From Kitasatospora cheerisanensis KCTC 2395 (GTDB lineage Bacteria; Actinomycetota; Actinomycetes; Streptomycetales; Streptomycetaceae): a stretch of DNA of 64,000 nt. Below the pieces are notes generated by a model, which ran no database searches, was not told where the DNA came from, and saw only the letters and a program-made list of their open reading frames with translations. Below, one piece after another: positions 1 through 64,000 of this stretch. Within the stretch, counting starts at the first letter, position 1; every line of letters begins with the position of its first letter. The DNA is taken from contig NZ_KK853997.1 of assembly GCF_000696185.1 (NCBI RefSeq), positions 6,739,245 to 6,803,244 on the forward strand, written 5' to 3'. The position numbers and the translations under genes were made by a program.

Positions 1-550
1 CGCCGTCCGGCCGATCGCCCGGTTCGCCGCGAAGGCCATGTCCGCCCGCGAATGGACCGACCTGTCCTACCGGGTCTTCGCCTCGCCCCGCGAAGTCCGC
101 TTCCTGGAAGGCGAGTTCGCCATCCCCCGGGAGCACGCGACGGCGGCGCTGCGGGAGATCCGGCAGTGGATCGACCGCCACGACGAACGGGTGTCCTTCC
201 CGCTGGAGGTCCGGTTCGTCGCCGCCGACGACATCTGGCTGTCCACCGCGTACGGGCGGGAGAACTGCTACATCGCCTTCCACCAGTACCACCGGATGCC
301 CCACCGGCGGTACTTCGAGGCCTGCGAGCGGATCCTCGCCGACCACGGCGGCCGCCCGCACTGGGGCAAGATGCACACCCTTGACGCGGCGGCCCTGCGG
401 CCGCGCTACGAGCGCTTCGACGAGTTCACCGCCCTGCGCGACACCCTCGACCCCGCCGGCGTCTTCGCCAACCCGTACCTGGACCGCGTCCTCGGCCTCG
501 CCCCCGACGCCACGCCCACCGCACTCGGCGCCGCCGCGCTCGGACGCTGA
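1..550 (+). CDS. FAD-linked sugar-lactone oxidase, C-terminal part
   Basis: The reading frame is open from base 2, so the gene begins outside the window and only about 183 C-terminal residues are seen. They contain the C-terminal hallmark of the D-arabinono-1,4-lactone / L-gulono-1,4-lactone oxidase family (ALO domain): RPHWGKMH followed by a Y-x-R-F-x-x-F segment and LDPAGVFANPYL. Family members oxidise an aldono-lactone using a covalently or tightly bound FAD. The FAD-binding half lies upstream of the window. The stop codon sits in the first unit of a 16-bp tandem repeat. The exact substrate cannot be told from this fragment. Confidence 0.85.
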   Translation, partial: AVRPIARFAAKAMSAREWTDLSYRVFASPREVRFLEGEFAIPREHATAALREIRQWIDRHDERVSFPLEVRFVAADDIWLSTAYGRENCYIAFHQYHRMPHRRYFEACERILADHGGRPHWGKMHTLDAAALRPRYERFDEFTALRDTLDPAGVFANPYLDRVLGLAPDATPTALGAAALGR

Positions 551-583
551 CGCGCTCGGACGGTGACGCGCTCGGACGCTGAC
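536..583. repeat. Three tandem 16-bp repeats over a stop codon
   Basis: The unit GCGCTCGGACGCTGAC occurs three times head to tail (536-551, 552-567, 568-583), with one mismatch in the middle copy. Copy 1 supplies the last codons and the TGA stop of the oxidase gene; the other copies each repeat the potential stop. It looks like recent slippage duplication of the gene end. Confidence 0.9.
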
Positions 584-693
584 GCGGCGTCAGTCGTCGG
601 CCGCGACCAGCAGCACGAGGGTGAGGTGGGTGAGCGCAGGGGGCATGCCGATCAGCATGGTCCACGGCTCCGCCCGTTCGCTGTCCGGGGGCC

Positions 694-1461
694 TCAGTCC
701 GCTTGCGGGGCGGCGTCCTCGGAGCGGGTCGCGCGGGTCGCGTGCCGCAGGCGCAGGCCCGAGATCAGGGCAGCCGTCAGCACGCCGAGCGAGACGACGG
801 CGACGACGAGCCCGGCCTTGAACGACTCGTTGACGTGCTGACCGTTGCCCTCCGGGGCGGGCAGGCCGGCGCTCGCCACGGCCGGCAGGAAGAACAGGAC
901 CGTGCCCGTCAGCGCCAGCAGGACGCAGTTCAGCCTTTTCGGGGGCGAGAGCCGGGCGGAGAGCCGGACGCCGGTGGCGAGCAGCAGTGCGCAGCCCAGC
1001 GCGGGCAGCACGGTGTAGGTCAGCCACTCGTGGAGCAGCGGTGCCCAGTACCACTCGGCCTCGGGGCGGGGCCACTCGTAGTAGTAGAGCGTCCTGGGCT
1101 GCGGCGTCCCGAGGAAGTCGCGGATCGAGCCCGGCAGCAGGCCCGCCACCAGGGCGGCGAGCGCCGTCGGGGCGAACGGGCGGCGCTCGGCCGCACCGAT
1201 CAGACGGAGGGTCAGCGCGGCGACCCAGCCGGCCAGGGCGCCGAAGAACACGCCCTTCGCCGCGCCGTACCCGATCGGAGTCCACACGTTCCACGGGTAG
1301 TTGAGCAGGTGGTCGGCCCGCCAGTTCCCCGCCAGCCCCCAGGCGAGCGCGCCCGCCGCCACACCCCACGGCACCACGCCCGCCGCCCGCCGGGACCGGG
1401 CCGCACCGGCCGGGCCCTGCTCCGGGAGTGTCGCCGCCGCGCCCGCCACCGTCTCCGCCAT
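694..1461 (-). CDS. Polytopic membrane protein of unknown function
   Basis: A 255-residue protein with about six hydrophobic segments and short charged ends. The start was set at the ATG at 1461 (MAETVAG) because residues before it are arginine-rich and unlike a coding N-terminus. A tyrosine-rich loop (TLYYYEW) lies between the third and fourth segments. No known transporter or enzyme motif was recognised. It is transcribed on the minus strand, with an unrelated 419-residue protein gene 125 bp upstream. The function is unknown. Confidence 0.7.
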   Translation of the reverse strand: MAETVAGAAATLPEQGPAGAARSRRAAGVVPWGVAAGALAWGLAGNWRADHLLNYPWNVWTPIGYGAAKGVFFGALAGWVAALTLRLIGAAERRPFAPTALAALVAGLLPGSIRDFLGTPQPRTLYYYEWPRPEAEWYWAPLLHEWLTYTVLPALGCALLLATGVRLSARLSPPKRLNCVLLALTGTVLFFLPAVASAGLPAPEGNGQHVNESFKAGLVVAVVSLGVLTAALISGLRLRHATRATRSEDAAPQAD

Positions 1462-1586
1462 CGCCCCGGTCCGCCCTGTCGCTCGTGCTGGCCCGCGACG
1501 CACGGCCGCGCCCGGTACGCGGGACGACGCAGGCTCGGGCCGGGCAGTTCCCCGCCGGGCCTGCGGGGCGGGCGCCGGTGGCGCCG

Positions 1587-2846
1587 CTACTGCGGACGGG
1601 CCGTCAGGGCCGTTCCGATGGCGGCCAGGTCGGGCTTGAGGAAGCCGGGGCCGCTGGCGCCGTTGGGGGCGAAGGTCTTGATGTCGATGTCGACGGTGAC
1701 GCCGGCGGGGCCGTCGTCGATGTTCTCGACGCCGCCGAGGAAGTAGACGCAGTGCTCACCGGCCGGCTGCTGGCCGAGCGCGATGTCCTCCCACGGCCAG
1801 TCCGCCGCGTCGGCGCTCTCCAGGTCGACCAGGTGCGTCAGGCAGATCCGGGCCAGGTGCGGGGCCAGTTGGCCGGCCAGGGTGGTGAGGGCGGCGAAGG
1901 TGGGGGCGGCCGGCCACAGGGTGGTGATCGGGCGGGGCCGGCCGGTGAAGTCGAAGAAGGTGAAGGTGTGGCGCTCGCCGACGTGGTGGACGGTCCCCGC
2001 GGTGATGGTGACCGTGAGGGTGACGGTCTTCCCCCGGTAGGTGGTGGTGACCTGCGCGGTGGCCACCGGATTGGCGGAGTCCTTGTGGGCGGCGATCGAC
2101 GGAGCGTTCAGCCGGGCCTGCCGGAAGCGCTGTTCGCCCACCGCGGCGCTCAGGAACTCGGTCGAGCCCTTGCGCAGGTGGGAGGTGCCGTCGTAGAGCC
2201 ACTGCTCGGGCATCGGCGGGTAGAGCAGCCGCCCCGCGCGGGCCGCCTGGTCGGCCGCCTCGTGCGCCTCGCGGAGCAGGGTGGTCAGATCGTTCCACAG
2301 CGCCGGCGAGCCGAAGTCACCCTGTCCGCCGTTGGCCGCGCTCGCCAAGTCCCAGCGCTGCTCCAGCAGTTGGAGCTTGGCGGAGACGCCGTCCAGCAGC
2401 CGCCTGCCCGGGTGCTGCGGGTCGGGCACGGTGTCGGGGTCGAAGGCCTGGCCGGGGTCGGTGGTCGGACTCTTGGGGCCGAGCGAGAGATTGATCGGCA
2501 GGTTCCACAGCAGCCGGTGCGCGCTGACCTTCGGCTCCGCGTCCTTCACCGCCGCCGTGACCGGCTGGCCGGCCAGCTCCCAGCAGAGCGCCCAGAAGGC
2601 GCGCACGGCCTTCTGGAGCGGCTCCGGACGGCCGGTGTACAGGAGGGCGATCTGCTCGGCGACGGAGGCCAGCTTCTCCTTGGAGATCTTGTGGTGCAGC
2701 GCGCCCTCCCGCCACTCGGCGGGGAAGGCGTACTTCGCCTTGCCGTTGGTGATCGGCCCGACCGCCCACTCGGCCCTTCGGGGCACGACGCTGCCGGTGT
2801 TGGGGGCGAGGGCCTTGGTGTTCGCCGGCTGGGCGGCAGTGGTCAT
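1587..2846 (-). CDS. Hypothetical protein, 419 aa
   Basis: The ATG at 2846 is preceded by a strong ribosome binding site (GGAGGAA, seven bases upstream), which decides this start over longer options. The product is soluble: no signal peptide and no membrane segment. The N-terminus is basic, the middle is rich in Trp and Leu (RAFWALCWELAG), and the C-terminal half has beta-rich segments such as TVTLTVTITAGTV. I do not recognise the family. It stands alone, with 125-145 bp gaps on both sides. Confidence 0.7.
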   Translation of the reverse strand: MTTAAQPANTKALAPNTGSVVPRRAEWAVGPITNGKAKYAFPAEWREGALHHKISKEKLASVAEQIALLYTGRPEPLQKAVRAFWALCWELAGQPVTAAVKDAEPKVSAHRLLWNLPINLSLGPKSPTTDPGQAFDPDTVPDPQHPGRRLLDGVSAKLQLLEQRWDLASAANGGQGDFGSPALWNDLTTLLREAHEAADQAARAGRLLYPPMPEQWLYDGTSHLRKGSTEFLSAAVGEQRFRQARLNAPSIAAHKDSANPVATAQVTTTYRGKTVTLTVTITAGTVHHVGERHTFTFFDFTGRPRPITTLWPAAPTFAALTTLAGQLAPHLARICLTHLVDLESADAADWPWEDIALGQQPAGEHCVYFLGGVENIDDGPAGVTVDIDIKTFAPNGASGPGFLKPDLAAIGTALTARPQ

Positions 2847-2990
2847 CTGTTCCTCCTCCAGTGCTGCGGGCGCCGAACGTCGCGCAGGCCGATGCACAAC
2901 CGCTAAACGGGCAGCTCGGCCCGCCGAACCGATGCTGACGGACCGTCAGATAGGTTGCGGCACGGAGGAAAAGGAGGGGCGTCGCCCGGC

Positions 2991-3527
2991 TCAGGACGCC
3001 CGGTCCTCGAGGATCCGCTCCCACAGCAGCGCGTCCTGCCACTGCCCGTCGAGGAGGATCGAGGAGCGCGCGACACCGTACGGGGTGAACCCGTTGCGGC
3101 GCAGCACCCGCTGGGACGGCAGGTTCTCCAGGTGGGTGGACGCTTCGGCCCGGTGCAGCCCGAGATCGTTCGCCATGAGGTCGACCGCGAGTCCGAGGGC
3201 ACGGCCGGCGTGCCCCCGGTTCTGCGCGACGGTGGCGATCCAGTAGCCGACGGAGGCCCGGCGCAGGTGCGGGTGCGGCAGGATGCCGCCGATGGTGACC
3301 TGCCCGATCACCTCGCCCTCCGCGAGCACCACGGCCGGCCAGAGCGTTCCGTCCTGGTACGCCGTCAGCAGGCGGTCGATCCGCCGCGCCTGCCCCTCCG
3401 GGGTGAAGTACTCGGCGGGCTGGGCGGGTTCCCACCGCCGGAACGCCTCGACGTCCCGGGCGCGGTGCTCGGCGATCGCGGCGGCATCGGCGGGCTCGAT
3501 CAGGCGGACACTCGTGCGGCTGCTCAT
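2991..3527 (-). CDS. GNAT family N-acetyltransferase (RimJ/RimL-like)
   Basis: A 178-residue single-domain GNAT acetyltransferase, the usual length for the RimJ/RimL group. The acetyl-CoA pyrophosphate-binding motif is visible as QNRGHAGRALG near residues 110-120. It is followed by the typical H-R-A-E-A-S and NLPSQRVLRRNGF segment that closes the acetyl-CoA pocket. Relatives acetylate the alpha-amino group of ribosomal proteins or small amines and antibiotics; the acceptor here cannot be predicted. The next gene downstream in the same orientation is separate. Confidence 0.88.
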   Translation of the reverse strand: MSSRTSVRLIEPADAAAIAEHRARDVEAFRRWEPAQPAEYFTPEGQARRIDRLLTAYQDGTLWPAVVLAEGEVIGQVTIGGILPHPHLRRASVGYWIATVAQNRGHAGRALGLAVDLMANDLGLHRAEASTHLENLPSQRVLRRNGFTPYGVARSSILLDGQWQDALLWERILEDRAS

Positions 3528-3570
3528 GGCTGGTCCTCGTCTCGGCCGGGGGCTGGATGCGACCCGCAGC

Positions 3571-4497
3571 CTATGCGAGGGCGGGCATCCGGCAGTCCAG
3601 GGTGCTCAGCTGCCGGTACAGCTCCCGGTGGCCCGGCGCGTCGGGGTGCAGGCCGTCGACGAACAGCTCGGGCCGGTCGCGGAGCGGCTCCCAGAGGTCG
3701 AGGAAGTCGAGCTGCCGATCCGCGCACCAGCTCCGCAGCGCTTCGCGCAGGGCCAGCGCCCGGGCCGTGGTGAATCGGAGCCCCTCGAAGTCCCCGGTGC
3801 GGGACTCGTCCAGCCAGAGCGGCCCGAGGACGACCAGGCGGGCGTCGTGGCGGCGGGCCGCCCCGGCGAGTGCGTCGAGCGAGCGGGTGAGGTCCGGCAG
3901 CCGGCCGGGCTCGGAAGCCGGCGCGGTCACCGGCACGGCGGAGTCGTTGATCCCGGCGGCGACGAGGAGGGTGTCCGGGTGACGGGCCGACAGGAGCGCG
4001 GGCGTCTGCTCGGCGACGTCCGTCAAGGTGCTGCCGGGGACGGCCAGGTTGAACACGCGGTGCTCGGTCTCGTTCGCCCCGATGTGGGCCGCCGCCAACC
4101 GCCCGGCCCAGCCGCCCCGAGGGTCGCAGCGCCCGTACGCGATGCTGTCGCCGACGATCACGATCCGCGAGGCCGCCCGCAGCGGCCGGGCGTCCAGGTG
4201 GGCCCACGCGGCCTCGCCCGAGGCGAGCCGCACCCGCCGCCGGACGTGATCCGCCACCAAGTGGGCGTCGACAGCGGCGAGTTCACGGTCAGTCAGGTGC
4301 AGGACGCCGCCCTCGACCGTGCTGCCGTGACTGCGCCGCAGGGTGGCGTCCCGGCCGTCGGCGGCGAGCGGCCCGGCCGTGCAGCCCGGCAGCGACGCCG
4401 GCTCCGCCGGCACGGTGCGACCGAAGACCGCCGCCCGGACGCGCGGATCGAGCAGCGTGCCGAAACAGAACAGGGTGTGGGGGCGGGACTCGGTCAC
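3571..4497 (-). CDS. GGCT-like domain fused to SGNH/GDSL hydrolase
   Basis: This 308-residue protein appears to join two domains. Residues 1-95 resemble the gamma-glutamylcyclotransferase-like/AIG2 fold (LFCFGTLLDP near the N-terminus, with the small beta-barrel pattern after it). Residues 110-300 are an SGNH hydrolase: block I GDS in IVIVGDSIAYG, block III as AAGIND, and the Asp-His pair as DGLHPD. SGNH enzymes hydrolyse esters from sugars, lipids or small acyl compounds. No signal peptide is present, so it should act in the cytoplasm. The first-domain assignment is less certain than the second because the glutamate catalytic residue of true GGCT enzymes is not evident. Confidence 0.8.
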   Translation of the reverse strand: MTESRPHTLFCFGTLLDPRVRAAVFGRTVPAEPASLPGCTAGPLAADGRDATLRRSHGSTVEGGVLHLTDRELAAVDAHLVADHVRRRVRLASGEAAWAHLDARPLRAASRIVIVGDSIAYGRCDPRGGWAGRLAAAHIGANETEHRVFNLAVPGSTLTDVAEQTPALLSARHPDTLLVAAGINDSAVPVTAPASEPGRLPDLTRSLDALAGAARRHDARLVVLGPLWLDESRTGDFEGLRFTTARALALREALRSWCADRQLDFLDLWEPLRDRPELFVDGLHPDAPGHRELYRQLSTLDCRMPALA

Positions 4498-4537
4498 CGT
4501 GCGCCGTGGCCTTTCACTCGGAAACGATCAAGCAACC

Positions 4538-5149
4538 CTATCGGTCCGGCCGGCCCAGGAAGTCGCGCCAGAACGGCACGGTCGGTCGGGGGTTCCACCC
4601 GGCCGCGTGCCGGTGGCACTCCGTGAACTCGTGCCGGACGTAGTCGGCGAGTTCCTCGCCGTAGCAGACGATGTCCGTGCCCCAGACGGACAGCACCGGG
4701 TGCCCGTGGGTTCCGCGGCCGGCCGGGAGGAAGCGGTGCGCATAGAGCGGCACGAGCCGGGGCACCGCGGCCAGTTCCTGCTCGGCGAGCGCCCGGGCCG
4801 CGTCGAGCTCGGCGGGGCGGACACCCCACGAAGGGTGCCAGTAGCCGTGGTCGACGGAGGACAGCACACCCTCCGCCGGCCACGCGAGATGGGAACGGAG
4901 CTCCTCGGGACTCCCGCTGCGCCAGTCCGGCCACGGCTGGTCCCAGGTCGCGCCCTCCTGGGGCGGCGAGGCGACCGGCAGGCCCGCCGCGAGGAAGGCC
5001 CGATGGTCGTCGGAGAACCGGAACCCGTACGTCGCCTCGATGCGCTCGAACTCCTCCTCGCTGAGGCCGGGTTCGATGGTGCAGCAGTCCGCCTTCCGCA
5101 GCCGCCGGGCGGCTTCGGCCCCGAGGCGGGCCGCATCTCTGTCGATCAC
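4538..5149 (-). CDS. SMI1/KNR4-like (SUKH-type) protein
   Basis: A 203-residue protein with the SMI1/KNR4 signature: an acidic helix (GLSEEEFERIEATYGF), then FSDDHRAFLAAGLPV, then W-P-D-W-R and later the VWGTDIVCYG strand. In bacteria this superfamily supplies immunity proteins against toxins and also stand-alone cytosolic proteins of unknown role. No toxin gene is adjacent, so an immunity role is not supported. It lies just downstream of the DUF397 genes on the same strand, separated by 46 bp. Confidence 0.8.
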   Translation of the reverse strand: MIDRDAARLGAEAARRLRKADCCTIEPGLSEEEFERIEATYGFRFSDDHRAFLAAGLPVASPPQEGATWDQPWPDWRSGSPEELRSHLAWPAEGVLSSVDHGYWHPSWGVRPAELDAARALAEQELAAVPRLVPLYAHRFLPAGRGTHGHPVLSVWGTDIVCYGEELADYVRHEFTECHRHAAGWNPRPTVPFWRDFLGRPDR

Positions 5150-5195
5150 AGCCCCGAGACCAGCCTCCGGCCGACCGCCTGCGGGCCAGGCCGTG

Positions 5196-5402
5196 TCAGG
5201 TTCGGTCCTCGGCCTGGAAGGCGCCTTGGGCTGCGGCGGTGATGAAGGCGGTCAACGCCTCGGGGGTGAAGCGGAGTTGGGGGCCGTGGGGGCCCTTGCT
5301 GTCGCGGACGGCGCCGTAGTTGGCCATGTCGAGCTCGACGCAGTTCCCGCCGTCGTCGCTGTACGTGCTCTTCACCCAGCGGGTGTGCGGGCTGCTGGTC
5401 AT
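5196..5402 (-). CDS. DUF397 protein, second copy
   Basis: A 68-residue DUF397 protein: W-V-K-S-T-Y-S-D-D-G-G-N-C-V-E, then VRDSKGPHGPQL and a C-terminal FI-x-A-A helix. DUF397 proteins are small actinobacterial partners of XRE regulators and are often linked to development or antibiotic control. Its ATG overlaps the TGA of the preceding DUF397 gene (5399-5402), showing translational coupling. It is about 80 percent identical by eye to that neighbour, so it is a tandem duplicate. Confidence 0.9.
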   Translation of the reverse strand: MTSSPHTRWVKSTYSDDGGNCVELDMANYGAVRDSKGPHGPQLRFTPEALTAFITAAAQGAFQAEDRT

Positions 5403-5611
5403 GCGAGGTCCTCGGCCTGGAAGGCACCCTGGGCTGCGGCGGCGATGAAGGCGGTCAACGCTTCCGGGGTGAAGCGGAGTTGGGGGCCGTTGGGGTCCTT
5501 GCTGTCGCGGACGGCGCCGTAGTTGGCCATGTCGAGCTCGATGCATTCGCCGCCGTTGTCGCTGTAGCTGCTCTTCACCCAACGGGGCCGAGTCGAGTCG
5601 ATGTCGGTCAT
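5399..5611 (-). CDS. DUF397 protein, first copy
   Basis: A 70-residue DUF397 protein with the motif W-V-K-S-S-Y-S-D-N-G-G-E-C-I-E and VRDSKDPNGPQL. The start at 5611 gives a four-base ATGA overlap with the stop of the XRE regulator gene, and its own stop overlaps the next DUF397 gene in the same way. The three genes are thus one coupled operon. By family precedent it should bind or antagonise the XRE regulator encoded just upstream; that is inference. Confidence 0.9.
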   Translation of the reverse strand: MTDIDSTRPRWVKSSYSDNGGECIELDMANYGAVRDSKDPNGPQLRFTPEALTAFIAAAAQGAFQAEDLA

Positions 5612-6441
5612 GCGAGGTCCTCCCGAGTAGCCCGGATCATGGCGAGTGAAGCAGCCGACGAGAGACACTCCACCTGGAGCAGATCGTAGCTTCTGGACCA
5701 AGCCGCGACGACCTCACGATTGCGTTCAACGTGGCCGCGGGCTTGGGACTCTGCGTACCCGATCACCGATCTGTCCGGGAGGGTGAGGATGGTCACCGGC
5801 ATTCGGAACGGGACTGTCTCGGCCAGGTCGAACGGGGCGATCTGAAGGACGATATTCGGGCGGCGTGCGAGTTCTTCGAGGTGAGCCAGTTGGCCGGCCA
5901 TGACCTTCCGCCCTCCTACCGGTCGACGGAGGCACCCCTCGTCCAGCACGGCGTGAATGCGCGGTGATGAGGATTGGTGGTGCAGGTTGCGCTGGCGGGA
6001 TGCCAGGAAGGACACCCGGGCGTCTGCTTGGGCCGCTGTGATGTCGCCGCGGTCAACTGCCGCCGACGCCAGAGCGGTTGCGTAGGCCATGGTCTGGATC
6101 TGGCCCGGCACTACGCTCAGCTGGAAGGTTCTGAGCGCTCGGCACCGCGCCTCGGCCTCCGTGAACTCCGTGAAGCCTTCCAGCAGGCTGGCGTTGGTGT
6201 ACTGCCGCCACAACTGCTGGAAGCGTGCGCCCGATTCGAACACCTCGTCGGCTTTGACCGCGAAGTTAAAGGTGATCGTGCGCTTCCCGCGTTCGATGTA
6301 CGAGATGAGGCCGTTGGAGTACCCCATGCGTCGCGCCAGGTTGACCTGTGACCAGCCGCGGGCCTCGCGTGACCTGCTGAGCTCGCGGCCGAAGCGCAGG
6401 GCGGGGGAGGTGACGGCGTCGACTTCTTGGTCGATCTCCAT
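5608..6441 (-). CDS. XRE-family regulator with DUF5753 domain
   Basis: A 277-residue protein. Residues 15-70 form a Cro/C1-type helix-turn-helix (LSRSREARGWSQVNLARRMG, then NGLISYIERGKRT). Residues 95-270 form the DUF5753 sensor-like domain typical of Streptomyces (VPGQIQTMAYA, the FLASRQRNL helix, and DRSVIGYAES). This architecture, followed by DUF397 genes, matches the WhiJ-like group, whose members repress genes until the DUF397 partner relieves them. The gene is divergent from a small ORF pair starting at 6570, and the 128-bp gap should hold both promoters. Confidence 0.9.
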   Translation of the reverse strand: MEIDQEVDAVTSPALRFGRELSRSREARGWSQVNLARRMGYSNGLISYIERGKRTITFNFAVKADEVFESGARFQQLWRQYTNASLLEGFTEFTEAEARCRALRTFQLSVVPGQIQTMAYATALASAAVDRGDITAAQADARVSFLASRQRNLHHQSSSPRIHAVLDEGCLRRPVGGRKVMAGQLAHLEELARRPNIVLQIAPFDLAETVPFRMPVTILTLPDRSVIGYAESQARGHVERNREVVAAWSRSYDLLQVECLSSAASLAMIRATREDLA

Positions 6442-6569
6442 GATCAGGGCCCCTTTGACACGCCGGAACAGTCAACCGTCAAGGTCTGGCGATCGTACGC
6501 CATTCTGTCGATCCTGGTTGCACAGACAGTGATCGACGGCGGGCGCAACTTCGGTACGGAGCAACGATC

Positions 6570-6734
6570 ATGACGACAGGTCAGCCAGCAGAGCCGGACC
6601 CCGGGTCGGAGGAGCCGGAGCAGGGGGCGCCGGAGCGGGGCGCGGAGGCGGAGGAGGTCGTGCCCGACCTCGCGGAGCGCGTCCGGCGGCGGAATCGGAA
6701 CTCCCGCATCAACGGCGCCGGACGGAAGTCGTAG
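6570..6734 (+). CDS. Small acidic/basic protein, 54 aa
   Basis: ATG at 6570 with GGAG eight bases upstream. The product is two-part: an acidic, Pro/Glu-rich first half (residues 8-29) and a strongly basic end (ERVRRRNRNSRINGAGRKS). It ends 26 bp before the next gene, which has its own strong ribosome binding site, so the two are probably co-transcribed. Reading it as a peptide precursor is possible but no maturation enzyme is nearby. The family is not recognised. Confidence 0.5.
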   Translation: MTTGQPAEPDPGSEEPEQGAPERGAEAEEVVPDLAERVRRRNRNSRINGAGRKS

Positions 6735-6760
6735 CGCCCGCCCGGGAGGAGAGGTGGTCC

Positions 6761-7336
6761 ATGGAGGACGAGAACGAGGACGGCAGGCAGCGGGCCCGGT
6801 GGATCGCCAACGCGTTGAGCAGGCTGGCCGGCCGGCCCGCCGTCACCACGGAGGCGAGGGGCGGCGGCATCAGGGTGACGCTGCGGGTCACCGCGTCGGA
6901 CCGGGCGGCGGAGCTGACGGCCGCGCTCCTGCGGGTGCTGCGGCGGGGGGACCGGTTCGGGCACGCCGACTCCGCGCGGTGGGAACGGGTCTGGGCGGAG
7001 GTCGACCAGACGTGCAGGGAGGAACGGGACATGCGGATGACGCCGGTCGAGTACTACCCGCACGGGCACGCCGGGCTGCCGTGGCACGCGGTCGGGGAGG
7101 ATCCTGACGGGCTGTTGGTGGCGGAGACCGGGGACGGGGTGGCCCTCGCGCTGGCGACCGACCCGCGCAAGGTGTTCGTTCTGCCGCCGGACGAGTGGGC
7201 GGACCTGTGCGAGGCCGCCAAGGCCGGCCGGTTCGACCAGTTGCTGGGCGGCGGCGCACTGTGCGCGGATCCGCGCCGTTGGGGCGGCCGGGCGGTGGAA
7301 GGGGCCGGTGCCGGGGCGGAGTTGCTGACCGCCTGA
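6761..7336 (+). CDS. Hypothetical protein, 191 aa
   Basis: The start ATG at 6761 follows GGGAGGAGAGG, a strong ribosome binding site. The protein is soluble. It begins with an acidic/helical region (residues 1-60, many Arg and Ala), has a central segment with YYPHGHAGLPWH, and ends in a compact region with KVFVLPPDEWADLCEAAKAG. No catalytic pattern was recognised. It is probably an operon partner of the 54-residue ORF upstream and is closed by a terminator at 7353-7385. Confidence 0.65.
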   Translation: MEDENEDGRQRARWIANALSRLAGRPAVTTEARGGGIRVTLRVTASDRAAELTAALLRVLRRGDRFGHADSARWERVWAEVDQTCREERDMRMTPVEYYPHGHAGLPWHAVGEDPDGLLVAETGDGVALALATDPRKVFVLPPDEWADLCEAAKAGRFDQLLGGGALCADPRRWGGRAVEGAGAGAELLTA

Positions 7337-7352
7337 GGTTCCGCGTCGCGGC

Positions 7353-7385
7353 GAGGCCCCGCCCGGACGGACGGGGCGGGGCCTC
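7353..7385. terminator. Bidirectional hairpin terminator
   Basis: A perfect 12-bp inverted repeat (GAGGCCCCGCCC at 7353-7364 and its complement at 7374-7385) with a 9-nt loop lies between two convergent genes. There is no strong T tract, as usual in Streptomyces, so it probably serves both directions. Confidence 0.85.
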
Positions 7386-7400
7386 GGCTGCGGCGAGCGG

Positions 7401-8309
7401 TCAGCGGGCGCCGCGGATGCTGTCGATGATGCGGGTCCAGTTGTCGCCGCCGTGGCCGTTGTCGATGGCCTGGCGGTAGTGGGCCTGGACGGCCAGGGGG
7501 AGGGCGAGGTCGAGGCCGAGGGAGGTGCTGGTCTCGACGATGTGGTCGGCGGTCGCGCCCATCATGGTGACGGTGCTGAGGTGGCCGGGGTGTTCGCCGG
7601 CGTCGAGCGCGGTGCCCGGGTGCTGTTCGCCGGCCCGGAGGATGGCGCCGATGGCGTCGGCGGAGGCGAGCAGCTCCGGCAGGGCCTCGGCGGCCTTCAG
7701 GCCGGCGGTGCCGAGCATCGCGGTGGCGTGCATCAGGCCGGACAGGGTGGTGAGGAAGACCGCCAGTTGGGCCTGGTACATCATCTGGGCCAGGCCCGGG
7801 TCCTCGCCCAGGTACCTGGGCGCGCCGAGCAGCGCGAGGACGGCGCGGTGACGGTCCATCAGGTCGCGGCCGCCGCTGTAGTAGACGTGCGCGGCCGGCG
7901 TGCCGACCATCGGGGCGGGGACCATGACGCCGCCGGTGAGGAAGCCCGCGTCGTGGCGGGCCGCCCAGGCGGCGGCCTCGCGCGAGCGGTCGGGGGTGTC
8001 GGAGCCGAGGTTGACGAGGGTCCGGCCGGCGAGCGCGCCGGTGGCGGGGCCGAGGACGTCGTACATCGCCGGGTAGTCGGTGAGGCTGAGGACGACGAGG
8101 CCGCTCGCCCGCACCGCCTCGGCCGGGGTCGCGGCGAGGGCCGCCCCGTCGGCGACGAGGCCGGCGGCCCGTGACGGGGTGCGGTTCCAGACGGTGACGG
8201 GGTGGCCGGCGGCGAGCAGGGTGCGGGTCATCGCCTGCCCCATCGGGCCGAGGCCGATCACGGTGACGGCGTCGAACTCGGATGCCAGGTCGGGCTGTTG
8301 TTCGTTCAC
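7401..8309 (-). CDS. Imine reductase-like NAD(P)-binding oxidoreductase
   Basis: A 302-residue protein with an N-terminal Rossmann fold (VIGLGPMGQAM) and the helical C-terminal half of the 6-phosphogluconate dehydrogenase/beta-hydroxyacid dehydrogenase superfamily. Several positions match imine reductases: GGVMVPAPMVGTPAAHVYYSG, EDPGLAQMMYQAQL and GHGGDNWTRIID. Such enzymes reduce cyclic imines with NADPH. The start chosen is GTG at 8309. A GGAGG lies only one base before it, so a leaderless transcript is possible. It is divergent from an HxlR regulator and shares the operator at 8343-8369, which suggests control by that protein. Confidence 0.85.
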   Translation of the reverse strand: MNEQQPDLASEFDAVTVIGLGPMGQAMTRTLLAAGHPVTVWNRTPSRAAGLVADGAALAATPAEAVRASGLVVLSLTDYPAMYDVLGPATGALAGRTLVNLGSDTPDRSREAAAWAARHDAGFLTGGVMVPAPMVGTPAAHVYYSGGRDLMDRHRAVLALLGAPRYLGEDPGLAQMMYQAQLAVFLTTLSGLMHATAMLGTAGLKAAEALPELLASADAIGAILRAGEQHPGTALDAGEHPGHLSTVTMMGATADHIVETSTSLGLDLALPLAVQAHYRQAIDNGHGGDNWTRIIDSIRGAR

Positions 8310-8342
8310 GCCTCCATGCTCGGCGAGTACCGCTAGGCTCGG

Positions 8343-8369
8343 AAGTACCCACTGTTTTCTGCGGTACTT
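8343..8369. promoter_or_regulatory. Inverted-repeat operator for HxlR regulator
   Basis: A perfect 7-bp inverted repeat, AAGTACC (8343-8349) and GGTACTT (8363-8369), with a 13-bp spacer, lies in the gap between the divergent oxidoreductase and HxlR genes. A third half-site, GAGTACC, is at 8325-8331. HxlR-type regulators bind as dimers to widely spaced palindromes with GTAC cores, so this is the likely shared operator. Confidence 0.65.
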
Positions 8370-8393
8370 ACCTTTTCGTAAGGGGGACGGGCG

Positions 8394-8786
8394 ATGGCCA
8401 GGGCGCCACGACAGGGGCCGTACATCTGCGGCATCGACGCCGCGCTCGACGTGGTGAGCGGCAAGTGGAAGGGCCTGATCCTCTGGGAGCTCGACAGCCA
8501 CGGCGTGCGCCGCTTCGCCGAACTCCGGCGGGCCCTGCCGGGCGTGAGCGAGAAGATGCTGACGCAGCACCTGCGCGAGCTGGAGGAGGACGGCCTGGTC
8601 CACCGCGAGGTGTACGCCGAAGTGCCGCCCCGCGTCGAGTACTCGCTGACCGAGCAGGGCCGCGCCCTCAACCAGGCCCTCCGCCCGCTCGGCGCCTGGG
8701 GCACCGAGCGGATCCGGCAGCAGAGCATCGCGACGGTGGGCGAGGTCGCGGCCGCCGACGCGCGCGGGCGAGCGCCCCGCGGGTAG
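8394..8786 (+). CDS. HxlR-family winged-helix regulator
   Basis: A 130-residue HxlR/MarR-like winged helix. It begins GPYICGIDAALDVVSGKWKG, placing a Cys at residue 12 in the position used by redox- or quinone-sensing members. It continues with RFAELRRALPGVSEKMLTQHL, the recognition helix region, and a wing with PPRVEYSLTEQG. These proteins usually control a divergent oxidoreductase, and the arrangement here matches that. It may sense electrophiles through the N-terminal Cys; this is inference from the family. Confidence 0.9.
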   Translation: MARAPRQGPYICGIDAALDVVSGKWKGLILWELDSHGVRRFAELRRALPGVSEKMLTQHLRELEEDGLVHREVYAEVPPRVEYSLTEQGRALNQALRPLGAWGTERIRQQSIATVGEVAAADARGRAPRG

Positions 8787-9560
8787 TCAGCGCTCGTCCG
8801 GGGGCAGCAGGAGGACGCCGAGGGCCTGGGCGCAGGTCCGGGCGAGGGAGAGGGTGTGGGGGAGGGTCTCGGCGGTGAGGTGGGCCGGGGTGGAGCGGAT
8901 GGCGAGGGCGAAGCGGGCGGTCGGGGTGCGGTCGAGCACGGGGACGGCGAGGGTGCGGACGCCGGGGGCGGACTCGCCGTCGTTGAGGGCGTAGCCGCGG
9001 CGCCGGGTGAGGGCGAGTTCGGTGTCCAGGACGGCCGGGTCGGTCAGGGTGCGGTCGGTGAAGGCGTCGAGCGGGCCGGTCAGCGGGCTGTCGGCGGGGG
9101 AGGGCCAGGCGAGCAGCACCTTGCCGAGCGCGGTGGAGTGCAGCGGGCGGCGCAGGCCGAGGCCGGTGGAGGGCAGCACGGAGCCGCCGACCAGGATGAC
9201 GGCGTGCGGGCCGGAGCGGATGGCGAGGTCGGCGGTGGCACCGCTGCGGCGGGCGAGCTGCTCGAGTTCGGGGCCGGCCAGGTGCAGTCCGCGCTGGTGG
9301 AAGGTGAGTTGGCCGAGTTCGGCGACGGCCGGGCCGAGCCGGTAGCGGGCGGTGCGCTCGTCCTGGTCGAGGAAGCCGGTGGCGAGCAGGGTACGGGCCA
9401 GGCGGTGCGCGGTGGAGACGGACAGGCCCATCCGGCGGGCGAGTTCGGAGGCGCTGAGGTCGGGCCCGTTGTCGTGGAAGCAGTGCAGCAGGCCGAGGGC
9501 CCGGTGCACCGCCTGGGCGCCGGCCGGCGGTGACTGCAGGGTTCCGGGGCTGGCGGGCAT
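8787..9560 (-). CDS. IclR-family transcriptional regulator
   Basis: A 257-residue IclR regulator. Residues 15-75 carry the winged helix (ASELARRMGLSVSTAHRLAR), followed by the IclR effector-binding domain with LHSTALGKVLLAW and RRRGYALNDGESAPGVRTLA. The ATG at 9560 was preferred because AAGAGG lies six bases upstream; a GTG at 9584 is also in frame. It is divergent from the organosulfur operon that begins with the upstream ORF at 9799, so it may regulate that operon. No sulfur-specific feature is visible in its effector domain. Confidence 0.88.
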   Translation of the reverse strand: MPASPGTLQSPPAGAQAVHRALGLLHCFHDNGPDLSASELARRMGLSVSTAHRLARTLLATGFLDQDERTARYRLGPAVAELGQLTFHQRGLHLAGPELEQLARRSGATADLAIRSGPHAVILVGGSVLPSTGLGLRRPLHSTALGKVLLAWPSPADSPLTGPLDAFTDRTLTDPAVLDTELALTRRRGYALNDGESAPGVRTLAVPVLDRTPTARFALAIRSTPAHLTAETLPHTLSLARTCAQALGVLLLPPDER

Positions 9561-9798
9561 CGCACCTCTTCGGGAGTCGCTCACAGGCGGTCAACTTCGT
9601 TGGGATTCCCAGGATATGGGGGTGATCGCTGCGGGCGTGTGACGGCGGTGTTGCGGGCGAGCGCCGCACTGTGAACAGCGCGTCCCATCATCTGGCAACG
9701 CTTGATTCGGGCGGCGGCGGCGTGGAACGCTCGGTGCATCGGCGGACGAGCGGCCGACACCGGCGCACACCGCCCGGTCCGACAGGAGGGAGCGCGCC
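9561..9798. other. Divergent intergenic promoter region
   Basis: Together with 9799-9922 this is a 362-bp gap between the IclR gene and the first large gene of the organosulfur operon. The section before the upstream ORF should hold both promoters. I could not assign convincing -35/-10 boxes. A strong ribosome binding site, AGGAGGG at 9784-9790, serves the short ORF at 9799. Confidence 0.5.
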
Positions 9799-9837
9799 GT
9801 GACGATGCACCGGCCCCGCCCCTGCTGTTGTCGCTGA
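9799..9837 (+). CDS. Polycysteine upstream ORF (leader peptide), 12 aa
   Basis: GTG at 9799 lies eight bases after a strong AGGAGGG ribosome binding site and opens a 12-codon frame encoding MTMHRPRPCCCR before TGA at 9835. Three consecutive Cys codons stand next to the stop. Short upstream ORFs ending in Cys runs are known in mycobacteria as cysteine-responsive attenuators placed before sulfur-assimilation genes; here the next gene is the first of an organosulfur operon. When charged Cys-tRNA is scarce, the ribosome should stall on the Cys codons and change the fold of the leader downstream. The coding reading is seen; the regulatory role is inferred. Confidence 0.72.
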   Translation: MTMHRPRPCCCR

Positions 9838-9922
9838 CCGCCGCCCCGAACCCCCTTCCCCGTCGCACGGTTCCCACATGGTGGGCCGCCTGTGCGTTTC
9901 CTGAGATTTCCGGAGCCCCGTC
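9838..9922 (+). promoter_or_regulatory. Leader region with hairpin after the polycysteine ORF
   Basis: Between the short Cys-rich ORF and the start of the DszB-like gene lies a hairpin CCCAC-ATG-GTGGG (9873-9885). It can extend with a weaker outer pair, GCAC at 9865-9868 with GTGC at 9892-9895. The ribosome binding site for the next gene (CGGAG) starts about 15 nt further on. A ribosome stalled on the Cys codons would sit about 40 nt before the hairpin. The region could act as a translational or transcriptional attenuator. Confidence 0.45.
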
Positions 9923-10945
9923 ATGAGCCCCGCATCCACCGCCGACGTCGGCGCGCCCACCCACCCCGACACCCTGTGGTTCACCCGCTGCCCGGTGCCG
10001 ACCGCCACCGGCATCGCCGCCGACCGCGGCTGGCTGGCCGAGGAGTTCGCGCCCGACGGCATCGCCGTCCGCTCGCTGCAGGACGTGCCGCCCGAGGTCG
10101 CGGCCGACCACCACTACACGCACGCACTGACCGGGCTCTTCCGCGAGGGCGGCAACGTGCCCGCGCTGTGGGCCCGTTCGCGCGGCGAGCGGACCCGGCT
10201 GATCGGCCTGACCTGGATCGAGGAGCGCCAGACCGTCCTGGTCCGGGAGGGCAGCGGCATCCGCTCCGCCGCACAGCTGCGCGGCGCCCGGCTCGCGGTG
10301 CCCCGGCACCCGATCGGCATCGACTTCTGGCGCGCGATGGCCCTGGCCGGCCACCACGGCGCCCTGGCCTCCGCCGAACTCACCCTGGACGACGTCGAGT
10401 TGACGGAGGTTGCGGCGGAGCCGGGCGGCGGCCAGTGGGAGGCCGAGCTGACCGCCCTGCGGGACGGCCGGGTGGACGCCGTGTACGTGAAGGGCGCGCT
10501 CGCGGTGGAGGCCGCCCGCCGGTACGGCGCGGTGCCCGCCGTGGAGCTGGACGCGCTCCCCGACCGCCGCCACCGGGTCAACAACGGCACCCCGCGCCCG
10601 ATCACCGTGCACCAGCAACTGCTGGACGAGCACCCCGAGTTGGTGGCCCGCTTCGTCGCTGTGCTGCTGCGCGCCGCGGACTGGGCGGCCGAGCGGCCGG
10701 CCGAGGTGGCGCGGATCCTCGGCGCGGAGACCGGTGCCGGACCGGAGGGCGTGGCCGGCGCGTACGCGGCGGGCGGGCACCGCACCCTGCACCCGGACCT
10801 GTCCGCCGACCGCCTCGACCTGCTCGCCCGGCAGGAGCAGTTCCTGCACGCCCACGGCTTCCTCGCCGACCGGGTCGACGTCCACGCCTGGGCCGACCCC
10901 GCCCCGCTGGCCGCCGCCCGCGCCCTGCTCGCCGCCCGCCCCTGA
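9923..10945 (+). CDS. DszB-like sulfinate desulfinase
   Basis: A 340-residue protein with the type-2 periplasmic-binding-protein fold but no signal peptide, resembling DszB (2-hydroxybiphenyl-2-sulfinate desulfinase). The N-terminus TLWFTRCPVP matches the DszB Cys region, giving Cys23. His64 and Arg74 lie in HYTHALTGLFREGGNVP, with the same ten-residue spacing as DszB His60 and Arg70, and the R-x-G-G-x-[IV]-P turn is kept. DszB cleaves an aryl C-S bond of a sulfinate, releasing sulfite. Conservation of all three catalytic residues supports an enzyme rather than a transport protein. It is the first large gene of the operon and ends 25 bp before the lipoprotein gene. The true substrate is unknown. 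Confidence 0.75.
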   Translation: MSPASTADVGAPTHPDTLWFTRCPVPTATGIAADRGWLAEEFAPDGIAVRSLQDVPPEVAADHHYTHALTGLFREGGNVPALWARSRGERTRLIGLTWIEERQTVLVREGSGIRSAAQLRGARLAVPRHPIGIDFWRAMALAGHHGALASAELTLDDVELTEVAAEPGGGQWEAELTALRDGRVDAVYVKGALAVEAARRYGAVPAVELDALPDRRHRVNNGTPRPITVHQQLLDEHPELVARFVAVLLRAADWAAERPAEVARILGAETGAGPEGVAGAYAAGGHRTLHPDLSADRLDLLARQEQFLHAHGFLADRVDVHAWADPAPLAAARALLAARP

Positions 10946-10970
10946 CCTGCCCTTCCCGTTGGAGAGACCC

Positions 10971-12005
10971 ATGCACACCCCCGCCCGCCGGCCCCTGCTC
11001 GCCGCCACCGCCCTGACCGCCGTCGCCGCGCTCGGCCTGACCGCCTGCGGCTCGACCGCGAAGGACGCCGCCGCCTCCGCCGACGGCAAGGGCGGCGCCG
11101 AGGTGGTGCTGAGAGTGCCCGACCCCGGCAACTCCGGCTTCCTCGCCAAGGGAAAGAAGGACGGCTCGCTCGACCGGGCGCTGGCGGCCGTGCACGCCAA
11201 GGTGGTGTGGACGGGCAGCGCCGGACCGTTCGCCCCCGCCGCGCAGGCCCTGAACGCCGATCAACTGGACGTCGCCCAGGGCTCGATCACCTCCGCGGTG
11301 GCCGCGCTCGCCCAGAAGCCCGGGTTCAAGCTGTTCGCGCAGAGCGCCCCGGACGAGGCCGGCGAAGGCATCCTGGTGAAGAACGGCTCCCCGATCACGA
11401 AGGTCGAGGACCTGGTCGGCCGGAAGGTCGCGGTCTCCCAGGGCGGCACCTCCGAGTACCTGCTGCTGAAGGCCCTCCAGAAGAACGGCATCCCCGCCGA
11501 CCGGGTCCAGCGGGTGTACCTGCGGGCCGACCAGACCTCCGGGGTGTTCAACTCCGGCCAGGTGGACGCCTGGGCGACCTGGGCGACCTTCTCCGTCCCC
11601 GCGATCGCCAACACCGGCGCGCACTTCCTCGTGAACGGCAAGGCCGTCGGCAGCGACAACTACGCCGTGTGGGCCGTGCGTTCGGCCTTCGCCGAGAAGC
11701 ACCCGGAGGTGCTGAAGGCGTTCTACGGCTACCTGCACGAGAACGGCGCGAAGGAGAAGGCCGACCCCGCCGCCTACCTGAACGTCTTCACCGACGCCGG
11801 CCCGACCGCCGTCACCCCCGCCGAGCAGCAGGTCGCCGTCGACTTCGGCCGGCAGCGGGCCGTGGACGCGCCGATCACCGCCGCCGACACCGCCCGGTTC
11901 GACGTGGTCGCCGCGTTCTACGCCGAGCAGGGCGTCACCAAGTCGAAGGTGGACGTCGCCCCGCACCTGATCGACGTCGACTCCCTCGCCGGGGCGGCGG
12001 GATGA
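10971..12005 (+). CDS. ssuA: Sulfonate ABC transporter substrate-binding lipoprotein
   Basis: A 344-residue SsuA/NitT-TauT-type binding protein. The N-terminus is a lipoprotein signal peptide ending in the lipobox LTAC, so the mature protein is anchored outside the membrane by the Cys. The fold signatures are visible: VEDLVGRKVAVSQGGTSEYL and the W-A-T-W motif in GQVDAWATWATFS, typical of aliphatic sulfonate binders. The stop overlaps the permease start by four bases (ATGA). It should capture sulfonates or related organosulfur compounds and deliver them to the permease. Confidence 0.88.
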   Translation: MHTPARRPLLAATALTAVAALGLTACGSTAKDAAASADGKGGAEVVLRVPDPGNSGFLAKGKKDGSLDRALAAVHAKVVWTGSAGPFAPAAQALNADQLDVAQGSITSAVAALAQKPGFKLFAQSAPDEAGEGILVKNGSPITKVEDLVGRKVAVSQGGTSEYLLLKALQKNGIPADRVQRVYLRADQTSGVFNSGQVDAWATWATFSVPAIANTGAHFLVNGKAVGSDNYAVWAVRSAFAEKHPEVLKAFYGYLHENGAKEKADPAAYLNVFTDAGPTAVTPAEQQVAVDFGRQRAVDAPITAADTARFDVVAAFYAEQGVTKSKVDVAPHLIDVDSLAGAAG

Positions 12006-12853
12006 GCGCCGTCAGCACCGAGCAGGCGCGGGCCGCCGGGCTGGTCGCCCCGCGCGCCCGGGCCGCCGCCGGCCGGCCGCGCGGCGTCTCGCTCGCCCTG
12101 CGCACCCTCGGCCCGCTCGCCCTGCTCGCCGCCTGGCAGATCTCCTCCGCGACCGGCGTGCTGACCCCCGACGTGCTCGCCTCGCCCGGCCAAGTGGTCC
12201 AGGCCGTCGGCGAGTTGTGGGGCAACGGACAGCTGGCCGACGCGCTGTCCACCTCGCTCACCCGGGCCGCCCTCGGCCTGCTGTTCGGAGCCGGTGCCGG
12301 ACTGGTGCTCGGCGTGGTCACCGGATTCTTCCGGCTCGGCGAGGAACTGCTCGACTCCGCCGTCCAAGTGCTGCGCACCGTCCCGTTCCTGGCACTGGTG
12401 CCGCTGTTCATGGTCTGGTTCGGCATCACCGAGACCGCGAAGATCGCCCTGATCGGCGTGGCCACCTCCTTCCCGATGTACGTGTCCGCCTCCGGCGGCG
12501 TCCGCAACACCGACCGCAAGCTGGTCGAGGCGATGCGCAGCTTCGGACTCTCCCGCGCCGCGGTGGTCCGCGAGGTCGTGCTGCCCGGCGCGCTGCCCGC
12601 CCTGCTGTCCGGGCTGCGGCTGTCGATGACGCTCAGCGTGATCGCGCTGATCGCCGCCGAGGAGATCAACTCCACCGAGGGGATCGGCTACTTGATGGCC
12701 CAGGCGCAGAACTTCTCCCGCACCGACGTGCTCGCCGTGTGCATCCTGATCTACGGCCTGCTCGGCCTGGCCGCCGACGGCGCGGTGCGCGTGCTGGAAC
12801 GGCTGCTGATGCCCTGGCGGCCCGTCGACGGACGGGCGGTGGCCGGACGATGA
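12002..12853 (+). CDS. ssuC: Sulfonate ABC transporter permease
   Basis: A 283-residue permease of the SsuC/TauC type with about six membrane helices. The ATPase-coupling EAA loop is seen as EAMRSFGLSRAAVVREVVLPGALPALLSGLR. The conserved VRTVPFLALVPLFMVWFGI-like helix comes before it. It overlaps the genes on both sides by four bases, so importer subunits are translationally coupled. It pairs with the ATPase encoded next and the upstream lipoprotein. Confidence 0.9.
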   Translation: MSAVSTEQARAAGLVAPRARAAAGRPRGVSLALRTLGPLALLAAWQISSATGVLTPDVLASPGQVVQAVGELWGNGQLADALSTSLTRAALGLLFGAGAGLVLGVVTGFFRLGEELLDSAVQVLRTVPFLALVPLFMVWFGITETAKIALIGVATSFPMYVSASGGVRNTDRKLVEAMRSFGLSRAAVVREVVLPGALPALLSGLRLSMTLSVIALIAAEEINSTEGIGYLMAQAQNFSRTDVLAVCILIYGLLGLAADGAVRVLERLLMPWRPVDGRAVAGR

Positions 12854-13575
12854 GCACTCCCGCCGTCCACGTCCGGGGCCTGCGACGGGTGTTCGGCACC
12901 CGCGCCGTCCTGGACGGCATCGACCTGGACATCGCCCGCGGCGAGTTCCTCGCCCTGCTCGGCGCGTCCGGCACCGGCAAGACCACCCTGCTGCGGATCC
13001 TCGGCGCACTCGACCGCGCCGACGAAGGCACCGTCCTGGTGCCGCCCGCCCGGACGGTCGTCTTCCAGGAACCCCGGCTGATCCCGTCCCGGCGCGTCCT
13101 CGGCAACGTCACCGTCGGCCTGCCGCGCGGCGCCGCCACCCGGGAGACCGGCCGGCGGGCCCTCGCCGAGGTCGGCCTCGCCGCGCACGCCGACGCCTGG
13201 CCCGCCACCCTGTCCGGCGGCGAGGCACAGCGCGCCGCCCTCGCCCGCGCCCTCGTTCGCGAACCCGAACTGCTGCTGCTCGACGAGCCGTTCGCCGCCC
13301 TGGACGCACTCACCCGGCTGCGCATGCAGGACCTGGTCGGCGACCTGTGCCGCCGCCACCGCCCCGCCGTGCTGCTGGTCACCCACGACGTGGACGAGGC
13401 GATCCGGCTCGCCGACCGGGTCGCCGTGCTGCGCGACGGCGCCCTCGTCCGCGACCAGTCGGTGGCCGTCGAGCACCCCCGCGACCCCGCCGACCCCGCG
13501 TTCGCCGCCCTGCGCCGCGCCCTGCTCGCCGACCTCGGCGTGCACCGCGAACCCGCACCGCAGCACGCCAACTGA
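12850..13575 (+). CDS. ssuB: Sulfonate ABC transporter ATP-binding protein
   Basis: A 241-residue ABC ATPase. Walker A is GASGTGKTT near residue 39, the Q loop is VVFQEPRL, the signature is LSGGEAQR, Walker B is LLLLDEPFAALD, and the switch His is in LLVTHDVDEA. The sequence is closest in style to SsuB/TauB. It powers the permease encoded just upstream, whose stop codon overlaps its start. A 27-bp gap separates it from the next gene of the operon. Confidence 0.92.
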   Translation: MSTPAVHVRGLRRVFGTRAVLDGIDLDIARGEFLALLGASGTGKTTLLRILGALDRADEGTVLVPPARTVVFQEPRLIPSRRVLGNVTVGLPRGAATRETGRRALAEVGLAAHADAWPATLSGGEAQRAALARALVREPELLLLDEPFAALDALTRLRMQDLVGDLCRRHRPAVLLVTHDVDEAIRLADRVAVLRDGALVRDQSVAVEHPRDPADPAFAALRRALLADLGVHREPAPQHAN

Positions 13576-13602
13576 CCGACACCCAGCCGAAGAGAGAACG
13601 CC

Positions 13603-14511
13603 ATGACCATCACCGTGGGCGTGCACCGCTCCAACCCGTCCCTGTACCACCTGGCCCGACTCGACTACCTCCAGCAGGAGTTGGCGCCGCTCGGCGAGAG
13701 CGCCGCGTTCCACCACTACACCGACGGCACCAGGACCGGCGGCTACCTCGCCGACGGCACCATCGACTTCGGCGGCACCGGCTCCACCCCGCCGATCACC
13801 GCGCAGGCCGCCGGACACGACATCGTGTACACCGCCGTCTCCGCGCCCCGGCCCGACCACGGGGCGCTGCTGGTCGCCGCCGACGGGCCGATCGCCTCCG
13901 TCGCCGACCTGAAGGGCACCACCGTGGTGCTCGGCATCGGCTCCTGGCAGACCCACCTGCTCGCCAAGGCCCTGCACCAGCAAGGGCTTTCGTACCGCGA
14001 CGACATCGCCGCCGAGCGCCCCGCCGGGGACGAGGCCGAGCGGCTGGCCGACGGCCGGATCGCCGGCTGGATCGCCCAGGGCGCCGAACTCGCCGCTGCC
14101 CGCCGCACCGGGAACTTCCGCGAACTGATCCGCACCGGCGACGTCATCACCGACCGCTCGGTGTTCTTCGCCCGCCGCGAACTCGCCGTCCAGCGGCCCG
14201 AGATCGTCGCGGCCATCGTCACCGCCCTGCAGCGCGCCGACCACTGGGCCGCCGCCCACCCCGAGGAGGCCGCCGCCCTCGCCGCCGCCGACCAGGGCGG
14301 CGAGGCCGCCGACTGGCACACCGCGCTCACCGCGCTGCCCTGGCAACTGGAGCCCGCCACCGCCGAGTTCGTCGCCGAACAGCAGGAGGCCGCGGACATC
14401 TTCCACCGGGTCGGCTTCATCGACCGCCCCGTCACCGTCGCCGACATCCACCTGCCCGCCCTGGAGCAGCCCGTCGCCGACGCCGTCTCCCGCGCCACGA
14501 AGGAACACTGA
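13603..14511 (+). CDS. SsuA-like binding-fold protein without signal peptide
   Basis: A 302-residue protein with the SsuA/TauA-type fold: GTIDFGGTGSTPPITAQAAG, then DLKGTTVVLGIGSWQTHLLA. It begins directly with strand 1 (MTITVGVHRSNPSLYHLARL), so it has no signal peptide or lipobox and should be cytoplasmic unless exported otherwise. It lies between the importer genes and the monooxygenase. Possible roles are an intracellular substrate carrier or a second enzyme recruited from the binding-protein fold, like the DszB-like protein at the other end. It lacks the Cys-Pro-Val-Pro motif, so it is not a DszB-type desulfinase. Confidence 0.7.
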   Translation: MTITVGVHRSNPSLYHLARLDYLQQELAPLGESAAFHHYTDGTRTGGYLADGTIDFGGTGSTPPITAQAAGHDIVYTAVSAPRPDHGALLVAADGPIASVADLKGTTVVLGIGSWQTHLLAKALHQQGLSYRDDIAAERPAGDEAERLADGRIAGWIAQGAELAAARRTGNFRELIRTGDVITDRSVFFARRELAVQRPEIVAAIVTALQRADHWAAAHPEEAAALAAADQGGEAADWHTALTALPWQLEPATAEFVAEQQEAADIFHRVGFIDRPVTVADIHLPALEQPVADAVSRATKEH

Positions 14512-14516
14512 GCACC

Positions 14517-15584
14517 ATGGCCACCGAAGTCCTCTGGTACCTGATCCCCCGCGAGGGCCACTACCCGTGGGAGCCCGAAGGCCGCCGCCCCGTCGACCTC
14601 GGCTACCTCCAGCACCTCGCCGCCACCGTCGAACGGCTCGGCTACACCGGCGCACTGCTCGCCACCGACCAGTACGACGTGTGGACGCTCGGCTCCGCGC
14701 TCGCCGCCGCCACCGGCCCCGGCTTCCAGCCCCTGCTCGCCGTCCACCCCGGACTGGTCTCGCCCACCCTGCTCGCCAAGATGGCGCTCAGCTTCGAGCA
14801 CCTGCACGGCCCCGGCCGGCTCCGCTTCAACGTGGTCAACGGCTCCACCGGGCAGCTGCGCGAGTACGGCCTGCACGTCGAGCACGACGACCGCTACCGG
14901 CTGTCCGCCGAGTACTGGAGCCTGGTCAAGCGCCTCACCAGCGGCGAAGTCTTCGACCACGAGGGCGAGTTCTTCCAGCTGAAGAACGCCGGCGCCTCGC
15001 TCCGCGACCTGCCGCCGCTGCGCGAGGGACACATCCCGCTCTGGTTCGGCGGCTCCTCGCCGGCCGGCATCGAGGTCGCCGCCGAACACGTCGACGTGTA
15101 CCTCACCTGGGGCGAACCCCCGCACCTGCTCAAGGAGAAGCTCGCCCTGGTCCGCGAACGCGCCGCCGCGCACGGCCGCACCCTGCGGCTCGGCCTGCGG
15201 CTGCACCTGATCGTCCGCGACACCGAGGAACAGGCCTGGGCCGCCGCCGACCGCCTCCTCGACGTCACCAGCCAGGCCACCTACGCCCGCCAGCTCGGCG
15301 GACGGCAGGGCGAGGACGGCGTCGGCTGGCAGCGGCAGTTCCGCCAGCACGGCGGCCGGGTTCCGGCCCGGGCCCGCGAACTGGAGACCCACCCCAACCT
15401 GTGGCCCGGCATGAGCCTGTTCCGGCCGGGCCCCGGCACCGCCGTCGTCGGCTCCACCGAGCAGGTCGTCGAACGGCTCCGGGAGTTCCAGGACCTCGGC
15501 GTCGACACCTTCATCCTGTCCGGCAACCCGCTGCTGGAGGAGGCCTACCGGGTCGCCGAGACCGTGCTGCCGCAGCTGCGCTGA
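14517..15584 (+). CDS. ssuD: FMNH2-dependent alkanesulfonate monooxygenase (SsuD-like)
   Basis: A 355-residue bacterial-luciferase-like flavin monooxygenase. It matches SsuD along its length: GHYPWEPEGRRPVDLGYLQ at the N-terminus, RLRFNVVNGSTGQL, the LWFGGSS strand, the diagnostic DVYLTWGEPPHLLKEKL, and a C-terminus LSGNPLLEEAYRV. SsuD uses reduced FMN and oxygen to cleave a C-S bond of alkanesulfonates, giving sulfite and an aldehyde. No flavin reductase partner (SsuE-like) is in the operon, so FMNH2 must come from elsewhere. It is the last gene before the terminator at 15588. Confidence 0.9.
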   Translation: MATEVLWYLIPREGHYPWEPEGRRPVDLGYLQHLAATVERLGYTGALLATDQYDVWTLGSALAAATGPGFQPLLAVHPGLVSPTLLAKMALSFEHLHGPGRLRFNVVNGSTGQLREYGLHVEHDDRYRLSAEYWSLVKRLTSGEVFDHEGEFFQLKNAGASLRDLPPLREGHIPLWFGGSSPAGIEVAAEHVDVYLTWGEPPHLLKEKLALVRERAAAHGRTLRLGLRLHLIVRDTEEQAWAAADRLLDVTSQATYARQLGGRQGEDGVGWQRQFRQHGGRVPARARELETHPNLWPGMSLFRPGPGTAVVGSTEQVVERLREFQDLGVDTFILSGNPLLEEAYRVAETVLPQLR

Positions 15585-15587
15585 CGC

Positions 15588-15629
15588 GACGGGCGGGCGG
15601 GCCGGCCCGATCCGGCCCGCCCGCCCGTC
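15588..15629. terminator. Strong bidirectional terminator
   Basis: A perfect 18-bp GC stem (15588-15605 with 15612-15629) and a 6-nt loop lies between the convergent SsuD and aldo/keto reductase genes. It closes the organosulfur operon and probably serves both strands. Confidence 0.92.
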
Positions 15630-15642
15630 CGTCCGGCCCGCG

Positions 15643-16632
15643 CTACCGGCTCAGCCGGTCGATCTCCGCCAGCTCCGCCGCGGTCAGCGGGCCGGCCGCC
15701 AGCGCGTCCAGGTTCTGGTCCAGCTGCCGCACGCTCGACGCGCCGACGATCACCGACACCACCCGCTCGTCCCGCAGCACCCAGGACAGCGCCAGCTGCG
15801 CCAGGCTCTGGCCCCGGCCCTCGGCGACCTTCGCCAGCGCCCGCAGCTGCGCCAGCTTCGCCTCCGTCAGCGCCTCCTCCTTCAGGAAGTGCCCCACCGA
15901 CATCCGCGAACCCGCCGGCACCTCGCCGGTCAGATAACGGTCCGTCAGCAGTCCCTGCGCCAGCGGCGAGTACGCGATCAGCGCCGTCTGCGTGTCGCCC
16001 ACCGCGTCCAGCAGGCCCTGCTCCGGCTCCCGGTTCAGGATCGAGTAGCTGGCTTGGTTCAGCAGGCACGGCGTGCCCAGCTCGCGCAGGATCGCCACCG
16101 CCTCGCGGTGCTGCTCCGCCGGGTAGTTGGAGATCGCCGCGTACAGCGCCCGGCCCGAGCGGACCGCCGTGTCCAGCGCCCCCATGGTCTCCTCCAGCGG
16201 GGTGGTCGGATCCCACCGGTGCGAGTAGAAGACGTCCACGTAGTCCAGGCCCATCCGCTCCAGCGACTGGTCCAGGCTCGCCAGCAGGTACTTGCGGCTG
16301 CCGCCGTCCCCGTACGGGCCCGGCCACATGTCCCAGCCCGCCTTCGAGGCGATGAACAGCTCGTCCCGGTACGGGCGGAAGTCCTGCGCGAACAGGTAGC
16401 CGAAGTTGCGCTCGGCACTGCCGTACGGCGGACCGTAGTTGTTCGCCAGGTCGAAGTGCGTCACCCCCCGGTCGAACGCCCGGCGCAGCACCGCGCGCTG
16501 CACCTCCAGCGGCTGGGTGTCACCGAAGTTGTGCCACAGGCCGAGCGAGACGGCGGGCAGCTGCACGCCGCTGCGCCCGGCGCGGCGGAAGGTCATCGAG
16601 GCGTAGCGGTCGTCCGCGGCGAGGAAGGTCAT
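15643..16632 (-). CDS. Aldo/keto reductase (YghZ-like)
   Basis: A 329-residue NADPH-dependent aldo/keto reductase. The catalytic tetrad is visible as Asp and Tyr in FDLANNYGPPYGSAE, Lys in FIASKAGW and His in YSHRWD. The SKAGWDMWPGPYG segment is characteristic of the YghZ/L-glyceraldehyde 3-phosphate reductase subgroup, and the cofactor loop VIVGASSVRQLDQNL is kept. Start set at ATG 16632 because the longer frame upstream is not protein-like. It probably detoxifies small aldehydes; a physiological substrate cannot be fixed. A divergent hemoglobin gene starts 107 bp away. Confidence 0.9.
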   Translation of the reverse strand: MTFLAADDRYASMTFRRAGRSGVQLPAVSLGLWHNFGDTQPLEVQRAVLRRAFDRGVTHFDLANNYGPPYGSAERNFGYLFAQDFRPYRDELFIASKAGWDMWPGPYGDGGSRKYLLASLDQSLERMGLDYVDVFYSHRWDPTTPLEETMGALDTAVRSGRALYAAISNYPAEQHREAVAILRELGTPCLLNQASYSILNREPEQGLLDAVGDTQTALIAYSPLAQGLLTDRYLTGEVPAGSRMSVGHFLKEEALTEAKLAQLRALAKVAEGRGQSLAQLALSWVLRDERVVSVIVGASSVRQLDQNLDALAAGPLTAAELAEIDRLSR

Positions 16633-16738
16633 ACCGGCATCCTGCCAGGTGAGCGCCGCGAAGGGGACCAACGGCCCTCCCGCCCGGACACCGCCCCGGC
16701 ATACCCTGACCGGGCGCGCCCAGCACCAGGAGGAAGCC

Positions 16739-17179
16739 GTGGCACTGCCGGACATCACCACCCGGGCCGACCTGGAGTCCGCCCTGCGCCGCTTCTACCG
16801 TGCCGCGTTCGCCGACCCGCTGATCGGTCCGGTCTTCACCGAGGTCGCCCGCCTCGACCTGGAGGCCCACCTCCCGCGGATCACCGACTTCTGGGAGAGC
16901 GCCCTGCTGCGCACCGCCGCCTACCGGGGCAACGCGCTCGCCCCGCACGCCGCCCTGCACGCGATCAGCCCGCTCGGCGCCGAACACTTCGGCCGCTGGG
17001 TCCAGCTCTGGCGCGCCACCCTCGACGGCCGGCACGCCGGCCCCGTCACCGAACGCGCCAAGGCCCAGGCCCAGCGGATCGCCGTCGCCATGCTGCGCCG
17101 CCTCGGCGAGGGCGACACCGGCGGCGGCAGCGGGGGCTTCGTCCCGCTGGCCGCGGTCCGGCTGGCCTCCGGCCACTGA
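16739..17179 (+). CDS. Group III truncated hemoglobin
   Basis: A 146-residue protein starting at GTG 16739, five bases after AGGAGG. It matches group III truncated hemoglobins: ADPLIGPVFTE in helix B-C, then DLEAHLPRITDFWESALL, and the proximal heme-ligand His83 in AEHFGRWVQLW. The Phe-Trp pair in TDFWE is typical. These small globins bind oxygen or NO, and their role in actinobacteria is poorly known. A Gly/Ser-rich tail follows the globin fold. It is divergent from the aldo/keto reductase. Confidence 0.88.
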   Translation: MALPDITTRADLESALRRFYRAAFADPLIGPVFTEVARLDLEAHLPRITDFWESALLRTAAYRGNALAPHAALHAISPLGAEHFGRWVQLWRATLDGRHAGPVTERAKAQAQRIAVAMLRRLGEGDTGGGSGGFVPLAAVRLASGH

Positions 17180-17224
17180 CCACCGGGGCCGCTCCCTCGC
17201 CCGCCGACCCCACGGCACCTCGGG

Positions 17225-17416
17225 TCACTGACCCCACGTCACGTCCTCGCCGGTCTCCACCGGGGCCGGGTTCACCGGCGCGGCCGCCGCGGCCCGCTCG
17301 GCGCGGAGCGAACCGGCGGAGTGGGCGGCCGGCGCGGTGGAGACGCCGAGCAGCACCGCGACGCCGGCGGCGAGCAGTCCGACGAGGGCGGTCCGGGCGG
17401 TGCGGGTGGCGTTCAC
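17225..17416 (-). CDS. Small secreted protein, 63 aa
   Basis: GTG at 17416 with GAGGAG at the right distance. The product has a signal peptide: a basic start (MNATRTART), a hydrophobic core ALVGLLAAGVAVLLGV and a small-residue cleavage region around APAAHSAG. The mature part is only about 30 residues, Ala/Glu/Pro-rich, ending DVTWGQ. It is divergent from the SARP-type gene at 17642. No family is recognised. Confidence 0.6.
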   Translation of the reverse strand: MNATRTARTALVGLLAAGVAVLLGVSTAPAAHSAGSLRAERAAAAAPVNPAPVETGEDVTWGQ

Positions 17417-17641
17417 GAATGTCTCCTCTGCGGAATCGATGGGGGCGCGGTGCCGGTGCCGGTGCGGGCTGCGGGGAGTTCCGGGCCGTCCTGCCGGCAC
17501 CTCCACTCTGGCCCCGCGCCCGGACCCGCGGAAGGGCCGTGGCGTGGACGGAACCTGCACTGGCACAAGCCGTCCACCCGTCCCGCCCCGCGCGCCGCCG
17601 GTTCCCGGCCGCGGGCCGCCATCGCATAGGCTCGACGCACC

Positions 17642-18785
17642 ATGGTGCGGATCACTGTGCTCGGGGCACTCACGGCGCAAGTGGCGGGGGACGCAATCCG
17701 GTTGGGCGGCCCGCGCCAGCGCGCCGTGCTCGCCCGCCTGCTGGTCGCCCGCGGCGCGGCCGTCTCCACCGACCGCCTGATCGACGAGCTGTGGGACGGC
17801 GACCCGCCCGCCAAGGCCCCGCCTCGCTCCAGGCGTACGTCTCCAACCTGCGCCGCCTGCTGGAGCCCGCCCGCGGCCCCCGGCAGGCGCCGCGCCTGCT
17901 GGTCAGCGCCGGACGCGGCTACGCGCTGCGCGAAGTGGCCACCGACGCCGAGGAGTTCGAGGCCCTGACGGAGGCCGGCGAGCCCCGGCGGGCACTCGCG
18001 CTCTGGCACGGCGACGCCTACGGCGAGTTCGCGGACCGGCCGTGGGCCGCCGCCGAGACCGCCCGCCTCGACGAACTGCGCGCCGCCGCCCGCGAGTCGG
18101 CCACCGGGCAGGCCCTCGCCGCGGGGCGGTTCGGCGCGGCCGTGCAGGACGCCACCGCCCTGACCGACGCCCACCCGCTGCGCGAGGAGGGCTGGCGGCT
18201 GCTCGCCCTCGCCCTGTGGCACTCCGGCCGGCAGGCCGACGCCCTCGCCGCCGTCCGCCGCGCCCGCGCCCACCTCGCCGCCGAACTCGGCCTCGACCCA
18301 GGCCCGGCCCTCGCCGAGCTCGAAACCGCCATCCTGCGCCAGCAGTTGGACCGGCTCGCCCTGCCCGCCGGGCCGGCCGGGGGTGCCGTGGAGGCCGGTG
18401 CGCCCGCCGGCGGCGGGGGAGCGGTCGGGCCCGGCGACTCCGCGGGCCGGGGCGGCAGCGGGACGCGTGGGGCCGCGCCGGTCCGGCCGGCCGGGTCGGC
18501 GGGCGGGGTGTTCGTCGGGCGGCAGGAGGAGCTGGCCCTGCTGCGGCGGGCCGCCGCGGCCGCCCGGGGCGGGGTCGGATTCGCGCTGGTCGGCGGGGAG
18601 GCCGGGGCGGGCAAGTCCACCCTGCTGGGCCGGCTCGCCGAGGAACTCGCCGACGGCGGCTGGCGGGTGGCCACCGGACGCTGCCCGGAGAGCGCCGGCG
18701 CCCCCGCCGCCTGGGCCTGGACCGAGGTGCTGCGCGACCTCGCCGCACTCGACCCGGACACCGCCGCCGACCCCGAAACGCCGGC
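17642..18785 (+). pseudogene. SARP/BTAD regulator, frameshifted and truncated
   Basis: The N-terminus MVRITVLGALTAQVAG opens an OmpR-like DNA-binding domain, followed by the bacterial transcriptional activation (BTAD) domain (WHGDAYGEFADRPWAAAE, then AHPLREEGWRLLALALW). A linker and the start of an ATPase domain follow (FVGRQEELALLRRA, Walker A GGEAGAGKSTLL). The frame is broken near 17818, where one added C in the GGCCCCG run restores PASLQAYVSNLRRLLEP. The ATPase stops near ALDPDTAAD, and the sequence then joins in frame to the end of a transporter. The rest of the regulator (several hundred residues) is missing. The one-base break may be a sequencing error; the truncation is not explained that way. 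Confidence 0.82.
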
Positions 18786-19142
18786 TCCGTCACCCCGCCG
18801 ATACCCGCGCAGCACGCCGACACCGCGCGGCAGCGTGGTGCGCGGCCTGTCCGCCACCGGACGGGTGATCAGCAGCGCGGCCGCCATCATGGTCGCGGTG
18901 TTCACCGGCTTCGCGATCGACCCCGACATCACCGTCAAGATGATCGGCGTCGGCATGGCGGTCGCCGTGCTGATCGACGCCTCCGTGGTCCGGCTGGTGC
19001 TCGTCCCCGCCACCATGACGCTGCTCGGCCGCCACAACTGGTGGCTGCCCGGCTGGCTCGACCGGCTGCTGCCGCAGCTGCGGATCGAGCACGGCGACGC
19101 GCCCGCCGCCCCCGCGAAGCCCCCGAGCCCGCCGCCGTCTGA
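18786..19142 (+). pseudogene. C-terminal remnant of an MMPL-type transporter
   Basis: From about 18815 the sequence is the last stretch of an MMPL/RND-type exporter: SVVRGLSATGRVISSAAAIM, then IGVGMAVAVLIDASVVRLVL and the terminal NWWLPGWLDRLLPQL. The N-terminal 600 or so residues are absent, and this piece is fused in frame to a SARP fragment. As written the frame runs on through the terminator to 19245. Adding one C in the CCCCC run near 19126 instead gives a natural end, AKPPEPAAV and TGA at 19140, just before the terminator. Confidence 0.82.
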
Positions 19143-19155
19143 CGCCCCGTCGGCC

Positions 19156-19185
19156 AGGCCCGCCCCTCGTACGAGGGGCGGGCCT
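19156..19185. terminator. Perfect palindromic terminator with T run
   Basis: A 30-bp perfect palindrome (arms AGGCCCGCCCCTCGT and its complement) is followed by TTTG. It is a rho-independent terminator for the transporter remnant upstream and marks the original 3 prime end of that gene. Confidence 0.9.
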
Positions 19186-19254
19186 TTGCTGCGTGCGGGC
19201 GACCGGCCGCGTGGCCCCCGCCGCCGCCCCGCGCGCCGTGCGTAGCGTGGACGC

Positions 19255-19605
19255 ATGAGCGTGCGAGTGGAGCGGGTGTACGAGGCACCGGACGGTGGGG
19301 TGCGGGTGCTGGTGGACCGGCTGTGGCCGCGCGGGCTCAAGAAGGAGGACGCGCAGCTGGACCGCTGGGCCAAGGAGGTCGCGCCGTCCGCCGAGCTGCG
19401 GCGCTGGTTCCACGGCCCGCAGGGCGAGTACGAGGAGTTCGCCCGCCGCTACCGGGCCGAGCTGGACGACCCGGAGGTGCAGGACGAACTCGCCGAGCTG
19501 CGGGAGCTGGCGGAGAGCGGCGAGCTGGTGCTGCTGACGGCGGTGAAGGAGCCGTCGCACAGTCATGTGACGGTGCTGCTGGAGCGGTTGGGGCAGTCCG
19601 GCTGA
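19255..19605 (+). CDS. DUF488 family protein (YeaO-like)
   Basis: A 116-residue DUF488 protein, the usual size. It shows the family core VLVDRLWPRGLKKEDAQLDR, followed by WFHGPQGEYEEFARRYRAEL and the C-terminal LLTAVKEPSHSHVTVL. Members are small cytosolic proteins without a proven reaction. It stands alone between a terminator and the AspT operon. Confidence 0.9.
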   Translation: MSVRVERVYEAPDGGVRVLVDRLWPRGLKKEDAQLDRWAKEVAPSAELRRWFHGPQGEYEEFARRYRAELDDPEVQDELAELRELAESGELVLLTAVKEPSHSHVTVLLERLGQSG

Positions 19606-19701
19606 CGCCCTCGGCGGGAGCTCCGGAGGCGACCCGGCCGGGACCGCCGGGGGCGGCGTGTTGGATCACACATATGTACGCAAATGGGATCTAATGCGGA
19701 C

Positions 19702-21375
19702 ATGAGCCTGCTGCGAGAGAACGCCGTACTCGCCCTGTTCTTCTGCCTCGGCCTGGGCTACCTGGTCGGCAAGCTGCGGATCGGCCCGATCCAACTCGGC
19801 GGCATCTGCGGCGTCCTGATCGTGTCGATGCTGGTCGGCGCCCGGCACGTCACGGTGAACGCCGACGTCAAGAACGTGGCCTTCGCCCTGTTCATCTTCT
19901 CGCTCGGCTACATCGCCGGCCCGCAGTTCTTCGCCAACATGAACGCCAAGGGCCTGCGCTTCGGCGTGCTCTCGATCATGGAGGCCGTGGTCGTCATCGT
20001 GATGGCACTCGGCTTCGCCAAGATCTTCGACCTGGACGTCGGCACCGCCGCCGGCATCCTGGCCGGCGCCGCCACCGAGTCCGCCGCCGTCGGCACCGCG
20101 CAGGACGCGATCGCCAAACTCCCCGGCATCACCGCCGACCAGACCACCCAGCTGCAGGCGCACGTCGCCACCGCCTACTCGGTCTGCTACCTGTTCGGCC
20201 TGATCAGCATCGTCCTGCTGACCAGCCAGCTGTTCCCGGTGCTGATGCGGATCAAGCTCGCCGAAGCCTCCCGCCAACTGTGGGAGAAGATGCGCGGCGG
20301 CGACGGCGGCCACGAGCCCGGCGAGGAACCCTCGCTGCCCGCGCTGGTCGGCCGGACCTACCTGGTGTCCCAGGGCGAGGGCACCAGGGTCAGCCAACTC
20401 CAGGAATCCTCGGGACAGTTGGTCACCGTCGAGGCGATCGGCCGGGGCGGCCGGAAACTCGACCCCGACGAGGACCCGGTGCTCCGGCGCGGCGACCAGG
20501 TGCTGGTGGTCGGCCGCCGGGCCGCCGTCATCGACGCCGGCCACGAACTCGGACCCGAGACCAGCGACACGCCCGGCCTCGACCGCGCCCTGGCGGTCCG
20601 TCAGGTCGTCGTCACCAACAAGCAGGTCGCCGGACACCCCCTCAACGACGTCCGCGACCGCGACAGCCAGGCCACCGGCGGCGTCTTCCTCACCGACATC
20701 CAGCGCGTCGACCACCACCTGCCCGCCGTCGGCGAGACCGAGGTCCACATCGGCGACACCCTCACCGTCGTCGGCGCCCCCTCCAAGCTGGAGAAGTTCG
20801 CCAACCGGGTCGGCGCCACCGTCCGGCAGGACACCGCCGACTGGATCTACCTCTCGCTCGGCATCTGCCTCGGCGTCCTGCTCGGCAAGGTCAACGTCCG
20901 CTTCGGGGACGTCAACCTCACCCTCGGCACCGGCGGCGGCTGCCTCATCGCCGGCCTGGTCTTCGGCTGGCTGCGCTCGCTGCGCCCCACCTTCGGCGCC
21001 TACCCGCCGGCCGCCGCGCAGACCCTCAAGGACCTCGGCCTGGCCATGTTCATCGCCGTCACCGGCATGGCCGCCGGCCCCGACGCCGGCCCGCTGCTCA
21101 AGCAGTACCCGGTGCTGCTGCCCGCCGCCGGCATCCTGATGGTCGCCGTCCCCGCCTTCCTCGGACTGTTCATCGGCCGCCGGCTGCTGAAGATCGAACC
21201 GCCGATCCTGATCGGCGCGATCGCCGGCCAGCAGTGCTCCACCCCCGCGATCACCGCCATCGGCAACGTCGCGCAGAGCAGCGTCCCGATGCTCGGCTAC
21301 ACCATCACCTACACCATCTCCAACTTCCTGCTGCCGCTGACCGGTCCCGTGCTGGTCGGCCTGGTGGGGCTCTGA
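19702..21375 (+). CDS. aspT: AspT-type aspartate:alanine antiporter, first copy
   Basis: A 557-residue AAE-family antiporter. It has an N-terminal block of about five membrane helices (residues 5-190, with FSLGYIAGPQFF and AATESAAVGTAQDAIA), two cytosolic TrkA-C/RCK-like domains (about 210-380), and a second membrane block with GMAAGPDAG and QCSTPAITAIG. AspT exchanges external aspartate for internal alanine; coupled to cytoplasmic decarboxylation this generates proton motive force. The start could be the ATG at 19702 or at 19684; neither has a clear ribosome binding site. A short AT-rich palindrome, ACATATGT (19670-19677), precedes it and may be an operator. Confidence 0.88.
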   Translation: MSLLRENAVLALFFCLGLGYLVGKLRIGPIQLGGICGVLIVSMLVGARHVTVNADVKNVAFALFIFSLGYIAGPQFFANMNAKGLRFGVLSIMEAVVVIVMALGFAKIFDLDVGTAAGILAGAATESAAVGTAQDAIAKLPGITADQTTQLQAHVATAYSVCYLFGLISIVLLTSQLFPVLMRIKLAEASRQLWEKMRGGDGGHEPGEEPSLPALVGRTYLVSQGEGTRVSQLQESSGQLVTVEAIGRGGRKLDPDEDPVLRRGDQVLVVGRRAAVIDAGHELGPETSDTPGLDRALAVRQVVVTNKQVAGHPLNDVRDRDSQATGGVFLTDIQRVDHHLPAVGETEVHIGDTLTVVGAPSKLEKFANRVGATVRQDTADWIYLSLGICLGVLLGKVNVRFGDVNLTLGTGGGCLIAGLVFGWLRSLRPTFGAYPPAAAQTLKDLGLAMFIAVTGMAAGPDAGPLLKQYPVLLPAAGILMVAVPAFLGLFIGRRLLKIEPPILIGAIAGQQCSTPAITAIGNVAQSSVPMLGYTITYTISNFLLPLTGPVLVGLVGL

Positions 21376-21392
21376 CAAGGGGGGGACGACCG

Positions 21393-23090
21393 GTGGGCTG
21401 GATCACCGACCACGTCTTCGAGCCGTACCCGGAACTGCTGATCTTCCTGACCGTCGCGATCGGGTTCCTGGTCGGACGGCTGCACTGGAAGGCCATCGGA
21501 CTCGGCGCGGTGACCGGCTGCCTGATCGCCGGGCTGTTCACCGGCTGGCTGACCGGCGTCGAGGTCAACGGCACCGTCAAATCGGTGTTCTTCATCATGT
21601 TCCTGTTCGCCCTCGGCTACAAGGTCGGCCCGCAGTTCTTCCGCGGACTCCGGAAGGACGGCCTGCCGCAGGTCGCCGTCACCCTCGCGGTCTGCCTCAC
21701 CGGCCTGGTGATCTGCTGGGCCTTCGCCGAGATGCTCGGCTACGGCCCCGGCCTCGGCGCCGGACTGCTCGGCGGCGCGCTCACCCAGTCCGCCGTCATC
21801 GGCGTCGCCCAGGACGCCATCGCCACCCTGCCCGGACTCGGCCACGACCAGATCACCGCCCAGCAGAACCTGGTGCCGATCGGATACGCCGTCACCTACC
21901 CGCTCGGCACCATCCTGTGCGCGATCCTGCTGGCCAACATCGCCCCCCGCCTGCTGCGCAGCGACCTCGCCGCGGACTCGCGCGCCCTCGCCGCCGAACT
22001 CGACGCCCCCGACGACGACCCCGACCTCGGCGAGGGCTACTACGAGGTCGTGCTGCGCGCCTACACCGCCACCAACGGCCTGGCCGGCTCCACCATCGAG
22101 CAGATCGAGCAGCGCGAGAAGGACGCCGACCGGCGGATCTACCTCACCCGGGTCCGCCGCGACGGCACGATCCTGCCGCACGACCAGCAGACCGTCATCC
22201 GGCCCGGCGACGTGGTCGCCGTCAGCGCGCTCCGCCACGACCTGGTCGAGTTCGACCCGGTCCGCAGCATCGGACCCGAGACCGACGACGTCGAACTGCT
22301 CGACTACCAGACCGAGCACCTGCACGTGGTCGCCTCCGAGAAGGAGCAACTGGGCAAGACCATCGCCGAGTTGCGGCGCGAGCCGTTCATGGTCGGAGTG
22401 TTCGTCGACAAGCTGTACCGCTCCGGCGCGGAGTTCCCGTTCGTGCTCAGCACCCAGCTCGAACGCGGCGACACCCTGGTGCTGTCCGGCCCGCAGCGGC
22501 TGGTCGACCCGGCCGGGGGGAAGCTCGGCAAGCCGGTGCCGACCAGCTTCGCCACCGACATGACCTGGGTCGGCCTCGGCATCTTCCTCGGCGGCTGCAT
22601 CGGCATCCCCGCGCTCACCCTCGGCGGCGTCCCGATCAGCCTGTCCACCTCCGGCGGCGCCCTCATCATGGGCCTGGTCTTCGGGTGGATCCGCGGCCGC
22701 TACCCCACCTACGGCAACGTGCCGCCCGGCGCCCAGTGGTTCATGGACACCCTCGGCCTGTGCGCCTTCGTCGCCGTCGTCGGCATCAACGCCGGACCGA
22801 GCTTCACCAGCGGCCTCTCCCAGGCCGGTTGGGGCCTGCTGCTGTGGGGCGCCGTCGCCACCGTGGTCCCGCTCCTGGTCGGCATCCTGATCGGCCACTT
22901 CGTGTTCCGGATGCGCCCGCCCATCCTGATGGGCGTGGTCGCCGGCGCGCAGACCACCACCGCCGCGATCGGCGCCGTCAACGAGGCCTCCCGCAGCCAG
23001 ATCCCCACCCTCGGCTACACCATCCCGTACGCGGCAGGAAACGTCCTGCTCACCATCTGGGGCGCCGTCATCGTCGCCCTGCTCGGCTAG
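21393..23090 (+). CDS. aspT: AspT-type aspartate:alanine antiporter, second copy
   Basis: GTG at 21393, after a purine-rich GGGGGGA site and 17 bp after the first copy. It encodes a 565-residue paralogue of the same layout: membrane block (ALGYKVGPQFF, GALTQSAVIGVAQDAIA), two RCK-like domains, and a membrane block ending with GAQTTTAAIGAVNEA. The two copies differ at many positions, so this is an old duplication. Full-length copies side by side suggest either a heteromeric antiporter or two exchangers of different specificity. It is followed closely by the aspartate 4-decarboxylase gene. Confidence 0.88.
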   Translation: MGWITDHVFEPYPELLIFLTVAIGFLVGRLHWKAIGLGAVTGCLIAGLFTGWLTGVEVNGTVKSVFFIMFLFALGYKVGPQFFRGLRKDGLPQVAVTLAVCLTGLVICWAFAEMLGYGPGLGAGLLGGALTQSAVIGVAQDAIATLPGLGHDQITAQQNLVPIGYAVTYPLGTILCAILLANIAPRLLRSDLAADSRALAAELDAPDDDPDLGEGYYEVVLRAYTATNGLAGSTIEQIEQREKDADRRIYLTRVRRDGTILPHDQQTVIRPGDVVAVSALRHDLVEFDPVRSIGPETDDVELLDYQTEHLHVVASEKEQLGKTIAELRREPFMVGVFVDKLYRSGAEFPFVLSTQLERGDTLVLSGPQRLVDPAGGKLGKPVPTSFATDMTWVGLGIFLGGCIGIPALTLGGVPISLSTSGGALIMGLVFGWIRGRYPTYGNVPPGAQWFMDTLGLCAFVAVVGINAGPSFTSGLSQAGWGLLLWGAVATVVPLLVGILIGHFVFRMRPPILMGVVAGAQTTTAAIGAVNEASRSQIPTLGYTIPYAAGNVLLTIWGAVIVALLG

Positions 23091-23104
23091 GAGAGACACT
23101 TACC

Positions 23105-24756
23105 ATGACCAAGCCCTCGATCAGCCGCGAAGAGATCCGGCGGCTCTCCCGGCTCAGCCCGTTCGAGCTCAAGGGCGAGTTCATCCGGCTCGCCGAGCAC
23201 TACCAGGCCGACCGGCCCGGGCAGAAGGAGAAGAGCACCGCCCACATGCTCAACGCCGGCCGCGGCAACCCCAACTGGATCTGCACCGGACCCCGCGAGG
23301 CGATGCTCGCCCTCGGCCACTTCGCCCTCACCGAGTCCCGCCGGGTCTGGACCGCCGACAACCTCGGCGGCATGCCCGAACTGCGCGGCATCGCCGGCCG
23401 CTACGACCACTTCGCCCGCAGCCACCCCGACCTGGCCGGCATCGAACTGCTCAGCTCCTGCATCAGCCTCGCCGTCGACCGCTTCGACCTCGACCGCGAC
23501 GCCTTCATCCACGAACTCGCCGACGCCGCGATCGGCGACAACTACCCCGTCCCCGACCGGATGCTGACCTGCGCCGAACAGATCGTCGTCGGCTACCTGC
23601 ACGACGAACTGATGGACCGCCGGCCCCCCGCCGACCGGCTCGACCTGTTCGCCACCGAGGGCGGCACCGCCGCCATGTGCTACATCTTCGACTCCCTGAT
23701 GGCCAACGGCCTGCTGCACAAGGGCGACCGGATCGCCCTCATGGTGCCGGTCTTCACCCCGTACATCGAGATCCCCGAACTCGACTCCTACGAGTTCGAC
23801 GTGGTCCGGATCGAAGCCTCCTCCTTCGCCGAGGCCGGCGTCCGCGAATGGCGCTACCCCACCGAGGAGGTCGCCAAGCTCGCCGACCCCACGATCAAGT
23901 TGGTCTGCCTGGTCAACCCCAGCAACCCGCCCTCGCTGGCGCTCTCCCGGCGCGTCACCGACCAGATCGCCGCCATCGTCGAAAGCAGCAACCCCGGGCT
24001 GATCATCGTCACCGACGACGTCTACGGCACCTTCGTCGACGGCTTCCGCAGCATCGCCGCCGACCTGCCCCGCAACACCCTGCTGGTCTACTCCTACTCC
24101 AAGCACTACGGCTGCACCGGCCACCGCCTCGGCGTCATCGGCCTGCACCGCGACAACGTCGTCGACGACGCCCTCGCCGCCCTCCCGCAGGCCGAGAAGG
24201 ACCGCCTCGCCAAGCGCTACGGCAGCCTCAGCCTCGACCCCGCGAGCATCCGCTTCATCGACCGGCTGGTCGCCGACTCCCGGCAGGTCGCCCTCAACCA
24301 CACCGCCGGACTCTCCCTGCCCCAGCAGGCCCAACTCACCCTGTTCTCGCTGTTCGCGCTGCTCCCCGAGGGCAAGGCGTACAAGGCCAAGGTGCAGGCC
24401 ATCGTCCACCAGCGGCTCCAACTGCTGCTCGAAGGCTCCGGGATGAAGATCTCCCAGGACCCGATGCGCGCCGCCTACTACATCGAGCTCGACCTGCTCG
24501 CCGAGGCCGAACGCACCGCCGGCCCGACTTCGCCGCCTACCTCCGGAAGACCTACGAACCCACCGAGCCGCTGTTCCGGCTCGCCGAACAGACCGGCGTC
24601 GTGCTGCTCAACGGCGGCGGCTTCGACGGCCCCGAATGGTCCGTCCGGGTCTCGCTGGCCAACCTCGACGACCTCGACTACCTGAAGATCGGCCACCACC
24701 TGAAGGCCATCTTCGACGAGTACCGGGCCGAATGGCAGGCCGCGACCGGCAGTTGA
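23105..24756 (+). CDS. asdA: Aspartate 4-decarboxylase (one apparent frameshift)
   Basis: About 550 residues of a PLP-dependent fold-type I aspartate 4-decarboxylase, which converts L-aspartate to L-alanine and CO2. Key segments are LNAGRGNPNWI near residue 50, CLVNPSNPPS, VTDDVYGTF and the PLP-lysine motif YSYSKHYGCTGHRLG. The frame breaks near 24525; one added G turns the reading into AGPDFAAYLRKTYEPTEPLF and continues to a natural end at 24756. The break is probably a sequence error. With the two AspT genes it forms an aspartate-to-alanine proton-motive cycle: aspartate in, a proton consumed, alanine out. Confidence 0.88.
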
Positions 24757-24783
24757 GGCCCGCCGGCGGGGTGCCGGGACCGC

Positions 24784-25457
24784 TCACCGCCCGCCCGGGG
24801 CCGCCCGGACCACGCCGTGGTCGAAGGCGAACACCACCGCGTGCACCCGGTCCCGCACCCCCAACTTGTCCAGCACGCGCCGGACATGGGTCTTCACCGT
24901 CGCCTCGCCCAGGTGCAGCTCCGCCGCGATCTCCGCGTTCGACCGCCCCCGGCCCAGCAGTTCGAGCACCTGCCGCTCCCGCGGCGTCAGCGCGGCCAGC
25001 GCCGCCGCCCCGCCGCCGAACCGCCCGGCGGAGCCGAGCGGGCGAACTCCGCCAGCAGCCGCCGCGTCACCGACGGCCCGAGCAGGGCGTCCCCGGCCGC
25101 CACCGTGCGGATCCCCGCCAGCAGCGCCTCCGGCGGCGTCCGCTTCAGCAGGAAGCCCGCCGCGCCCGCCCGGACCGCCGCGAACACGTACTCGTCCAGC
25201 TCGAAGGTGGTCAGCACCAGCACCCGGGCCCCCGGGCACCGTTCGGCCAGCTCGGCGGTCGCCGCCACCCCGTCCAGCACCGGCATCCGCACGTCCATCA
25301 GCACCACGTCCGGCCGGCCGGCCTCCGCCACCCGCACCGCCTGCGCCCCGTCCGCCGCCTCGCCGACCACCAGCAGGTCCGGCTGCGTCCCCAGCATCAT
25401 CCGCAGACCGGCCCGCATCAGGTCCTCGTCGTCCGCGACAACCACCCTTATCGGCAC
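24784..25457 (-). CDS. NarL/LuxR response regulator (one apparent frameshift)
   Basis: The receiver domain spans residues 1-125, with the acidic pair in VVADDEDLM, the phospho-acceptor Asp in LMDVRMP and Lys in FLLKRTPPE. After a frame break near 25030, repaired by one base, comes a LuxR helix-turn-helix (LTPRERQVLELLGRGRSN, EIAAELHLGEATVKTHVRRV). The GTG start at 25457 overlaps the stop of the kinase gene by ten bases, so the pair is coupled. It should be activated by the adjacent histidine kinase; the signal is unknown. Confidence 0.85.
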
Positions 25458-26560
25458 GGCAGTCGCACCTCCACCCGCCAGCCGTCGCCGGTCGGCCCCG
25501 CCGTCAGGCTGCCGCCCAGCGCCGCTGCGCGGTGCCGCATCGAGGCGAGGCCGCGAGCCGGGCCGCGACGGCGGCGCGGCGGGGCGGGCGCGCCGTTGTC
25601 GGTGACGGAGAGGTGCACGGCGCGGGCGCCGGTGGTGAGGCGGACGGCGGCGGCGGTGGCCGTCGAGTGCTTGAGCGTGTTGGTCAGCGACTCCTGCACG
25701 ATGCGGCGGACGGCCTCCGCCAGCGGATCGGACAACTCGGCCGCCCCGTCGTCGAGTTCGAGCGTGGGGGAGAGCCGCGGCGGCAGGCCGGCGAGCAGCG
25801 CGTTCAGCGCGTGGACGAGCGGGGGCGCCGGCCGCAGCAGGCCCAGCACCCGGTCCAGGTCGGTCATCGCGTCCCGGCCGACCCGCTCGATCCGCTCCAG
25901 CGCCGCCCGGACGTCCGGCGGCCCGTCGGCGAGGCAGAGCCGCGCCGCGCCCGCGTGCGTCACCATGACCGTCACCGCGTGGCCCACCGCATCGTGCAAC
26001 TCCCGCGCCATCCGGGCCCGTTCCTCCGCCAGCAGCCGCCCCGCGCGGGCCTCGGCCGCCGCCCGGCGGCGCCGCTCCGCCCGCTCCAGCCGCAGCCGGG
26101 TCGCCACCCCGACCGCCGCCGAGACGCCGTGCACCGCGCAGACCAGCGCGAAGCCCGGCCGCGCCGCCAGCGCCAGCAGCACCGCCCGACCGGGACGGCC
26201 GCCAGCGCCGCCGCGACGGCCGGCGGCCTGGTCCGGCCCAGCACCACCAGCGGCAGCGCCGAGGCCAGCGACAGGTTCGTCACCGGAGCGCCCGCCAGCA
26301 CCACCGCGACGGTCGCCGCCGCCCCGGCCCAGAGCGCCGCGACCGGTGCGAGCCGCCGTCCCGTCAGCGCCAGGAACCAGACCACGACCGCGAGTTGCTC
26401 CGCTGCCGAACCCCGCCCGAGAGAAGCCGTGTAGCCCGCACCGCCACCGCGATCCCGGCGGACGCCCACGCCACCACCGCGTCCAGCGCGACCCACCACC
26501 CCCGCGCGACCGCCCGGTCCGACCGCCACCGCGCCAGCCCCGCCGCACCCTCGCCGACAC
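25448..26560 (-). CDS. NarL-type sensor histidine kinase (three apparent frameshifts)
   Basis: The N-terminal half is membrane-embedded (WVALDAVVAWASAGIAVAV; AVVVWFLALTG; ATVAVVLAG). The C-terminal half has the HisKA_3 phospho-acceptor His in MARELHDAVGHAV, the N box VQESLTNTLKHS and the ATP-lid glycines in VTDNGAPA and RGLASMRHRAAALGG. Three frame changes (near 26540, 26405 and 26200) are each repaired by one added base, so the gene is probably intact in the organism. The GTG at 26560 is the likely start. It overlaps the response regulator gene and forms a two-component system. Confidence 0.8.
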   Translation of the reverse strand: MSARVRRGWRGGGRTGRSRGGGGSRWTRWWRGRPPGSRWRCGLHGFSRAGFGSGATRGRGLVPGADGTAARTGRGALGRGGGDRRGGAGGRSGDEPVAGLGAAAGGAGPDQAAGRRGGAGGRPGRAVLLALAARPGFALVCAVHGVSAAVGVATRLRLERAERRRRAAAEARAGRLLAEERARMARELHDAVGHAVTVMVTHAGAARLCLADGPPDVRAALERIERVGRDAMTDLDRVLGLLRPAPPLVHALNALLAGLPPRLSPTLELDDGAAELSDPLAEAVRRIVQESLTNTLKHSTATAAAVRLTTGARAVHLSVTDNGAPAPPRRRRGPARGLASMRHRAAALGGSLTAGPTGDGWRVEVRLPCR

Positions 26561-26732
26561 CCGCCCTCCCGCCTCCGCCCCGCCCACGCTACGGCCCACC
26601 CCCACCCCGGCACGTCCACCCCGGAGTTGACGCCGCGTCCCCCTCCGGGAGGAGCCGCCGCTGCCGCGGACGGGCGGAACTCCGGTGCGAGCAGGCCGTG
26701 TTCGACACGGACGCGCGTCGGGCGGCCCGCGG

Positions 26733-27020
26733 TCAGTCCTCGGCGGGCCGGTTCGGCGGCGTCGGTGCGGGGTGCGGCACGAACCGGCTCAGGCGGTAGG
26801 TGGTGGGGTGGATCAGGCGGCCGCAGAACATGTCCATCCGCAGGTCGGACTCGTCGACGGGCGGGCGCTCGGCGCGGAAGCGGCGGAGGTAGGCCGCCCA
26901 CTCCTCCTCGTCCTGGGTGGTGAACAGGACCTCCCAGGTGCCCGCCTCCGGCGCGTGGCGTGCGGCGTTCCGGCGCGCCTCGTCCTGCCGCTTGCGTCTT
27001 CTCTTCCCCTGACCCGGCAC
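26733..27020 (-). CDS. Small hypothetical protein, 95 aa
   Basis: GTG at 27020 opens a 95-residue protein with a basic start (GQGKRRRKRQDEARRNAARH) followed by a compact region, WEVLFTTQDEEEWAAYLRRF, and a tail RLIHPTTYRLSRFVPHP. It is soluble. The composition and codon use look coding, but no family was recognised. It is divergent from the enoyl-CoA hydratase gene, 97 bp away. Confidence 0.6.
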   Translation of the reverse strand: MPGQGKRRRKRQDEARRNAARHAPEAGTWEVLFTTQDEEEWAAYLRRFRAERPPVDESDLRMDMFCGRLIHPTTYRLSRFVPHPAPTPPNRPAED

Positions 27021-27117
27021 GAGGTCAGCATCTCCGCCGCCGGCCGCCGTCGGCAAGGGGTTTCCGGCCCCGGCGCGCCGCCCCCGGCCGGGACCGGGCC
27101 GCAAGTAGCGTGGCCGG

Positions 27118-27933
27118 GTGGATCCCGTGAAGGAGCCGGCGGGCCGGACCGTGCGGTACGAGCGGACCGGGCACGTCGCACACGTGACGCTGAACCGTCC
27201 CGAGGTGCTCAATGCGATGGACCTGCGGATGCACGCCGAACTCGGCGAGGTCTGGGACGAGGTCGAACGCGACGACGGCGTCCGGCTGGTCGTCCTGACC
27301 GGTGCGGGCGAGCGCGCCTTCTCGGTCGGGCAGGACCTCAAGGAGCGGGCCCGGCTCGACCGCGAGGGAACTCCGCCCACCACCTTCGGCTCGCGCGGCC
27401 TGCCCGGCTGGCCGCGGCTCACCGAGCGCTTCTCGCTGTCCAAGCCGGTGCTGGCGAAGGTCCGCGGCTACGCGCTCGGCGGCGGCTTCGAACTCGTCCT
27501 CGCCTGCGACCTGGTGATCGCCGCGCAGAGCGCCGTGTTCGCCCTCCCGGAGGCCGCCCTCGGCCTGGTCCCGGGCGCGGGCGGGGCGTTCCGGCTGGCC
27601 CGGCAGATCCCGCTGAAGGCCGCGATGGGGTACCTGCTGACGGGCCGTCGGATGACGGCCGCGCAGGCACTGGCGTACGGCCTGGTCAACGAGGTGGTGC
27701 CGGACGACCGGCTGGACGCCTGCGTCGAGCAGTGGACGGACGACCTGCTGCGCTGCGCACCGCTGTCGCAGCGCGCGCTGAAGGAGGCCGTGATGCGGTC
27801 CGTGGACCTGCCCCTGGAGGAGGCGTTCGGCGCCGACTACCGGTGGGAGCGGGTCCGCCGGGCCAGCGAGGACGCCAAGGAGGGGCCGCGGGCCTTCGCC
27901 GAGCGGCGCCCGCCGGTGTGGCGCGGCCGCTGA
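27118..27933 (+). CDS. Enoyl-CoA hydratase/isomerase (crotonase)
   Basis: A 271-residue crotonase. Oxyanion-hole segments are RAFSVGQDL and [15 protein letters not shown]; the catalytic-region motif is [19 protein letters not shown]. The GTG at 27118 is the start, with a second in-frame GTG at 27127. It is convergent with the NRPS gene, 33 bp apart. Dpg pathways usually contain a fourth protein, DpgD, an enoyl-CoA hydratase that helps DpgA and DpgB; the minus-strand operon lacks one. This gene is a candidate for that role by position, but it could equally be a beta-oxidation enzyme. Confidence 0.85.
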
Positions 27934-27966
27934 GGGCCGCGCCGCGCCGACGGGCGCCCGCGCGGG

Positions 27967-30900
27967 TCACTCCTGGTCCGTGCCGCCCGCCTCCTCGCTG
28001 TCGTCGCTGAACGCCGACTCGAACTCGTCGATGTCCTCCTGGCCGAGCGAGATCAGCGAGAAGTCCGACGGGGTGTGGCCGCCGGGCCCCGCGGAGGCGT
28101 GCCGGGCCAGGCCCTCCAGCACGGCCCGCCAGCGCTCCGCCAGGTCGCCGAGCTCCGCGTCCGAGAGCAGCCCGGCGGGCGACCCGAGGACGAAGGTCAG
28201 CTCCGGGCCCTCCGGCAGGTTCCGCGCCGAGCCGTTGATCTCCAGCACGTGCCGCCACGGCATCGCCGGATCGACGCTGCCGGGGATCACGTGCTCGCCG
28301 GTCGACGTCCACGGCCGGCCGGACGGGGCCTCGGACTCCACCGTTTCCGGCGCGGTACCGGTGCCGGCGTCGCCGGCGCCCTGCTCCTCGTCGGAACCGC
28401 CGAACCGGCCCAGGTAGTTGAACCCGATCTGCGGCGCCGCCAGCGGTTCGAGCACCGGACGCGTCGCCGGGTTCACGTACCGCAGCAGGCCGTAGCCCAG
28501 GCCGTCGCCCGGCCGCTGCCGCAACTGCTCCTTGATCCGCTTGATCAGCCGGGCGGTGTCCTCGCCGCCGGCCCGGATCTCGTCCGGGTCGACCGGTCCG
28601 GTCTCCAGCCACACCGGGTACACGGCGGTGAACCAGCCGACGGTCCGGGTCAGGTCCATGTCCTCGGCCAGCGGCACCCGGCCGTGCGCCTCACGGTCGA
28701 TCAGGAAGCCCTCCGGGACCGGCCGGCCGCGGGCCCGCAGCCACTCGTCGAGCGCCGCGGTCAGACCGGACAGCAGCACGTCGTCCACACCGGCGTGGTA
28801 CGCGGCGGGCAGCGCCGTCAGCAGCGGCCCCGCACTCGCGGCCGGCACCGTCAGCTGCGCGCTGGAGCGGCCGGCGCCGACGGTGTCGGTGCGCGGGTCG
28901 AGCGGACGGTGCGCGAGCGGCGGCTCGTCCCGGTCCAGGATCCGCTGCCAGGCGGGCAGTTCGTCGACGGTCTGCTGCGCCCGGGACCGGTCCGCGAGGG
29001 CGCCGGCCCAGCGGCGGAAGGAGGTCGGCTCGGGGGCGACCGCCGCCTCCGCCCCGTCCGCGCCGCCCGCGGCGAGGGCCGCGTGGGCGAGCGCCAGGTC
29101 GGGCAGCAGCACCCGCCAGGAGACGCCGTCGATCACCAGGTGATGGGCCGTCAGCAGCACCAGGCCGCTCTGCCCCGGGCCGCGGTCGAGGAGCACGGCC
29201 CGCAGCATCACGCCGTCGCGCGGCGACAGCGCTGCCTCGGCGGCGGCGGCCTGCTCGTCGATCAGCGCGTTCAGCCGCGTCTCGTCGAAGCCGGCGGCGT
29301 CCACCCGGGTCACCGGGTCGGGCGCGGCCGCGTCCGGTCCGGGGACGGTCAGCTGCCCGTCGCCCTCGTCCAGCCGGGCCCGCAGCACGGCGTGCCGGCC
29401 GGTGACGGCCCGCAGCACGGCGGTGAGCTGATCGGCCGTCAGTCCGGGCGGGGCGGTCAGCAGCATGGCCTGGCTGCCCGCGCGGGCCGGCGAGCCCGCC
29501 CGTTCGGCGATCTCCCGCATCACCGGGGTCAGCGGGACGGGGCCGAACGGGACGTCCTCGGCGTGCTCCGCCTGCGCGTCGTCCACGGGCTCGGCCACCC
29601 GGGCGAGCTCGGCGGGCGTGCAGAGTTCGAAGATCTGGCGCGGCGAGATCGCCAGGCCGGCCTTGCGGGCCTGGCCCGCCAACATCATCGAGGTGATCGA
29701 GTCGCCGCCGAGCACGAAGAAGTCGTCCTCGGGACCGGCCTGTTCGAGGTGCAGCACCTCCGCGAAGAGCCGGCACAGCACCTCCTCCGCGTCGGTGGCG
29801 GCCTCGCGCCCGGCCTTGGCGGAGAACACCGGCTGCGGCAGCGCGGCCCGGTCGAGCTTGCCGTTCGCCGTCACCGGCAGCGCGTCCAGCACCGTCACCG
29901 AGGCCGGGACCAGGTAGCTCGGCAGCTTCCCGGCCAGGTACTCCTGGAGCGCCTGCGGATCGAGCGGCTCCCCGGCGCCGCCGTCCGGCACCACGTACCC
30001 GGCGAGCCGCTTGTGGCCGCCGCTGTCCTCGATCGCGATCACCAGCGCCTGGGCGACGCCCGGGTGCGCGGCCAGCACGGACTCGATCTCGGCCGGCTCG
30101 ACCCGGAAGCCGCGGATCTTCACCTGCTCGTCGGCACGGCCGAGGAAGATCAGCTGCCCGTCCGGGGTCCACTGCGCGAGGTCGCCGGTGCGGTACATCC
30201 GCGCGCCCTCCGGCTCGCCCTCGGCGGGGAACGGGCAGGCCACGAACCGCTCCGCGGTCAGCGAGGGCCGGCCCAGGTAGCCGCGGGCCAGCCCGGCCCC
30301 GGCGAGGTACAGCTCACCCGTCATGCCGACCGGCACCGGCCGCAGGAACGGGTCCAGGACGAACACCCGGGTGTTGTCCATCGGCAGCCCGAGCGGCACC
30401 ACGTCCGGCACCGACTCCGGGTCGGTGAACGGCAGTTGGGTGGTGAACGCGGTGGTCTCGGTCGGACCGTAGGTGGTCCGCACCACCATGCCCGGGTGGG
30501 CCCGCAGCAGCGTCCGGACGGCGTGCGCGGACACCACGTCGCCGCCGGTGGAGACCTCCCGCACGCCGCCGAAGATGTGCGGGGCCTGCTCCGCCAGCAC
30601 CCGGAAGTACCCGGCGGTGGCGTGCACGTTGGTCACCTGGTGGGCGGCGATCAGCCGGCCGCGCTCGACGGTGTCGATGTCCCCGGCGGGGACCAGCACC
30701 AGCCGGCCGCCGTGCAGCAGCGTCGTCCAGATCTCGTACGTGGAGGCGTCGAAGGCGTGGTTGGCCTGCACCAGCACCCGCTCCAGCGCCTCCGACGACC
30801 AGCACTCGTCCAGGCAGAACGCCAGCACGCTGCCGTACGTCACCGCCACGCCCTTCGGCAGGCCGGTGGACCCGGAGGTGTAGATCACGTACATCAGGTT

Positions 30901-32880
30901 CTCCGGCCGCACCGGCACCGGCGGGAAGGCCTCCCCGTCGGCCGCGTCGCCGTCCCCGTCCAGCCGCAGCACCTCGGCCGGACCGAACAACTCGGCGTCG
31001 GCCAGGCCCCGCCGGGCGTTCGGCTCGTCGACCAGCACCACCGACGCGCCGGCCTGGGTCGCCACCGCACCCAGCCGGGAGGCCGGATGGGTGCCGTCCA
31101 TCGGCAGGTACGCGGCACCGGCCTTCACCACCGCCAGCAGTGCGGCGACCAGCTCCGGCGAGCGGTCGGCGACCACGCCGACCAGCGTCTCCGGGCCGAC
31201 GCCGCGCGCCGCCAGCCGGTGCGCCAGGCGGTTCGCCCGCCGGTCCAGCTCGGCGTACGTCAGCTCGGCGTCCCCGGCGACCACGGCCACCGCGTCGGGG
31301 GAGCGGCGGGCCTGCCGCTCGAACAGCTCGGCGAGCGTCGCGTCGGGCAGCGCCCGGCGGTTCGGGTTCCGCGAGCCGTCCAGCTCGTGCTGCTCCTCGC
31401 CGGTCAGCACGTCGAGCCGGCCCAGGGTCACGTCCGGGTCGTCGGCGACCTGGCGCAGCACCAGCAGCATCCGGTCGACCAGGCCGCGCGCGGCGCGCGC
31501 GTCGAACAGGTCGGGCCGGTAGTCGAGCCGGATCTCGGTGTCGTCGGTCGGCGTGACCACCAGCGTCAGCGGGTAGTGCGCGGCCTCCTCGCCGCCGCCG
31601 GCCGACACGATGATGCCCGCGGGGCCGCGCCGGGACGCCCAGGACGGCAGCCGCGGCGGCTTCGGGCCGCCGTTCCCGTCGTCCGGCGGCGGCGCGCCCG
31701 GCCGCAGCGGGCCGCCGGCCTGCTCGCCGGAGCGCAGCGCCGGGCCGCCCAGGCCCTCGCCGGGCGGGGCCGGCCGGGGCTCCGAGGGGGCGACGTCCGG
31801 GGCCGCCATCGGGCCGCGCGGGTAGTTCTGGAAGACCAGCAGGGTGTCGAAGATCGCGCCCGGCCCGCCGGCCCGCTGGATCTCCGACAGGCTGAGCTGC
31901 TGGTGGTCCAGCAGGGCGGCCTGCTGGTCCTGGAGCGCCGCCATCGCGGCGCGGAAGGACAGCGCCGGGTCCAGCCGGACCCGCACCGGCACCGTGTTGA
32001 TGAACAGGCCGACCATCCGGTCCGCCTGCGGCACGTCGGTGGGGCGGCCGGAGACGGTCGCGCCGAACACCACGTCCAGCCGGCCGGACAGCTTGCCGAC
32101 CAGCAGCGCCCAGGCGACCTGGTAGACCCGGTTGAGGGTGACGCCGGCGTCGCGCGCGGTGTCCCGCAGCCGGTCGGCGAGCGGGTCGCCGACCCGGTCG
32201 ATCACGTGCTGGAGCATCTGCGGCGGCCCGCCGCGGTCGGCCGGGCCGACCAGGGTCGGCTCCTCCGTCCCGGCCAGCATGGCGTGCCAGGCCTCGCGGG
32301 CGGCGTCGGTGTCGCGGCGGCCCAGCCAGGCCAGGTAGTCGCGGTACGGCGGCACCGGCGGCAGCAGCGACGGGTCGGCGTCGTGGTCGTACAGCGTCCA
32401 CAGCTCGTCGAACAGGATCGGCAGCGACCACCCGTCCATCAGGATGTGGTGCATCGTCACGACCATCCGGTAGTGGTCGGGGCCGGCGCGCACCAGCAGC
32501 ACCCGCAGCAGCGGCGGCATGCCGAGGTCGAAGCGCCGCGCGTCGACCTCGGCCAGCCGCTTGGTCTCCTCGTCGGCCTCCTGCTCGGTCAGCTCGCCGA
32601 GGTCGGCGTACGTCCACGGCAGCCGCACCCCCTTGGCGATCACTTGGACGGTGTCGCCGCTCGCGCGGGAGCGGAAGGCCGCCCGGAGGCTGGCGTGCCG
32701 GTCCAGCAGGGCCTGCCAGGACGCCTGGAGCACTTCCGGCCGCAGCGGGCCGTCGAGGCCGAGGATCCGCTGGCCCACGTACACGTCGCGGGGCGCGTCC
32801 TGGTCGTACGAGGAGTGGAACAGCAGTCCTTCCTGCAGCGGGGAAAGCGGCCACACGTCCTCGACCTTCAGCTGGCTCAT
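27967..32880 (-). CDS. Single-module NRPS, C-A-T-E
   Basis: A 1637-residue synthetase with domains in this order. Condensation: begins [18 protein letters not shown], active site [10 protein letters not shown] at residues 143-152. Adenylation: [30 protein letters not shown]. Carrier: LGGDSITSM, pantetheine Ser1061. Epimerization: [10 protein letters not shown] at 1246, FNYLGRFGG. There is no thioesterase. An acidic tail ([16 protein letters not shown]) resembles the donor docking ends of E-terminated NRPSs, so a partner synthetase is expected elsewhere. Hand alignment to GrsA gives the specificity residues D-A-Y-H-V-T-T-A-F-K, which I cannot match to a known amino acid; Dpg is a candidate from context. 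A Gly/Pro-rich insert of about 65 residues interrupts the C domain near residue 355. Confidence 0.9.
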
Positions 32881-34918
32881 CATGCTCTCCGTTCGGATCG
32901 GTCGGGCCGTTCGGGTCCGTCGGCCGGCCCGCCGGCTTCGGCGGCGGCAGGCGGCGCAGCGGGCCGCCGCCCGGGGGCAGCGGGGGCAGGTCCTGGTAGC
33001 CGTTCGCGGGGCGCGCCTCGGGTTCCGGGCGCGGCGCGGGCGGGTTGGCGAACTGGGTGCGGTACAGGTCCGCGTACAGGCCGCCGGCGTCGACGAGGTC
33101 GGTGTGCCGGCCGCGTTCGACCACGTGCCCGTCCTTGAGCACGAGGATCTGGTCGGCCTGGCGGATGGTGGACAGGCGGTGCGCGATCACCAGCGCGGTG
33201 CGGCCGGACAGCGCCGTCCACAGCGCCGTCTGCAGCGCCGCCTCGGACTCCGAGTCCAGGTGCGCGGTGGCCTCGTCGAGCACCACCACGGACGGCTGCT
33301 TCAGCAGCAGCCGGGCGATCGACAGGCGCTGCTTCTCACCACCGGAGAAGCGGTAGCCGCGGTCGCCGACCACGGTGTCCAGGCCGTCGGGCAGCGCGGC
33401 GATCACCTGCTGGACCTGGGCGGCCTCGCAGGCCTCCACCAGCTCCGCCTCGGTGGCGTCCGGCTTGGCGTACAGCAGGTTGGCGCGGATGGTGTCGTGG
33501 AACAGGTGGGCGTCCTGGGTGACCATGCCGACGGTGTCGCGCAGCGACTCCAGCGACAGGTCGCGGACGTCGTGGCCGCCGATCCGCACCACGCCCTCGG
33601 TGGGCTCGTACAGCCGGGCGACCAGCTGGCTGATCGTGGTCTTGCCCGCGCCCGACGGCCCGACCAGCGCGGTCAGCCGGCCCGCCGGGGCGCGGAAGGT
33701 CACCCCGCGCAGCGCGTGCGCCTCGCCGTCGCGCTCCGGCGCGGGCAGCGACAGCGTCTCCAGCGAGGCCAGCGAGACCTCCTTCGCCGTCGGGTAGCGG
33801 AAGGACACGTCGTCGAACTCGACCTCCGGCGCGCCCGCGGTCCGGGTCGGGGGCAGCGTGACCGGGTTCGGGCGCTCCGCGATCAGCGGCTCCAGGTCCA
33901 GCACCTCGAACAGCCGGTCGAAGGAGACCAGCGCCGTCAGGTAGTTCGACTGCAGGTTGGACAGCTGGTTGATCGGGCCGAACAGCCGCGCCAGCAGGGT
34001 GGCCAGCGCCACCAGGCTGCCGATCTGGATCGTCCCGGCGATCACCAGCTCGCCGCCGACGCCGTACACCACCGCGGTCGCCAGCGACGCCAGCAGCGTC
34101 ACCGTCACCAGCAGCATCCGCGAGTACACGGACGTGATCACGCCGACGTCCCGGACCCGGGCCGCGTTGCCGGCGAACCGGCGGGACTCCCGCTCCGGCC
34201 GGCCGTACAGCTTGACCAGCAGCGCGCCCGCCACGTTGAACCGCTCCTGCATCAGCGAGCCCAGCTCGGCGTCCAACTGCATCGAGGTGCGCAGGTTGCG
34301 CTGCAGCCGGCGGCCCACGATCCGGCCCGGCAGCACGAACAGCGGCACCGTCACCAGCACCACCAGGCCGACCAGCCAGGACAGGTAGAAGATCGTCGCC
34401 AGCACCAGGGCCAGCACCACCAGGCTGGACAGCACGTTCGACAGCAGCACCGTCACGGCCTGCTGCGCCTCCATCACGTCGGTGTTCAGCCGGCTCACCA
34501 GCGAACCGGTCTGGGTGCGGGTGAAGAACGCCAGCGGCTGCTTCTGCACGTGCTGGAAGACCTCGGTGCGCAGGTCGTAGATCAGCCCCTCGCCGATCCG
34601 CGCCGAACTGCGGCTCACCAGGTAGCCCACCAGCGCCTGCAGCACCGCCAGCACCGCCACCGCGGCGGCGGCCAGCGCCACCACGGTCCGGTCGCGGGGC
34701 ACGATGCCGCGGTCGATGAGCACCCCGAACAGCAGCGGAGTGGAGACGGTGATGACGGCGTCGACCACGGTCAGGGTCAGCAGCGCGGCGATCTTCCCGC
34801 GGTAGGGCCGCAGGTAGGGCAGGATCCGCTTGGCCGTGCCGGGCCGGACCTGGCCCTTCAACGGATCGGTGCCGCCGGGGGTGGCCCTGATCGTGATCAG
34901 TGCGCCCGGGCCGCTCAT
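32880..34918 (-). CDS. ABC exporter, fused membrane and ATPase domains
   Basis: About 680 residues. Membrane domain: residues 30-320, six helices, with the [19 protein letters not shown] segment of type-I exporters. ATPase domain: Walker [13 protein letters not shown], signature [12 protein letters not shown], Walker [13 protein letters not shown], switch [10 protein letters not shown]. Similar half-transporters accompany glycopeptide-type clusters and export the product. Its ATG overlaps the mbtH stop (ATGA, 34915-34918). As written the frame does not stop and would run 2.5 kb into the NRPS gene. One added base within the last 25 codons gives a stop at 32880 that overlaps the NRPS start, as expected for this tight operon. 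Confidence 0.88.
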
Positions 34919-35142
34919 GAGGCGGCGACCTTCTTCCCGTTCGGGGGCCCGGGCGGACCGGGCGGACGCTGGTCCGTCCACGCCTCGTCGATGTACGCCA
35001 GGCACTCGTCACGCGTGCCCCGGCCGCGGGCGACCTGCCACCCGGGCGGCACCTGCGCGAACGCCGGCCACAGCGAGTACTGGCCCAGCGGGTTGACCAA
35101 CGCCAGGTAGACGGCGTCCGGGTCGTCGAACGGGCTGATCAT
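34915..35142 (-). CDS. mbtH: MbtH-like protein
   Basis: A 75-residue MbtH-like protein, the usual length. The invariant residues are present: NPLGQYSLWPAFAQVPPGW with its Ser, Leu and Trp, then C-L-A-Y-I-D-E-A-W-T-D-Q-R-P. MbtH-like proteins bind adenylation domains and make them soluble and active. It precedes the ABC and NRPS genes in the same operon, so it should serve the single A domain there. Confidence 0.95.
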   Translation of the reverse strand: MISPFDDPDAVYLALVNPLGQYSLWPAFAQVPPGWQVARGRGTRDECLAYIDEAWTDQRPPGPPGPPNGKKVAAS

Positions 35143-35224
35143 CGCGGTCTCCTTCGCGTTCCGGGCTTCCGACAGGGAGCAGATTCCGGGGTTCCGACAG
35201 GGAGTCGAGGGGGCACCGGCGGCG

Positions 35225-37225
<2,001 letters not shown>

Positions 37226-38329
37226 TCACCACTGGATGAGCGCGGTCTCGATGGTCGAACCCGGCCCCATGGTCATGAGCACTCCGTAGTCGCCGGCCCG
37301 GGCCACGCCCTCCTGCAGCAGCCGGTCGTAGGAGAAGAGGAAGGAGCCGCTGGAGACGTTGCCGTAGTCGCGCAGCACCGTGATGGTGTGCCGGAGGTCG
37401 TGCCGGGTCAGCCCGAGGTTGACGGCGATCGAGTCGATGACCTTCTTGCCGCCGGAGTGCACCAGCCAGTGCTCGATGTCGTCGCGGTGCAGCGAGGTGC
37501 CGGCCAGCAGCCGGTCCACCACGCCCTCCACGTTCGCGCCGACCAGGTACGGGACCTGCGGGTCCAGGAAGAAGCTGAAGCAGCCCTGGTCGCGGTCCCA
37601 GTCGTAGCGCATCGCGTCGATCGCGTCGACGATGGTCACGCCCTCCGTCCGCAGGATCCGCGGACCGTCCGGGCCCGCGCCCGGCACGCCGTCCCCGCCG
37701 ACCGGGTCGGCCATCACCGCGACCGCCGCGGCGCCGTCCCCGAACAGGCTGTTGACCACGGCCGTCCGCATCGTCGCGTCCATCGCGTACGCCGCCGAAC
37801 ACGCCTCCGCGCACACCATCACGGCCGGCCGGCCCGGGTTGGCCGCCGCCCAATTGCGCACCACGCCGAGGCCGTTGAGCCCGGCGTTGCAGCCCATGCC
37901 GACGATGTCGGACCGCCCGACGTGCCAGTCCATGCCGAGCTCGCGGATCAGCAGCGCGCTCAGGCCCGGAGTGAGGAACCCCGTCGACGTCACGCAGCAC
38001 AGGTACGCCACCTCGGACAGGTCGATCCCGGTCCGCTTCAGGCACTGCGTCAGCGCCTCCGAACCCAGGCTCACCGCCCACGCCTTGTGCTTGTCGAGCA
38101 GGTCGCCCTGACTCTCCCGGACCCGGGTGCCGTCCGGCCCCGCCGGCGGCAGCACCAGCGAACGCTGCCGGATCGAACCCATCAGGAACACCGAACGCAC
38201 CCGCCGGTCGGTGATCTCGAACAGGTCCAGCAACTCCTCCTGGGAATAGTGCTCGGGCGGCACCGCGGTGCCCACGCCCAGAATGTGCGGGGCCGTCAGG
38301 CCCACCGGCGTCTCCGGACCCGCGGTCAT
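37226..38329 (-). CDS. dpgA: Type III polyketide synthase (DpgA)
   Basis: A 367-residue chalcone-synthase-like enzyme. The catalytic Cys is at about residue 147 in VGMGCNAGLNGL, the His in WLVHSGGKKVID and the Asn in YGNVSSGSFLF. DpgA condenses four malonyl-CoA units into a linear chain that is cyclised to 3,5-dihydroxyphenylacetyl-CoA. The neighbouring dpgB, dpgC and aminotransferase genes fix the function as Dpg synthesis rather than another type III product. Its ATG overlaps the aminotransferase stop (38326-38329). Confidence 0.95.
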   Translation of the reverse strand: MTAGPETPVGLTAPHILGVGTAVPPEHYSQEELLDLFEITDRRVRSVFLMGSIRQRSLVLPPAGPDGTRVRESQGDLLDKHKAWAVSLGSEALTQCLKRTGIDLSEVAYLCCVTSTGFLTPGLSALLIRELGMDWHVGRSDIVGMGCNAGLNGLGVVRNWAAANPGRPAVMVCAEACSAAYAMDATMRTAVVNSLFGDGAAAVAVMADPVGGDGVPGAGPDGPRILRTEGVTIVDAIDAMRYDWDRDQGCFSFFLDPQVPYLVGANVEGVVDRLLAGTSLHRDDIEHWLVHSGGKKVIDSIAVNLGLTRHDLRHTITVLRDYGNVSSGSFLFSYDRLLQEGVARAGDYGVLMTMGPGSTIETALIQW

Positions 38330-39699
38330 GACGGGTCACGCTCCGTTCCGCTTCCCGTTCCTGCGTCGCGTGCTGCGTCGCTTTCTGTCCTGCGTCCTGC
38401 GTCGTGCGACGCCGGGCCCATGGCCTCGACGAAGCGGGCCAAGCGCTCGGTGCCGTCCACTATCTGACGTGGCGTCAGGTAACTGATGGACAGCCGGATG
38501 TCCTGCTCGCCGCCGCCGTGCGGGTGGAAGAACTCCATCGGCGTCCAGATCACCCCGAACTCCCGGGCCGAGCGCTCCAGGGCCGCGACCCCGGTGCGGA
38601 AACCGGTCCGCAGGGTCAGGAAGAACCCGCCGTCCGGACGGTTCCAGTCCACCCCCAGCGCGCGGCGGCGCGACTCCGGCAGCCGCCGGTCCAGCTGCGC
38701 CAGCGTCTCGGCCATGCTGCGGCGGTAGTGCTCCGCCGCCCGCGCGCTCAGCTCGGACAGCCGCCCGTCCGCGCTCAACAGGGCCCCCGCAGCCGCGGCC
38801 TGACTGAGCGTCGAGGTGTTCACCGTGACCATGCTCTTGACCTTCGCCACGTCCTGCGCCAGCAGCCGGACCCCGCCGTTCCCGTCCCGCACCTGCTGGT
38901 CCGCCACCAGGTAGCCGACCCGGGCGCCCGGGAACAAGGTCTTGGAGTAGGTGCCCAGTTGAACCACGCACCCCGCCCGGTCCAGCGCCTTCAGCATCGG
39001 CGGCCGCGGCCCCGGGCCGGCGAACCGGTACGGACTGTCCTCCAGCACCAGCAGCCCCTGCCGCCCGGCCAGCTCCAGCAGCGCGGTCCGGGTCTCCAGA
39101 TCCAGCGTCGACCCGGTCGGATTCGCGTGGTCCGGCACCACGTACACCGCCCTCGGACGGCGGCCCGCCGCCCGCTCCGCCCGCACCGCCGCGTCCAGGT
39201 CCGCCACCACCAGCCGCCCGTCACGCTCCGGCACCGCGACCACCGGAATGTCCAGCAGCCGGGCCGCGCCGATGATGCCCACATAGCAGGGAGTCACCAG
39301 CAGCAGCACGTCCCGCGGCGTCGCGAACAGCGTCCGCAGCACCAGGAACATCGCCTCCTGCGCGCCGACCGTCACCACGATCGACTCCGGCGCGACCTCC
39401 AACTCCTCGTCCTGGCGCAGCGAATGCGCGATCAGCTCGCGGATCTGCCCCGCCGCCGGCCCGTACTGGTAGAAGCTGCTGCGCACCTCGGCCGGCCCCG
39501 CGCCCCGGCTCCCCAGGTACGCCGCGTACCGGCGCAGGTAGCCGTGCACCTCCTCGACCTCGAAGAAGCCGTCGTACGGGCGCCCCGGCGCGAACGACAC
39601 CGCATCCGGGAAGGCGAACGTGATCTCGTTCAGGAAGTTCATCCGGTCGAGGACCGGGTCCTCGATGCTCGAATGCAGGGTCGTCGAATCGAGCACCAT
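38326..39699 (-). CDS. hpgT: Phenylglycine aminotransferase (HpgT-like)
   Basis: A 457-residue PLP-dependent fold-type I aminotransferase. Motifs: SSFYQYGPAAGQIRELI near residue 90, VVPDHANPTGSTL, and the PLP Lys in GTYSKTLFPGARVGYL. In Dpg pathways this enzyme converts 3,5-dihydroxyphenylglyoxylate to L-Dpg. Start chosen at ATG 39699, where the conserved sequence begins. The frame is also open upstream to an ATG at 40032 with a good AGGGGA site, which would add a 111-residue Pro/Ala-rich, repeat-containing extension not typical of the family. It is the first gene of the Dpg-NRPS operon. The C-terminus has a charged tail after the fold. Confidence 0.9.
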   Translation of the reverse strand: MVLDSTTLHSSIEDPVLDRMNFLNEITFAFPDAVSFAPGRPYDGFFEVEEVHGYLRRYAAYLGSRGAGPAEVRSSFYQYGPAAGQIRELIAHSLRQDEELEVAPESIVVTVGAQEAMFLVLRTLFATPRDVLLLVTPCYVGIIGAARLLDIPVVAVPERDGRLVVADLDAAVRAERAAGRRPRAVYVVPDHANPTGSTLDLETRTALLELAGRQGLLVLEDSPYRFAGPGPRPPMLKALDRAGCVVQLGTYSKTLFPGARVGYLVADQQVRDGNGGVRLLAQDVAKVKSMVTVNTSTLSQAAAAGALLSADGRLSELSARAAEHYRRSMAETLAQLDRRLPESRRRALGVDWNRPDGGFFLTLRTGFRTGVAALERSAREFGVIWTPMEFFHPHGGGEQDIRLSISYLTPRQIVDGTERLARFVEAMGPASHDAGRRTESDAARDAGTGSGTERDPS

Positions 39700-40420
39700 C
39701 GTGCCCACCTTTCCGCGCCCACACCGGGGTTCCGGCACCTCGCCGCACGGCGGATGCTCCGGCTCGGAGGAAGGACGCGCGGCAGGCGACGGGAGCGCGG
39801 CGGCCGGCTCGCCGAACGCCGCGGCGGGCGGGGAGGTCGCGGCGGGCGGGGAGGTCGCGGCGGGCGGGGAGGTTTCGAAGCCCCGGGCCGGAGAAGACGT
39901 CCCGAACGCCCGGCCGGGCGGAGGCACTTCCGGCCGGGAACACGGCGCCCGTCGGCCCGCCGGCGTTTCGCCCGGACCGTCCTCCGACGCCTCCGATGCT
40001 CGGACATCGGCCATGTTCGACTTCGACTTCATCGCGGTCCCCTGGGGCCCGGCCCGCGGGCCCCGGTCTGTGACGCTGACACCGCACACGCACCACCGGC
40101 TCCGAGCCCCTGCGGGCGTGGCGATTGCACGCGAGACGGCCGTCGACGGGGCCGGGCAGGACGTGGCGCACGGTGTACGAGCACCCTGATACGGCCCCTC
40201 ACCGCACTTCGCGCCTACGGCGGACATCCACGGGATACGTGCGGCACTGGGCCTGCCTGCTTTTCGTCCTTCCTCCAGTACGCGCCCGAAGCCACGGGCG
40301 TGTCAAGCCTGGCCGTGAGGGCCGGTGCGCGGGCACCGCAAGCATCGTGCGTGGGCGGACTGTGTGGGCGGGCTGGTTCGGCCGGGCTGGTGCGACCGGG
40401 CCGTGGGGGTGGCGGGGCGG
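39700..40420. other. Long leader/intergenic region before the Dpg operon
   Basis: A 721-bp gap between the MarR gene and the Dpg operon, both on the minus strand. It should hold the operon promoter. On the minus strand it is open in frame with the aminotransferase, encoding a low-complexity Pro/Ala/Gly sequence with three near-identical hexapeptides (S-P-P-A-A-T). A hairpin GGTGC-GCGG-GCACC lies at about 40323-40336. No independent gene is convincing. Confidence 0.55.
39821..39874. repeat. Three tandem 18-bp repeats
   Basis: The unit GCGGCGGGCGGGGAGGTC occurs at 39821-39838, 39839-39856 and 39857-39874, with only the last base changed in the third copy. The period is a multiple of three, which keeps the minus-strand frame of the possible aminotransferase extension open. 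Confidence 0.92.
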
Positions 40421-40882
40421 TCAGTGCGGGAGGTGGTGCTCGCCCAGGGTGCGCAGGTGGCGGGCGAGGGCGGTGCGCTGGGCGGCGGTGAGGCCGGCGG
40501 TGAGGTCCGCGTCCACCGTCTCGGCGGCGTCGGCGCAGCGGGCGAGCAGGCTGCGGCCCTCCGCGGTGAGGGTCAGGACCTGGCGACGGCGGTCCTCCGG
40601 GTCGCGCAGGCGCTCGACCGCGCCGAGCTCCTGCAACTGGTCCGCGAGCGCCACGATCAGGCTCGGCGCGACGCCCAGCCGGGACGCCAACTCCTGCTGG
40701 GACGCCGCCGATCCGGCATCCAGCGCGGCCAGCAGCCCCGCGTGCTTCGGCTTGAGGCCGAGCGCCTCGACCCGCGCCGCGAAGCGGTCGGCGGCGAGGG
40801 CGCCGAGGGTGCCCAGGTTGAAGGCCACCGTCGCGCGGAGCGCCGCCGCGCCCTTGACTTCTGCTCCCTTGACATCGCTCAC
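40421..40882 (-). CDS. MarR-family transcriptional regulator
   Basis: A 153-residue MarR regulator with the winged helix ASQQELASRLGVAPSLIVAL, LQELGAVERLRDPEDRRRQV in the wing, and flanking dimer helices. The GTG at 40882 has no ribosome binding site. TACCAT (minus strand, 40895-40890) ends seven bases before it, so the transcript is probably leaderless. It is divergent from a small membrane protein gene. Two direct repeats, 40879-40892 and 40911-40924, lie in the shared gap and may be binding sites. Confidence 0.9.
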   Translation of the reverse strand: MSDVKGAEVKGAAALRATVAFNLGTLGALAADRFAARVEALGLKPKHAGLLAALDAGSAASQQELASRLGVAPSLIVALADQLQELGAVERLRDPEDRRRQVLTLTAEGRSLLARCADAAETVDADLTAGLTAAQRTALARHLRTLGEHHLPH

Positions 40883-40924
40883 GAGCCGAATGGTAGCGTC
40901 CGCGTATCGTTCACAGCTCGAATG
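40879..40924. promoter_or_regulatory. Direct repeats in the MarR divergent promoter
   Basis: TCACGAGCCGAATG (40879-40892) and TCACAGCTCGAATG (40911-40924) are direct repeats with three mismatches, 32 bp apart start to start. They flank the putative MarR -10 box and precede the divergent membrane protein gene. Confidence 0.45.
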
Positions 40925-40941
40925 ATTCAGGTGGAGATGGA

Positions 40942-41292
40942 ATGACTGCACTGCTGGTGGCCAACGCGGTGGCGGCACTGCTCGGCGCCGGATTCGGGGT
41001 GGCCGGAGCGGTCCGACCCGGGCTGGTGCTCGCCGCGGACCAGCCCGTCACCGCCGGAACCCACCTGTACGCCCGGGCCTACGCCGCCCGCGCCCTCCCG
41101 CTCGGCATCGCCACCGCGCTGGTCCTCGCCGCCGGCCCGCGAGACGCGGCCTGGCCCCTGGTGGTCGTGGCCGGACTGGCGCAGGTGGGCGACTCCGCGA
41201 TCGGGATCCGCGAACGGAACCCCGGCATGGCGATCGGCGCCGGCGCGGCCGCCGCCCTCCACCTCGCCACGGCCTGCTGGCTGACCCGCTGA
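40942..41292 (+). CDS. Small integral membrane protein, 116 aa
   Basis: Four hydrophobic segments fill nearly the whole protein (ANAVAALLGAGFGVAGAV, the ARALPLGIATALVLAAG region, PLVVVAGLAQVGDSAIG, and GAGAAAALHLATACW). A GGAG site precedes the ATG. It resembles the small DUF4267-like membrane proteins that often sit beside MarR or TetR regulators. As it is divergent from the MarR gene, it is the likely regulated target. The function is unknown. Confidence 0.75.
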   Translation: MTALLVANAVAALLGAGFGVAGAVRPGLVLAADQPVTAGTHLYARAYAARALPLGIATALVLAAGPRDAAWPLVVVAGLAQVGDSAIGIRERNPGMAIGAGAAAALHLATACWLTR

Positions 41293-41424
41293 GCGGGGAC
41301 CGCCCGCAGAACCGGCCCGCCGCGCGTCCGGAGCCCCGCTCTGCCGCCGACCGTTGACCGCCGATCAACTCGGCTGTCGGCATAGCAGGTTGGCGGGCGG
41401 CGGACCGGAGGCGGCCCGATGCGG

Positions 41425-42633
41425 CTAGTGCCGGAAGAGCACTTCGGGGTTGTTCGGCGAGGGGCCGTCCAGCAGCGGGCTGTGGATCCCCTTCAGGCTC
41501 TGGTCGAAGAACGCCCTCACGTACTCACGCGTGATCGCGATTCCACGCTCGGGGTCGAGCGGCGGCGTCGGGAACCCGGCCTGTCCCTGGAGCAGGTCTC
41601 CGTCGGAGAAGCTGAAGTGGTCGGAGCCGGTGACCGTCAGCCACTTCTTGAAGCCGCCGAGGGCGGTCCAGGCCTCCTCCCAGTCGGTGTAGTGGTCGGA
41701 GCCGCCGGGCGTGTGGCCCAGCATGAGGAACGGCCGGTCGATCTGGCCGGGCTTCGGGACCGGGTGGAAGGTGCCGTCGATGTTCACCCCGGCCCGGACG
41801 CGCGGGTCGGCGACCATCGTGTCGGCCACGGCCGCTCCGCCGAGGGAGTGTCCGGCCGTGCCGATCCGGTGCCTGTTGACGAGGTGGGCCAGGTGCCACG
41901 CGGTGTTGCCGTGCGTCAACTCGTCGATCACGAAGGACTCGTCCCGCGCCCGGCTGGCGGCGACGGCGCCGTAGTCGAGCGTCTCCGGGTGGTCGCAGAT
42001 CGCGCACGGCGGCGTCTGGCCGTTCGCCAGCGTCTCGCCGCTGTCCTCGTAGGTGTGGCCGATGAGCGCGACCACGTAGCCGTGGCTGGCCAGGTCGGTT
42101 GCGAGCGAGGTGAGCGTCATGCGCGGGTTCTCGGACGCGGGTGAGAGGAGCACCAGCGGGTACTTGCCGGGTTGCGGCCGCGCGCCGTCGAAGGCCTGGG
42201 TGGTGACGCCGGCCAGGCTCTCCGGGGTGATGCCGGAGCTCGGCGGCAGATTCCGGCGCTGGACGACTCCGGCTGCCTCGGCGAGGGTCATGTACGGGGC
42301 CGGGGTCCCCGTCCCGGGGACGGCCGGGTAGACCATGGTGACGGTCAGTCGGCGGGGGCCGGACGACGGCACCCACGGGTCGGGACGGCTGGTGTCGGTG
42401 AGGTGGATGACCTCCTCGCCGGCGGCGTAGCGGCCGGTCGGCTCGGGGAGCTCGCCGTGGAAGGACCGCGCGGGCGTGGCGGCGGGCGTGGCCGCGGCCG
42501 TGGCGGCGGCCGCGTGCACGGTGGACGGCGGGGTCGTGGCGGCGAATCCGGTGCCGGTCTCGGCCACCGATGCGGCGAGACCCAGGAGCGCGACGGCGCC
42601 GATACGGCGCTTGAGGTTCGACGGAGTGCTCAT
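41425..42633 (-). CDS. Secreted alpha/beta hydrolase (PAF acetylhydrolase-like)
   Basis: A 402-residue protein with an N-terminal signal peptide (RRIGAVALLGLAASVAETG) and an Ala/Thr-rich linker before the catalytic domain. The nucleophile elbow is GTAGHSLGGAAV; the acid and base are likely the Asp in NIDGTFHP and the His in GSDHFSFSD. The HGYVVALIGHTYEDSG and PLVLLSPA segments match bacterial platelet-activating-factor acetylhydrolase-like lipases. A Cys pair in PPCAICDHPE may bind metal or form a disulfide. It should hydrolyse short acyl esters outside the cell. Confidence 0.85.
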   Translation of the reverse strand: MSTPSNLKRRIGAVALLGLAASVAETGTGFAATTPPSTVHAAAATAAATPAATPARSFHGELPEPTGRYAAGEEVIHLTDTSRPDPWVPSSGPRRLTVTMVYPAVPGTGTPAPYMTLAEAAGVVQRRNLPPSSGITPESLAGVTTQAFDGARPQPGKYPLVLLSPASENPRMTLTSLATDLASHGYVVALIGHTYEDSGETLANGQTPPCAICDHPETLDYGAVAASRARDESFVIDELTHGNTAWHLAHLVNRHRIGTAGHSLGGAAVADTMVADPRVRAGVNIDGTFHPVPKPGQIDRPFLMLGHTPGGSDHYTDWEEAWTALGGFKKWLTVTGSDHFSFSDGDLLQGQAGFPTPPLDPERGIAITREYVRAFFDQSLKGIHSPLLDGPSPNNPEVLFRH

Positions 42634-42890
42634 GGGCACGATCCTGTCCGGCTCCGCGCCGCCGCTCGATCATGCAGGCTTCACTCTTCACGGTGGTGCT
42701 GGGTACACCCCGGGCTCCCCGGCGACCCGAGCTCGCGCTGCGGTTCGCCTGCGCCGGCGCGGGTTCGGCCGGGCAGCGGCCGCCGGGGTCAACTCCACTG
42801 CCGGGGTGAGGCGTTGTCCACCCGCAGGGGGACCGGTCCGAGCTTCGGCGGGGACGCGCCGCGGCGTCGCGCGGGGCGAGGGTGGGCGGC

Positions 42891-44138
42891 ATGAAGACAT
42901 TGCTCGCGGGTGGGTTGCTGGTGGTCGGGGTGCTCGGCGGGGTGGTCGGGGCCGCGGTGGGGATGGTGCTGGCGGGGGCGGTGTGGCCCGTGCTGGGGGT
43001 GATGACGGCCGGGGCGGTGTGCGGGGTGGCCGTCGGGTGCGGGCTGCCGGTCTGGGGTGCGCGGCGGGTGGCCGGGTGGCCGGGGTGGCTGCCGGCGGTG
43101 GTGTGCGGGGTGGTGGCGGTCGGGTACGGGGCGGCGGTGCTGTGGCCGGGGGAGCGGGCCGTTCCCGGAAGGGCGGACGCCTATTGGGAGTTGCCGACCG
43201 GTTCCCGGCTCGCGTACCGCCTGACGCCGGCTCAGGGGCCGGCCCGTCCAGAGCCGGTGCTGCGGCTTCACGGTGGGCCGGGGACGCCCGGGGAGGCGGC
43301 GGACGGGCTGGACGAGGCACTGAGCCGTGCGGGCTACCAGGTGTACAGCTACGACCAGTTGGGTTCGGGGGACTCGCCGCGGCCGGCCGACCTGTCCGGC
43401 TACACGGTGCAGCGGCAGGTGGACGACCTGGAGGCGATCCGGGAACGGCTCGGGGCGCCGAGGATGGTGCTGATCGGCGCGTCCTGGGGCGGCACTCTCG
43501 CCGCCGAGTACCTGGCCGCGCACCCGGAGCACGTCGCACGGGTGGTGTTCACCTCGCCCGGCGCGCTCTGGACCCCCGAGTACACCGACGAACAGGCCGG
43601 GCAGCTCTGGGACCGGCTCACCCCCGAGCAGCGCGCCCGGGTCGACGCCCTCGGCGGCAACGGACTGCGCGTCCCGCTCTGGTCGCTGCTGATGGGCATC
43701 GACCCGGCGCAGGCCCACGCCCTGCTGCCGGACGATCAGGCCGACGCGCTGATGGAGCAGTTGCTGGCCGTCTCCGGCTCCGCCGCGACCTGCCGCCCCG
43801 GTGCCGCCGCCGAACTGCCCGTCAAGACGCCCGGCGCCTACGCGAACCAGCTGATCGCCGAGGACCTGCGCCACCGCCCCGACCCGCGGCCCGCGCTGCG
43901 CGCCGTGCACGTCCCGGCGCTGGTGCTGCGCGGGGAGTGCGACTACAAGCACTGGGAGGTGACCCGCGAGTACCGCGACACCCTGCCGGGGGCGCAGCTG
44001 CTGTACGTCCCGGGCGCGGGCCACGCCATCGCGGTGGACCGGCCCGCCGAGTACCGCGCCGCCGTCCTCGCCTTCCTGACCGGCACCCCGCTGCCCGGGA
44101 CGCCGTACACCGGCACGGAGGATCCGGCGAAGCCCTGA
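42891..44138 (+). CDS. Membrane-anchored alpha/beta hydrolase (prolyl aminopeptidase-like)
   Basis: A 415-residue protein. Residues 1-95 contain about three hydrophobic segments, an unusual addition. The rest is an alpha/beta hydrolase of the proline iminopeptidase group: HGGPGTPGEAADG oxyanion loop, YSYDQLGSGDSPRP, nucleophile elbow IGASWGGTLAAEY, and a C-terminal His in PGAGHAIAVDRP. Such enzymes cleave N-terminal residues or hydrolyse small esters/amides. The membrane anchor suggests the active domain is held at the membrane. The ATG at 42891 follows GAGGGTGGG. Confidence 0.85.
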   Translation: MKTLLAGGLLVVGVLGGVVGAAVGMVLAGAVWPVLGVMTAGAVCGVAVGCGLPVWGARRVAGWPGWLPAVVCGVVAVGYGAAVLWPGERAVPGRADAYWELPTGSRLAYRLTPAQGPARPEPVLRLHGGPGTPGEAADGLDEALSRAGYQVYSYDQLGSGDSPRPADLSGYTVQRQVDDLEAIRERLGAPRMVLIGASWGGTLAAEYLAAHPEHVARVVFTSPGALWTPEYTDEQAGQLWDRLTPEQRARVDALGGNGLRVPLWSLLMGIDPAQAHALLPDDQADALMEQLLAVSGSAATCRPGAAAELPVKTPGAYANQLIAEDLRHRPDPRPALRAVHVPALVLRGECDYKHWEVTREYRDTLPGAQLLYVPGAGHAIAVDRPAEYRAAVLAFLTGTPLPGTPYTGTEDPAKP

Positions 44139-44145
44139 GCTGGGT

Positions 44146-44164
44146 GCGGGAAAACGCTTTCCGC
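44146..44164. promoter_or_regulatory. LacI-operator-like palindrome, copy 1
   Basis: GCGGGAAAACGCTTTCCGC at 44146-44164 is an almost perfect palindrome of the LacI-family operator type (AA-n-CG-n-TT core). It begins eight bases after the hydrolase stop codon. A closely similar element with the same GGGTGCGG prefix occurs at 44527. Confidence 0.5.
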
Positions 44165-44526
44165 GACGGGCGGGACGGCACGGGCACGGGCAGGGGCATC
44201 GCATGCTCCTCCGCGCGACGGAGGTACCGGGCGGCGGCCGGTCGTCGGGCGCCGGCCCGGTCCTGTGCTGCTTGCCCGGTGGACGGCGTTCCAGGTGTCG
44301 AGCATGGCAGCGCGAGCGCGCGGCACGCGGTGCGGCGCCTCGGCCCGGTTCGCCGCACCCGTTCGCCCCGGAGGCCTGCGCCTGCGCCACCCGCTCCCGG
44401 CCGCGGCGGTCGCCCCGCGGACCTGCCGGAGTCCTGCGCCCGGCTCGACGAACCGACCGCGGGCGCCGGAGCCGCCACCGGGGCTCTCGCGTGCGGGCCG
44501 GGTGCGCGGTGTTGACGGTCGGGGTG
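44165..44526. other. Noncoding stretch upstream of a universal stress gene
   Basis: About 360 bp between two operator-like palindromes, 485 bp in all between genes. No frame has protein-like composition. It holds a few short GC hairpins (for example CTCCGCGCGACGGAG at 44209-44223) but nothing I can assign. Confidence 0.5.
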
Positions 44527-44542
44527 CGGAAACCGCTTTCCG
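44527..44542. promoter_or_regulatory. LacI-operator-like palindrome, copy 2
   Basis: CGGAAACCGCTTTCCG is an inverted repeat of 6-bp arms around a 4-bp centre, about 80 bp before the universal stress protein start. It shares GGGTGCGG plus the palindrome with the element at 44146. Two such sites suggest a looping repressor or paired binding of one regulator. Confidence 0.5.
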
Positions 44543-44624
44543 GATGCCCGGGTTGTCCCTGTTTGTTCGGGTGGCGCGGGGCGGCGCATGCTGGAAGGAG
44601 CAACCGGGCTCCGAGGAGTGTGCC

Positions 44625-45488
44625 ATGGAGATCAGGGCAGCCAGCGGTGTGATCGTCGGGGTCGACGGCTCGGCGCCCGCCGCGGAGGCGGCGGAGTGGG
44701 CGGCCGGCGAAGCCGAGCGGCGCGGGGACAGCCTGCACCTGGTGCACGCGGTCAACACCGGCACCGTGACGCTCTCGCCCCGGACGGGGGCGACCGTCAC
44801 CGATCTGATCCTGCGCGAGGCCGAGGAACTGCTGGAAGCGGTCAAGTCCGGCCTGCAGGCGGCTCATCCGAGCCTGCGGATCACCGGGGACGTCGTGCCC
44901 AGGGACGCCGCCGAGGCCGTGCTCACGGCGGCCGAGCACGCCTCGCTCGCGGTGCTCGGCACCCGGGGCCACGGCGGGTTCGCGTCGCTGCTGCTCGGCT
45001 CGGTGAGCCTGCGGGTCGCCGCGCACGCCGCCTGTCCGGTGGTGGTGGTCCGCGGCACCGAGCACCCCGACGGGCCGGTGCTGGTCGCCGTCCACGACGA
45101 GCGGGACGCCGCCACGCTGCGCTTCGGCTGCGAGATCGCCGCCCGGCGGGGCCTGCCGATGCGCGCGCTGCACACCTGGTCGCCGGTGGTGGCGGACGTC
45201 GGGCGGATGGCGCCGATGGTCGACGAGCTCGGCGAGGAGGCCAAGCTGCACGAGCAGCTGCTGCTGCGCACCTGCGAACCGGTGCGGGACGACTACCCCG
45301 GAGTCGAGTTCGAGACCCAGCAGCTCACCGGCGGCACCGCCGCGAGCGTGGTCGAGGAGTCCCGGACGGCGGCCCTGGTGGTGATGTCCCGTCACCAGCC
45401 GGCCCCGCGCTTCGGCCTCCGGCTGTCCACCCCCGTGCATGCCGTGCTGCACCACGCGCAGTGCCCGGTGGCCGTCGTCCCGGTGTGA
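44625..45488 (+). CDS. Universal stress protein, two UspA domains
   Basis: A 287-residue tandem UspA protein. Domain 1 (residues 5-145) begins VIVGVDGSAPAAEAAEWA and has the nucleotide-binding loop GTRGHGGFASLLLGSVSLRV. Domain 2 (about 150-287) begins PVLVAVHDERDAATLRFGCE and has a degraded loop (MSRHQPAPRFGLRLS), so probably only domain 1 binds ATP. GAGGAG lies before the ATG. Tandem Usp proteins in actinobacteria are usually induced by hypoxia, stationary phase or stress. The long upstream region with paired palindromes implies regulation. Confidence 0.92.
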   Translation: MEIRAASGVIVGVDGSAPAAEAAEWAAGEAERRGDSLHLVHAVNTGTVTLSPRTGATVTDLILREAEELLEAVKSGLQAAHPSLRITGDVVPRDAAEAVLTAAEHASLAVLGTRGHGGFASLLLGSVSLRVAAHAACPVVVVRGTEHPDGPVLVAVHDERDAATLRFGCEIAARRGLPMRALHTWSPVVADVGRMAPMVDELGEEAKLHEQLLLRTCEPVRDDYPGVEFETQQLTGGTAASVVEESRTAALVVMSRHQPAPRFGLRLSTPVHAVLHHAQCPVAVVPV

Positions 45489-45619
45489 ACGAGCCAACGG
45501 AACAGGGGAGTTGAGGGGGCGTCCGCCCGGTACCCGGCCACCGCGCGGGGCCGGGCGGACGGGGGTCACGGCGGGCGGGTGGCCCGGAGAGGCTCGACCT
45601 GAAGAGCCTTCTGTGAATC

Positions 45620-45965
45620 CTGCCGGAGATCCCGCTGCTGACGCAGACGGGCCTGGCGGCAGCCGGCGGCCGGCGCGGTCGTCCTCGCGGTGCTGATCGC
45701 CGTCACGCCCGCCCCGGCGCCGCCGGGGATCTGCGGCTGGTGCATCGGCCCGGCCCCAACCCGGCCGAACGCGAGCCGGTCTTCGACCGCTTACACCGGA
45801 CCGACGGCTCCCGCAGCCGCAGCACCGGCGGCTTCCGGCCCGGGCCTCGCCATCGCCCGCGCCCTGGTCACCGCGCACGGCGGCCGCCGCACGCCGGACA
45901 CCGCGCCCGGCGAGGGCTGCACCTTCCGGGTCCGGCTGCCGCTGTCCGAGTCGCCGTCCGGGTAG
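45620..45965 (+). pseudogene. Relic of a sensor histidine kinase
   Basis: Pieces of a histidine kinase remain in different frames: a hydrophobic segment AAGAVVLAVLIAVTP (about 45670-45715), a D-box region NPAEREPVFDRLHRTDGSRS (45757-45820), then the end of the ATPase domain GLAIARALVTAHGG and GEGCTFRVRLPL to TAG at 45963. The dimerisation and N-box regions are missing. Frame changes here are not all of the one-missing-base kind seen elsewhere, so real decay is likely. The rest of 45489-46225 shows nothing coding. Confidence 0.7.
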
Positions 45966-46225
45966 CCGTGGTCCGCGTAGCCGCCGGCCCGACCGTCCGG
46001 GTGGCCGCCGCCCGCGCGGGCCCGTCGCCACATGACGGGCCCGCGCGGTGCACGCCCCGGCAACCGTCGGAGGGAGCGGGACTGCCGGTTCGTCCGGCAA
46101 CGATCCGGGTGCGGGCGGCGGTGCGGCAAGGCCGGGCGGCCGGGCTCCATCCGATCGGCGCAATACGTCGGCTGGTCGTACGTCGGACGATCCGACCGCG
46201 GCCGGGGAGGGGAGGTGACGTGCCG

Positions 46226-46852
46226 TCAGCTCGGGTCGGTGAGCGGACCCGTGAGGCGGCGGAACGCGGTCTCGGCGAGGTCGGCGGCCCCGGTCGGGCC
46301 GGTGTCCTCGGCGGCCCAGGCCTCGACGGCGACCCGCATGGCGGTGTTGGCGGCGGCGGCCAGCAGGCGGGCGTCCAGGCTGTCCGGCGGCAGCTCGGCG
46401 AGGGTGGCGAGGACGGGGCGCAGCGCGGCCTCGGCGTCGTGGTGGATGCGGTGCCAGACGTCGCGCAGCGCCGGGTCCTCGGGCATGGCGCGGAGCAGGC
46501 CGCGGGTCCAGGCGAGGTTCTCGGCGGGGCGGCCGGGCGCGGGGGTGAGCGAGGCGCGGGCGGAGTCGAGCAGGGCGGCGAGCAGCGGGGTGCCGGGGGC
46601 GGTGGCGGCGAGCAGCTCGATCCACTGGCGGGAGCCGTCGGCGAGCAGCGGGGCGACGGCGTCCTCCTTGGTGCGGAAGTACCGGTAGAAGGTGCGCAGC
46701 GAGACGCCGGCGGCGCGGGCGATGTCCTCGGCGGTGGTGCCGTCGGCGCCGCGTTCGGCGAACAGGCGGGCGGCGGTGAGCGCGATCTCCTGCTGGGTGG
46801 CGGCCTTGCGGCGCTCGGTGAGGGTGGGCGCGGGGCGGTCGGGTGCGGCCAT
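46226..46852 (-). CDS. TetR-family regulator
   Basis: A 208-residue TetR regulator. The helix-turn-helix (residues 15-60) reads IALTAARLFAERGADGTTAE and GVSLRTFYRYFRTKEDAV. The C-terminal ligand domain is alpha-helical and Ala-rich. Start at ATG 46852. It is divergent from an SDR gene, with the palindrome TGGCA-n5-TGCCA in the gap, so it probably represses that enzyme gene and itself. Confidence 0.9.
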   Translation of the reverse strand: MAAPDRPAPTLTERRKAATQQEIALTAARLFAERGADGTTAEDIARAAGVSLRTFYRYFRTKEDAVAPLLADGSRQWIELLAATAPGTPLLAALLDSARASLTPAPGRPAENLAWTRGLLRAMPEDPALRDVWHRIHHDAEAALRPVLATLAELPPDSLDARLLAAAANTAMRVAVEAWAAEDTGPTGAADLAETAFRRLTGPLTDPS

Positions 46853-46963
46853 GGGTGTGTCCCCCGGTGCGGGCCGGCCGGTGCCGGCGGGCAGGTGCGG
46901 ATGGAAGGCGGGCGGGTGGGCCCGTGCCCAGCGTAGCCGCCCGTGCGTCACGGCATGCGGGTG

Positions 46964-46978
46964 TGGCATAACGTGCCA
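46964..46978. promoter_or_regulatory. Palindromic operator between TetR and SDR genes
   Basis: TGGCA (46964-46968), spacer TAACG, TGCCA (46974-46978). The site lies 70 bp before the SDR start and 112 bp before the TetR start, a usual place for a shared operator. Confidence 0.5.
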
Positions 46979-47048
46979 TGTTGACGTACCGTGCAGTTCG
47001 AGGGGTCTGGCCGACCCGGCAGGCCCCGCCGCACCACAGGGAGACACC

Positions 47049-47813
47049 GTGAACCGCTTCGAAGGCCGCCGCGTCCTGATCACCGGCGCCGGCTCCGGCA
47101 TCGGCCGGGCCACCGTCCACCGGATCCTGGCCGAGGGCGGCACCGTGGTCGCCGCCGACGTGGTCGAGGCCGGGCTGGCCGCCACCCGTGAGCTGGCCGA
47201 GGCCGCCGGCACCGCCGACCGCCTGATCACCAGGCTCGTCGACATCTCCGACGAGGCGTCCGTCAAGGCCGGCGTCGGCGGTGCGATCGCCGAACTCGGC
47301 GGCCTGGACGCGGTGGTGAACGCCGCGGGCATCCTGCGCTCGACGCACACCGCGCAGACCACGCTGGAGTTCTGGAACCGGATGCTGGCGGTCAACCTCA
47401 CCGGCACCTTCCTGGTCACCCGCGAGGCGCTGCCCGCGCTGCTCGCCACCGGCCGCGGCGTGGTGGTCAACTTCTCGTCCACCTCGGCCTCGTTCGCGCA
47501 CCCCTACATGGCGGCCTATGCGGCGACCAAGGGCGGCATCCAGTCCTTCACCCACGCGATCGCCGCCGAGTACGCCAAGCAGGGCCTGCGCGCCGTCTGC
47601 GTCGCGCCCGGCTCGATCGCCTCCGGCATGACGGCCGACCCGGGCCTGCCCGAGGACGCCGACATGTCCTGGTTCGTCAAGCTCCAGCCCGCGATCGGCG
47701 AGGGCTTCGCCGGACCCGAGACGGTGGCCGGCGTGATCGCGATGCTCGCCTCGGACGACGGCGCGTTCGTCACCGGCACCGAGATCCGCATCGACGGCGG
47801 CACCCACGCCTGA
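47049..47813 (+). CDS. Short-chain dehydrogenase/reductase
   Basis: A 254-residue classical SDR. Cofactor motif TGAGSGIGRA (T-G-x3-G-x-G), NAAG in VVNAAGILRS, catalytic Ser in NFSSTSASF and Y-x3-K in YAATKGG. The Asp in VAADVVEAG after strand 2 favours NAD(H). The GTG at 47049 is the start. Possible substrates are steroid-like or secondary alcohols; none can be fixed. It is divergent from its probable TetR regulator. Confidence 0.92.
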   Translation: MNRFEGRRVLITGAGSGIGRATVHRILAEGGTVVAADVVEAGLAATRELAEAAGTADRLITRLVDISDEASVKAGVGGAIAELGGLDAVVNAAGILRSTHTAQTTLEFWNRMLAVNLTGTFLVTREALPALLATGRGVVVNFSSTSASFAHPYMAAYAATKGGIQSFTHAIAAEYAKQGLRAVCVAPGSIASGMTADPGLPEDADMSWFVKLQPAIGEGFAGPETVAGVIAMLASDDGAFVTGTEIRIDGGTHA

Positions 47814-47816
47814 GCA

Positions 47817-47847
47817 GTCCCTCGCCCGAGCGGTCCCTCGCCCGAGC
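47817..47847. repeat. Two 15-bp tandem repeats after a stop codon
   Basis: GTCCCTCGCCCGAGC occurs at 47817-47831 and 47833-47847 (period 16), with a partial third copy after it. It begins four bases after the SDR stop codon. Confidence 0.85.
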
Positions 47848-48062
47848 CGTCCCTCCGGTGTCCCGCCCGACGCCCCGTCAATCCGCCGCCCGTGCCCGCC
47901 CGTCCCCGGGGGCGCGGGCGGCGGGCCGGAACCGTCCGGGGGGTGGCCGGCGTCCTCGCGGCAGCGTGCATACTTAGCCGGCACGTTCGTCACGGCCGCG
48001 CCGAGCCCGTTCACCACCGGCTCGTGGACGCGCCGCGAGGGGAAGACACGGGGATCACGGCC

Positions 48063-49250
48063 ATGGGGCTGACCAGCACGACGCTGCTGCTGTTCACGAG
48101 CGAGATCGCACTGGCGGTGATGGCCGCCACCGTCTGGTGGTGGCCCGCGCTCGCCAAGCGGCACTGGCGGACCGTCCTCGGCCGGATCGGGCTGCTGCTC
48201 GGCAGCCAGGTCACGCTGCTCGCGGTGATCGGCCTGGTCGCCAACAACTACTTCTCGTTCTACAGCAGTTGGAACGACCTGCTGGGCACCGGCAAGGACG
48301 GCCCGGTCTCCGTGCAGGCCGCCGCCGTCCCGGCCGCGCCGGTCGGGGCGACGGCCGCGCCCAGCCCGAGCGCCACGGCCGAACCCGAGCCGAGCAACCT
48401 GCCGCTGCTGCCCGCGCAGGAACTCGGCAAGGAGCCCGTCGACACCACGGTGGGCCGCGACGCGAAGAAGGTCGGGGAGATCCGCTCCGTGCGCATCCCC
48501 GGCGCGCGCACCGGGCTGAGCACCGACGGGTACGTCTACCTGCCCCCGGAGTACTTCCAGCCCGGCAACGAGCAGCGCAGGTTCCCCGCGGTGATCGCGA
48601 TGACCGGCTTCCCCGGCGACGCGAAGGCGCTGATCACCCGCTTCAACTACCCGGGCGTCGCGCTGGACGAGATGCGCGCCGGGCGGATGCAGCCCACCGT
48701 CCTCGTGCTGATGCGGCCCTCGCCGGCGATGCCCGCCGACCCGGAGTGCGAGAACGTCCCCGGCGGGCCGCAGGCCGAGACGTACTTCGCCAAGGACGTG
48801 CCGCGGGCGATCGGCGCCACCTACCGGACCGCGACCGGGCGCGCCGGGTGGGCCGTGATGGGCAACTCGACCGGCGGGTACTGCGCCGCGAAGCTCGCCA
48901 TGCGGCACCCCGAGGTGTTCGCGGGCGGCGTCTCCATCTCCGGCTACCTGAAGGCCGCCGAGGACGTCACCACCGGAGACCTGTTCAAGGGCAGCCAGCA
49001 GCGCCGCGACGAGGCCGACCTGCTGTGGCGCCTGCAGCACCTGCCGATGCCCGCGACCGCGATCATGCTGAGCGGCGCGGAGAAGGGCGACGGCGACTTC
49101 CGCAAGGAGGCCGACGCCTTCACCGCCGCCGCGAAGCCGCCGCTGGTCACCGGAGTCGCGTCCGTCCCCGAGGGCGGCCACAACTTCCAGACCTGGATCA
49201 AGCTCCTGCCGTCCGCCTTCCAGTTCCTCTCGGCCCACCTGAAGGCGTGA
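48063..49250 (+). CDS. Membrane-anchored esterase (EsteraseD/mycolyltransferase-like)
   Basis: A 395-residue protein with two N-terminal membrane helices (SEIALAVMAATVWWWPAL and LLGSQVTLLAVIGLVANNYF), an Ala/Pro-rich linker (residues 90-130), then an alpha/beta esterase. The catalytic Ser is in VMGNSTGGYCA; the His is probably in EGGHNFQTW. The domain resembles the esterase D/antigen 85 group, whose members act on acyl esters at the outer face of the membrane. The start ATG at 48063 lacks a perfect ribosome binding site, and GTG codons upstream are possible. Confidence 0.85.
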   Translation: MGLTSTTLLLFTSEIALAVMAATVWWWPALAKRHWRTVLGRIGLLLGSQVTLLAVIGLVANNYFSFYSSWNDLLGTGKDGPVSVQAAAVPAAPVGATAAPSPSATAEPEPSNLPLLPAQELGKEPVDTTVGRDAKKVGEIRSVRIPGARTGLSTDGYVYLPPEYFQPGNEQRRFPAVIAMTGFPGDAKALITRFNYPGVALDEMRAGRMQPTVLVLMRPSPAMPADPECENVPGGPQAETYFAKDVPRAIGATYRTATGRAGWAVMGNSTGGYCAAKLAMRHPEVFAGGVSISGYLKAAEDVTTGDLFKGSQQRRDEADLLWRLQHLPMPATAIMLSGAEKGDGDFRKEADAFTAAAKPPLVTGVASVPEGGHNFQTWIKLLPSAFQFLSAHLKA

Positions 49251-49267
49251 CGGCGGCGGGGGTGGGG

Positions 49268-49594
49268 TCAGGCCGGGGTGAGGGTGCCGGTGTGCAGCTC
49301 GCCGACCCGGCCGGTCTCGCCCTCCCAGGTCCAGAAGACCTTGACGGTGAGGGAGTTGAGGTCCATGACGTGGCTGACCGTGATGCCGCTGCGCTCCGTC
49401 CAGGAGATGAACCAGATGCCCGGGGCGATCGCGGCGGTGTGCAGCGGGACGTCCTCGTACTGGCCGGCGGACTCGCCGAGGCCCTCCCAGCGCAGCCGAG
49501 TGCCGTCCGCCGAGTAGGAGTTGCGGAAGGCCGCGCCGTTGTCGACCTCGAAAAGGTAGGTGCGGCCGGCGAAACCCGGCAGAGCGGCGGTCAT
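49268..49594 (-). CDS. MoaF-like beta-barrel protein
   Basis: A 108-residue protein made almost wholly of predicted strands: GRTYLFEVDNGAAFRNSYS, YEDVPLHTAAIAPGIWFISW, VSHVMDLNSLTVKVFW. The pattern matches the small MoaF-related calycin-like family (a lipocalin-like barrel). MoaF was first noted near molybdenum cofactor genes, but no such genes are here. No signal peptide is seen, so it is cytosolic; it may bind a small ligand. Confidence 0.65.
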   Translation of the reverse strand: MTAALPGFAGRTYLFEVDNGAAFRNSYSADGTRLRWEGLGESAGQYEDVPLHTAAIAPGIWFISWTERSGITVSHVMDLNSLTVKVFWTWEGETGRVGELHTGTLTPA

Positions 49595-49625
49595 GTGCAG
49601 GCGGTCCTTCGGCGGTCGGTGCGGC

Positions 49626-49658
49626 GGGCGGGTACGGCCGGCGCGGCCGTACCCGCCC
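49626..49658 (-). terminator. Hairpin terminator after the RNase gene
   Basis: A 15-bp perfect stem (49626-49640 with 49644-49658) and a 3-nt loop stand between the RNase gene and the MoaF-like gene, both on the minus strand. Confidence 0.85.
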
Positions 49659-49694
49659 CAACCTATCGGACCGGCGTCCGAACCGGGCGTCCGA

Positions 49695-50090
49695 TCAGCA
49701 GGCGAAGTCGACGCGGCGGAACGTCGCGTAGTGGTCGGCCGTGTAGTAGTCCTCGTGGTAGACCTTGCCGGTGACGATCCGGCGGGCGCCGCGGGTCGAG
49801 CTGCCCGGGGTGATGACGGTGTACTCGTGGTAGTAGCCGGTCGTCTGCGCGGGCAGGACGCCCTCGCGGTTCTGGAAGACGATGCCGTCCTGGGAGTAGG
49901 GGAACGGCCCGCCGGCGTCGATCAGGCGGATGGTGTCGCGGCCCTGGCTGGGCAGCGCGGTGTAGCAGATGTTCCCGCTGACGGCCGCGTGCGCCTCGGT
50001 GGCGACGACGGCGGTGGGGGCCAGGGTCAGCAGGCCGAGGGCGGCGACCGAGACCGCACGGATCTTCAACGCGCGTAGAGTCATTCGCAT
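49695..50090 (-). CDS. Secreted guanyl-specific ribonuclease (RNase Sa-like)
   Basis: A 131-residue precursor with a signal peptide ending ATEAHA. The mature enzyme of about 97 residues matches RNase Sa: GGPFPYSQDGIVFQNREGVL, YYHEYTVITPG with the catalytic Glu, Arg in ARRIVTGK and His in DHYATFRRVD. One Cys near each end (NICYTAL and VDFAC) forms the single disulfide of the family. It cleaves RNA after guanosine outside the cell. No barstar-type inhibitor gene is adjacent. Two in-frame ATGs (50090, 50084) are possible starts. Confidence 0.92.
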   Translation of the reverse strand: MRMTLRALKIRAVSVAALGLLTLAPTAVVATEAHAAVSGNICYTALPSQGRDTIRLIDAGGPFPYSQDGIVFQNREGVLPAQTTGYYHEYTVITPGSSTRGARRIVTGKVYHEDYYTADHYATFRRVDFAC

Positions 50091-50365
50091 GCCAGCAGTG
50101 TGACGCCGCGTCAGCTGCCGGCGGAACCCTTGTTGCGAACACTTCACCCGTCGGTCGCCGCCGGACAACCCGGACGACGCGCGGTGTACCGCCGCCGACT
50201 TGTGGCCCGCCGACACCGGCCGGGCCCGCGCCCTGTGGGCCGGACACATGGGTGGCCTGGCCCGCCACCCCTAACGTGACCTGACCCACAGTCGGACCGC
50301 CCGCCCGCCCCGCACCCGCGGGTGCGCGAGCCGCGGCGGCCCCTCGTCAGCCGAAGGAGGACCAG

Positions 50366-51631
50366 GTGCGCCACCCGCTCAGGTCCGTGTTCACCACCCT
50401 GCTGGCCGGAGCGCTGCTCGCGCTCGGCCTCGCCCCCGCGCAACAGGCCGCCGCGGCCGCCGCCGTCCCCGGCTACCTCACCCAGGAGGCGGTGTTCGCC
50501 TCGCCCGGCAACGGCTGGGCGCAGGTCGAGCGCTACCTGGACAGCACGTCCGGGTTCACGCAGGAGCAGTACCCGTCCGACGGCCGCGGCGACCAGGACG
50601 GCGCGCGGGTCGGCTACTTCGGCGGCGTGAAGCGCCCGTTCTCCGGCCGCTTCCTGCTGTACAGCGCGCAGGGCTGGAACACTGCCGCCGGGACGCCCGT
50701 GCTGCTCGTCCACGGCGCCAACGACAACGCCGACCGGGCCTGGGCGAACCCCGGCGAGACCGGCAGCTGCGGGGCGTCCACCTGCCCGAGCACCGGCATG
50801 GCGCAGGCGCTGGCCGCCGCCGGCCACCGGGTGTTCGCGATCGGCTTCGCGCACAAGCAGGGCGACAACCTGATGCAGGCCCAGACCGTCGGCGACGCCG
50901 TCGCGGTGATCAAGGCCCGCACCGGAGCGGCCCAGGTCGACGTGGTCGCCTGGAGCAAGGGCGAGGTGGCGGCCCGGTCCTACGTCTCGTCCGTGAAGCC
51001 GAGTTGGGGACGCGCCTACGCCGGGGACGTCCGCAGACTGGTCACGCTCGGCGGCCCCAACGGCGGCCTCGACTACACCTACGCGCACGGCTGGGCGTTC
51101 TCGCTCGCCACCTGGCCGGCCTGCGGCGGCACCGCCAACGCCCCGTCCCCGCACCTGTACATGACCTGCTACGGCACCTACACCTCGCAGCCCTGCCTGG
51201 GCGTGCTGCCCACCGGCGGCTACGACTGCTTCCCCGGACAGCGCCAGCTGCTCGCCCGCTGGGACGGCCCCTACGGCGTCGACGGCAGCATGCAGGACTG
51301 GTGGACCACCTACTACGGCGGCCAGGGCTTCTACACCTCCGGGCAGGGCATCCAGGCCGCGATCGACGCCGGCTCGCTGATCAAGCCCCTCCAGCAGGCC
51401 GGCACCCCCGCGGCCGTGCCCACCTACCTGCTGGCCGGCGGCTCCGCCGACATCCCCGGCATCCTCAACGAGAACCGCGGCGCCAGCGACGGCCTGGTCT
51501 TCACCGCCAGCGCCCTCGACACCACCGGCATCCGGACGCTCGGCGGCACCGCCCTGCTCAGTGGCCTCAACCACATGGAACTGGCCTGGTCCGCCGCGGC
51601 CGTCACCCAGGTGACGGCCTGGCTCGCCTGA
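50366..51631 (+). CDS. Secreted lipase (lipase class 2 family)
   Basis: A 421-residue protein, GTG start after AAGGAGG. Signal peptide: RHPLRSVFTTLLAGALLALG to about AAAAA. The oxyanion strand is PVLLVHGANDNADRAW and the nucleophile elbow is VVAWSKGEVAARSY, the A-x-S-x-G variant usual in this Streptomyces family. Asp and His are probably in GGSADIPG and GLNHMEL. Several Cys residues (CGASTCPS, PACGG, CYGTY, CLGV, YDCF) fit disulfides of an exported enzyme. It should hydrolyse triglycerides or other esters outside the cell. Confidence 0.9.
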   Translation: MRHPLRSVFTTLLAGALLALGLAPAQQAAAAAAVPGYLTQEAVFASPGNGWAQVERYLDSTSGFTQEQYPSDGRGDQDGARVGYFGGVKRPFSGRFLLYSAQGWNTAAGTPVLLVHGANDNADRAWANPGETGSCGASTCPSTGMAQALAAAGHRVFAIGFAHKQGDNLMQAQTVGDAVAVIKARTGAAQVDVVAWSKGEVAARSYVSSVKPSWGRAYAGDVRRLVTLGGPNGGLDYTYAHGWAFSLATWPACGGTANAPSPHLYMTCYGTYTSQPCLGVLPTGGYDCFPGQRQLLARWDGPYGVDGSMQDWWTTYYGGQGFYTSGQGIQAAIDAGSLIKPLQQAGTPAAVPTYLLAGGSADIPGILNENRGASDGLVFTASALDTTGIRTLGGTALLSGLNHMELAWSAAAVTQVTAWLA

Positions 51632-51738
51632 AACCGGCCGCTCGGCGCGTTTGATGCTCCAACGCAGGTGACCGGGCGGGGCGCGAGTCGGCCCCCGCCC
51701 GGTCGGTGGTGTCGGCCGCCCGCACTACAGTGCCGCGC

Positions 51739-52262
51739 ATGCCGACCTCGCTGCTCGCCGTCGTCCGCGACCACCGCACCGTCGCCGAATTCCTGTCCTG
51801 GCCCGGGGACTTCGACCTCCTCGGCGCGGAGCACGGCGAGCCCGTCCACCTCGCCTCCGGCCTGGCGCTGGAGGCGTTCGCCGGCGACGGTGCGGGCGGC
51901 ACCTTCTTCTTCTGCGGCGACGGCGGCGAGGAACGCCCCGTCCTCTACGCCGACTCCGAGGGCGGCGCGGCCCTGCTCGCCCTCGGACTCCCCGAACTGC
52001 TGTGCCTGCTGCTGGTCGTTCCCTGGTGGCGCGACTGCCCCGGCTTCACCGCGGCGGAGAGCGAGGCCCGGGCCGCCGAGTACCTGGACGACGACCCGGA
52101 CCTGTACGCCACCCGCGACGCCGTCGCCCGGGCCCTCGGCCTCACCCTCCCGACCCCGCCGAGACACTCGCCCGCCTCCGGCGGACCGCCACCGGCGCGG
52201 GCCGGGACCACGTCCTGATCTTCACGCCCGAGGGCACCCCGTACGAGGCGCTGATCAGCTGA
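51739..52262 (+). CDS. Hypothetical protein, about 174 aa (one apparent frameshift)
   Basis: Begins MPTSLLAVVRDHRTVAEFLS and continues with a cytosolic alpha/beta sequence (ALEAFAGDGAGGTFFFCG; LPELLCLLLVVPWWRDCPG). The frame changes near 52150: one added C in the CTCCCGAC run gives LTLPDPAETLARLRRTATG and a natural end VLIFTPEGTPYEALIS. The design is like the SMI1/SUKH-related single-domain proteins of Streptomyces, but the match is too weak to name. It overlaps the convergent small gene by eight bases. Confidence 0.65.
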
Positions 52263-52431
52263 GGAACTCGCCGATCCGGTCGAGGATCCAGGCGGTGACG
52301 GCGCGGGCGACGCCGGTGGCGGCGCCGCGGGCGAGTTGGGCCTTGAGCCGCCGGTCGGCCGGGTCGGCCTTCGTGGCGGGGACGGGCTGGGTGGCGGGGA
52401 CGGGCTCGGTGGGGCGGTGCTTGCGGGACAT
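52255..52431 (-). CDS. Small hypothetical protein, 58 aa
   Basis: ATG at 52431 after GGGGAGGAA. The N-terminal half is basic and Pro-rich with a repeated segment (PVPATQPVPATK); the C-terminal half is an amphipathic helix, GAATGVARAVTAWILDRIGE. No signal peptide is seen. Unknown function. Confidence 0.6.
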   Translation of the reverse strand: MSRKHRPTEPVPATQPVPATKADPADRRLKAQLARGAATGVARAVTAWILDRIGEFLS

Positions 52432-52630
52432 CGGGTTCCTCCCCGGAGGGTCGTGGTGACGGTGGGTCGGCCGGCCGGCGTGCGCACCACGGTCCCTGGG
52501 CGGAGCGGCAGTTGGCGGATCCGCGGACGCATCCGGACCGTCCCGGAAACGGCCCCGCATCCGCGCAGGTGAGCGCTAGGGTGGGGCTCGGTCCGGCGGA
52601 CGGGAGCGGACCGCGGCGGATGCCGCCGGA

Positions 52631-55012
52631 GTGGACGAGGGGGCCTCGTTGGCACGAGTGGAGAGCGCGCAGGCGCAGCAGGTGCTGGCGCAGTTCGCCC
52701 GGGACCTGGCCCGGCTCCAGGCACGCTCCGGGAACCCCAACGGCCCGCAACTGGTCGCCGCGTCCGGGGGCGGCCTCACCACCAGCGGGATCAGCGAACT
52801 GCTGAAGGGCAAGCGCGGTGTGTTCCGGCTGCCGCAGTGGGATGCCGTCCGCGCGTTCGTCACCGGCTGCAAGAACCACACCGGCCGGAAGGGCTTCCCG
52901 CTGGAGGCCCCGCTCGGAGACCTCGCGCACTGGCGGAGGCTGCACAACGAGCTGGTGGAACGGCTGGAGGAACTCGAACACGGACCTGGGGCCGCGTTCG
53001 ACGGCCCCGCGCCGCTCGCCCCGCTCAAGCGCGTCCCGCCCGGATTCACCGGACGGGAAGCGGACCTCGACGCCCTGTTGGAGGTGCTCGACCCGACCTC
53101 CGACAGTGAGCACGCCGTGGTGGTCGCGTCCGTCCTCGGCATGGGCGGCATGGGCAAGACGACGCTCGGCCTCGCCGCCGGCCATCTCGCCGTCCGGCGC
53201 GGGCTGTTCACCGGCGTGCTCTTCCTCGACCTGCACGGCTACGACGACAGCTGCCTCGACCGTGGCCAGGCCCTCGACACCGCGCTGCGCGCCCTCGGCA
53301 CCGCCCCCGAGGAGATCCCGCCCGACACCGACCAGCGCGCCGCGCTCTACTGCGCCCAACTCGACGCCCGCACCCGGGCCGGCGAAGGGGTCCTCGTCCT
53401 CGCCGACAACGCCTCCACCGTCGACCAGGTCCACGACCTGATCCCGCCCGACGGGCCGCACCGCCTGCTGGTCACCTCCCGCGACGACTTCGCGCCCGCA
53501 CTCGGCGCCCGCCTGATCGACCTGGACGTCCTCACACCTGCCCACGCCGTCGAACTCCTGGACACCGCCCTGCGCCTGACCCTCCCCAAGGACGGCCGGA
53601 TCGCCGCCGACCCCGAGGGCGCCACGCGGATCGCCGCGCTGTGCGGGCACCTGCCGCTCGCCCTGCAGATCGCCGCCGCGCAGCTGGCCGCCGACCGGGG
53701 CCTGACGCCGGATCGACTCGCCGACGAGCTCGAAGTCCTGACGGAGCGTCTGGACCTGCTGGAGGACGGACCGCGCGCGGTGCGCAGCGTCCTGGACCGC
53801 TCCTACCGGCGACTCGCGCCGACCCACGCCGAGGTGTTCCGCCTGCTGGCGGTCAACCCGGGCCCCGACCTGTCCCTCGAAGCGGCCGCCGCGGCCACCG
53901 GCATCGCCAAGCCGAAGGACGTCCGGCTCCGGCTGGTCGCGCTCTCCCGCGCCAGCCTGATCCGCCAGGACCCGGAGACCGGCCGCTGGCGGATGCACGA
54001 CCTGGTCCGCGCGTACGCGGACGAGTTGGCACGGGCGAACCCTCGCCACTCCGCGGTCGGATTCCAGCGGCTGCTGGTGTACTACAGCCGCCTGGTGGAG
54101 GCCGCCTACGCGCACCTGGAGCCGGAGAGCGCCGTGAAGGACCGCGGCAAGTACTTCACGGGCTGGGCGCACGCACTGGCCGCGATGGACGCCGAGTGCG
54201 CCAACCTCATCGCCGCCGTCCACGCCGCCCGCAGGGCCGGGCAGCACGACTTCGTCCAGATGATCGCCATCCCCCTCTCGCCCTACCTCCACATCCGCCG
54301 CTACCTGGAGGACAACCTGGAGCTGGCCGAGGCCGCCCTCGCCTCCGGGCAGGCCGCGCGGAACCGCGCGGGGGAGGTCTCCGCCTGGAACAACCTGGGG
54401 CGTTCGCTGCGGGAGCTGGGGCGGCTCCAGGAGGCCGAGCAGGCCCACCGCGAAGCCCTGACGGGATATCAGGCGATGGGATACACGCGGGAGGCGGCCG
54501 CCGTCTGGAACAACCTCGGCATCGTACTGCGGACCGTGGGCCGGCTGGACGAGGCCGAACAGGCCCACCGCGCGGCGCTGGCGACCGGCGATGCCCACGG
54601 CCACCGGACCGAAGCCGGCTGGGGCAACCTGGGGCTCGTGCTGGAGAAGCTCGGCAGGCTGAAGGAGGCCGAGCAGGCCCAGCGCGCCGCGCTGGAGGGT
54701 TGTCGGGCGGCGCGCAACAAGTGGGGCGAGGCCAGCGCCTGGCACAACCTCGGCACCGTGCTGCGCAGCGCGGGTGACCTGGAGCAGGCGGTGGAGGCCG
54801 GGCGGCGGGCGGCGGCGCTGTTCCGGGAGCTCGACGACCGGTACCGCCTGGGCTGGGCCTGCGACGAGTTGGCCGACACCCTGCTCGCCGCCGGCCGCCC
54901 GCCCGCCGAAGTCCGGGCGCTGCGCGAGGAGTCGGCGGTCGCGTACCGCCGGGCCGGCGCCGAGGAGAAGGCCGCCGAGGCGCTGGCCAAGGCCGACACG
55001 CAGGAGCAGTAA
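52631..55012 (+). CDS. HTH-NB-ARC-TPR STAND protein
   Basis: A 793-residue STAND ATPase. Residues 10-80 hold a helix-turn-helix-like segment (GLTTSGISELLKGKRGVFRL, then WDAVRAFVTGC) common in actinobacteria. The NB-ARC domain (about 135-420) has Walker A GMGGMGKTTL, Walker B GVLVLADNAS, the sensor VTSRDDF and the GxP motif CGHLPLALQIAA. Residues 560-780 contain at least five TPR-like repeats (AWNNLGRSLRELGRLQEAEQ and similar). Such proteins act as ATP-switched regulators, some as sensors in phage defence. The start is GTG 52631; a TTG at 52649 with better spacing to GAGGGGG is an alternative. Confidence 0.88.
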   Translation: MDEGASLARVESAQAQQVLAQFARDLARLQARSGNPNGPQLVAASGGGLTTSGISELLKGKRGVFRLPQWDAVRAFVTGCKNHTGRKGFPLEAPLGDLAHWRRLHNELVERLEELEHGPGAAFDGPAPLAPLKRVPPGFTGREADLDALLEVLDPTSDSEHAVVVASVLGMGGMGKTTLGLAAGHLAVRRGLFTGVLFLDLHGYDDSCLDRGQALDTALRALGTAPEEIPPDTDQRAALYCAQLDARTRAGEGVLVLADNASTVDQVHDLIPPDGPHRLLVTSRDDFAPALGARLIDLDVLTPAHAVELLDTALRLTLPKDGRIAADPEGATRIAALCGHLPLALQIAAAQLAADRGLTPDRLADELEVLTERLDLLEDGPRAVRSVLDRSYRRLAPTHAEVFRLLAVNPGPDLSLEAAAAATGIAKPKDVRLRLVALSRASLIRQDPETGRWRMHDLVRAYADELARANPRHSAVGFQRLLVYYSRLVEAAYAHLEPESAVKDRGKYFTGWAHALAAMDAECANLIAAVHAARRAGQHDFVQMIAIPLSPYLHIRRYLEDNLELAEAALASGQAARNRAGEVSAWNNLGRSLRELGRLQEAEQAHREALTGYQAMGYTREAAAVWNNLGIVLRTVGRLDEAEQAHRAALATGDAHGHRTEAGWGNLGLVLEKLGRLKEAEQAQRAALEGCRAARNKWGEASAWHNLGTVLRSAGDLEQAVEAGRRAAALFRELDDRYRLGWACDELADTLLAAGRPPAEVRALREESAVAYRRAGAEEKAAEALAKADTQEQ

Positions 55013-55071
55013 GCCGGGTGACGGGGCGTCGGGCGGCGCCCGGCGGCCCGTGCCTGCGCCCGTCCACTTTT

Positions 55072-55089
55072 ACCGACAGCTGTGTCGAT
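55072..55089. promoter_or_regulatory. TetR-type operator upstream of the ABC efflux operon
   Basis: CGACAGCTGTGTCG (55074-55087) is an inverted repeat of CGACA around GCTG, extended by matching flanking bases. A TAGGAT -10-like box lies at 55098-55103. It is the likely site for the TetR protein encoded at the end of the same operon. Confidence 0.6.
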
Positions 55090-55168
55090 AACCTGGGCTA
55101 GGATACTGACATCAGCGTCGGCAAGATCCGCCGACGGCTTCGCGCTGCCCTGAACAGGTGGTTTTCGG

Positions 55169-55321
55169 ATGTACCCAGTGATGAGACGGACACCGGTCCC
55201 CGCGGCCGGTCCCGCGGCCTTCGAGGAGCGGTTCGCGCCCAGCACGCGCCAGCCGTACGAGACCGTCGCCGCCGTCGGCGCCCGGAGCGAAGGGGTCTCC
55301 GGTGTTCCTCGCTCTGCGTGA
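55169..55321 (+). CDS. Possible leader ORF before the ABC permease, 50 aa
   Basis: ATG at 55169 opens 50 codons (MYPVMRRTPVPAAGP...) and ends by overlapping the permease start by 20 bases. An AGGTGG lies rather far upstream. Composition is only weakly protein-like, so this may be a coupling leader or chance. Confidence 0.3.
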   Translation: MYPVMRRTPVPAAGPAAFEERFAPSTRQPYETVAAVGARSEGVSGVPRSA

Positions 55322-56419
55322 TCTGCGCACCGCCCGCGGGCGGTTCGCCCTGATCGGCTCCGTGGTCGGCATGATCGCCGTCCTCGGCGTGATCCTCTCG
55401 GGCCTCGCCAGCGGCCTCGCGGACGCCGGCGTCTCGGCGCTCCGGGCCCTCCCGGTCACCCACCTGGCCTTCGAACGGTCCGCCGCGGGCGAGCTGTTCT
55501 CCCGCTCGACCGTCAGCACCGACACCGCCCGGCAGTGGCCGCCCGGCCGGGCGTGCGCAAGGCCGAGCCGCTGGGGCAGGAGCTGGTGCACGCCCAGCTC
55601 GGCGGCGAGGGCGGCAAGCAACTCGACCTCGCCGTCTTCGGCGTCGAGCCCGGCGGCTTCCTGGCCCCCGCGCCGCTGTCCGGAAAGCCGCTGGCGGAGG
55701 GCGCCGACGGCGTCCTGGTCAGCGACGAGATCCTCCGGGAGGGCGTCAAGGTCGGCGACCGTCTCAGCGCCGGCCGGGCCGGCACCGAACTGACCGTCGT
55801 CGGCACCATCGGCAGCGCCTCGTTCGGCCACGTCGGCGTGGTCTACGCGCCGCTTGGGCTGTGGCAGCGGCTGCACTACGGCCTGCCCGGCGACCTCCCC
55901 GAGGCGGCGGCCGGCCAGGCCACCGCCGTGGCCCTGCAACTGGGCGACGGCGTCGACACCGCGGCCGCCGACCAGCGGCTCGGCACCCAGGTCCTCGACA
56001 AGACCGCCACCTTCGCCGCCTCGCCCGGATACACCGCCGAATCCAGCACCATGACGCTCATCCGGGGCTTCCTCTACGCCATTTCGGCGCTGGTGGTCGG
56101 CTCCTTCTTCACCGTCTGGACCATCCAGCGCCGCCACGAGATCGCCCTCCTCAAGGCGATCGGCGCCTCTACCGGCTACATCCTGCGCGACGCCCTCACC
56201 CAAGCCGCCGCCGTCCTGCTCGCCGCCACCGCGGCCGGCACCGCCGTCGGCCTCGCCCTCGGCGGCGCCATGAACGGCTCCGCCCCGTTCTCCCTCCAGG
56301 CCGACCAAGTCGCCCTGGCGGCCGTCCTGTTGATCGTGCTGGGACTGGCCGGCGCCGCCGCCGCGATCCGCCGCATCACCAAGGTCCAGGCCCTCAGCGC
56401 ACTCGGAGCCAACCGATGA
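55302..56419 (+). CDS. FtsX/MacB-like ABC permease (one apparent frameshift)
   Basis: About 372 residues. Membrane helix 1 is at residues 14-38 (FALIGSVVGMIAVLGVILSG), an extracytoplasmic domain follows, then three C-terminal helices (FLYAISALVVGSFFTVWTI; AVLLAATAAGTAVGLALGG; VALAAVLLIVLGLAGAAAA). The FtsX signature RRHEIALLKAIGASTGYILR is present. The frame breaks near 55530; one added G gives DTARQWAARPGVRKAEPLG. GTG 55302 is the start. With the next gene it forms a MacB-type transporter, probably for drugs, lipids or peptides, under the TetR protein of the same operon. Confidence 0.88.

Positions 56420-64000: not shown

Follow-up and report, generated by a model that had tools for sequence, protein, structure and literature searches.

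A putative cysteine-sensing leader, conserved in Streptomycetaceae, ahead of a DszB-like/SsuD operon in Kitasatospora cheerisanensis

Introduction

Do the cysteine codons at the end of a very short open reading frame (ORF) ahead of an organosulfur operon in Kitasatospora cheerisanensis KCTC 2395 sense the supply of cysteine? Leaders with cysteine codons in front of sulfur genes are already known from Mycobacterium, Propionibacterium and Bifidobacterium (PMC1262725, PMC4633059). For instance, candidate cys leader peptides have been described in Mycobacterium, P. acnes and B. longum (Seliverstov 2005; PMC1262725). Moreover, later accounts present poly-cysteine leaderless small ORFs of mycobacteria as cysteine-responsive attenuators (Canestrari et al. 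2020, Mol Microbiol 114:93; PMC13236596, PMC9031893, PMC9094748). Here, a 64,000-nucleotide stretch of the K. cheerisanensis genome (the window) was analysed, for which a preliminary description had proposed a cysteine attenuator composed of a 12-codon ORF and a hairpin.

The leader ORF and the operon downstream

The leader ORF, MTMHRPRPCCCR followed by a stop codon, covers positions 9799 to 9837 of the forward strand and consists of 12 codons and a TGA stop (GTG ACG ATG CAC CGG CCC CGC CCC TGC TGT TGT CGC TGA). It starts with GTG (9799-9801) and ends in the putative sensing segment TGC TGT TGT CGC TGA (9823-9837, forward strand). The three consecutive Cys codons near the stop (TGC, 9823-9825; TGT, 9826-9828; TGT, 9829-9831), which recall the mycobacterial poly-cysteine attenuators, are followed by the Arg codon CGC (9832-9834) and the stop codon (9835-9837). 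A Shine-Dalgarno (SD) sequence, AGGAGGGAG, can be read directly at 9784-9792 of the same strand, in a region that is conserved. When the intergenic region (9585-9922) was shuffled with its dinucleotides preserved, an SD-led ORF of 8-45 codons with CCC near its end never arose in 20,000 shuffles, and one with CC arose in 13 of 20,000. Moreover, the combination of SD, short ORF and CCC occurs only once in the window when both strands are scanned. Thus, the ORF with its Cys run behind a strong ribosome-binding site is exactly as it had been described.

The leader stop codon is separated by 85 nt from the start codon (9923) of an operon of six genes, which extends from 9923 to 15584 on the forward strand. 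The first gene (9923-10945), whose ribosome-binding site GGAG is read directly at 9912-9915 of the same strand, encodes a DszB-like protein with the NMT1/SsuA fold (Pfam NMT1). A phmmer search against the PDB matched it to 2de2 (E 3.7e-17), which is DszB, the desulfinase of dibenzothiophene desulfurisation. The second gene (10971-12005) encodes a substrate-binding lipoprotein of an ABC transporter; it had no match in Pfam or NCBIfam, and its counterpart in Streptomyces sp. SAT1 is annotated as a member of the NrtA/SsuA/CpmA family. Pfam and NCBIfam profiles assign the remaining genes to an SsuC-like ABC permease (12002-12853), an SsuB-like ABC ATPase (12850-13575), an SsuA-like substrate-binding protein (13603-14511) and an SsuD-like FMNH2-dependent alkanesulfonate monooxygenase (14511-15584). 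With a DszB homologue encoded by the first gene and an SsuD-like enzyme by the last, the earlier identification of a DszB-like/SsuD operon was correct.

A divergently oriented gene (8787-9584, reverse strand) encodes an IclR-family regulator (Pfam IclR_C and HTH_IclR), which is likely to exert a second, protein-based control of the operon. Streptomyces sp. SAT1 has the identical gene order, including the IclR gene. Between the regulator gene and the leader, positions 9672-9731 of the window contain the strongly conserved sequence TGAACA...TCCCATCATCTGGCAA..CTTG...TGGAACGCTC, a candidate IclR operator and promoter. Alignment of Kitasatospora orthologs delimits a block, TGAACA...TCCCATCATCTGGCAACGCTTGAT (9672-9706, forward strand), which probably represents the operator and the -35 region of the operon promoter. 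The candidate promoter itself (9701-9731, forward strand) would combine a CTTGAT-like -35 with an AACGCT-like -10 element in the conserved TGGAACGCTC; no match to the sigma-70 consensus was found there. The alignment shows that the promoter block is conserved in the Kitasatospora orthologs, including those that have no leader. As this candidate promoter would place the transcription start about 60 nt before the leader, the latter is presumably not leaderless.

Conservation of the leader in orthologous operons

Orthologs of the first operon gene were surveyed at 27 loci from genome contigs and, in a second survey, in 396 genomes of the family, of which 67 had a match; 65 of these are close orthologs with about 69% identity or more. 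The host genus is Kitasatospora-like, the closest named orthologs being about 90% identical. The upstream DNA was searched for SD-led short ORFs with a Cys codon near the stop. Such an ORF, with a Cys codon adjoining TGA or a few codons before it, is present at 60 of the 65 Streptomycetaceae orthologs. In Kitasatospora, the leaders have 12 codons (VKTHRCHSSCCR, VTTARPLPRCCR and VNTVRQCPCCCC, each followed by a stop codon), 14 codons (VTTHRCPAPCVCCR and VTSHRCLPSRACCR, likewise) or 20 codons (VTTHRCSALPAIRVRRTCCL-stop). In other genera, a long leader ending in RRHIDLARVSSAACR-stop occupies the matching position, for example MTTTRLLIPVLPTLVTRRHIDLARVSSTGCR-stop; the long leader is also present at locus L132. 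The leader length changes by whole codons only, from 12, 14 and 20 to the 31-43 codons of the long form, and the number of Cys codons varies from one to five across the approximately 60 aligned natural variants. Most Kitasatospora leaders have CC or C-x-C-C, and most of those from other genera have one Cys codon, followed by Arg and the stop; CC or CCC endings occur outside Kitasatospora as well (L148, L151, L155). The comparison with relatives, which had been named as a check on the proposal, thus shows that one or more Cys codons near the stop have been kept in spite of the drift of the remaining peptide and of both flanks. However, the run itself, which had been expected to be conserved, is not invariant, since CCC is restricted to a few genomes.

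The conserved part is sharply delimited. In the 12- and 14-codon groups, the mean pairwise identity of the SD and the ORF amounts to 0.74-0.95 per site class, as compared to 0.40-0.56 in the flanks; the SD region alone shows 0.79-0.87 against 0.40-0.56 further upstream, and conservation drops one base past the stop codon. The element TGTTGTCGCTGA is nearly invariant in Kitasatospora, and the last 12 nt show a pairwise identity of 0.95-0.96. In both groups, the third codon positions of the leader are no freer than the others, which suggests that the constraint acts partly on the codons or the RNA. Furthermore, TGT serves as the last Cys codon in 56 of the 60 distinct leader neighbourhoods and TGA as the stop codon in all 60, counts that reflect shared ancestry and not independent events. 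CGC-TGA is nearly invariant. TGT is rare in the host: two samples of host genes contain 32 and 83 Cys codons, of which 2 and 7, respectively, are TGT. Judged by these alignments, selection has maintained the leader ORF, its SD sequence and its Cys-containing end in front of the operon.

The Cys leader is lacking at five of the 65 orthologs, namely at four Kitasatospora loci (L119, L121, L128, L131) and at L154. The four Kitasatospora loci form one branch in the tree, in which the operon and the promoter block were kept and the Cys leader was lost; they thus provide a natural control group. At L131, an SD-led ORF with a single internal Cys codon is still there. Since these related bacteria keep the operon, the leader must be dispensable. 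Upstream searches at seven loci of Nonomuraea, Microbispora and Spongiactinospora revealed no leader, and none was found upstream of more distant homologues (55-60% identity). When 149 genomes of the order were searched for the pattern of the short form, nothing convincing emerged outside the host, the other matches being judged on the matched string only. Two Sphingomonas also had no SD-led leader. In these (L023/L024), a short ORF, GTGAAAACTCACCAATATTGCTGCTGA (VKTHQYCC-stop), which lies 134 nt before the DszB-like gene, resembles VKTHRCHSSCCR-stop; as it has no SD and is seen in two near-identical sequences, the resemblance is probably due to chance.

Relation to known leader families

Two NCBIfam families describe leaders of this kind, NF042934 (cis_reg_atten, putative leader peptide; cut-off 27 bits) and NF042936 (Ms4527A family Cys-rich leader peptide; cut-off 45 bits), and scoring needs at least 20 amino acids. 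The long orthologous leaders of the Streptacidiphilus and Streptomyces type score about 26-33 bits against these families, and three of the four that were scored reach the NF042934 cut-off. The orthologs share with the families the SD sequence, a Cys codon adjoining the stop and the TGTCGCTGA ending. In contrast, the leader of the window consists of 12 codons without the R-x-H-[IV]-D-L core and does not reach the scoring length. Neither the 20-amino-acid Kitasatospora relatives nor a 26-amino-acid join of the short leaders of two relatives matched NF042934 or NF042936. Because it lacks the core and is too short to score, the window peptide is not filed as a sequence member of either family. 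It is encoded, however, by a short ORF with Cys in its last few codons, located ahead of a sulfur operon exactly where the orthologs carry the family; by position, it appears as a shortened poly-Cys counterpart of these leaders. The preliminary description had regarded a leader of this kind as not commonly annotated. Its novelty was overstated in view of the known Cys leaders and families, and what stands is that the form of 12-14 codons, and only this form, falls below annotation and escapes it. The long leader of Streptomyces sp. SAT1 is recorded, as a 'hypothetical protein' only.

A tree of the downstream protein has long-form leaders on either side of its midpoint. Poly-Cys endings are seen in Kitasatospora and, at separate places in the tree, in G046, G333 and G059. 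As the root merely serves the drawing and the deep forks are weak (78/75), any direction of change is a matter of interpretation. It is conceivable, although our confidence in this is rather low, that a leader acting through its conserved peptide core (RRHIDLARV...CR-stop) once occupied this site and gave way, with the promoter unchanged, to a reduced leader consisting of little more than the poly-Cys codon run; Cys enrichment would also have arisen elsewhere (G046, G333, G059). If so, the orthologs would form a natural series in which cysteine sensing shifts between a design based on the peptide and one based purely on the codon run.

Several other systems invite comparison. Like the window ORF, the short ORFs of the mycobacterial poly-Cys attenuators end in successive Cys codons and precede sulfur or cysteine genes (PMC13236596, PMC9031893, PMC9094748). 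Unlike these leaderless ORFs, the window ORF has a strong conserved SD, is probably preceded by about 60 nt of untranslated RNA and has an organosulfur target. The leaders of Seliverstov (2005) share with it the Cys run near the stop and the absence of a terminator, and Rho was proposed for them; the cysteine section of that paper names neither Streptomyces or Kitasatospora nor sulfonate or Dsz-type operons (PMC1262725). The uORFC-8-2 motif upstream of cysS in Rhodobacterales is akin to the window leader in having two tandem Cys codons in an upstream ORF, but it has conserved stems and an intrinsic terminator, and its dominant Cys codon is UGC, that of the window family UGU (PMC8632094). The metL leader ahead of metNIQ in S. 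lividans is likewise a short actinobacterial leader with Cys near its end and a sulfur amino acid transporter downstream; it has been interpreted as methionine-dependent and described as leaderless, unlike the window leader (PMC8079986). Cysteine-leader control, described for cysteine biosynthesis in mycobacteria, would extend to the scavenging of organosulfur compounds in Kitasatospora. Moreover, the approximately 60 natural variants of one leader before one operon, which range from 12 to 43 codons and either have or lack the HIDL core, constitute an aligned set. It could reveal where the sensing part lies in the NF042934 leaders, which are known but unexplained.

Proposed mechanism and alternatives

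We consider it probable, on comparative grounds, that the 12-codon ORF is translated and acts in cis as a sensor of charged tRNA-Cys, and that the operon is expressed when Cys-tRNA is short. A ribosome would load at the strong SD and arrive at TGC-TGT-TGT-CGC-TGA. With sufficient cysteine, it would complete the leader and depart, and expression of the DszB/Ssu operon would be held low. With scarce Cys-tRNA, it would stall on the Cys codons just before the stop, the operon would be expressed and sulfur could be drawn from organosulfur compounds. Stalling at the Cys codons is likely; the translation of the leader, stalling as the signal and the direction of the response are what we infer from the sequence. 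The single Cys codon in most orthologs outside Kitasatospora counts against a simple run-of-codons sensor. Of the attenuator as first proposed, the real and selected SD-led leader with Cys near the stop stands; the hairpin and the invariant Cys run do not.

The relay could be Rho-dependent termination in the C-rich spacer, which would be lifted while the stalled ribosome protects the RNA. The spacer between the leader stop and the operon start (9838-9922, forward strand) is rich in C and poorer in G (C-G excess 0.19) and might serve as a Rho-loading region. The mean excess is 0.25 in the short-leader relatives versus 0.05 +/- 0.13 in 105 control upstream regions, the window's own value being unremarkable, as 14% of the controls are equally high. 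The C-rich spacers of the short leaders are compatible with Rho. A proposal of 2005 invoked Rho for the Cys leaders of mycobacteria (PMC1262725), and later summaries report translational control (PMC13236596, PMC9031893).

The latter accounts lend some weight to translational attenuation as in M. smegmatis, in which the leader transcript covers the ribosome-binding site of the operon by pairing with it, until a ribosome stalls at the Cys codons and sets the site free. A CUCC/UUCC stretch can indeed pair with the GGAG of the operon in the 12-codon clade. However, the CUCC/GGAG stem has four pairs only, and pairing between leader and operon SD was no better than with shuffled partners (mean z +0.52 for short and -0.44 for long leaders). 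Pairing between the leader and its own SD showed a weak tendency in the short leaders (mean z -1.1; window z +0.17). Moreover, the spacing from leader stop to operon start ranges from 47 to about 390 nt, a few far ones resting on estimated gene starts. We regard translational unmasking as possible but unlikely, and Rho-dependent termination is favoured because of this variable spacing and because neither a terminator nor a conserved pairing was found.

It could also be the peptide and not the codon run that acts as the sensor, in that the nascent chain, with Cys-Arg before the stop, would act as an arrest peptide, delay termination and perhaps read the thiol or redox state. Such a peptide would suit most orthologs outside Kitasatospora, which combine one Cys with the strongly conserved RRHIDLARV core ending in C-R-stop, and the near-invariance of CGC-TGA. 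The core is absent, however, from the Kitasatospora forms, Arg is replaced by His, Leu or Cys at L108, L125, L127 and L006, where Cys is retained, and the preference for the rare TGT concerns codons and not residues. An arrest peptide thus seems improbable to us.

The preliminary description implied a classical trp-type attenuator with terminator and antiterminator hairpins, and an inverted repeat does exist at 9864-9896 of the forward strand. This repeat has no U-tract, is conserved in the closest relatives only and is not retained in the 14-codon clade. The scan for intrinsic terminators after the leader found no terminator-like site, the folding of leader and spacer does not surpass that of shuffled sequences (z +0.22 and +1.38), and an Rfam search gave no match. 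There are no conserved alternative hairpins, since conservation does not extend past the stop codon; in seven close relatives, the consensus fold is weak, with 2 of 18 pairs covarying. The hairpin as a working part has to be given up, and a trp-type attenuator is very improbable. We give just as little credence to a chance ORF or one kept merely for translational coupling or re-initiation, which would agree with the four Kitasatospora that retain the operon without the leader but not with the shuffles (0 of 20,000), the Cys codon kept near the stop in 60 of 65 orthologs or distances of 47 to about 390 nt to the gene, too far for usual coupling.

Other cysteine leaders in the host genome

The host genome contains related Cys leaders ahead of sulfite reductase (Sir)-CysH, a PLP-fold cysteine-synthase-like gene, a rhodanese gene and two LLM monooxygenase genes. 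Further Cys leaders precede an acyl-CoA-dehydrogenase-like gene and genes for a 2-oxoglutarate oxygenase, a cysteine dioxygenase and a MetN-like ATPase. As most of these targets are sulfur genes, cysteine or sulfur is suggested as the signal. The leader before the cysteine dioxygenase gene (L173; C1:6612830, minus strand), MNPGTFLVCRLHVDLRRQASDMCAC-stop, is under the NF042934 cut-off; its target is catabolic and not one expected of a cysteine-starvation switch, and this family member counts against such a switch.

The pattern TGYTGYCGCTGA has 40 sites in the host genome versus 8 for the reversed pattern. Among the sites that were read, just two leaders other than that of the window looked real, one at C1:1519777 and one at C1:6732661. 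The leader at C1:6732661 (L176; plus strand, about 6.6 kb before the window) is the SD-led MTATVRIAALPALPVLTVRRYIDHGLIYSACCR-stop; no clear sulfur gene lies downstream, and the next ORF matches Trans_reg_C. The leader at C1:1519777 (L175/L089; minus strand), MTTTTTCIPTGATPAGERRMCRRMCCR-stop, is located ahead of the MetN-like gene; it is a homologue of S. lividans metL and has RRMCRRMCCR-stop at its end. As it shares the final TGTTGTCGCTGA with the window leader and contains both Met and Cys codons, it may sense cysteine besides or instead of methionine.

Follow-up and report, generated by a model that had tools for sequence, protein, structure and literature searches.

The six genes at positions 9923-15584 of the 64,000-nucleotide stretch of Kitasatospora cheerisanensis KCTC 2395 analysed here (the window) probably form a sulfate-starvation operon that scavenges organosulfur compounds by desulfurizing sulfinates and sulfonates in parallel. 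We put the probability of this sequence-based reading at roughly two in three. In the proposed scheme, an SsuA lipoprotein and the SsuBC components would import sulfonate- or sulfinate-type anions. The cytosolic P0001 would hold a sulfinate via His64, Arg74, and Gly77, and its Cys23 would bring about the release of sulfite and a desulfinated carbon skeleton. For P0006, an SsuE encoded elsewhere would supply the FMNH2 with which it oxygenates a sulfonate, giving a carbonyl product and sulfite. Most likely P0001 and P0006 have different substrates that share one importer, and the released sulfite would pass to sulfite reductase. P0005, an SsuA-fold cytosolic protein, may regulate the importer or carry its substrate. 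The operon would thereby link the use of sulfinates and of sulfonates to a single importer. The preliminary description had already proposed import together with two C-S-cleaving enzymes in one operon, and this proposal is supported by the family memberships and intact residues described below.

Gene layout and upstream region

The features of the locus are as follows.

8787..9584, minus strand: P0007, IclR-family regulator (PF01614 and PF09339), divergent from the operon
9683..9697, no strand: weaker second copy of the palindrome, TCCCATCATCTGGCA, found by sequence and listed for the related loci L025/L026
9872..9886, no strand: candidate operator, TCCCACATGGTGGGC, consensus TCCCRCnnnGYGGGA, 36 bases upstream of the first gene
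9923..10945, plus strand: P0001, predicted DszB-like cytosolic desulfinase (Cys23/His64/Arg74/Gly77; sequence, fold, and tree)
10971..12005, plus strand: P0002, SsuA-type lipoprotein binding protein (PF09084, TIGR01728 model; lipobox Cys26)
12002..12853, plus strand: P0003, SsuC-type permease (PF00528; SsuC is the best NCBIfam model)
12850..13575, plus strand: P0004, SsuB-type ATPase (PF00005; aliphatic-sulfonate ATPase is the best NCBIfam model)
13603..14511, plus strand: P0005, SsuA-like protein without signal peptide (AlphaFold model and fold match to SsuA)
14517..15584, plus strand: P0006, SsuD-clade FMN-dependent monooxygenase (PF00296; 43% to E. coli SsuD)

The operon previously placed at 9923-15584 is real in that six co-directional ORFs lie there head to tail on the plus strand. 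Two ATGA overlaps between the ORFs and intergenic gaps of 25, 27, and 5 bases elsewhere indicate that the run would be a single transcription unit. Inspection of ORFs and domains agreed with the earlier statement that the operon lacks DszA, DszC, and a flavin reductase. The gene of the second SsuA-like protein, P0005, and the divergent IclR gene were absent from that description.

Among the copies examined, those of Streptomycetaceae and Streptosporangiaceae keep the IclR gene in this divergent place, as do those of some other families, and P0007 would control the operon. The palindrome at 9872-9886 is a candidate operator. The best palindrome site in each of the 36 upstream regions deviated at 0-2 positions; when the upstream region of the window was shuffled 2000 times, 24 of the shuffled sequences contained a site with at most one mismatch. 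Since the 36 regions are related to each other, the support for this operator is moderate. Scans of 9560-10000 for sigma-70-type promoters and terminators found nothing, and an Rfam search of 5000-18000 gave no match.

The DszB-like protein P0001

The relationship of the first gene to DszB, as originally claimed, was confirmed by several approaches. When P0001 was compared with the PDB by sequence, DszB was the sole significant match at 3.7e-17, which is far beyond chance, and the profile match to DszB reached 2e-78. The top three matches of the fold search were all DszB, with a Z score of 31.9 versus 26.9 for the best SsuA. In a tree containing true DszB and binding proteins, P0001 clustered with DszB and separately from SsuA, TauA, and P0005 (support 100/99), so that a placement among binding proteins was not obtained. 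Cys23, His64, and Arg74, previously proposed as catalytic, are present and align with DszB Cys27, His60, and Arg70, and Gly77 aligns with Gly73; PMC12168087 names this set of Cys, His, Arg, and Gly in the active site of DszB. Cys23 is the only cysteine of P0001, and exactly one Cys was found in 55 of its 62 homologs. The homologs come from several actinomycete and proteobacterial families, and nearly all of them carry the Cys/His/Arg motif. The Cys or the His is missing from some paralogs in Sphingomonas, Sphingobium, and Burkholderia, so DszB-type catalysis does not extend to the whole family.

Judged by sequence, fold, tree, and active-site residues, P0001 is not a binding protein. A reading of P0001 and P0005 alike as cytosolic binding proteins without catalytic activity is thus highly improbable: the two share the binding-protein fold, and Pfam and TIGR01728 put them near SsuA, but P0001 clusters with DszB and retains the catalytic residues, including its sole Cys, among sulfur-poor proteins. 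The fold also includes Thi5, MqnD, and a 4,5-dihydroxyphthalate decarboxylase, and P0001 might be a cytosolic enzyme of this fold that reuses Cys/His/Arg on another group, for example as a decarboxylase-like C-C lyase. This is very unlikely, since these proteins are clearly more distant (Z about 18 or less versus 32 for DszB) and the gene neighbourhood concerns sulfur.

P0001, which we thus prefer to regard as a predicted desulfinase, shares with DszB (PDB 2DE2/2DE3) the fold, the clade, and the flanking motif CPVP...H(F/Y)T...RxGG, although the identity is only about 28-30% and, unlike in the dsz operon, neither dszA nor dszC lies beside its gene. W155, F203, and W228 of DszB, which we take to be the aromatic pocket residues for biphenyl sulfinate, are changed: W155 aligns with M139 and W228 with L193 of P0001, and F203 lies in a loop that is deleted. 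Because these checked pocket residues differ, the substrate of P0001 is probably something other than HBPS. DszB is known as one slow step in the biodesulfurization of fuels, and where it came from in nature is, to our knowledge, not clear. A conserved family with the DszB active site would offer a natural source of sulfinate desulfinases and a hint at the ancestry of DszB.

The importer, P0005, and the SsuD-like monooxygenase

The sulfonate importer of the preliminary description was recovered as genes for an SsuA lipoprotein, an SsuC permease, and an SsuB ATPase. P0002-P0004 are assigned to an SsuABC-type importer by their nearest models, all of which scored under the equivalog or subfamily cut-offs: 126 bits for P0002 against TIGR01728 (cut-off 163.5), 222 bits for P0003 against the SsuC model, and 215 bits for P0004 against the aliphatic-sulfonate ATPase model. 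The single Cys of P0002 is the lipobox Cys26.

The AlphaFold model of P0005 (pLDDT 93.5) matched SsuA best, with a TM score of 0.80. A leader sequence was absent from the P0005 copies inspected. Apart from its start Met, P0005 has neither Cys nor Met, and the same was observed in 26 of 26 homologs and 7 more. It has no C-H-R motif of DszB; a second, degenerate DszB was ruled out by its clustering with binding proteins and the missing catalytic triad, and a non-catalytic cytosolic binding protein is preferred. The fold matches of P0005 included CmpC and NrtC domains, ranked behind SsuA and Thi5. Like the cytosolic regulatory domain of NrtC/CmpC, P0005 is a cytosolic binding-protein fold beside an importer of the same superfamily, whereas it is encoded by a separate ORF (13603-14511) rather than fused to the ATPase and is closest to SsuA in sequence. 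By this analogy, P0005 is most likely a ligand-responsive importer regulator or a substrate carrier, and the operon reveals in it an unstudied cytosolic SsuA-like component.

P0006 shows 43% identity to E. coli SsuD and clustered with SsuD in the tree (support 93/98). Against the NCBIfam SsuD model TIGR03565 it scored 332 bits, under a cut-off of 518.2; this cut-off is strict, given that another locus (L097) encodes a closer SsuD homolog which also fell short at 476. The sulfonate-binding W196, R226, and R297 are retained in P0006 and its close homologs, and H228 is also kept. In MsuD, loss of W195, R225, or R296 abolished activity (PMC8234197), and all three of these essential residues have kept equivalents in P0006. 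In contrast to SsuD and MsuD, Y331 is replaced by Asn and H333 by Leu, Cys54 is missing, and P0006 ends at residue 355 without the C-terminal tail that closes the active site and matters in MsuD. The earlier designation as a clear SsuD holds for the clade and the Trp/Arg/Arg set but is slightly too strong, because P0006 is under the SsuD cut-off (332 versus 518 bits); Tyr331 and the tail are also lacking. By these sequence features, P0006 is a modified SsuD. An SsuE flavin reductase is encoded elsewhere in the same genome, at C1:3242224 (218 bits versus a cut-off of 164); sulfite reductase-like and CysH-like proteins are encoded in the genome too, and in Nonomuraea spiralis a flavin reductase gene lies within the equivalent operon.

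Parallel routes, published relatives, and conservation

Related operons have been described. The bds region of Gordonia terrae C-6 (GTC6_01585-01620) is strongly raised on benzothiophene versus sulfate and is annotated as a sulfonate-type binding protein, permease, ATPase, desulfinase, FMNH2 monooxygenase, alkanesulfonate monooxygenase, and second binding protein (PMC3868597). In Rhodococcus qingshengii, IGTS8_peg4799-4806 was more abundant in a sulfur-starved dibenzothiophene culture than with sulfate (PMC8557817); it resembles the present operon by gene order only, the genes listed from this run being SsuA, SsuB, 'SsuA/DszB', SsuD, and another SsuA. The G. terrae region shares a DszB-like desulfinase, an SsuABC-type importer, and a second binding protein, matched by annotation and gene order only, but where it has two monooxygenases the Kitasatospora operon encodes a single SsuD-clade enzyme. 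The link to both clusters was made through published annotation, gene order, and locus L103 (genome G741), which has the same layout. The Kitasatospora operon is thus a well-supported case of a recurring module and, since related operons are already published, not something new in kind.

The likeness in gene content and order to the G. terrae region (GTC6_01620-01585) and the L103 cluster might suggest a bds-type operon for desulfurization of benzothiophene or thiophene. The chance of this is slight, because the proteins at the bdsB/bdsC positions in L103 and Nonomuraea belong to a different LLM clade that is absent from the Kitasatospora operon, P0006 being an SsuD-type replacement. Furthermore, the operon has no S-oxygenase, and benzothiophene needs no anion importer.

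It had been left undecided whether one compound needs both enzymes or several sulfur sources are used in parallel. In a sequential route, P0006 would act like SfnG or DszA and generate a sulfinate from an imported sulfone or another oxidised organosulfur compound, and P0001 would desulfinate it in a shortened 4S pathway. Such a route accords with the altered pocket of P0006, with some LLM monooxygenase nearly always adjoining DszB-like genes, and with the conversion of benzothiophene to desulfinated o-hydroxystyrene by the G. terrae operon in E. coli extracts (PMC3868597). We nevertheless consider it rather unlikely, since SsuD chemistry already frees the sulfur as sulfite and nothing would be left for the desulfinase. 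P0006 falls in the SsuD clade and has retained the Trp, Arg, and Arg that bind sulfonate; the aligned sequence of SfnG, a sulfone-to-sulfinate enzyme, lacks them. An SfnG-type sulfone enzyme is disfavoured by these residues and the tree placement. Parallel routes are therefore more likely, as far as the sequences can tell.

In a more far-reaching reading, members of the P0005 family would be free-standing ligand sensors or substrate carriers that link an SsuABC importer with the two desulfurizing enzymes of the cytosol, and the DszB-like partner would desulfinate an aliphatic or small aromatic sulfinate found in nature. This combination is possible, though doubtful. If it is true, the dsz and bds systems of fuel desulfurization would have branched off, as specialised forms, from a sulfinate-scavenging system that is widespread in soil.

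The gene block is conserved in Streptomycetaceae and Streptosporangiaceae, and rearranged versions occur in other actinomycete families. Of the Kitasatospora genomes sampled, about half carry a member of the DszB-like family, which also has a scattered occurrence among other actinomycetes and proteobacteria; DszB-like genes adjoin SsuD-like genes in Sphingomonas, Sphingobium, and Burkholderia too. Four operon proteins have a sulfur-sparing composition: their 1341 residues include 2 Cys and 3 Met, where 12 and 18 would be expected, these statistics being rough because the background includes some doubtful ORFs of the GC-rich window. The low Cys and Met content of P0006 is not unique, as three other LLM domains in the Kitasatospora genome are lower still.

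The operon and its overall reading

The preliminary description, in which a DszB-like desulfinase was joined with an SsuD-type monooxygenase and a sulfonate importer in one operon, proved right as to the operon, which is real and conserved across related genomes. The six genes are co-directional in the window. Where stop and start codons do not overlap, no gap exceeds 27 bases, so that they very likely form an operon.

Features of the operon and its upstream region
8787-9584, divergent from the operon: IclR regulator
9872-9886: palindrome TCCCRCnnnGYGGGA
9923-10945: P0001, DszB-like protein (340 aa)
10971-12005: P0002, SsuA-type lipoprotein
12002-12853: P0003, SsuC-type permease
12850-13575: P0004, SsuB-type ATPase
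13603-14511: P0005, signal-less SsuA-like protein (302 aa)
14517-15584: P0006, SsuD-clade monooxygenase (355 aa)

The palindrome, a candidate operator, is also present 5' of the first gene at related loci. The operon is best read as a sulfate-starvation module, in which imported anions are processed, probably in parallel, by the DszB-like desulfinase and by a modified SsuD. Completion in trans may come from elsewhere in the genome, which encodes SsuE (218 bits against a cut-off of 164). Locus L133, read by eye from the sequence, has an ABC importer together with proteins that resemble sulfite reductase and CysH.

The two predicted enzymes

P0001 is a DszB-clade protein. Its sole significant match among all PDB sequences was DszB (3.7e-17), and its family profile matched DszB at 2e-78 and SsuA only at 1.8e-07. 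The top three Foldseek matches of the AlphaFold model (pLDDT 88.7) were DszB structures; the model aligned with 2DE3 at Z 31.9 (rmsd 2.8, 305 residues), whereas the best SsuA reached Z 26.9. In the maximum-likelihood tree, a 100/99 branch separated 36 DszB-like rows and two true DszB rows from SsuA, TauA, P0002 and P0005. Active-site residues named for DszB are Cys27, His60, Arg70 and Gly73 (PMC12168087), with which Cys23, His64, Arg74 and Gly77 of P0001 align; the first three had already been pointed out. DszB W155 and W228 are substituted in P0001, and F203 lies within a loop that P0001 lacks. We therefore name P0001 a DszB-like desulfinase, not DszB.

The motif is retained across almost all DszB-like rows. 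The exceptions are one distant gene in locus L105 and paralogs from Sphingomonas, Sphingobium and Burkholderia, each in a cluster that also has an adjacent full-motif DszB-like copy. These paralogs (L044:6548-7612, L049:7477-8529 and L051:7236-8312) lack the catalytic Cys and/or His, with Ser/Asp, Cys/Asp and Ser/Ile at the two positions, and possibly have a different function.

P0006 is an SsuD-clade monooxygenase. It shares 43% identity with E. coli SsuD and falls in one group with it (93/98), in keeping with the earlier SsuD-type assignment, but its SsuD-model score of 332 bits is below the cut-off of 518. P0006 retains W196, R226 and R297, whose MsuD equivalents are required for activity (PMC8234197), as well as H228; the one SfnG sequence aligned is unlike it at the Trp/Arg/Arg positions. 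In contrast to SsuD/MsuD, Cys54 is missing from P0006, Tyr331 and His333 are replaced by Asn and Leu, and the protein stops short of the C-terminal tail with which MsuD closes its active site.

P0005 and sulfur economy

P0005 is the unexpected component of the operon. Its nearest relative is SsuA (sequence 1.1e-28, fold TM 0.80). No signal peptide was found in P0005, whose reading frame in the window begins at its ATG, and all copies inspected begin straight at the first strand. NrtC and CmpC carry cytosolic binding-protein domains, and their PDB entries occur among the fold matches. As our preferred guess, we infer that P0005, as a cytosolic protein, would regulate the importer in trans.

Across the combined 1341 residues of P0001, P0002, P0005 and P0006 there are 2 Cys and 3 internal Met, whereas about 12 and 18 are expected from the window's other ORFs. 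The two Cys are Cys23 of P0001 and the lipobox residue of P0002; P0005 and P0006 have none. Neither Cys nor Met past the start occurs in P0005 homologs (26/26, plus 7/7 more), and P0006 is fourth lowest in Cys plus Met among the 18 LLM-class monooxygenase domains of this genome. In most P0001 homologs the sole remaining Cys is the catalytic one, which argues for function. Sulfur-starvation proteins of R. qingshengii IGTS8 are described as low in Cys and Met, DszB there having one Cys and no Met (PMC8557817).

Related clusters and neighboring genes

Of 70 genomes sampled from the genus Kitasatospora, about half contain a DszB-like gene with 77% identity or more, and when 394 genomes of the class were searched with the profile, 13 had the family. 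The entire block is kept in Kitasatospora, Streptomyces and Embleya, and also in Streptacidiphilus, where reading frames are broken. Blocks of Nonomuraea, Microbispora and Spongiactinospora have a different SsuD-like clade and a short LLM protein; that of N. spiralis additionally has SsuE above the curated cut-off. In other families of the class (L099, L100, L103), the genes run in the order SsuA, SsuC, SsuB, DszB-like, LLM, SsuD-like, P0005. Since genome G600 (L097) contains both monooxygenase types, the Streptomycetaceae form looks like the substitution of an SsuD-type enzyme for the LLM pair. L097:776-12780 is a compact organosulfur region with flavin reductases, near-canonical SsuD, SsuABC, DszB-like protein, P0005, and both P0006-type and the other SsuD-like monooxygenases.

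Among published systems, bds-like clusters are those of which this operon is a variant. GTC6_01620-01585 of G. terrae C-6 is annotated as binding protein, permease, ATPase, desulfinase (bdsA), FMNH2 monooxygenase (bdsB), alkanesulfonate monooxygenase (bdsC), hypothetical protein and binding protein; these genes were ~30- to 54-fold up on benzothiophene versus sulfate by RT-qPCR, and bdsABC in E. coli extracts yielded o-hydroxystyrene (PMC3868597). It was likened to L103 on gene order and annotation, not sequence. Relatives in Sphingobium, Burkholderia and rhizobia adjoin SsuD-like, NtaA/DmoA-like or acyl-CoA-dehydrogenase-like genes. A more complete dsz-like set is present in L105 of genome G668 (9153-18255), where the divergent DszB-like gene accompanies one DszA-like, two DszC-like and one SsuD-like gene.

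The window also contains biosynthetic genes at 27118-40227, which may be of the dihydroxyphenylglycine type.

Other features of the window
5608-6441: regulator with helix-turn-helix and DUF5753
7401-8786: divergent pair, reductive-aminase-like NAD(P)-binding protein and HxlR-like regulator
27118-27933: enoyl-CoA-hydratase-like ORF
27967-32883: NRPS protein with condensation and AMP-binding domains
37226-38329: chalcone-synthase-like protein
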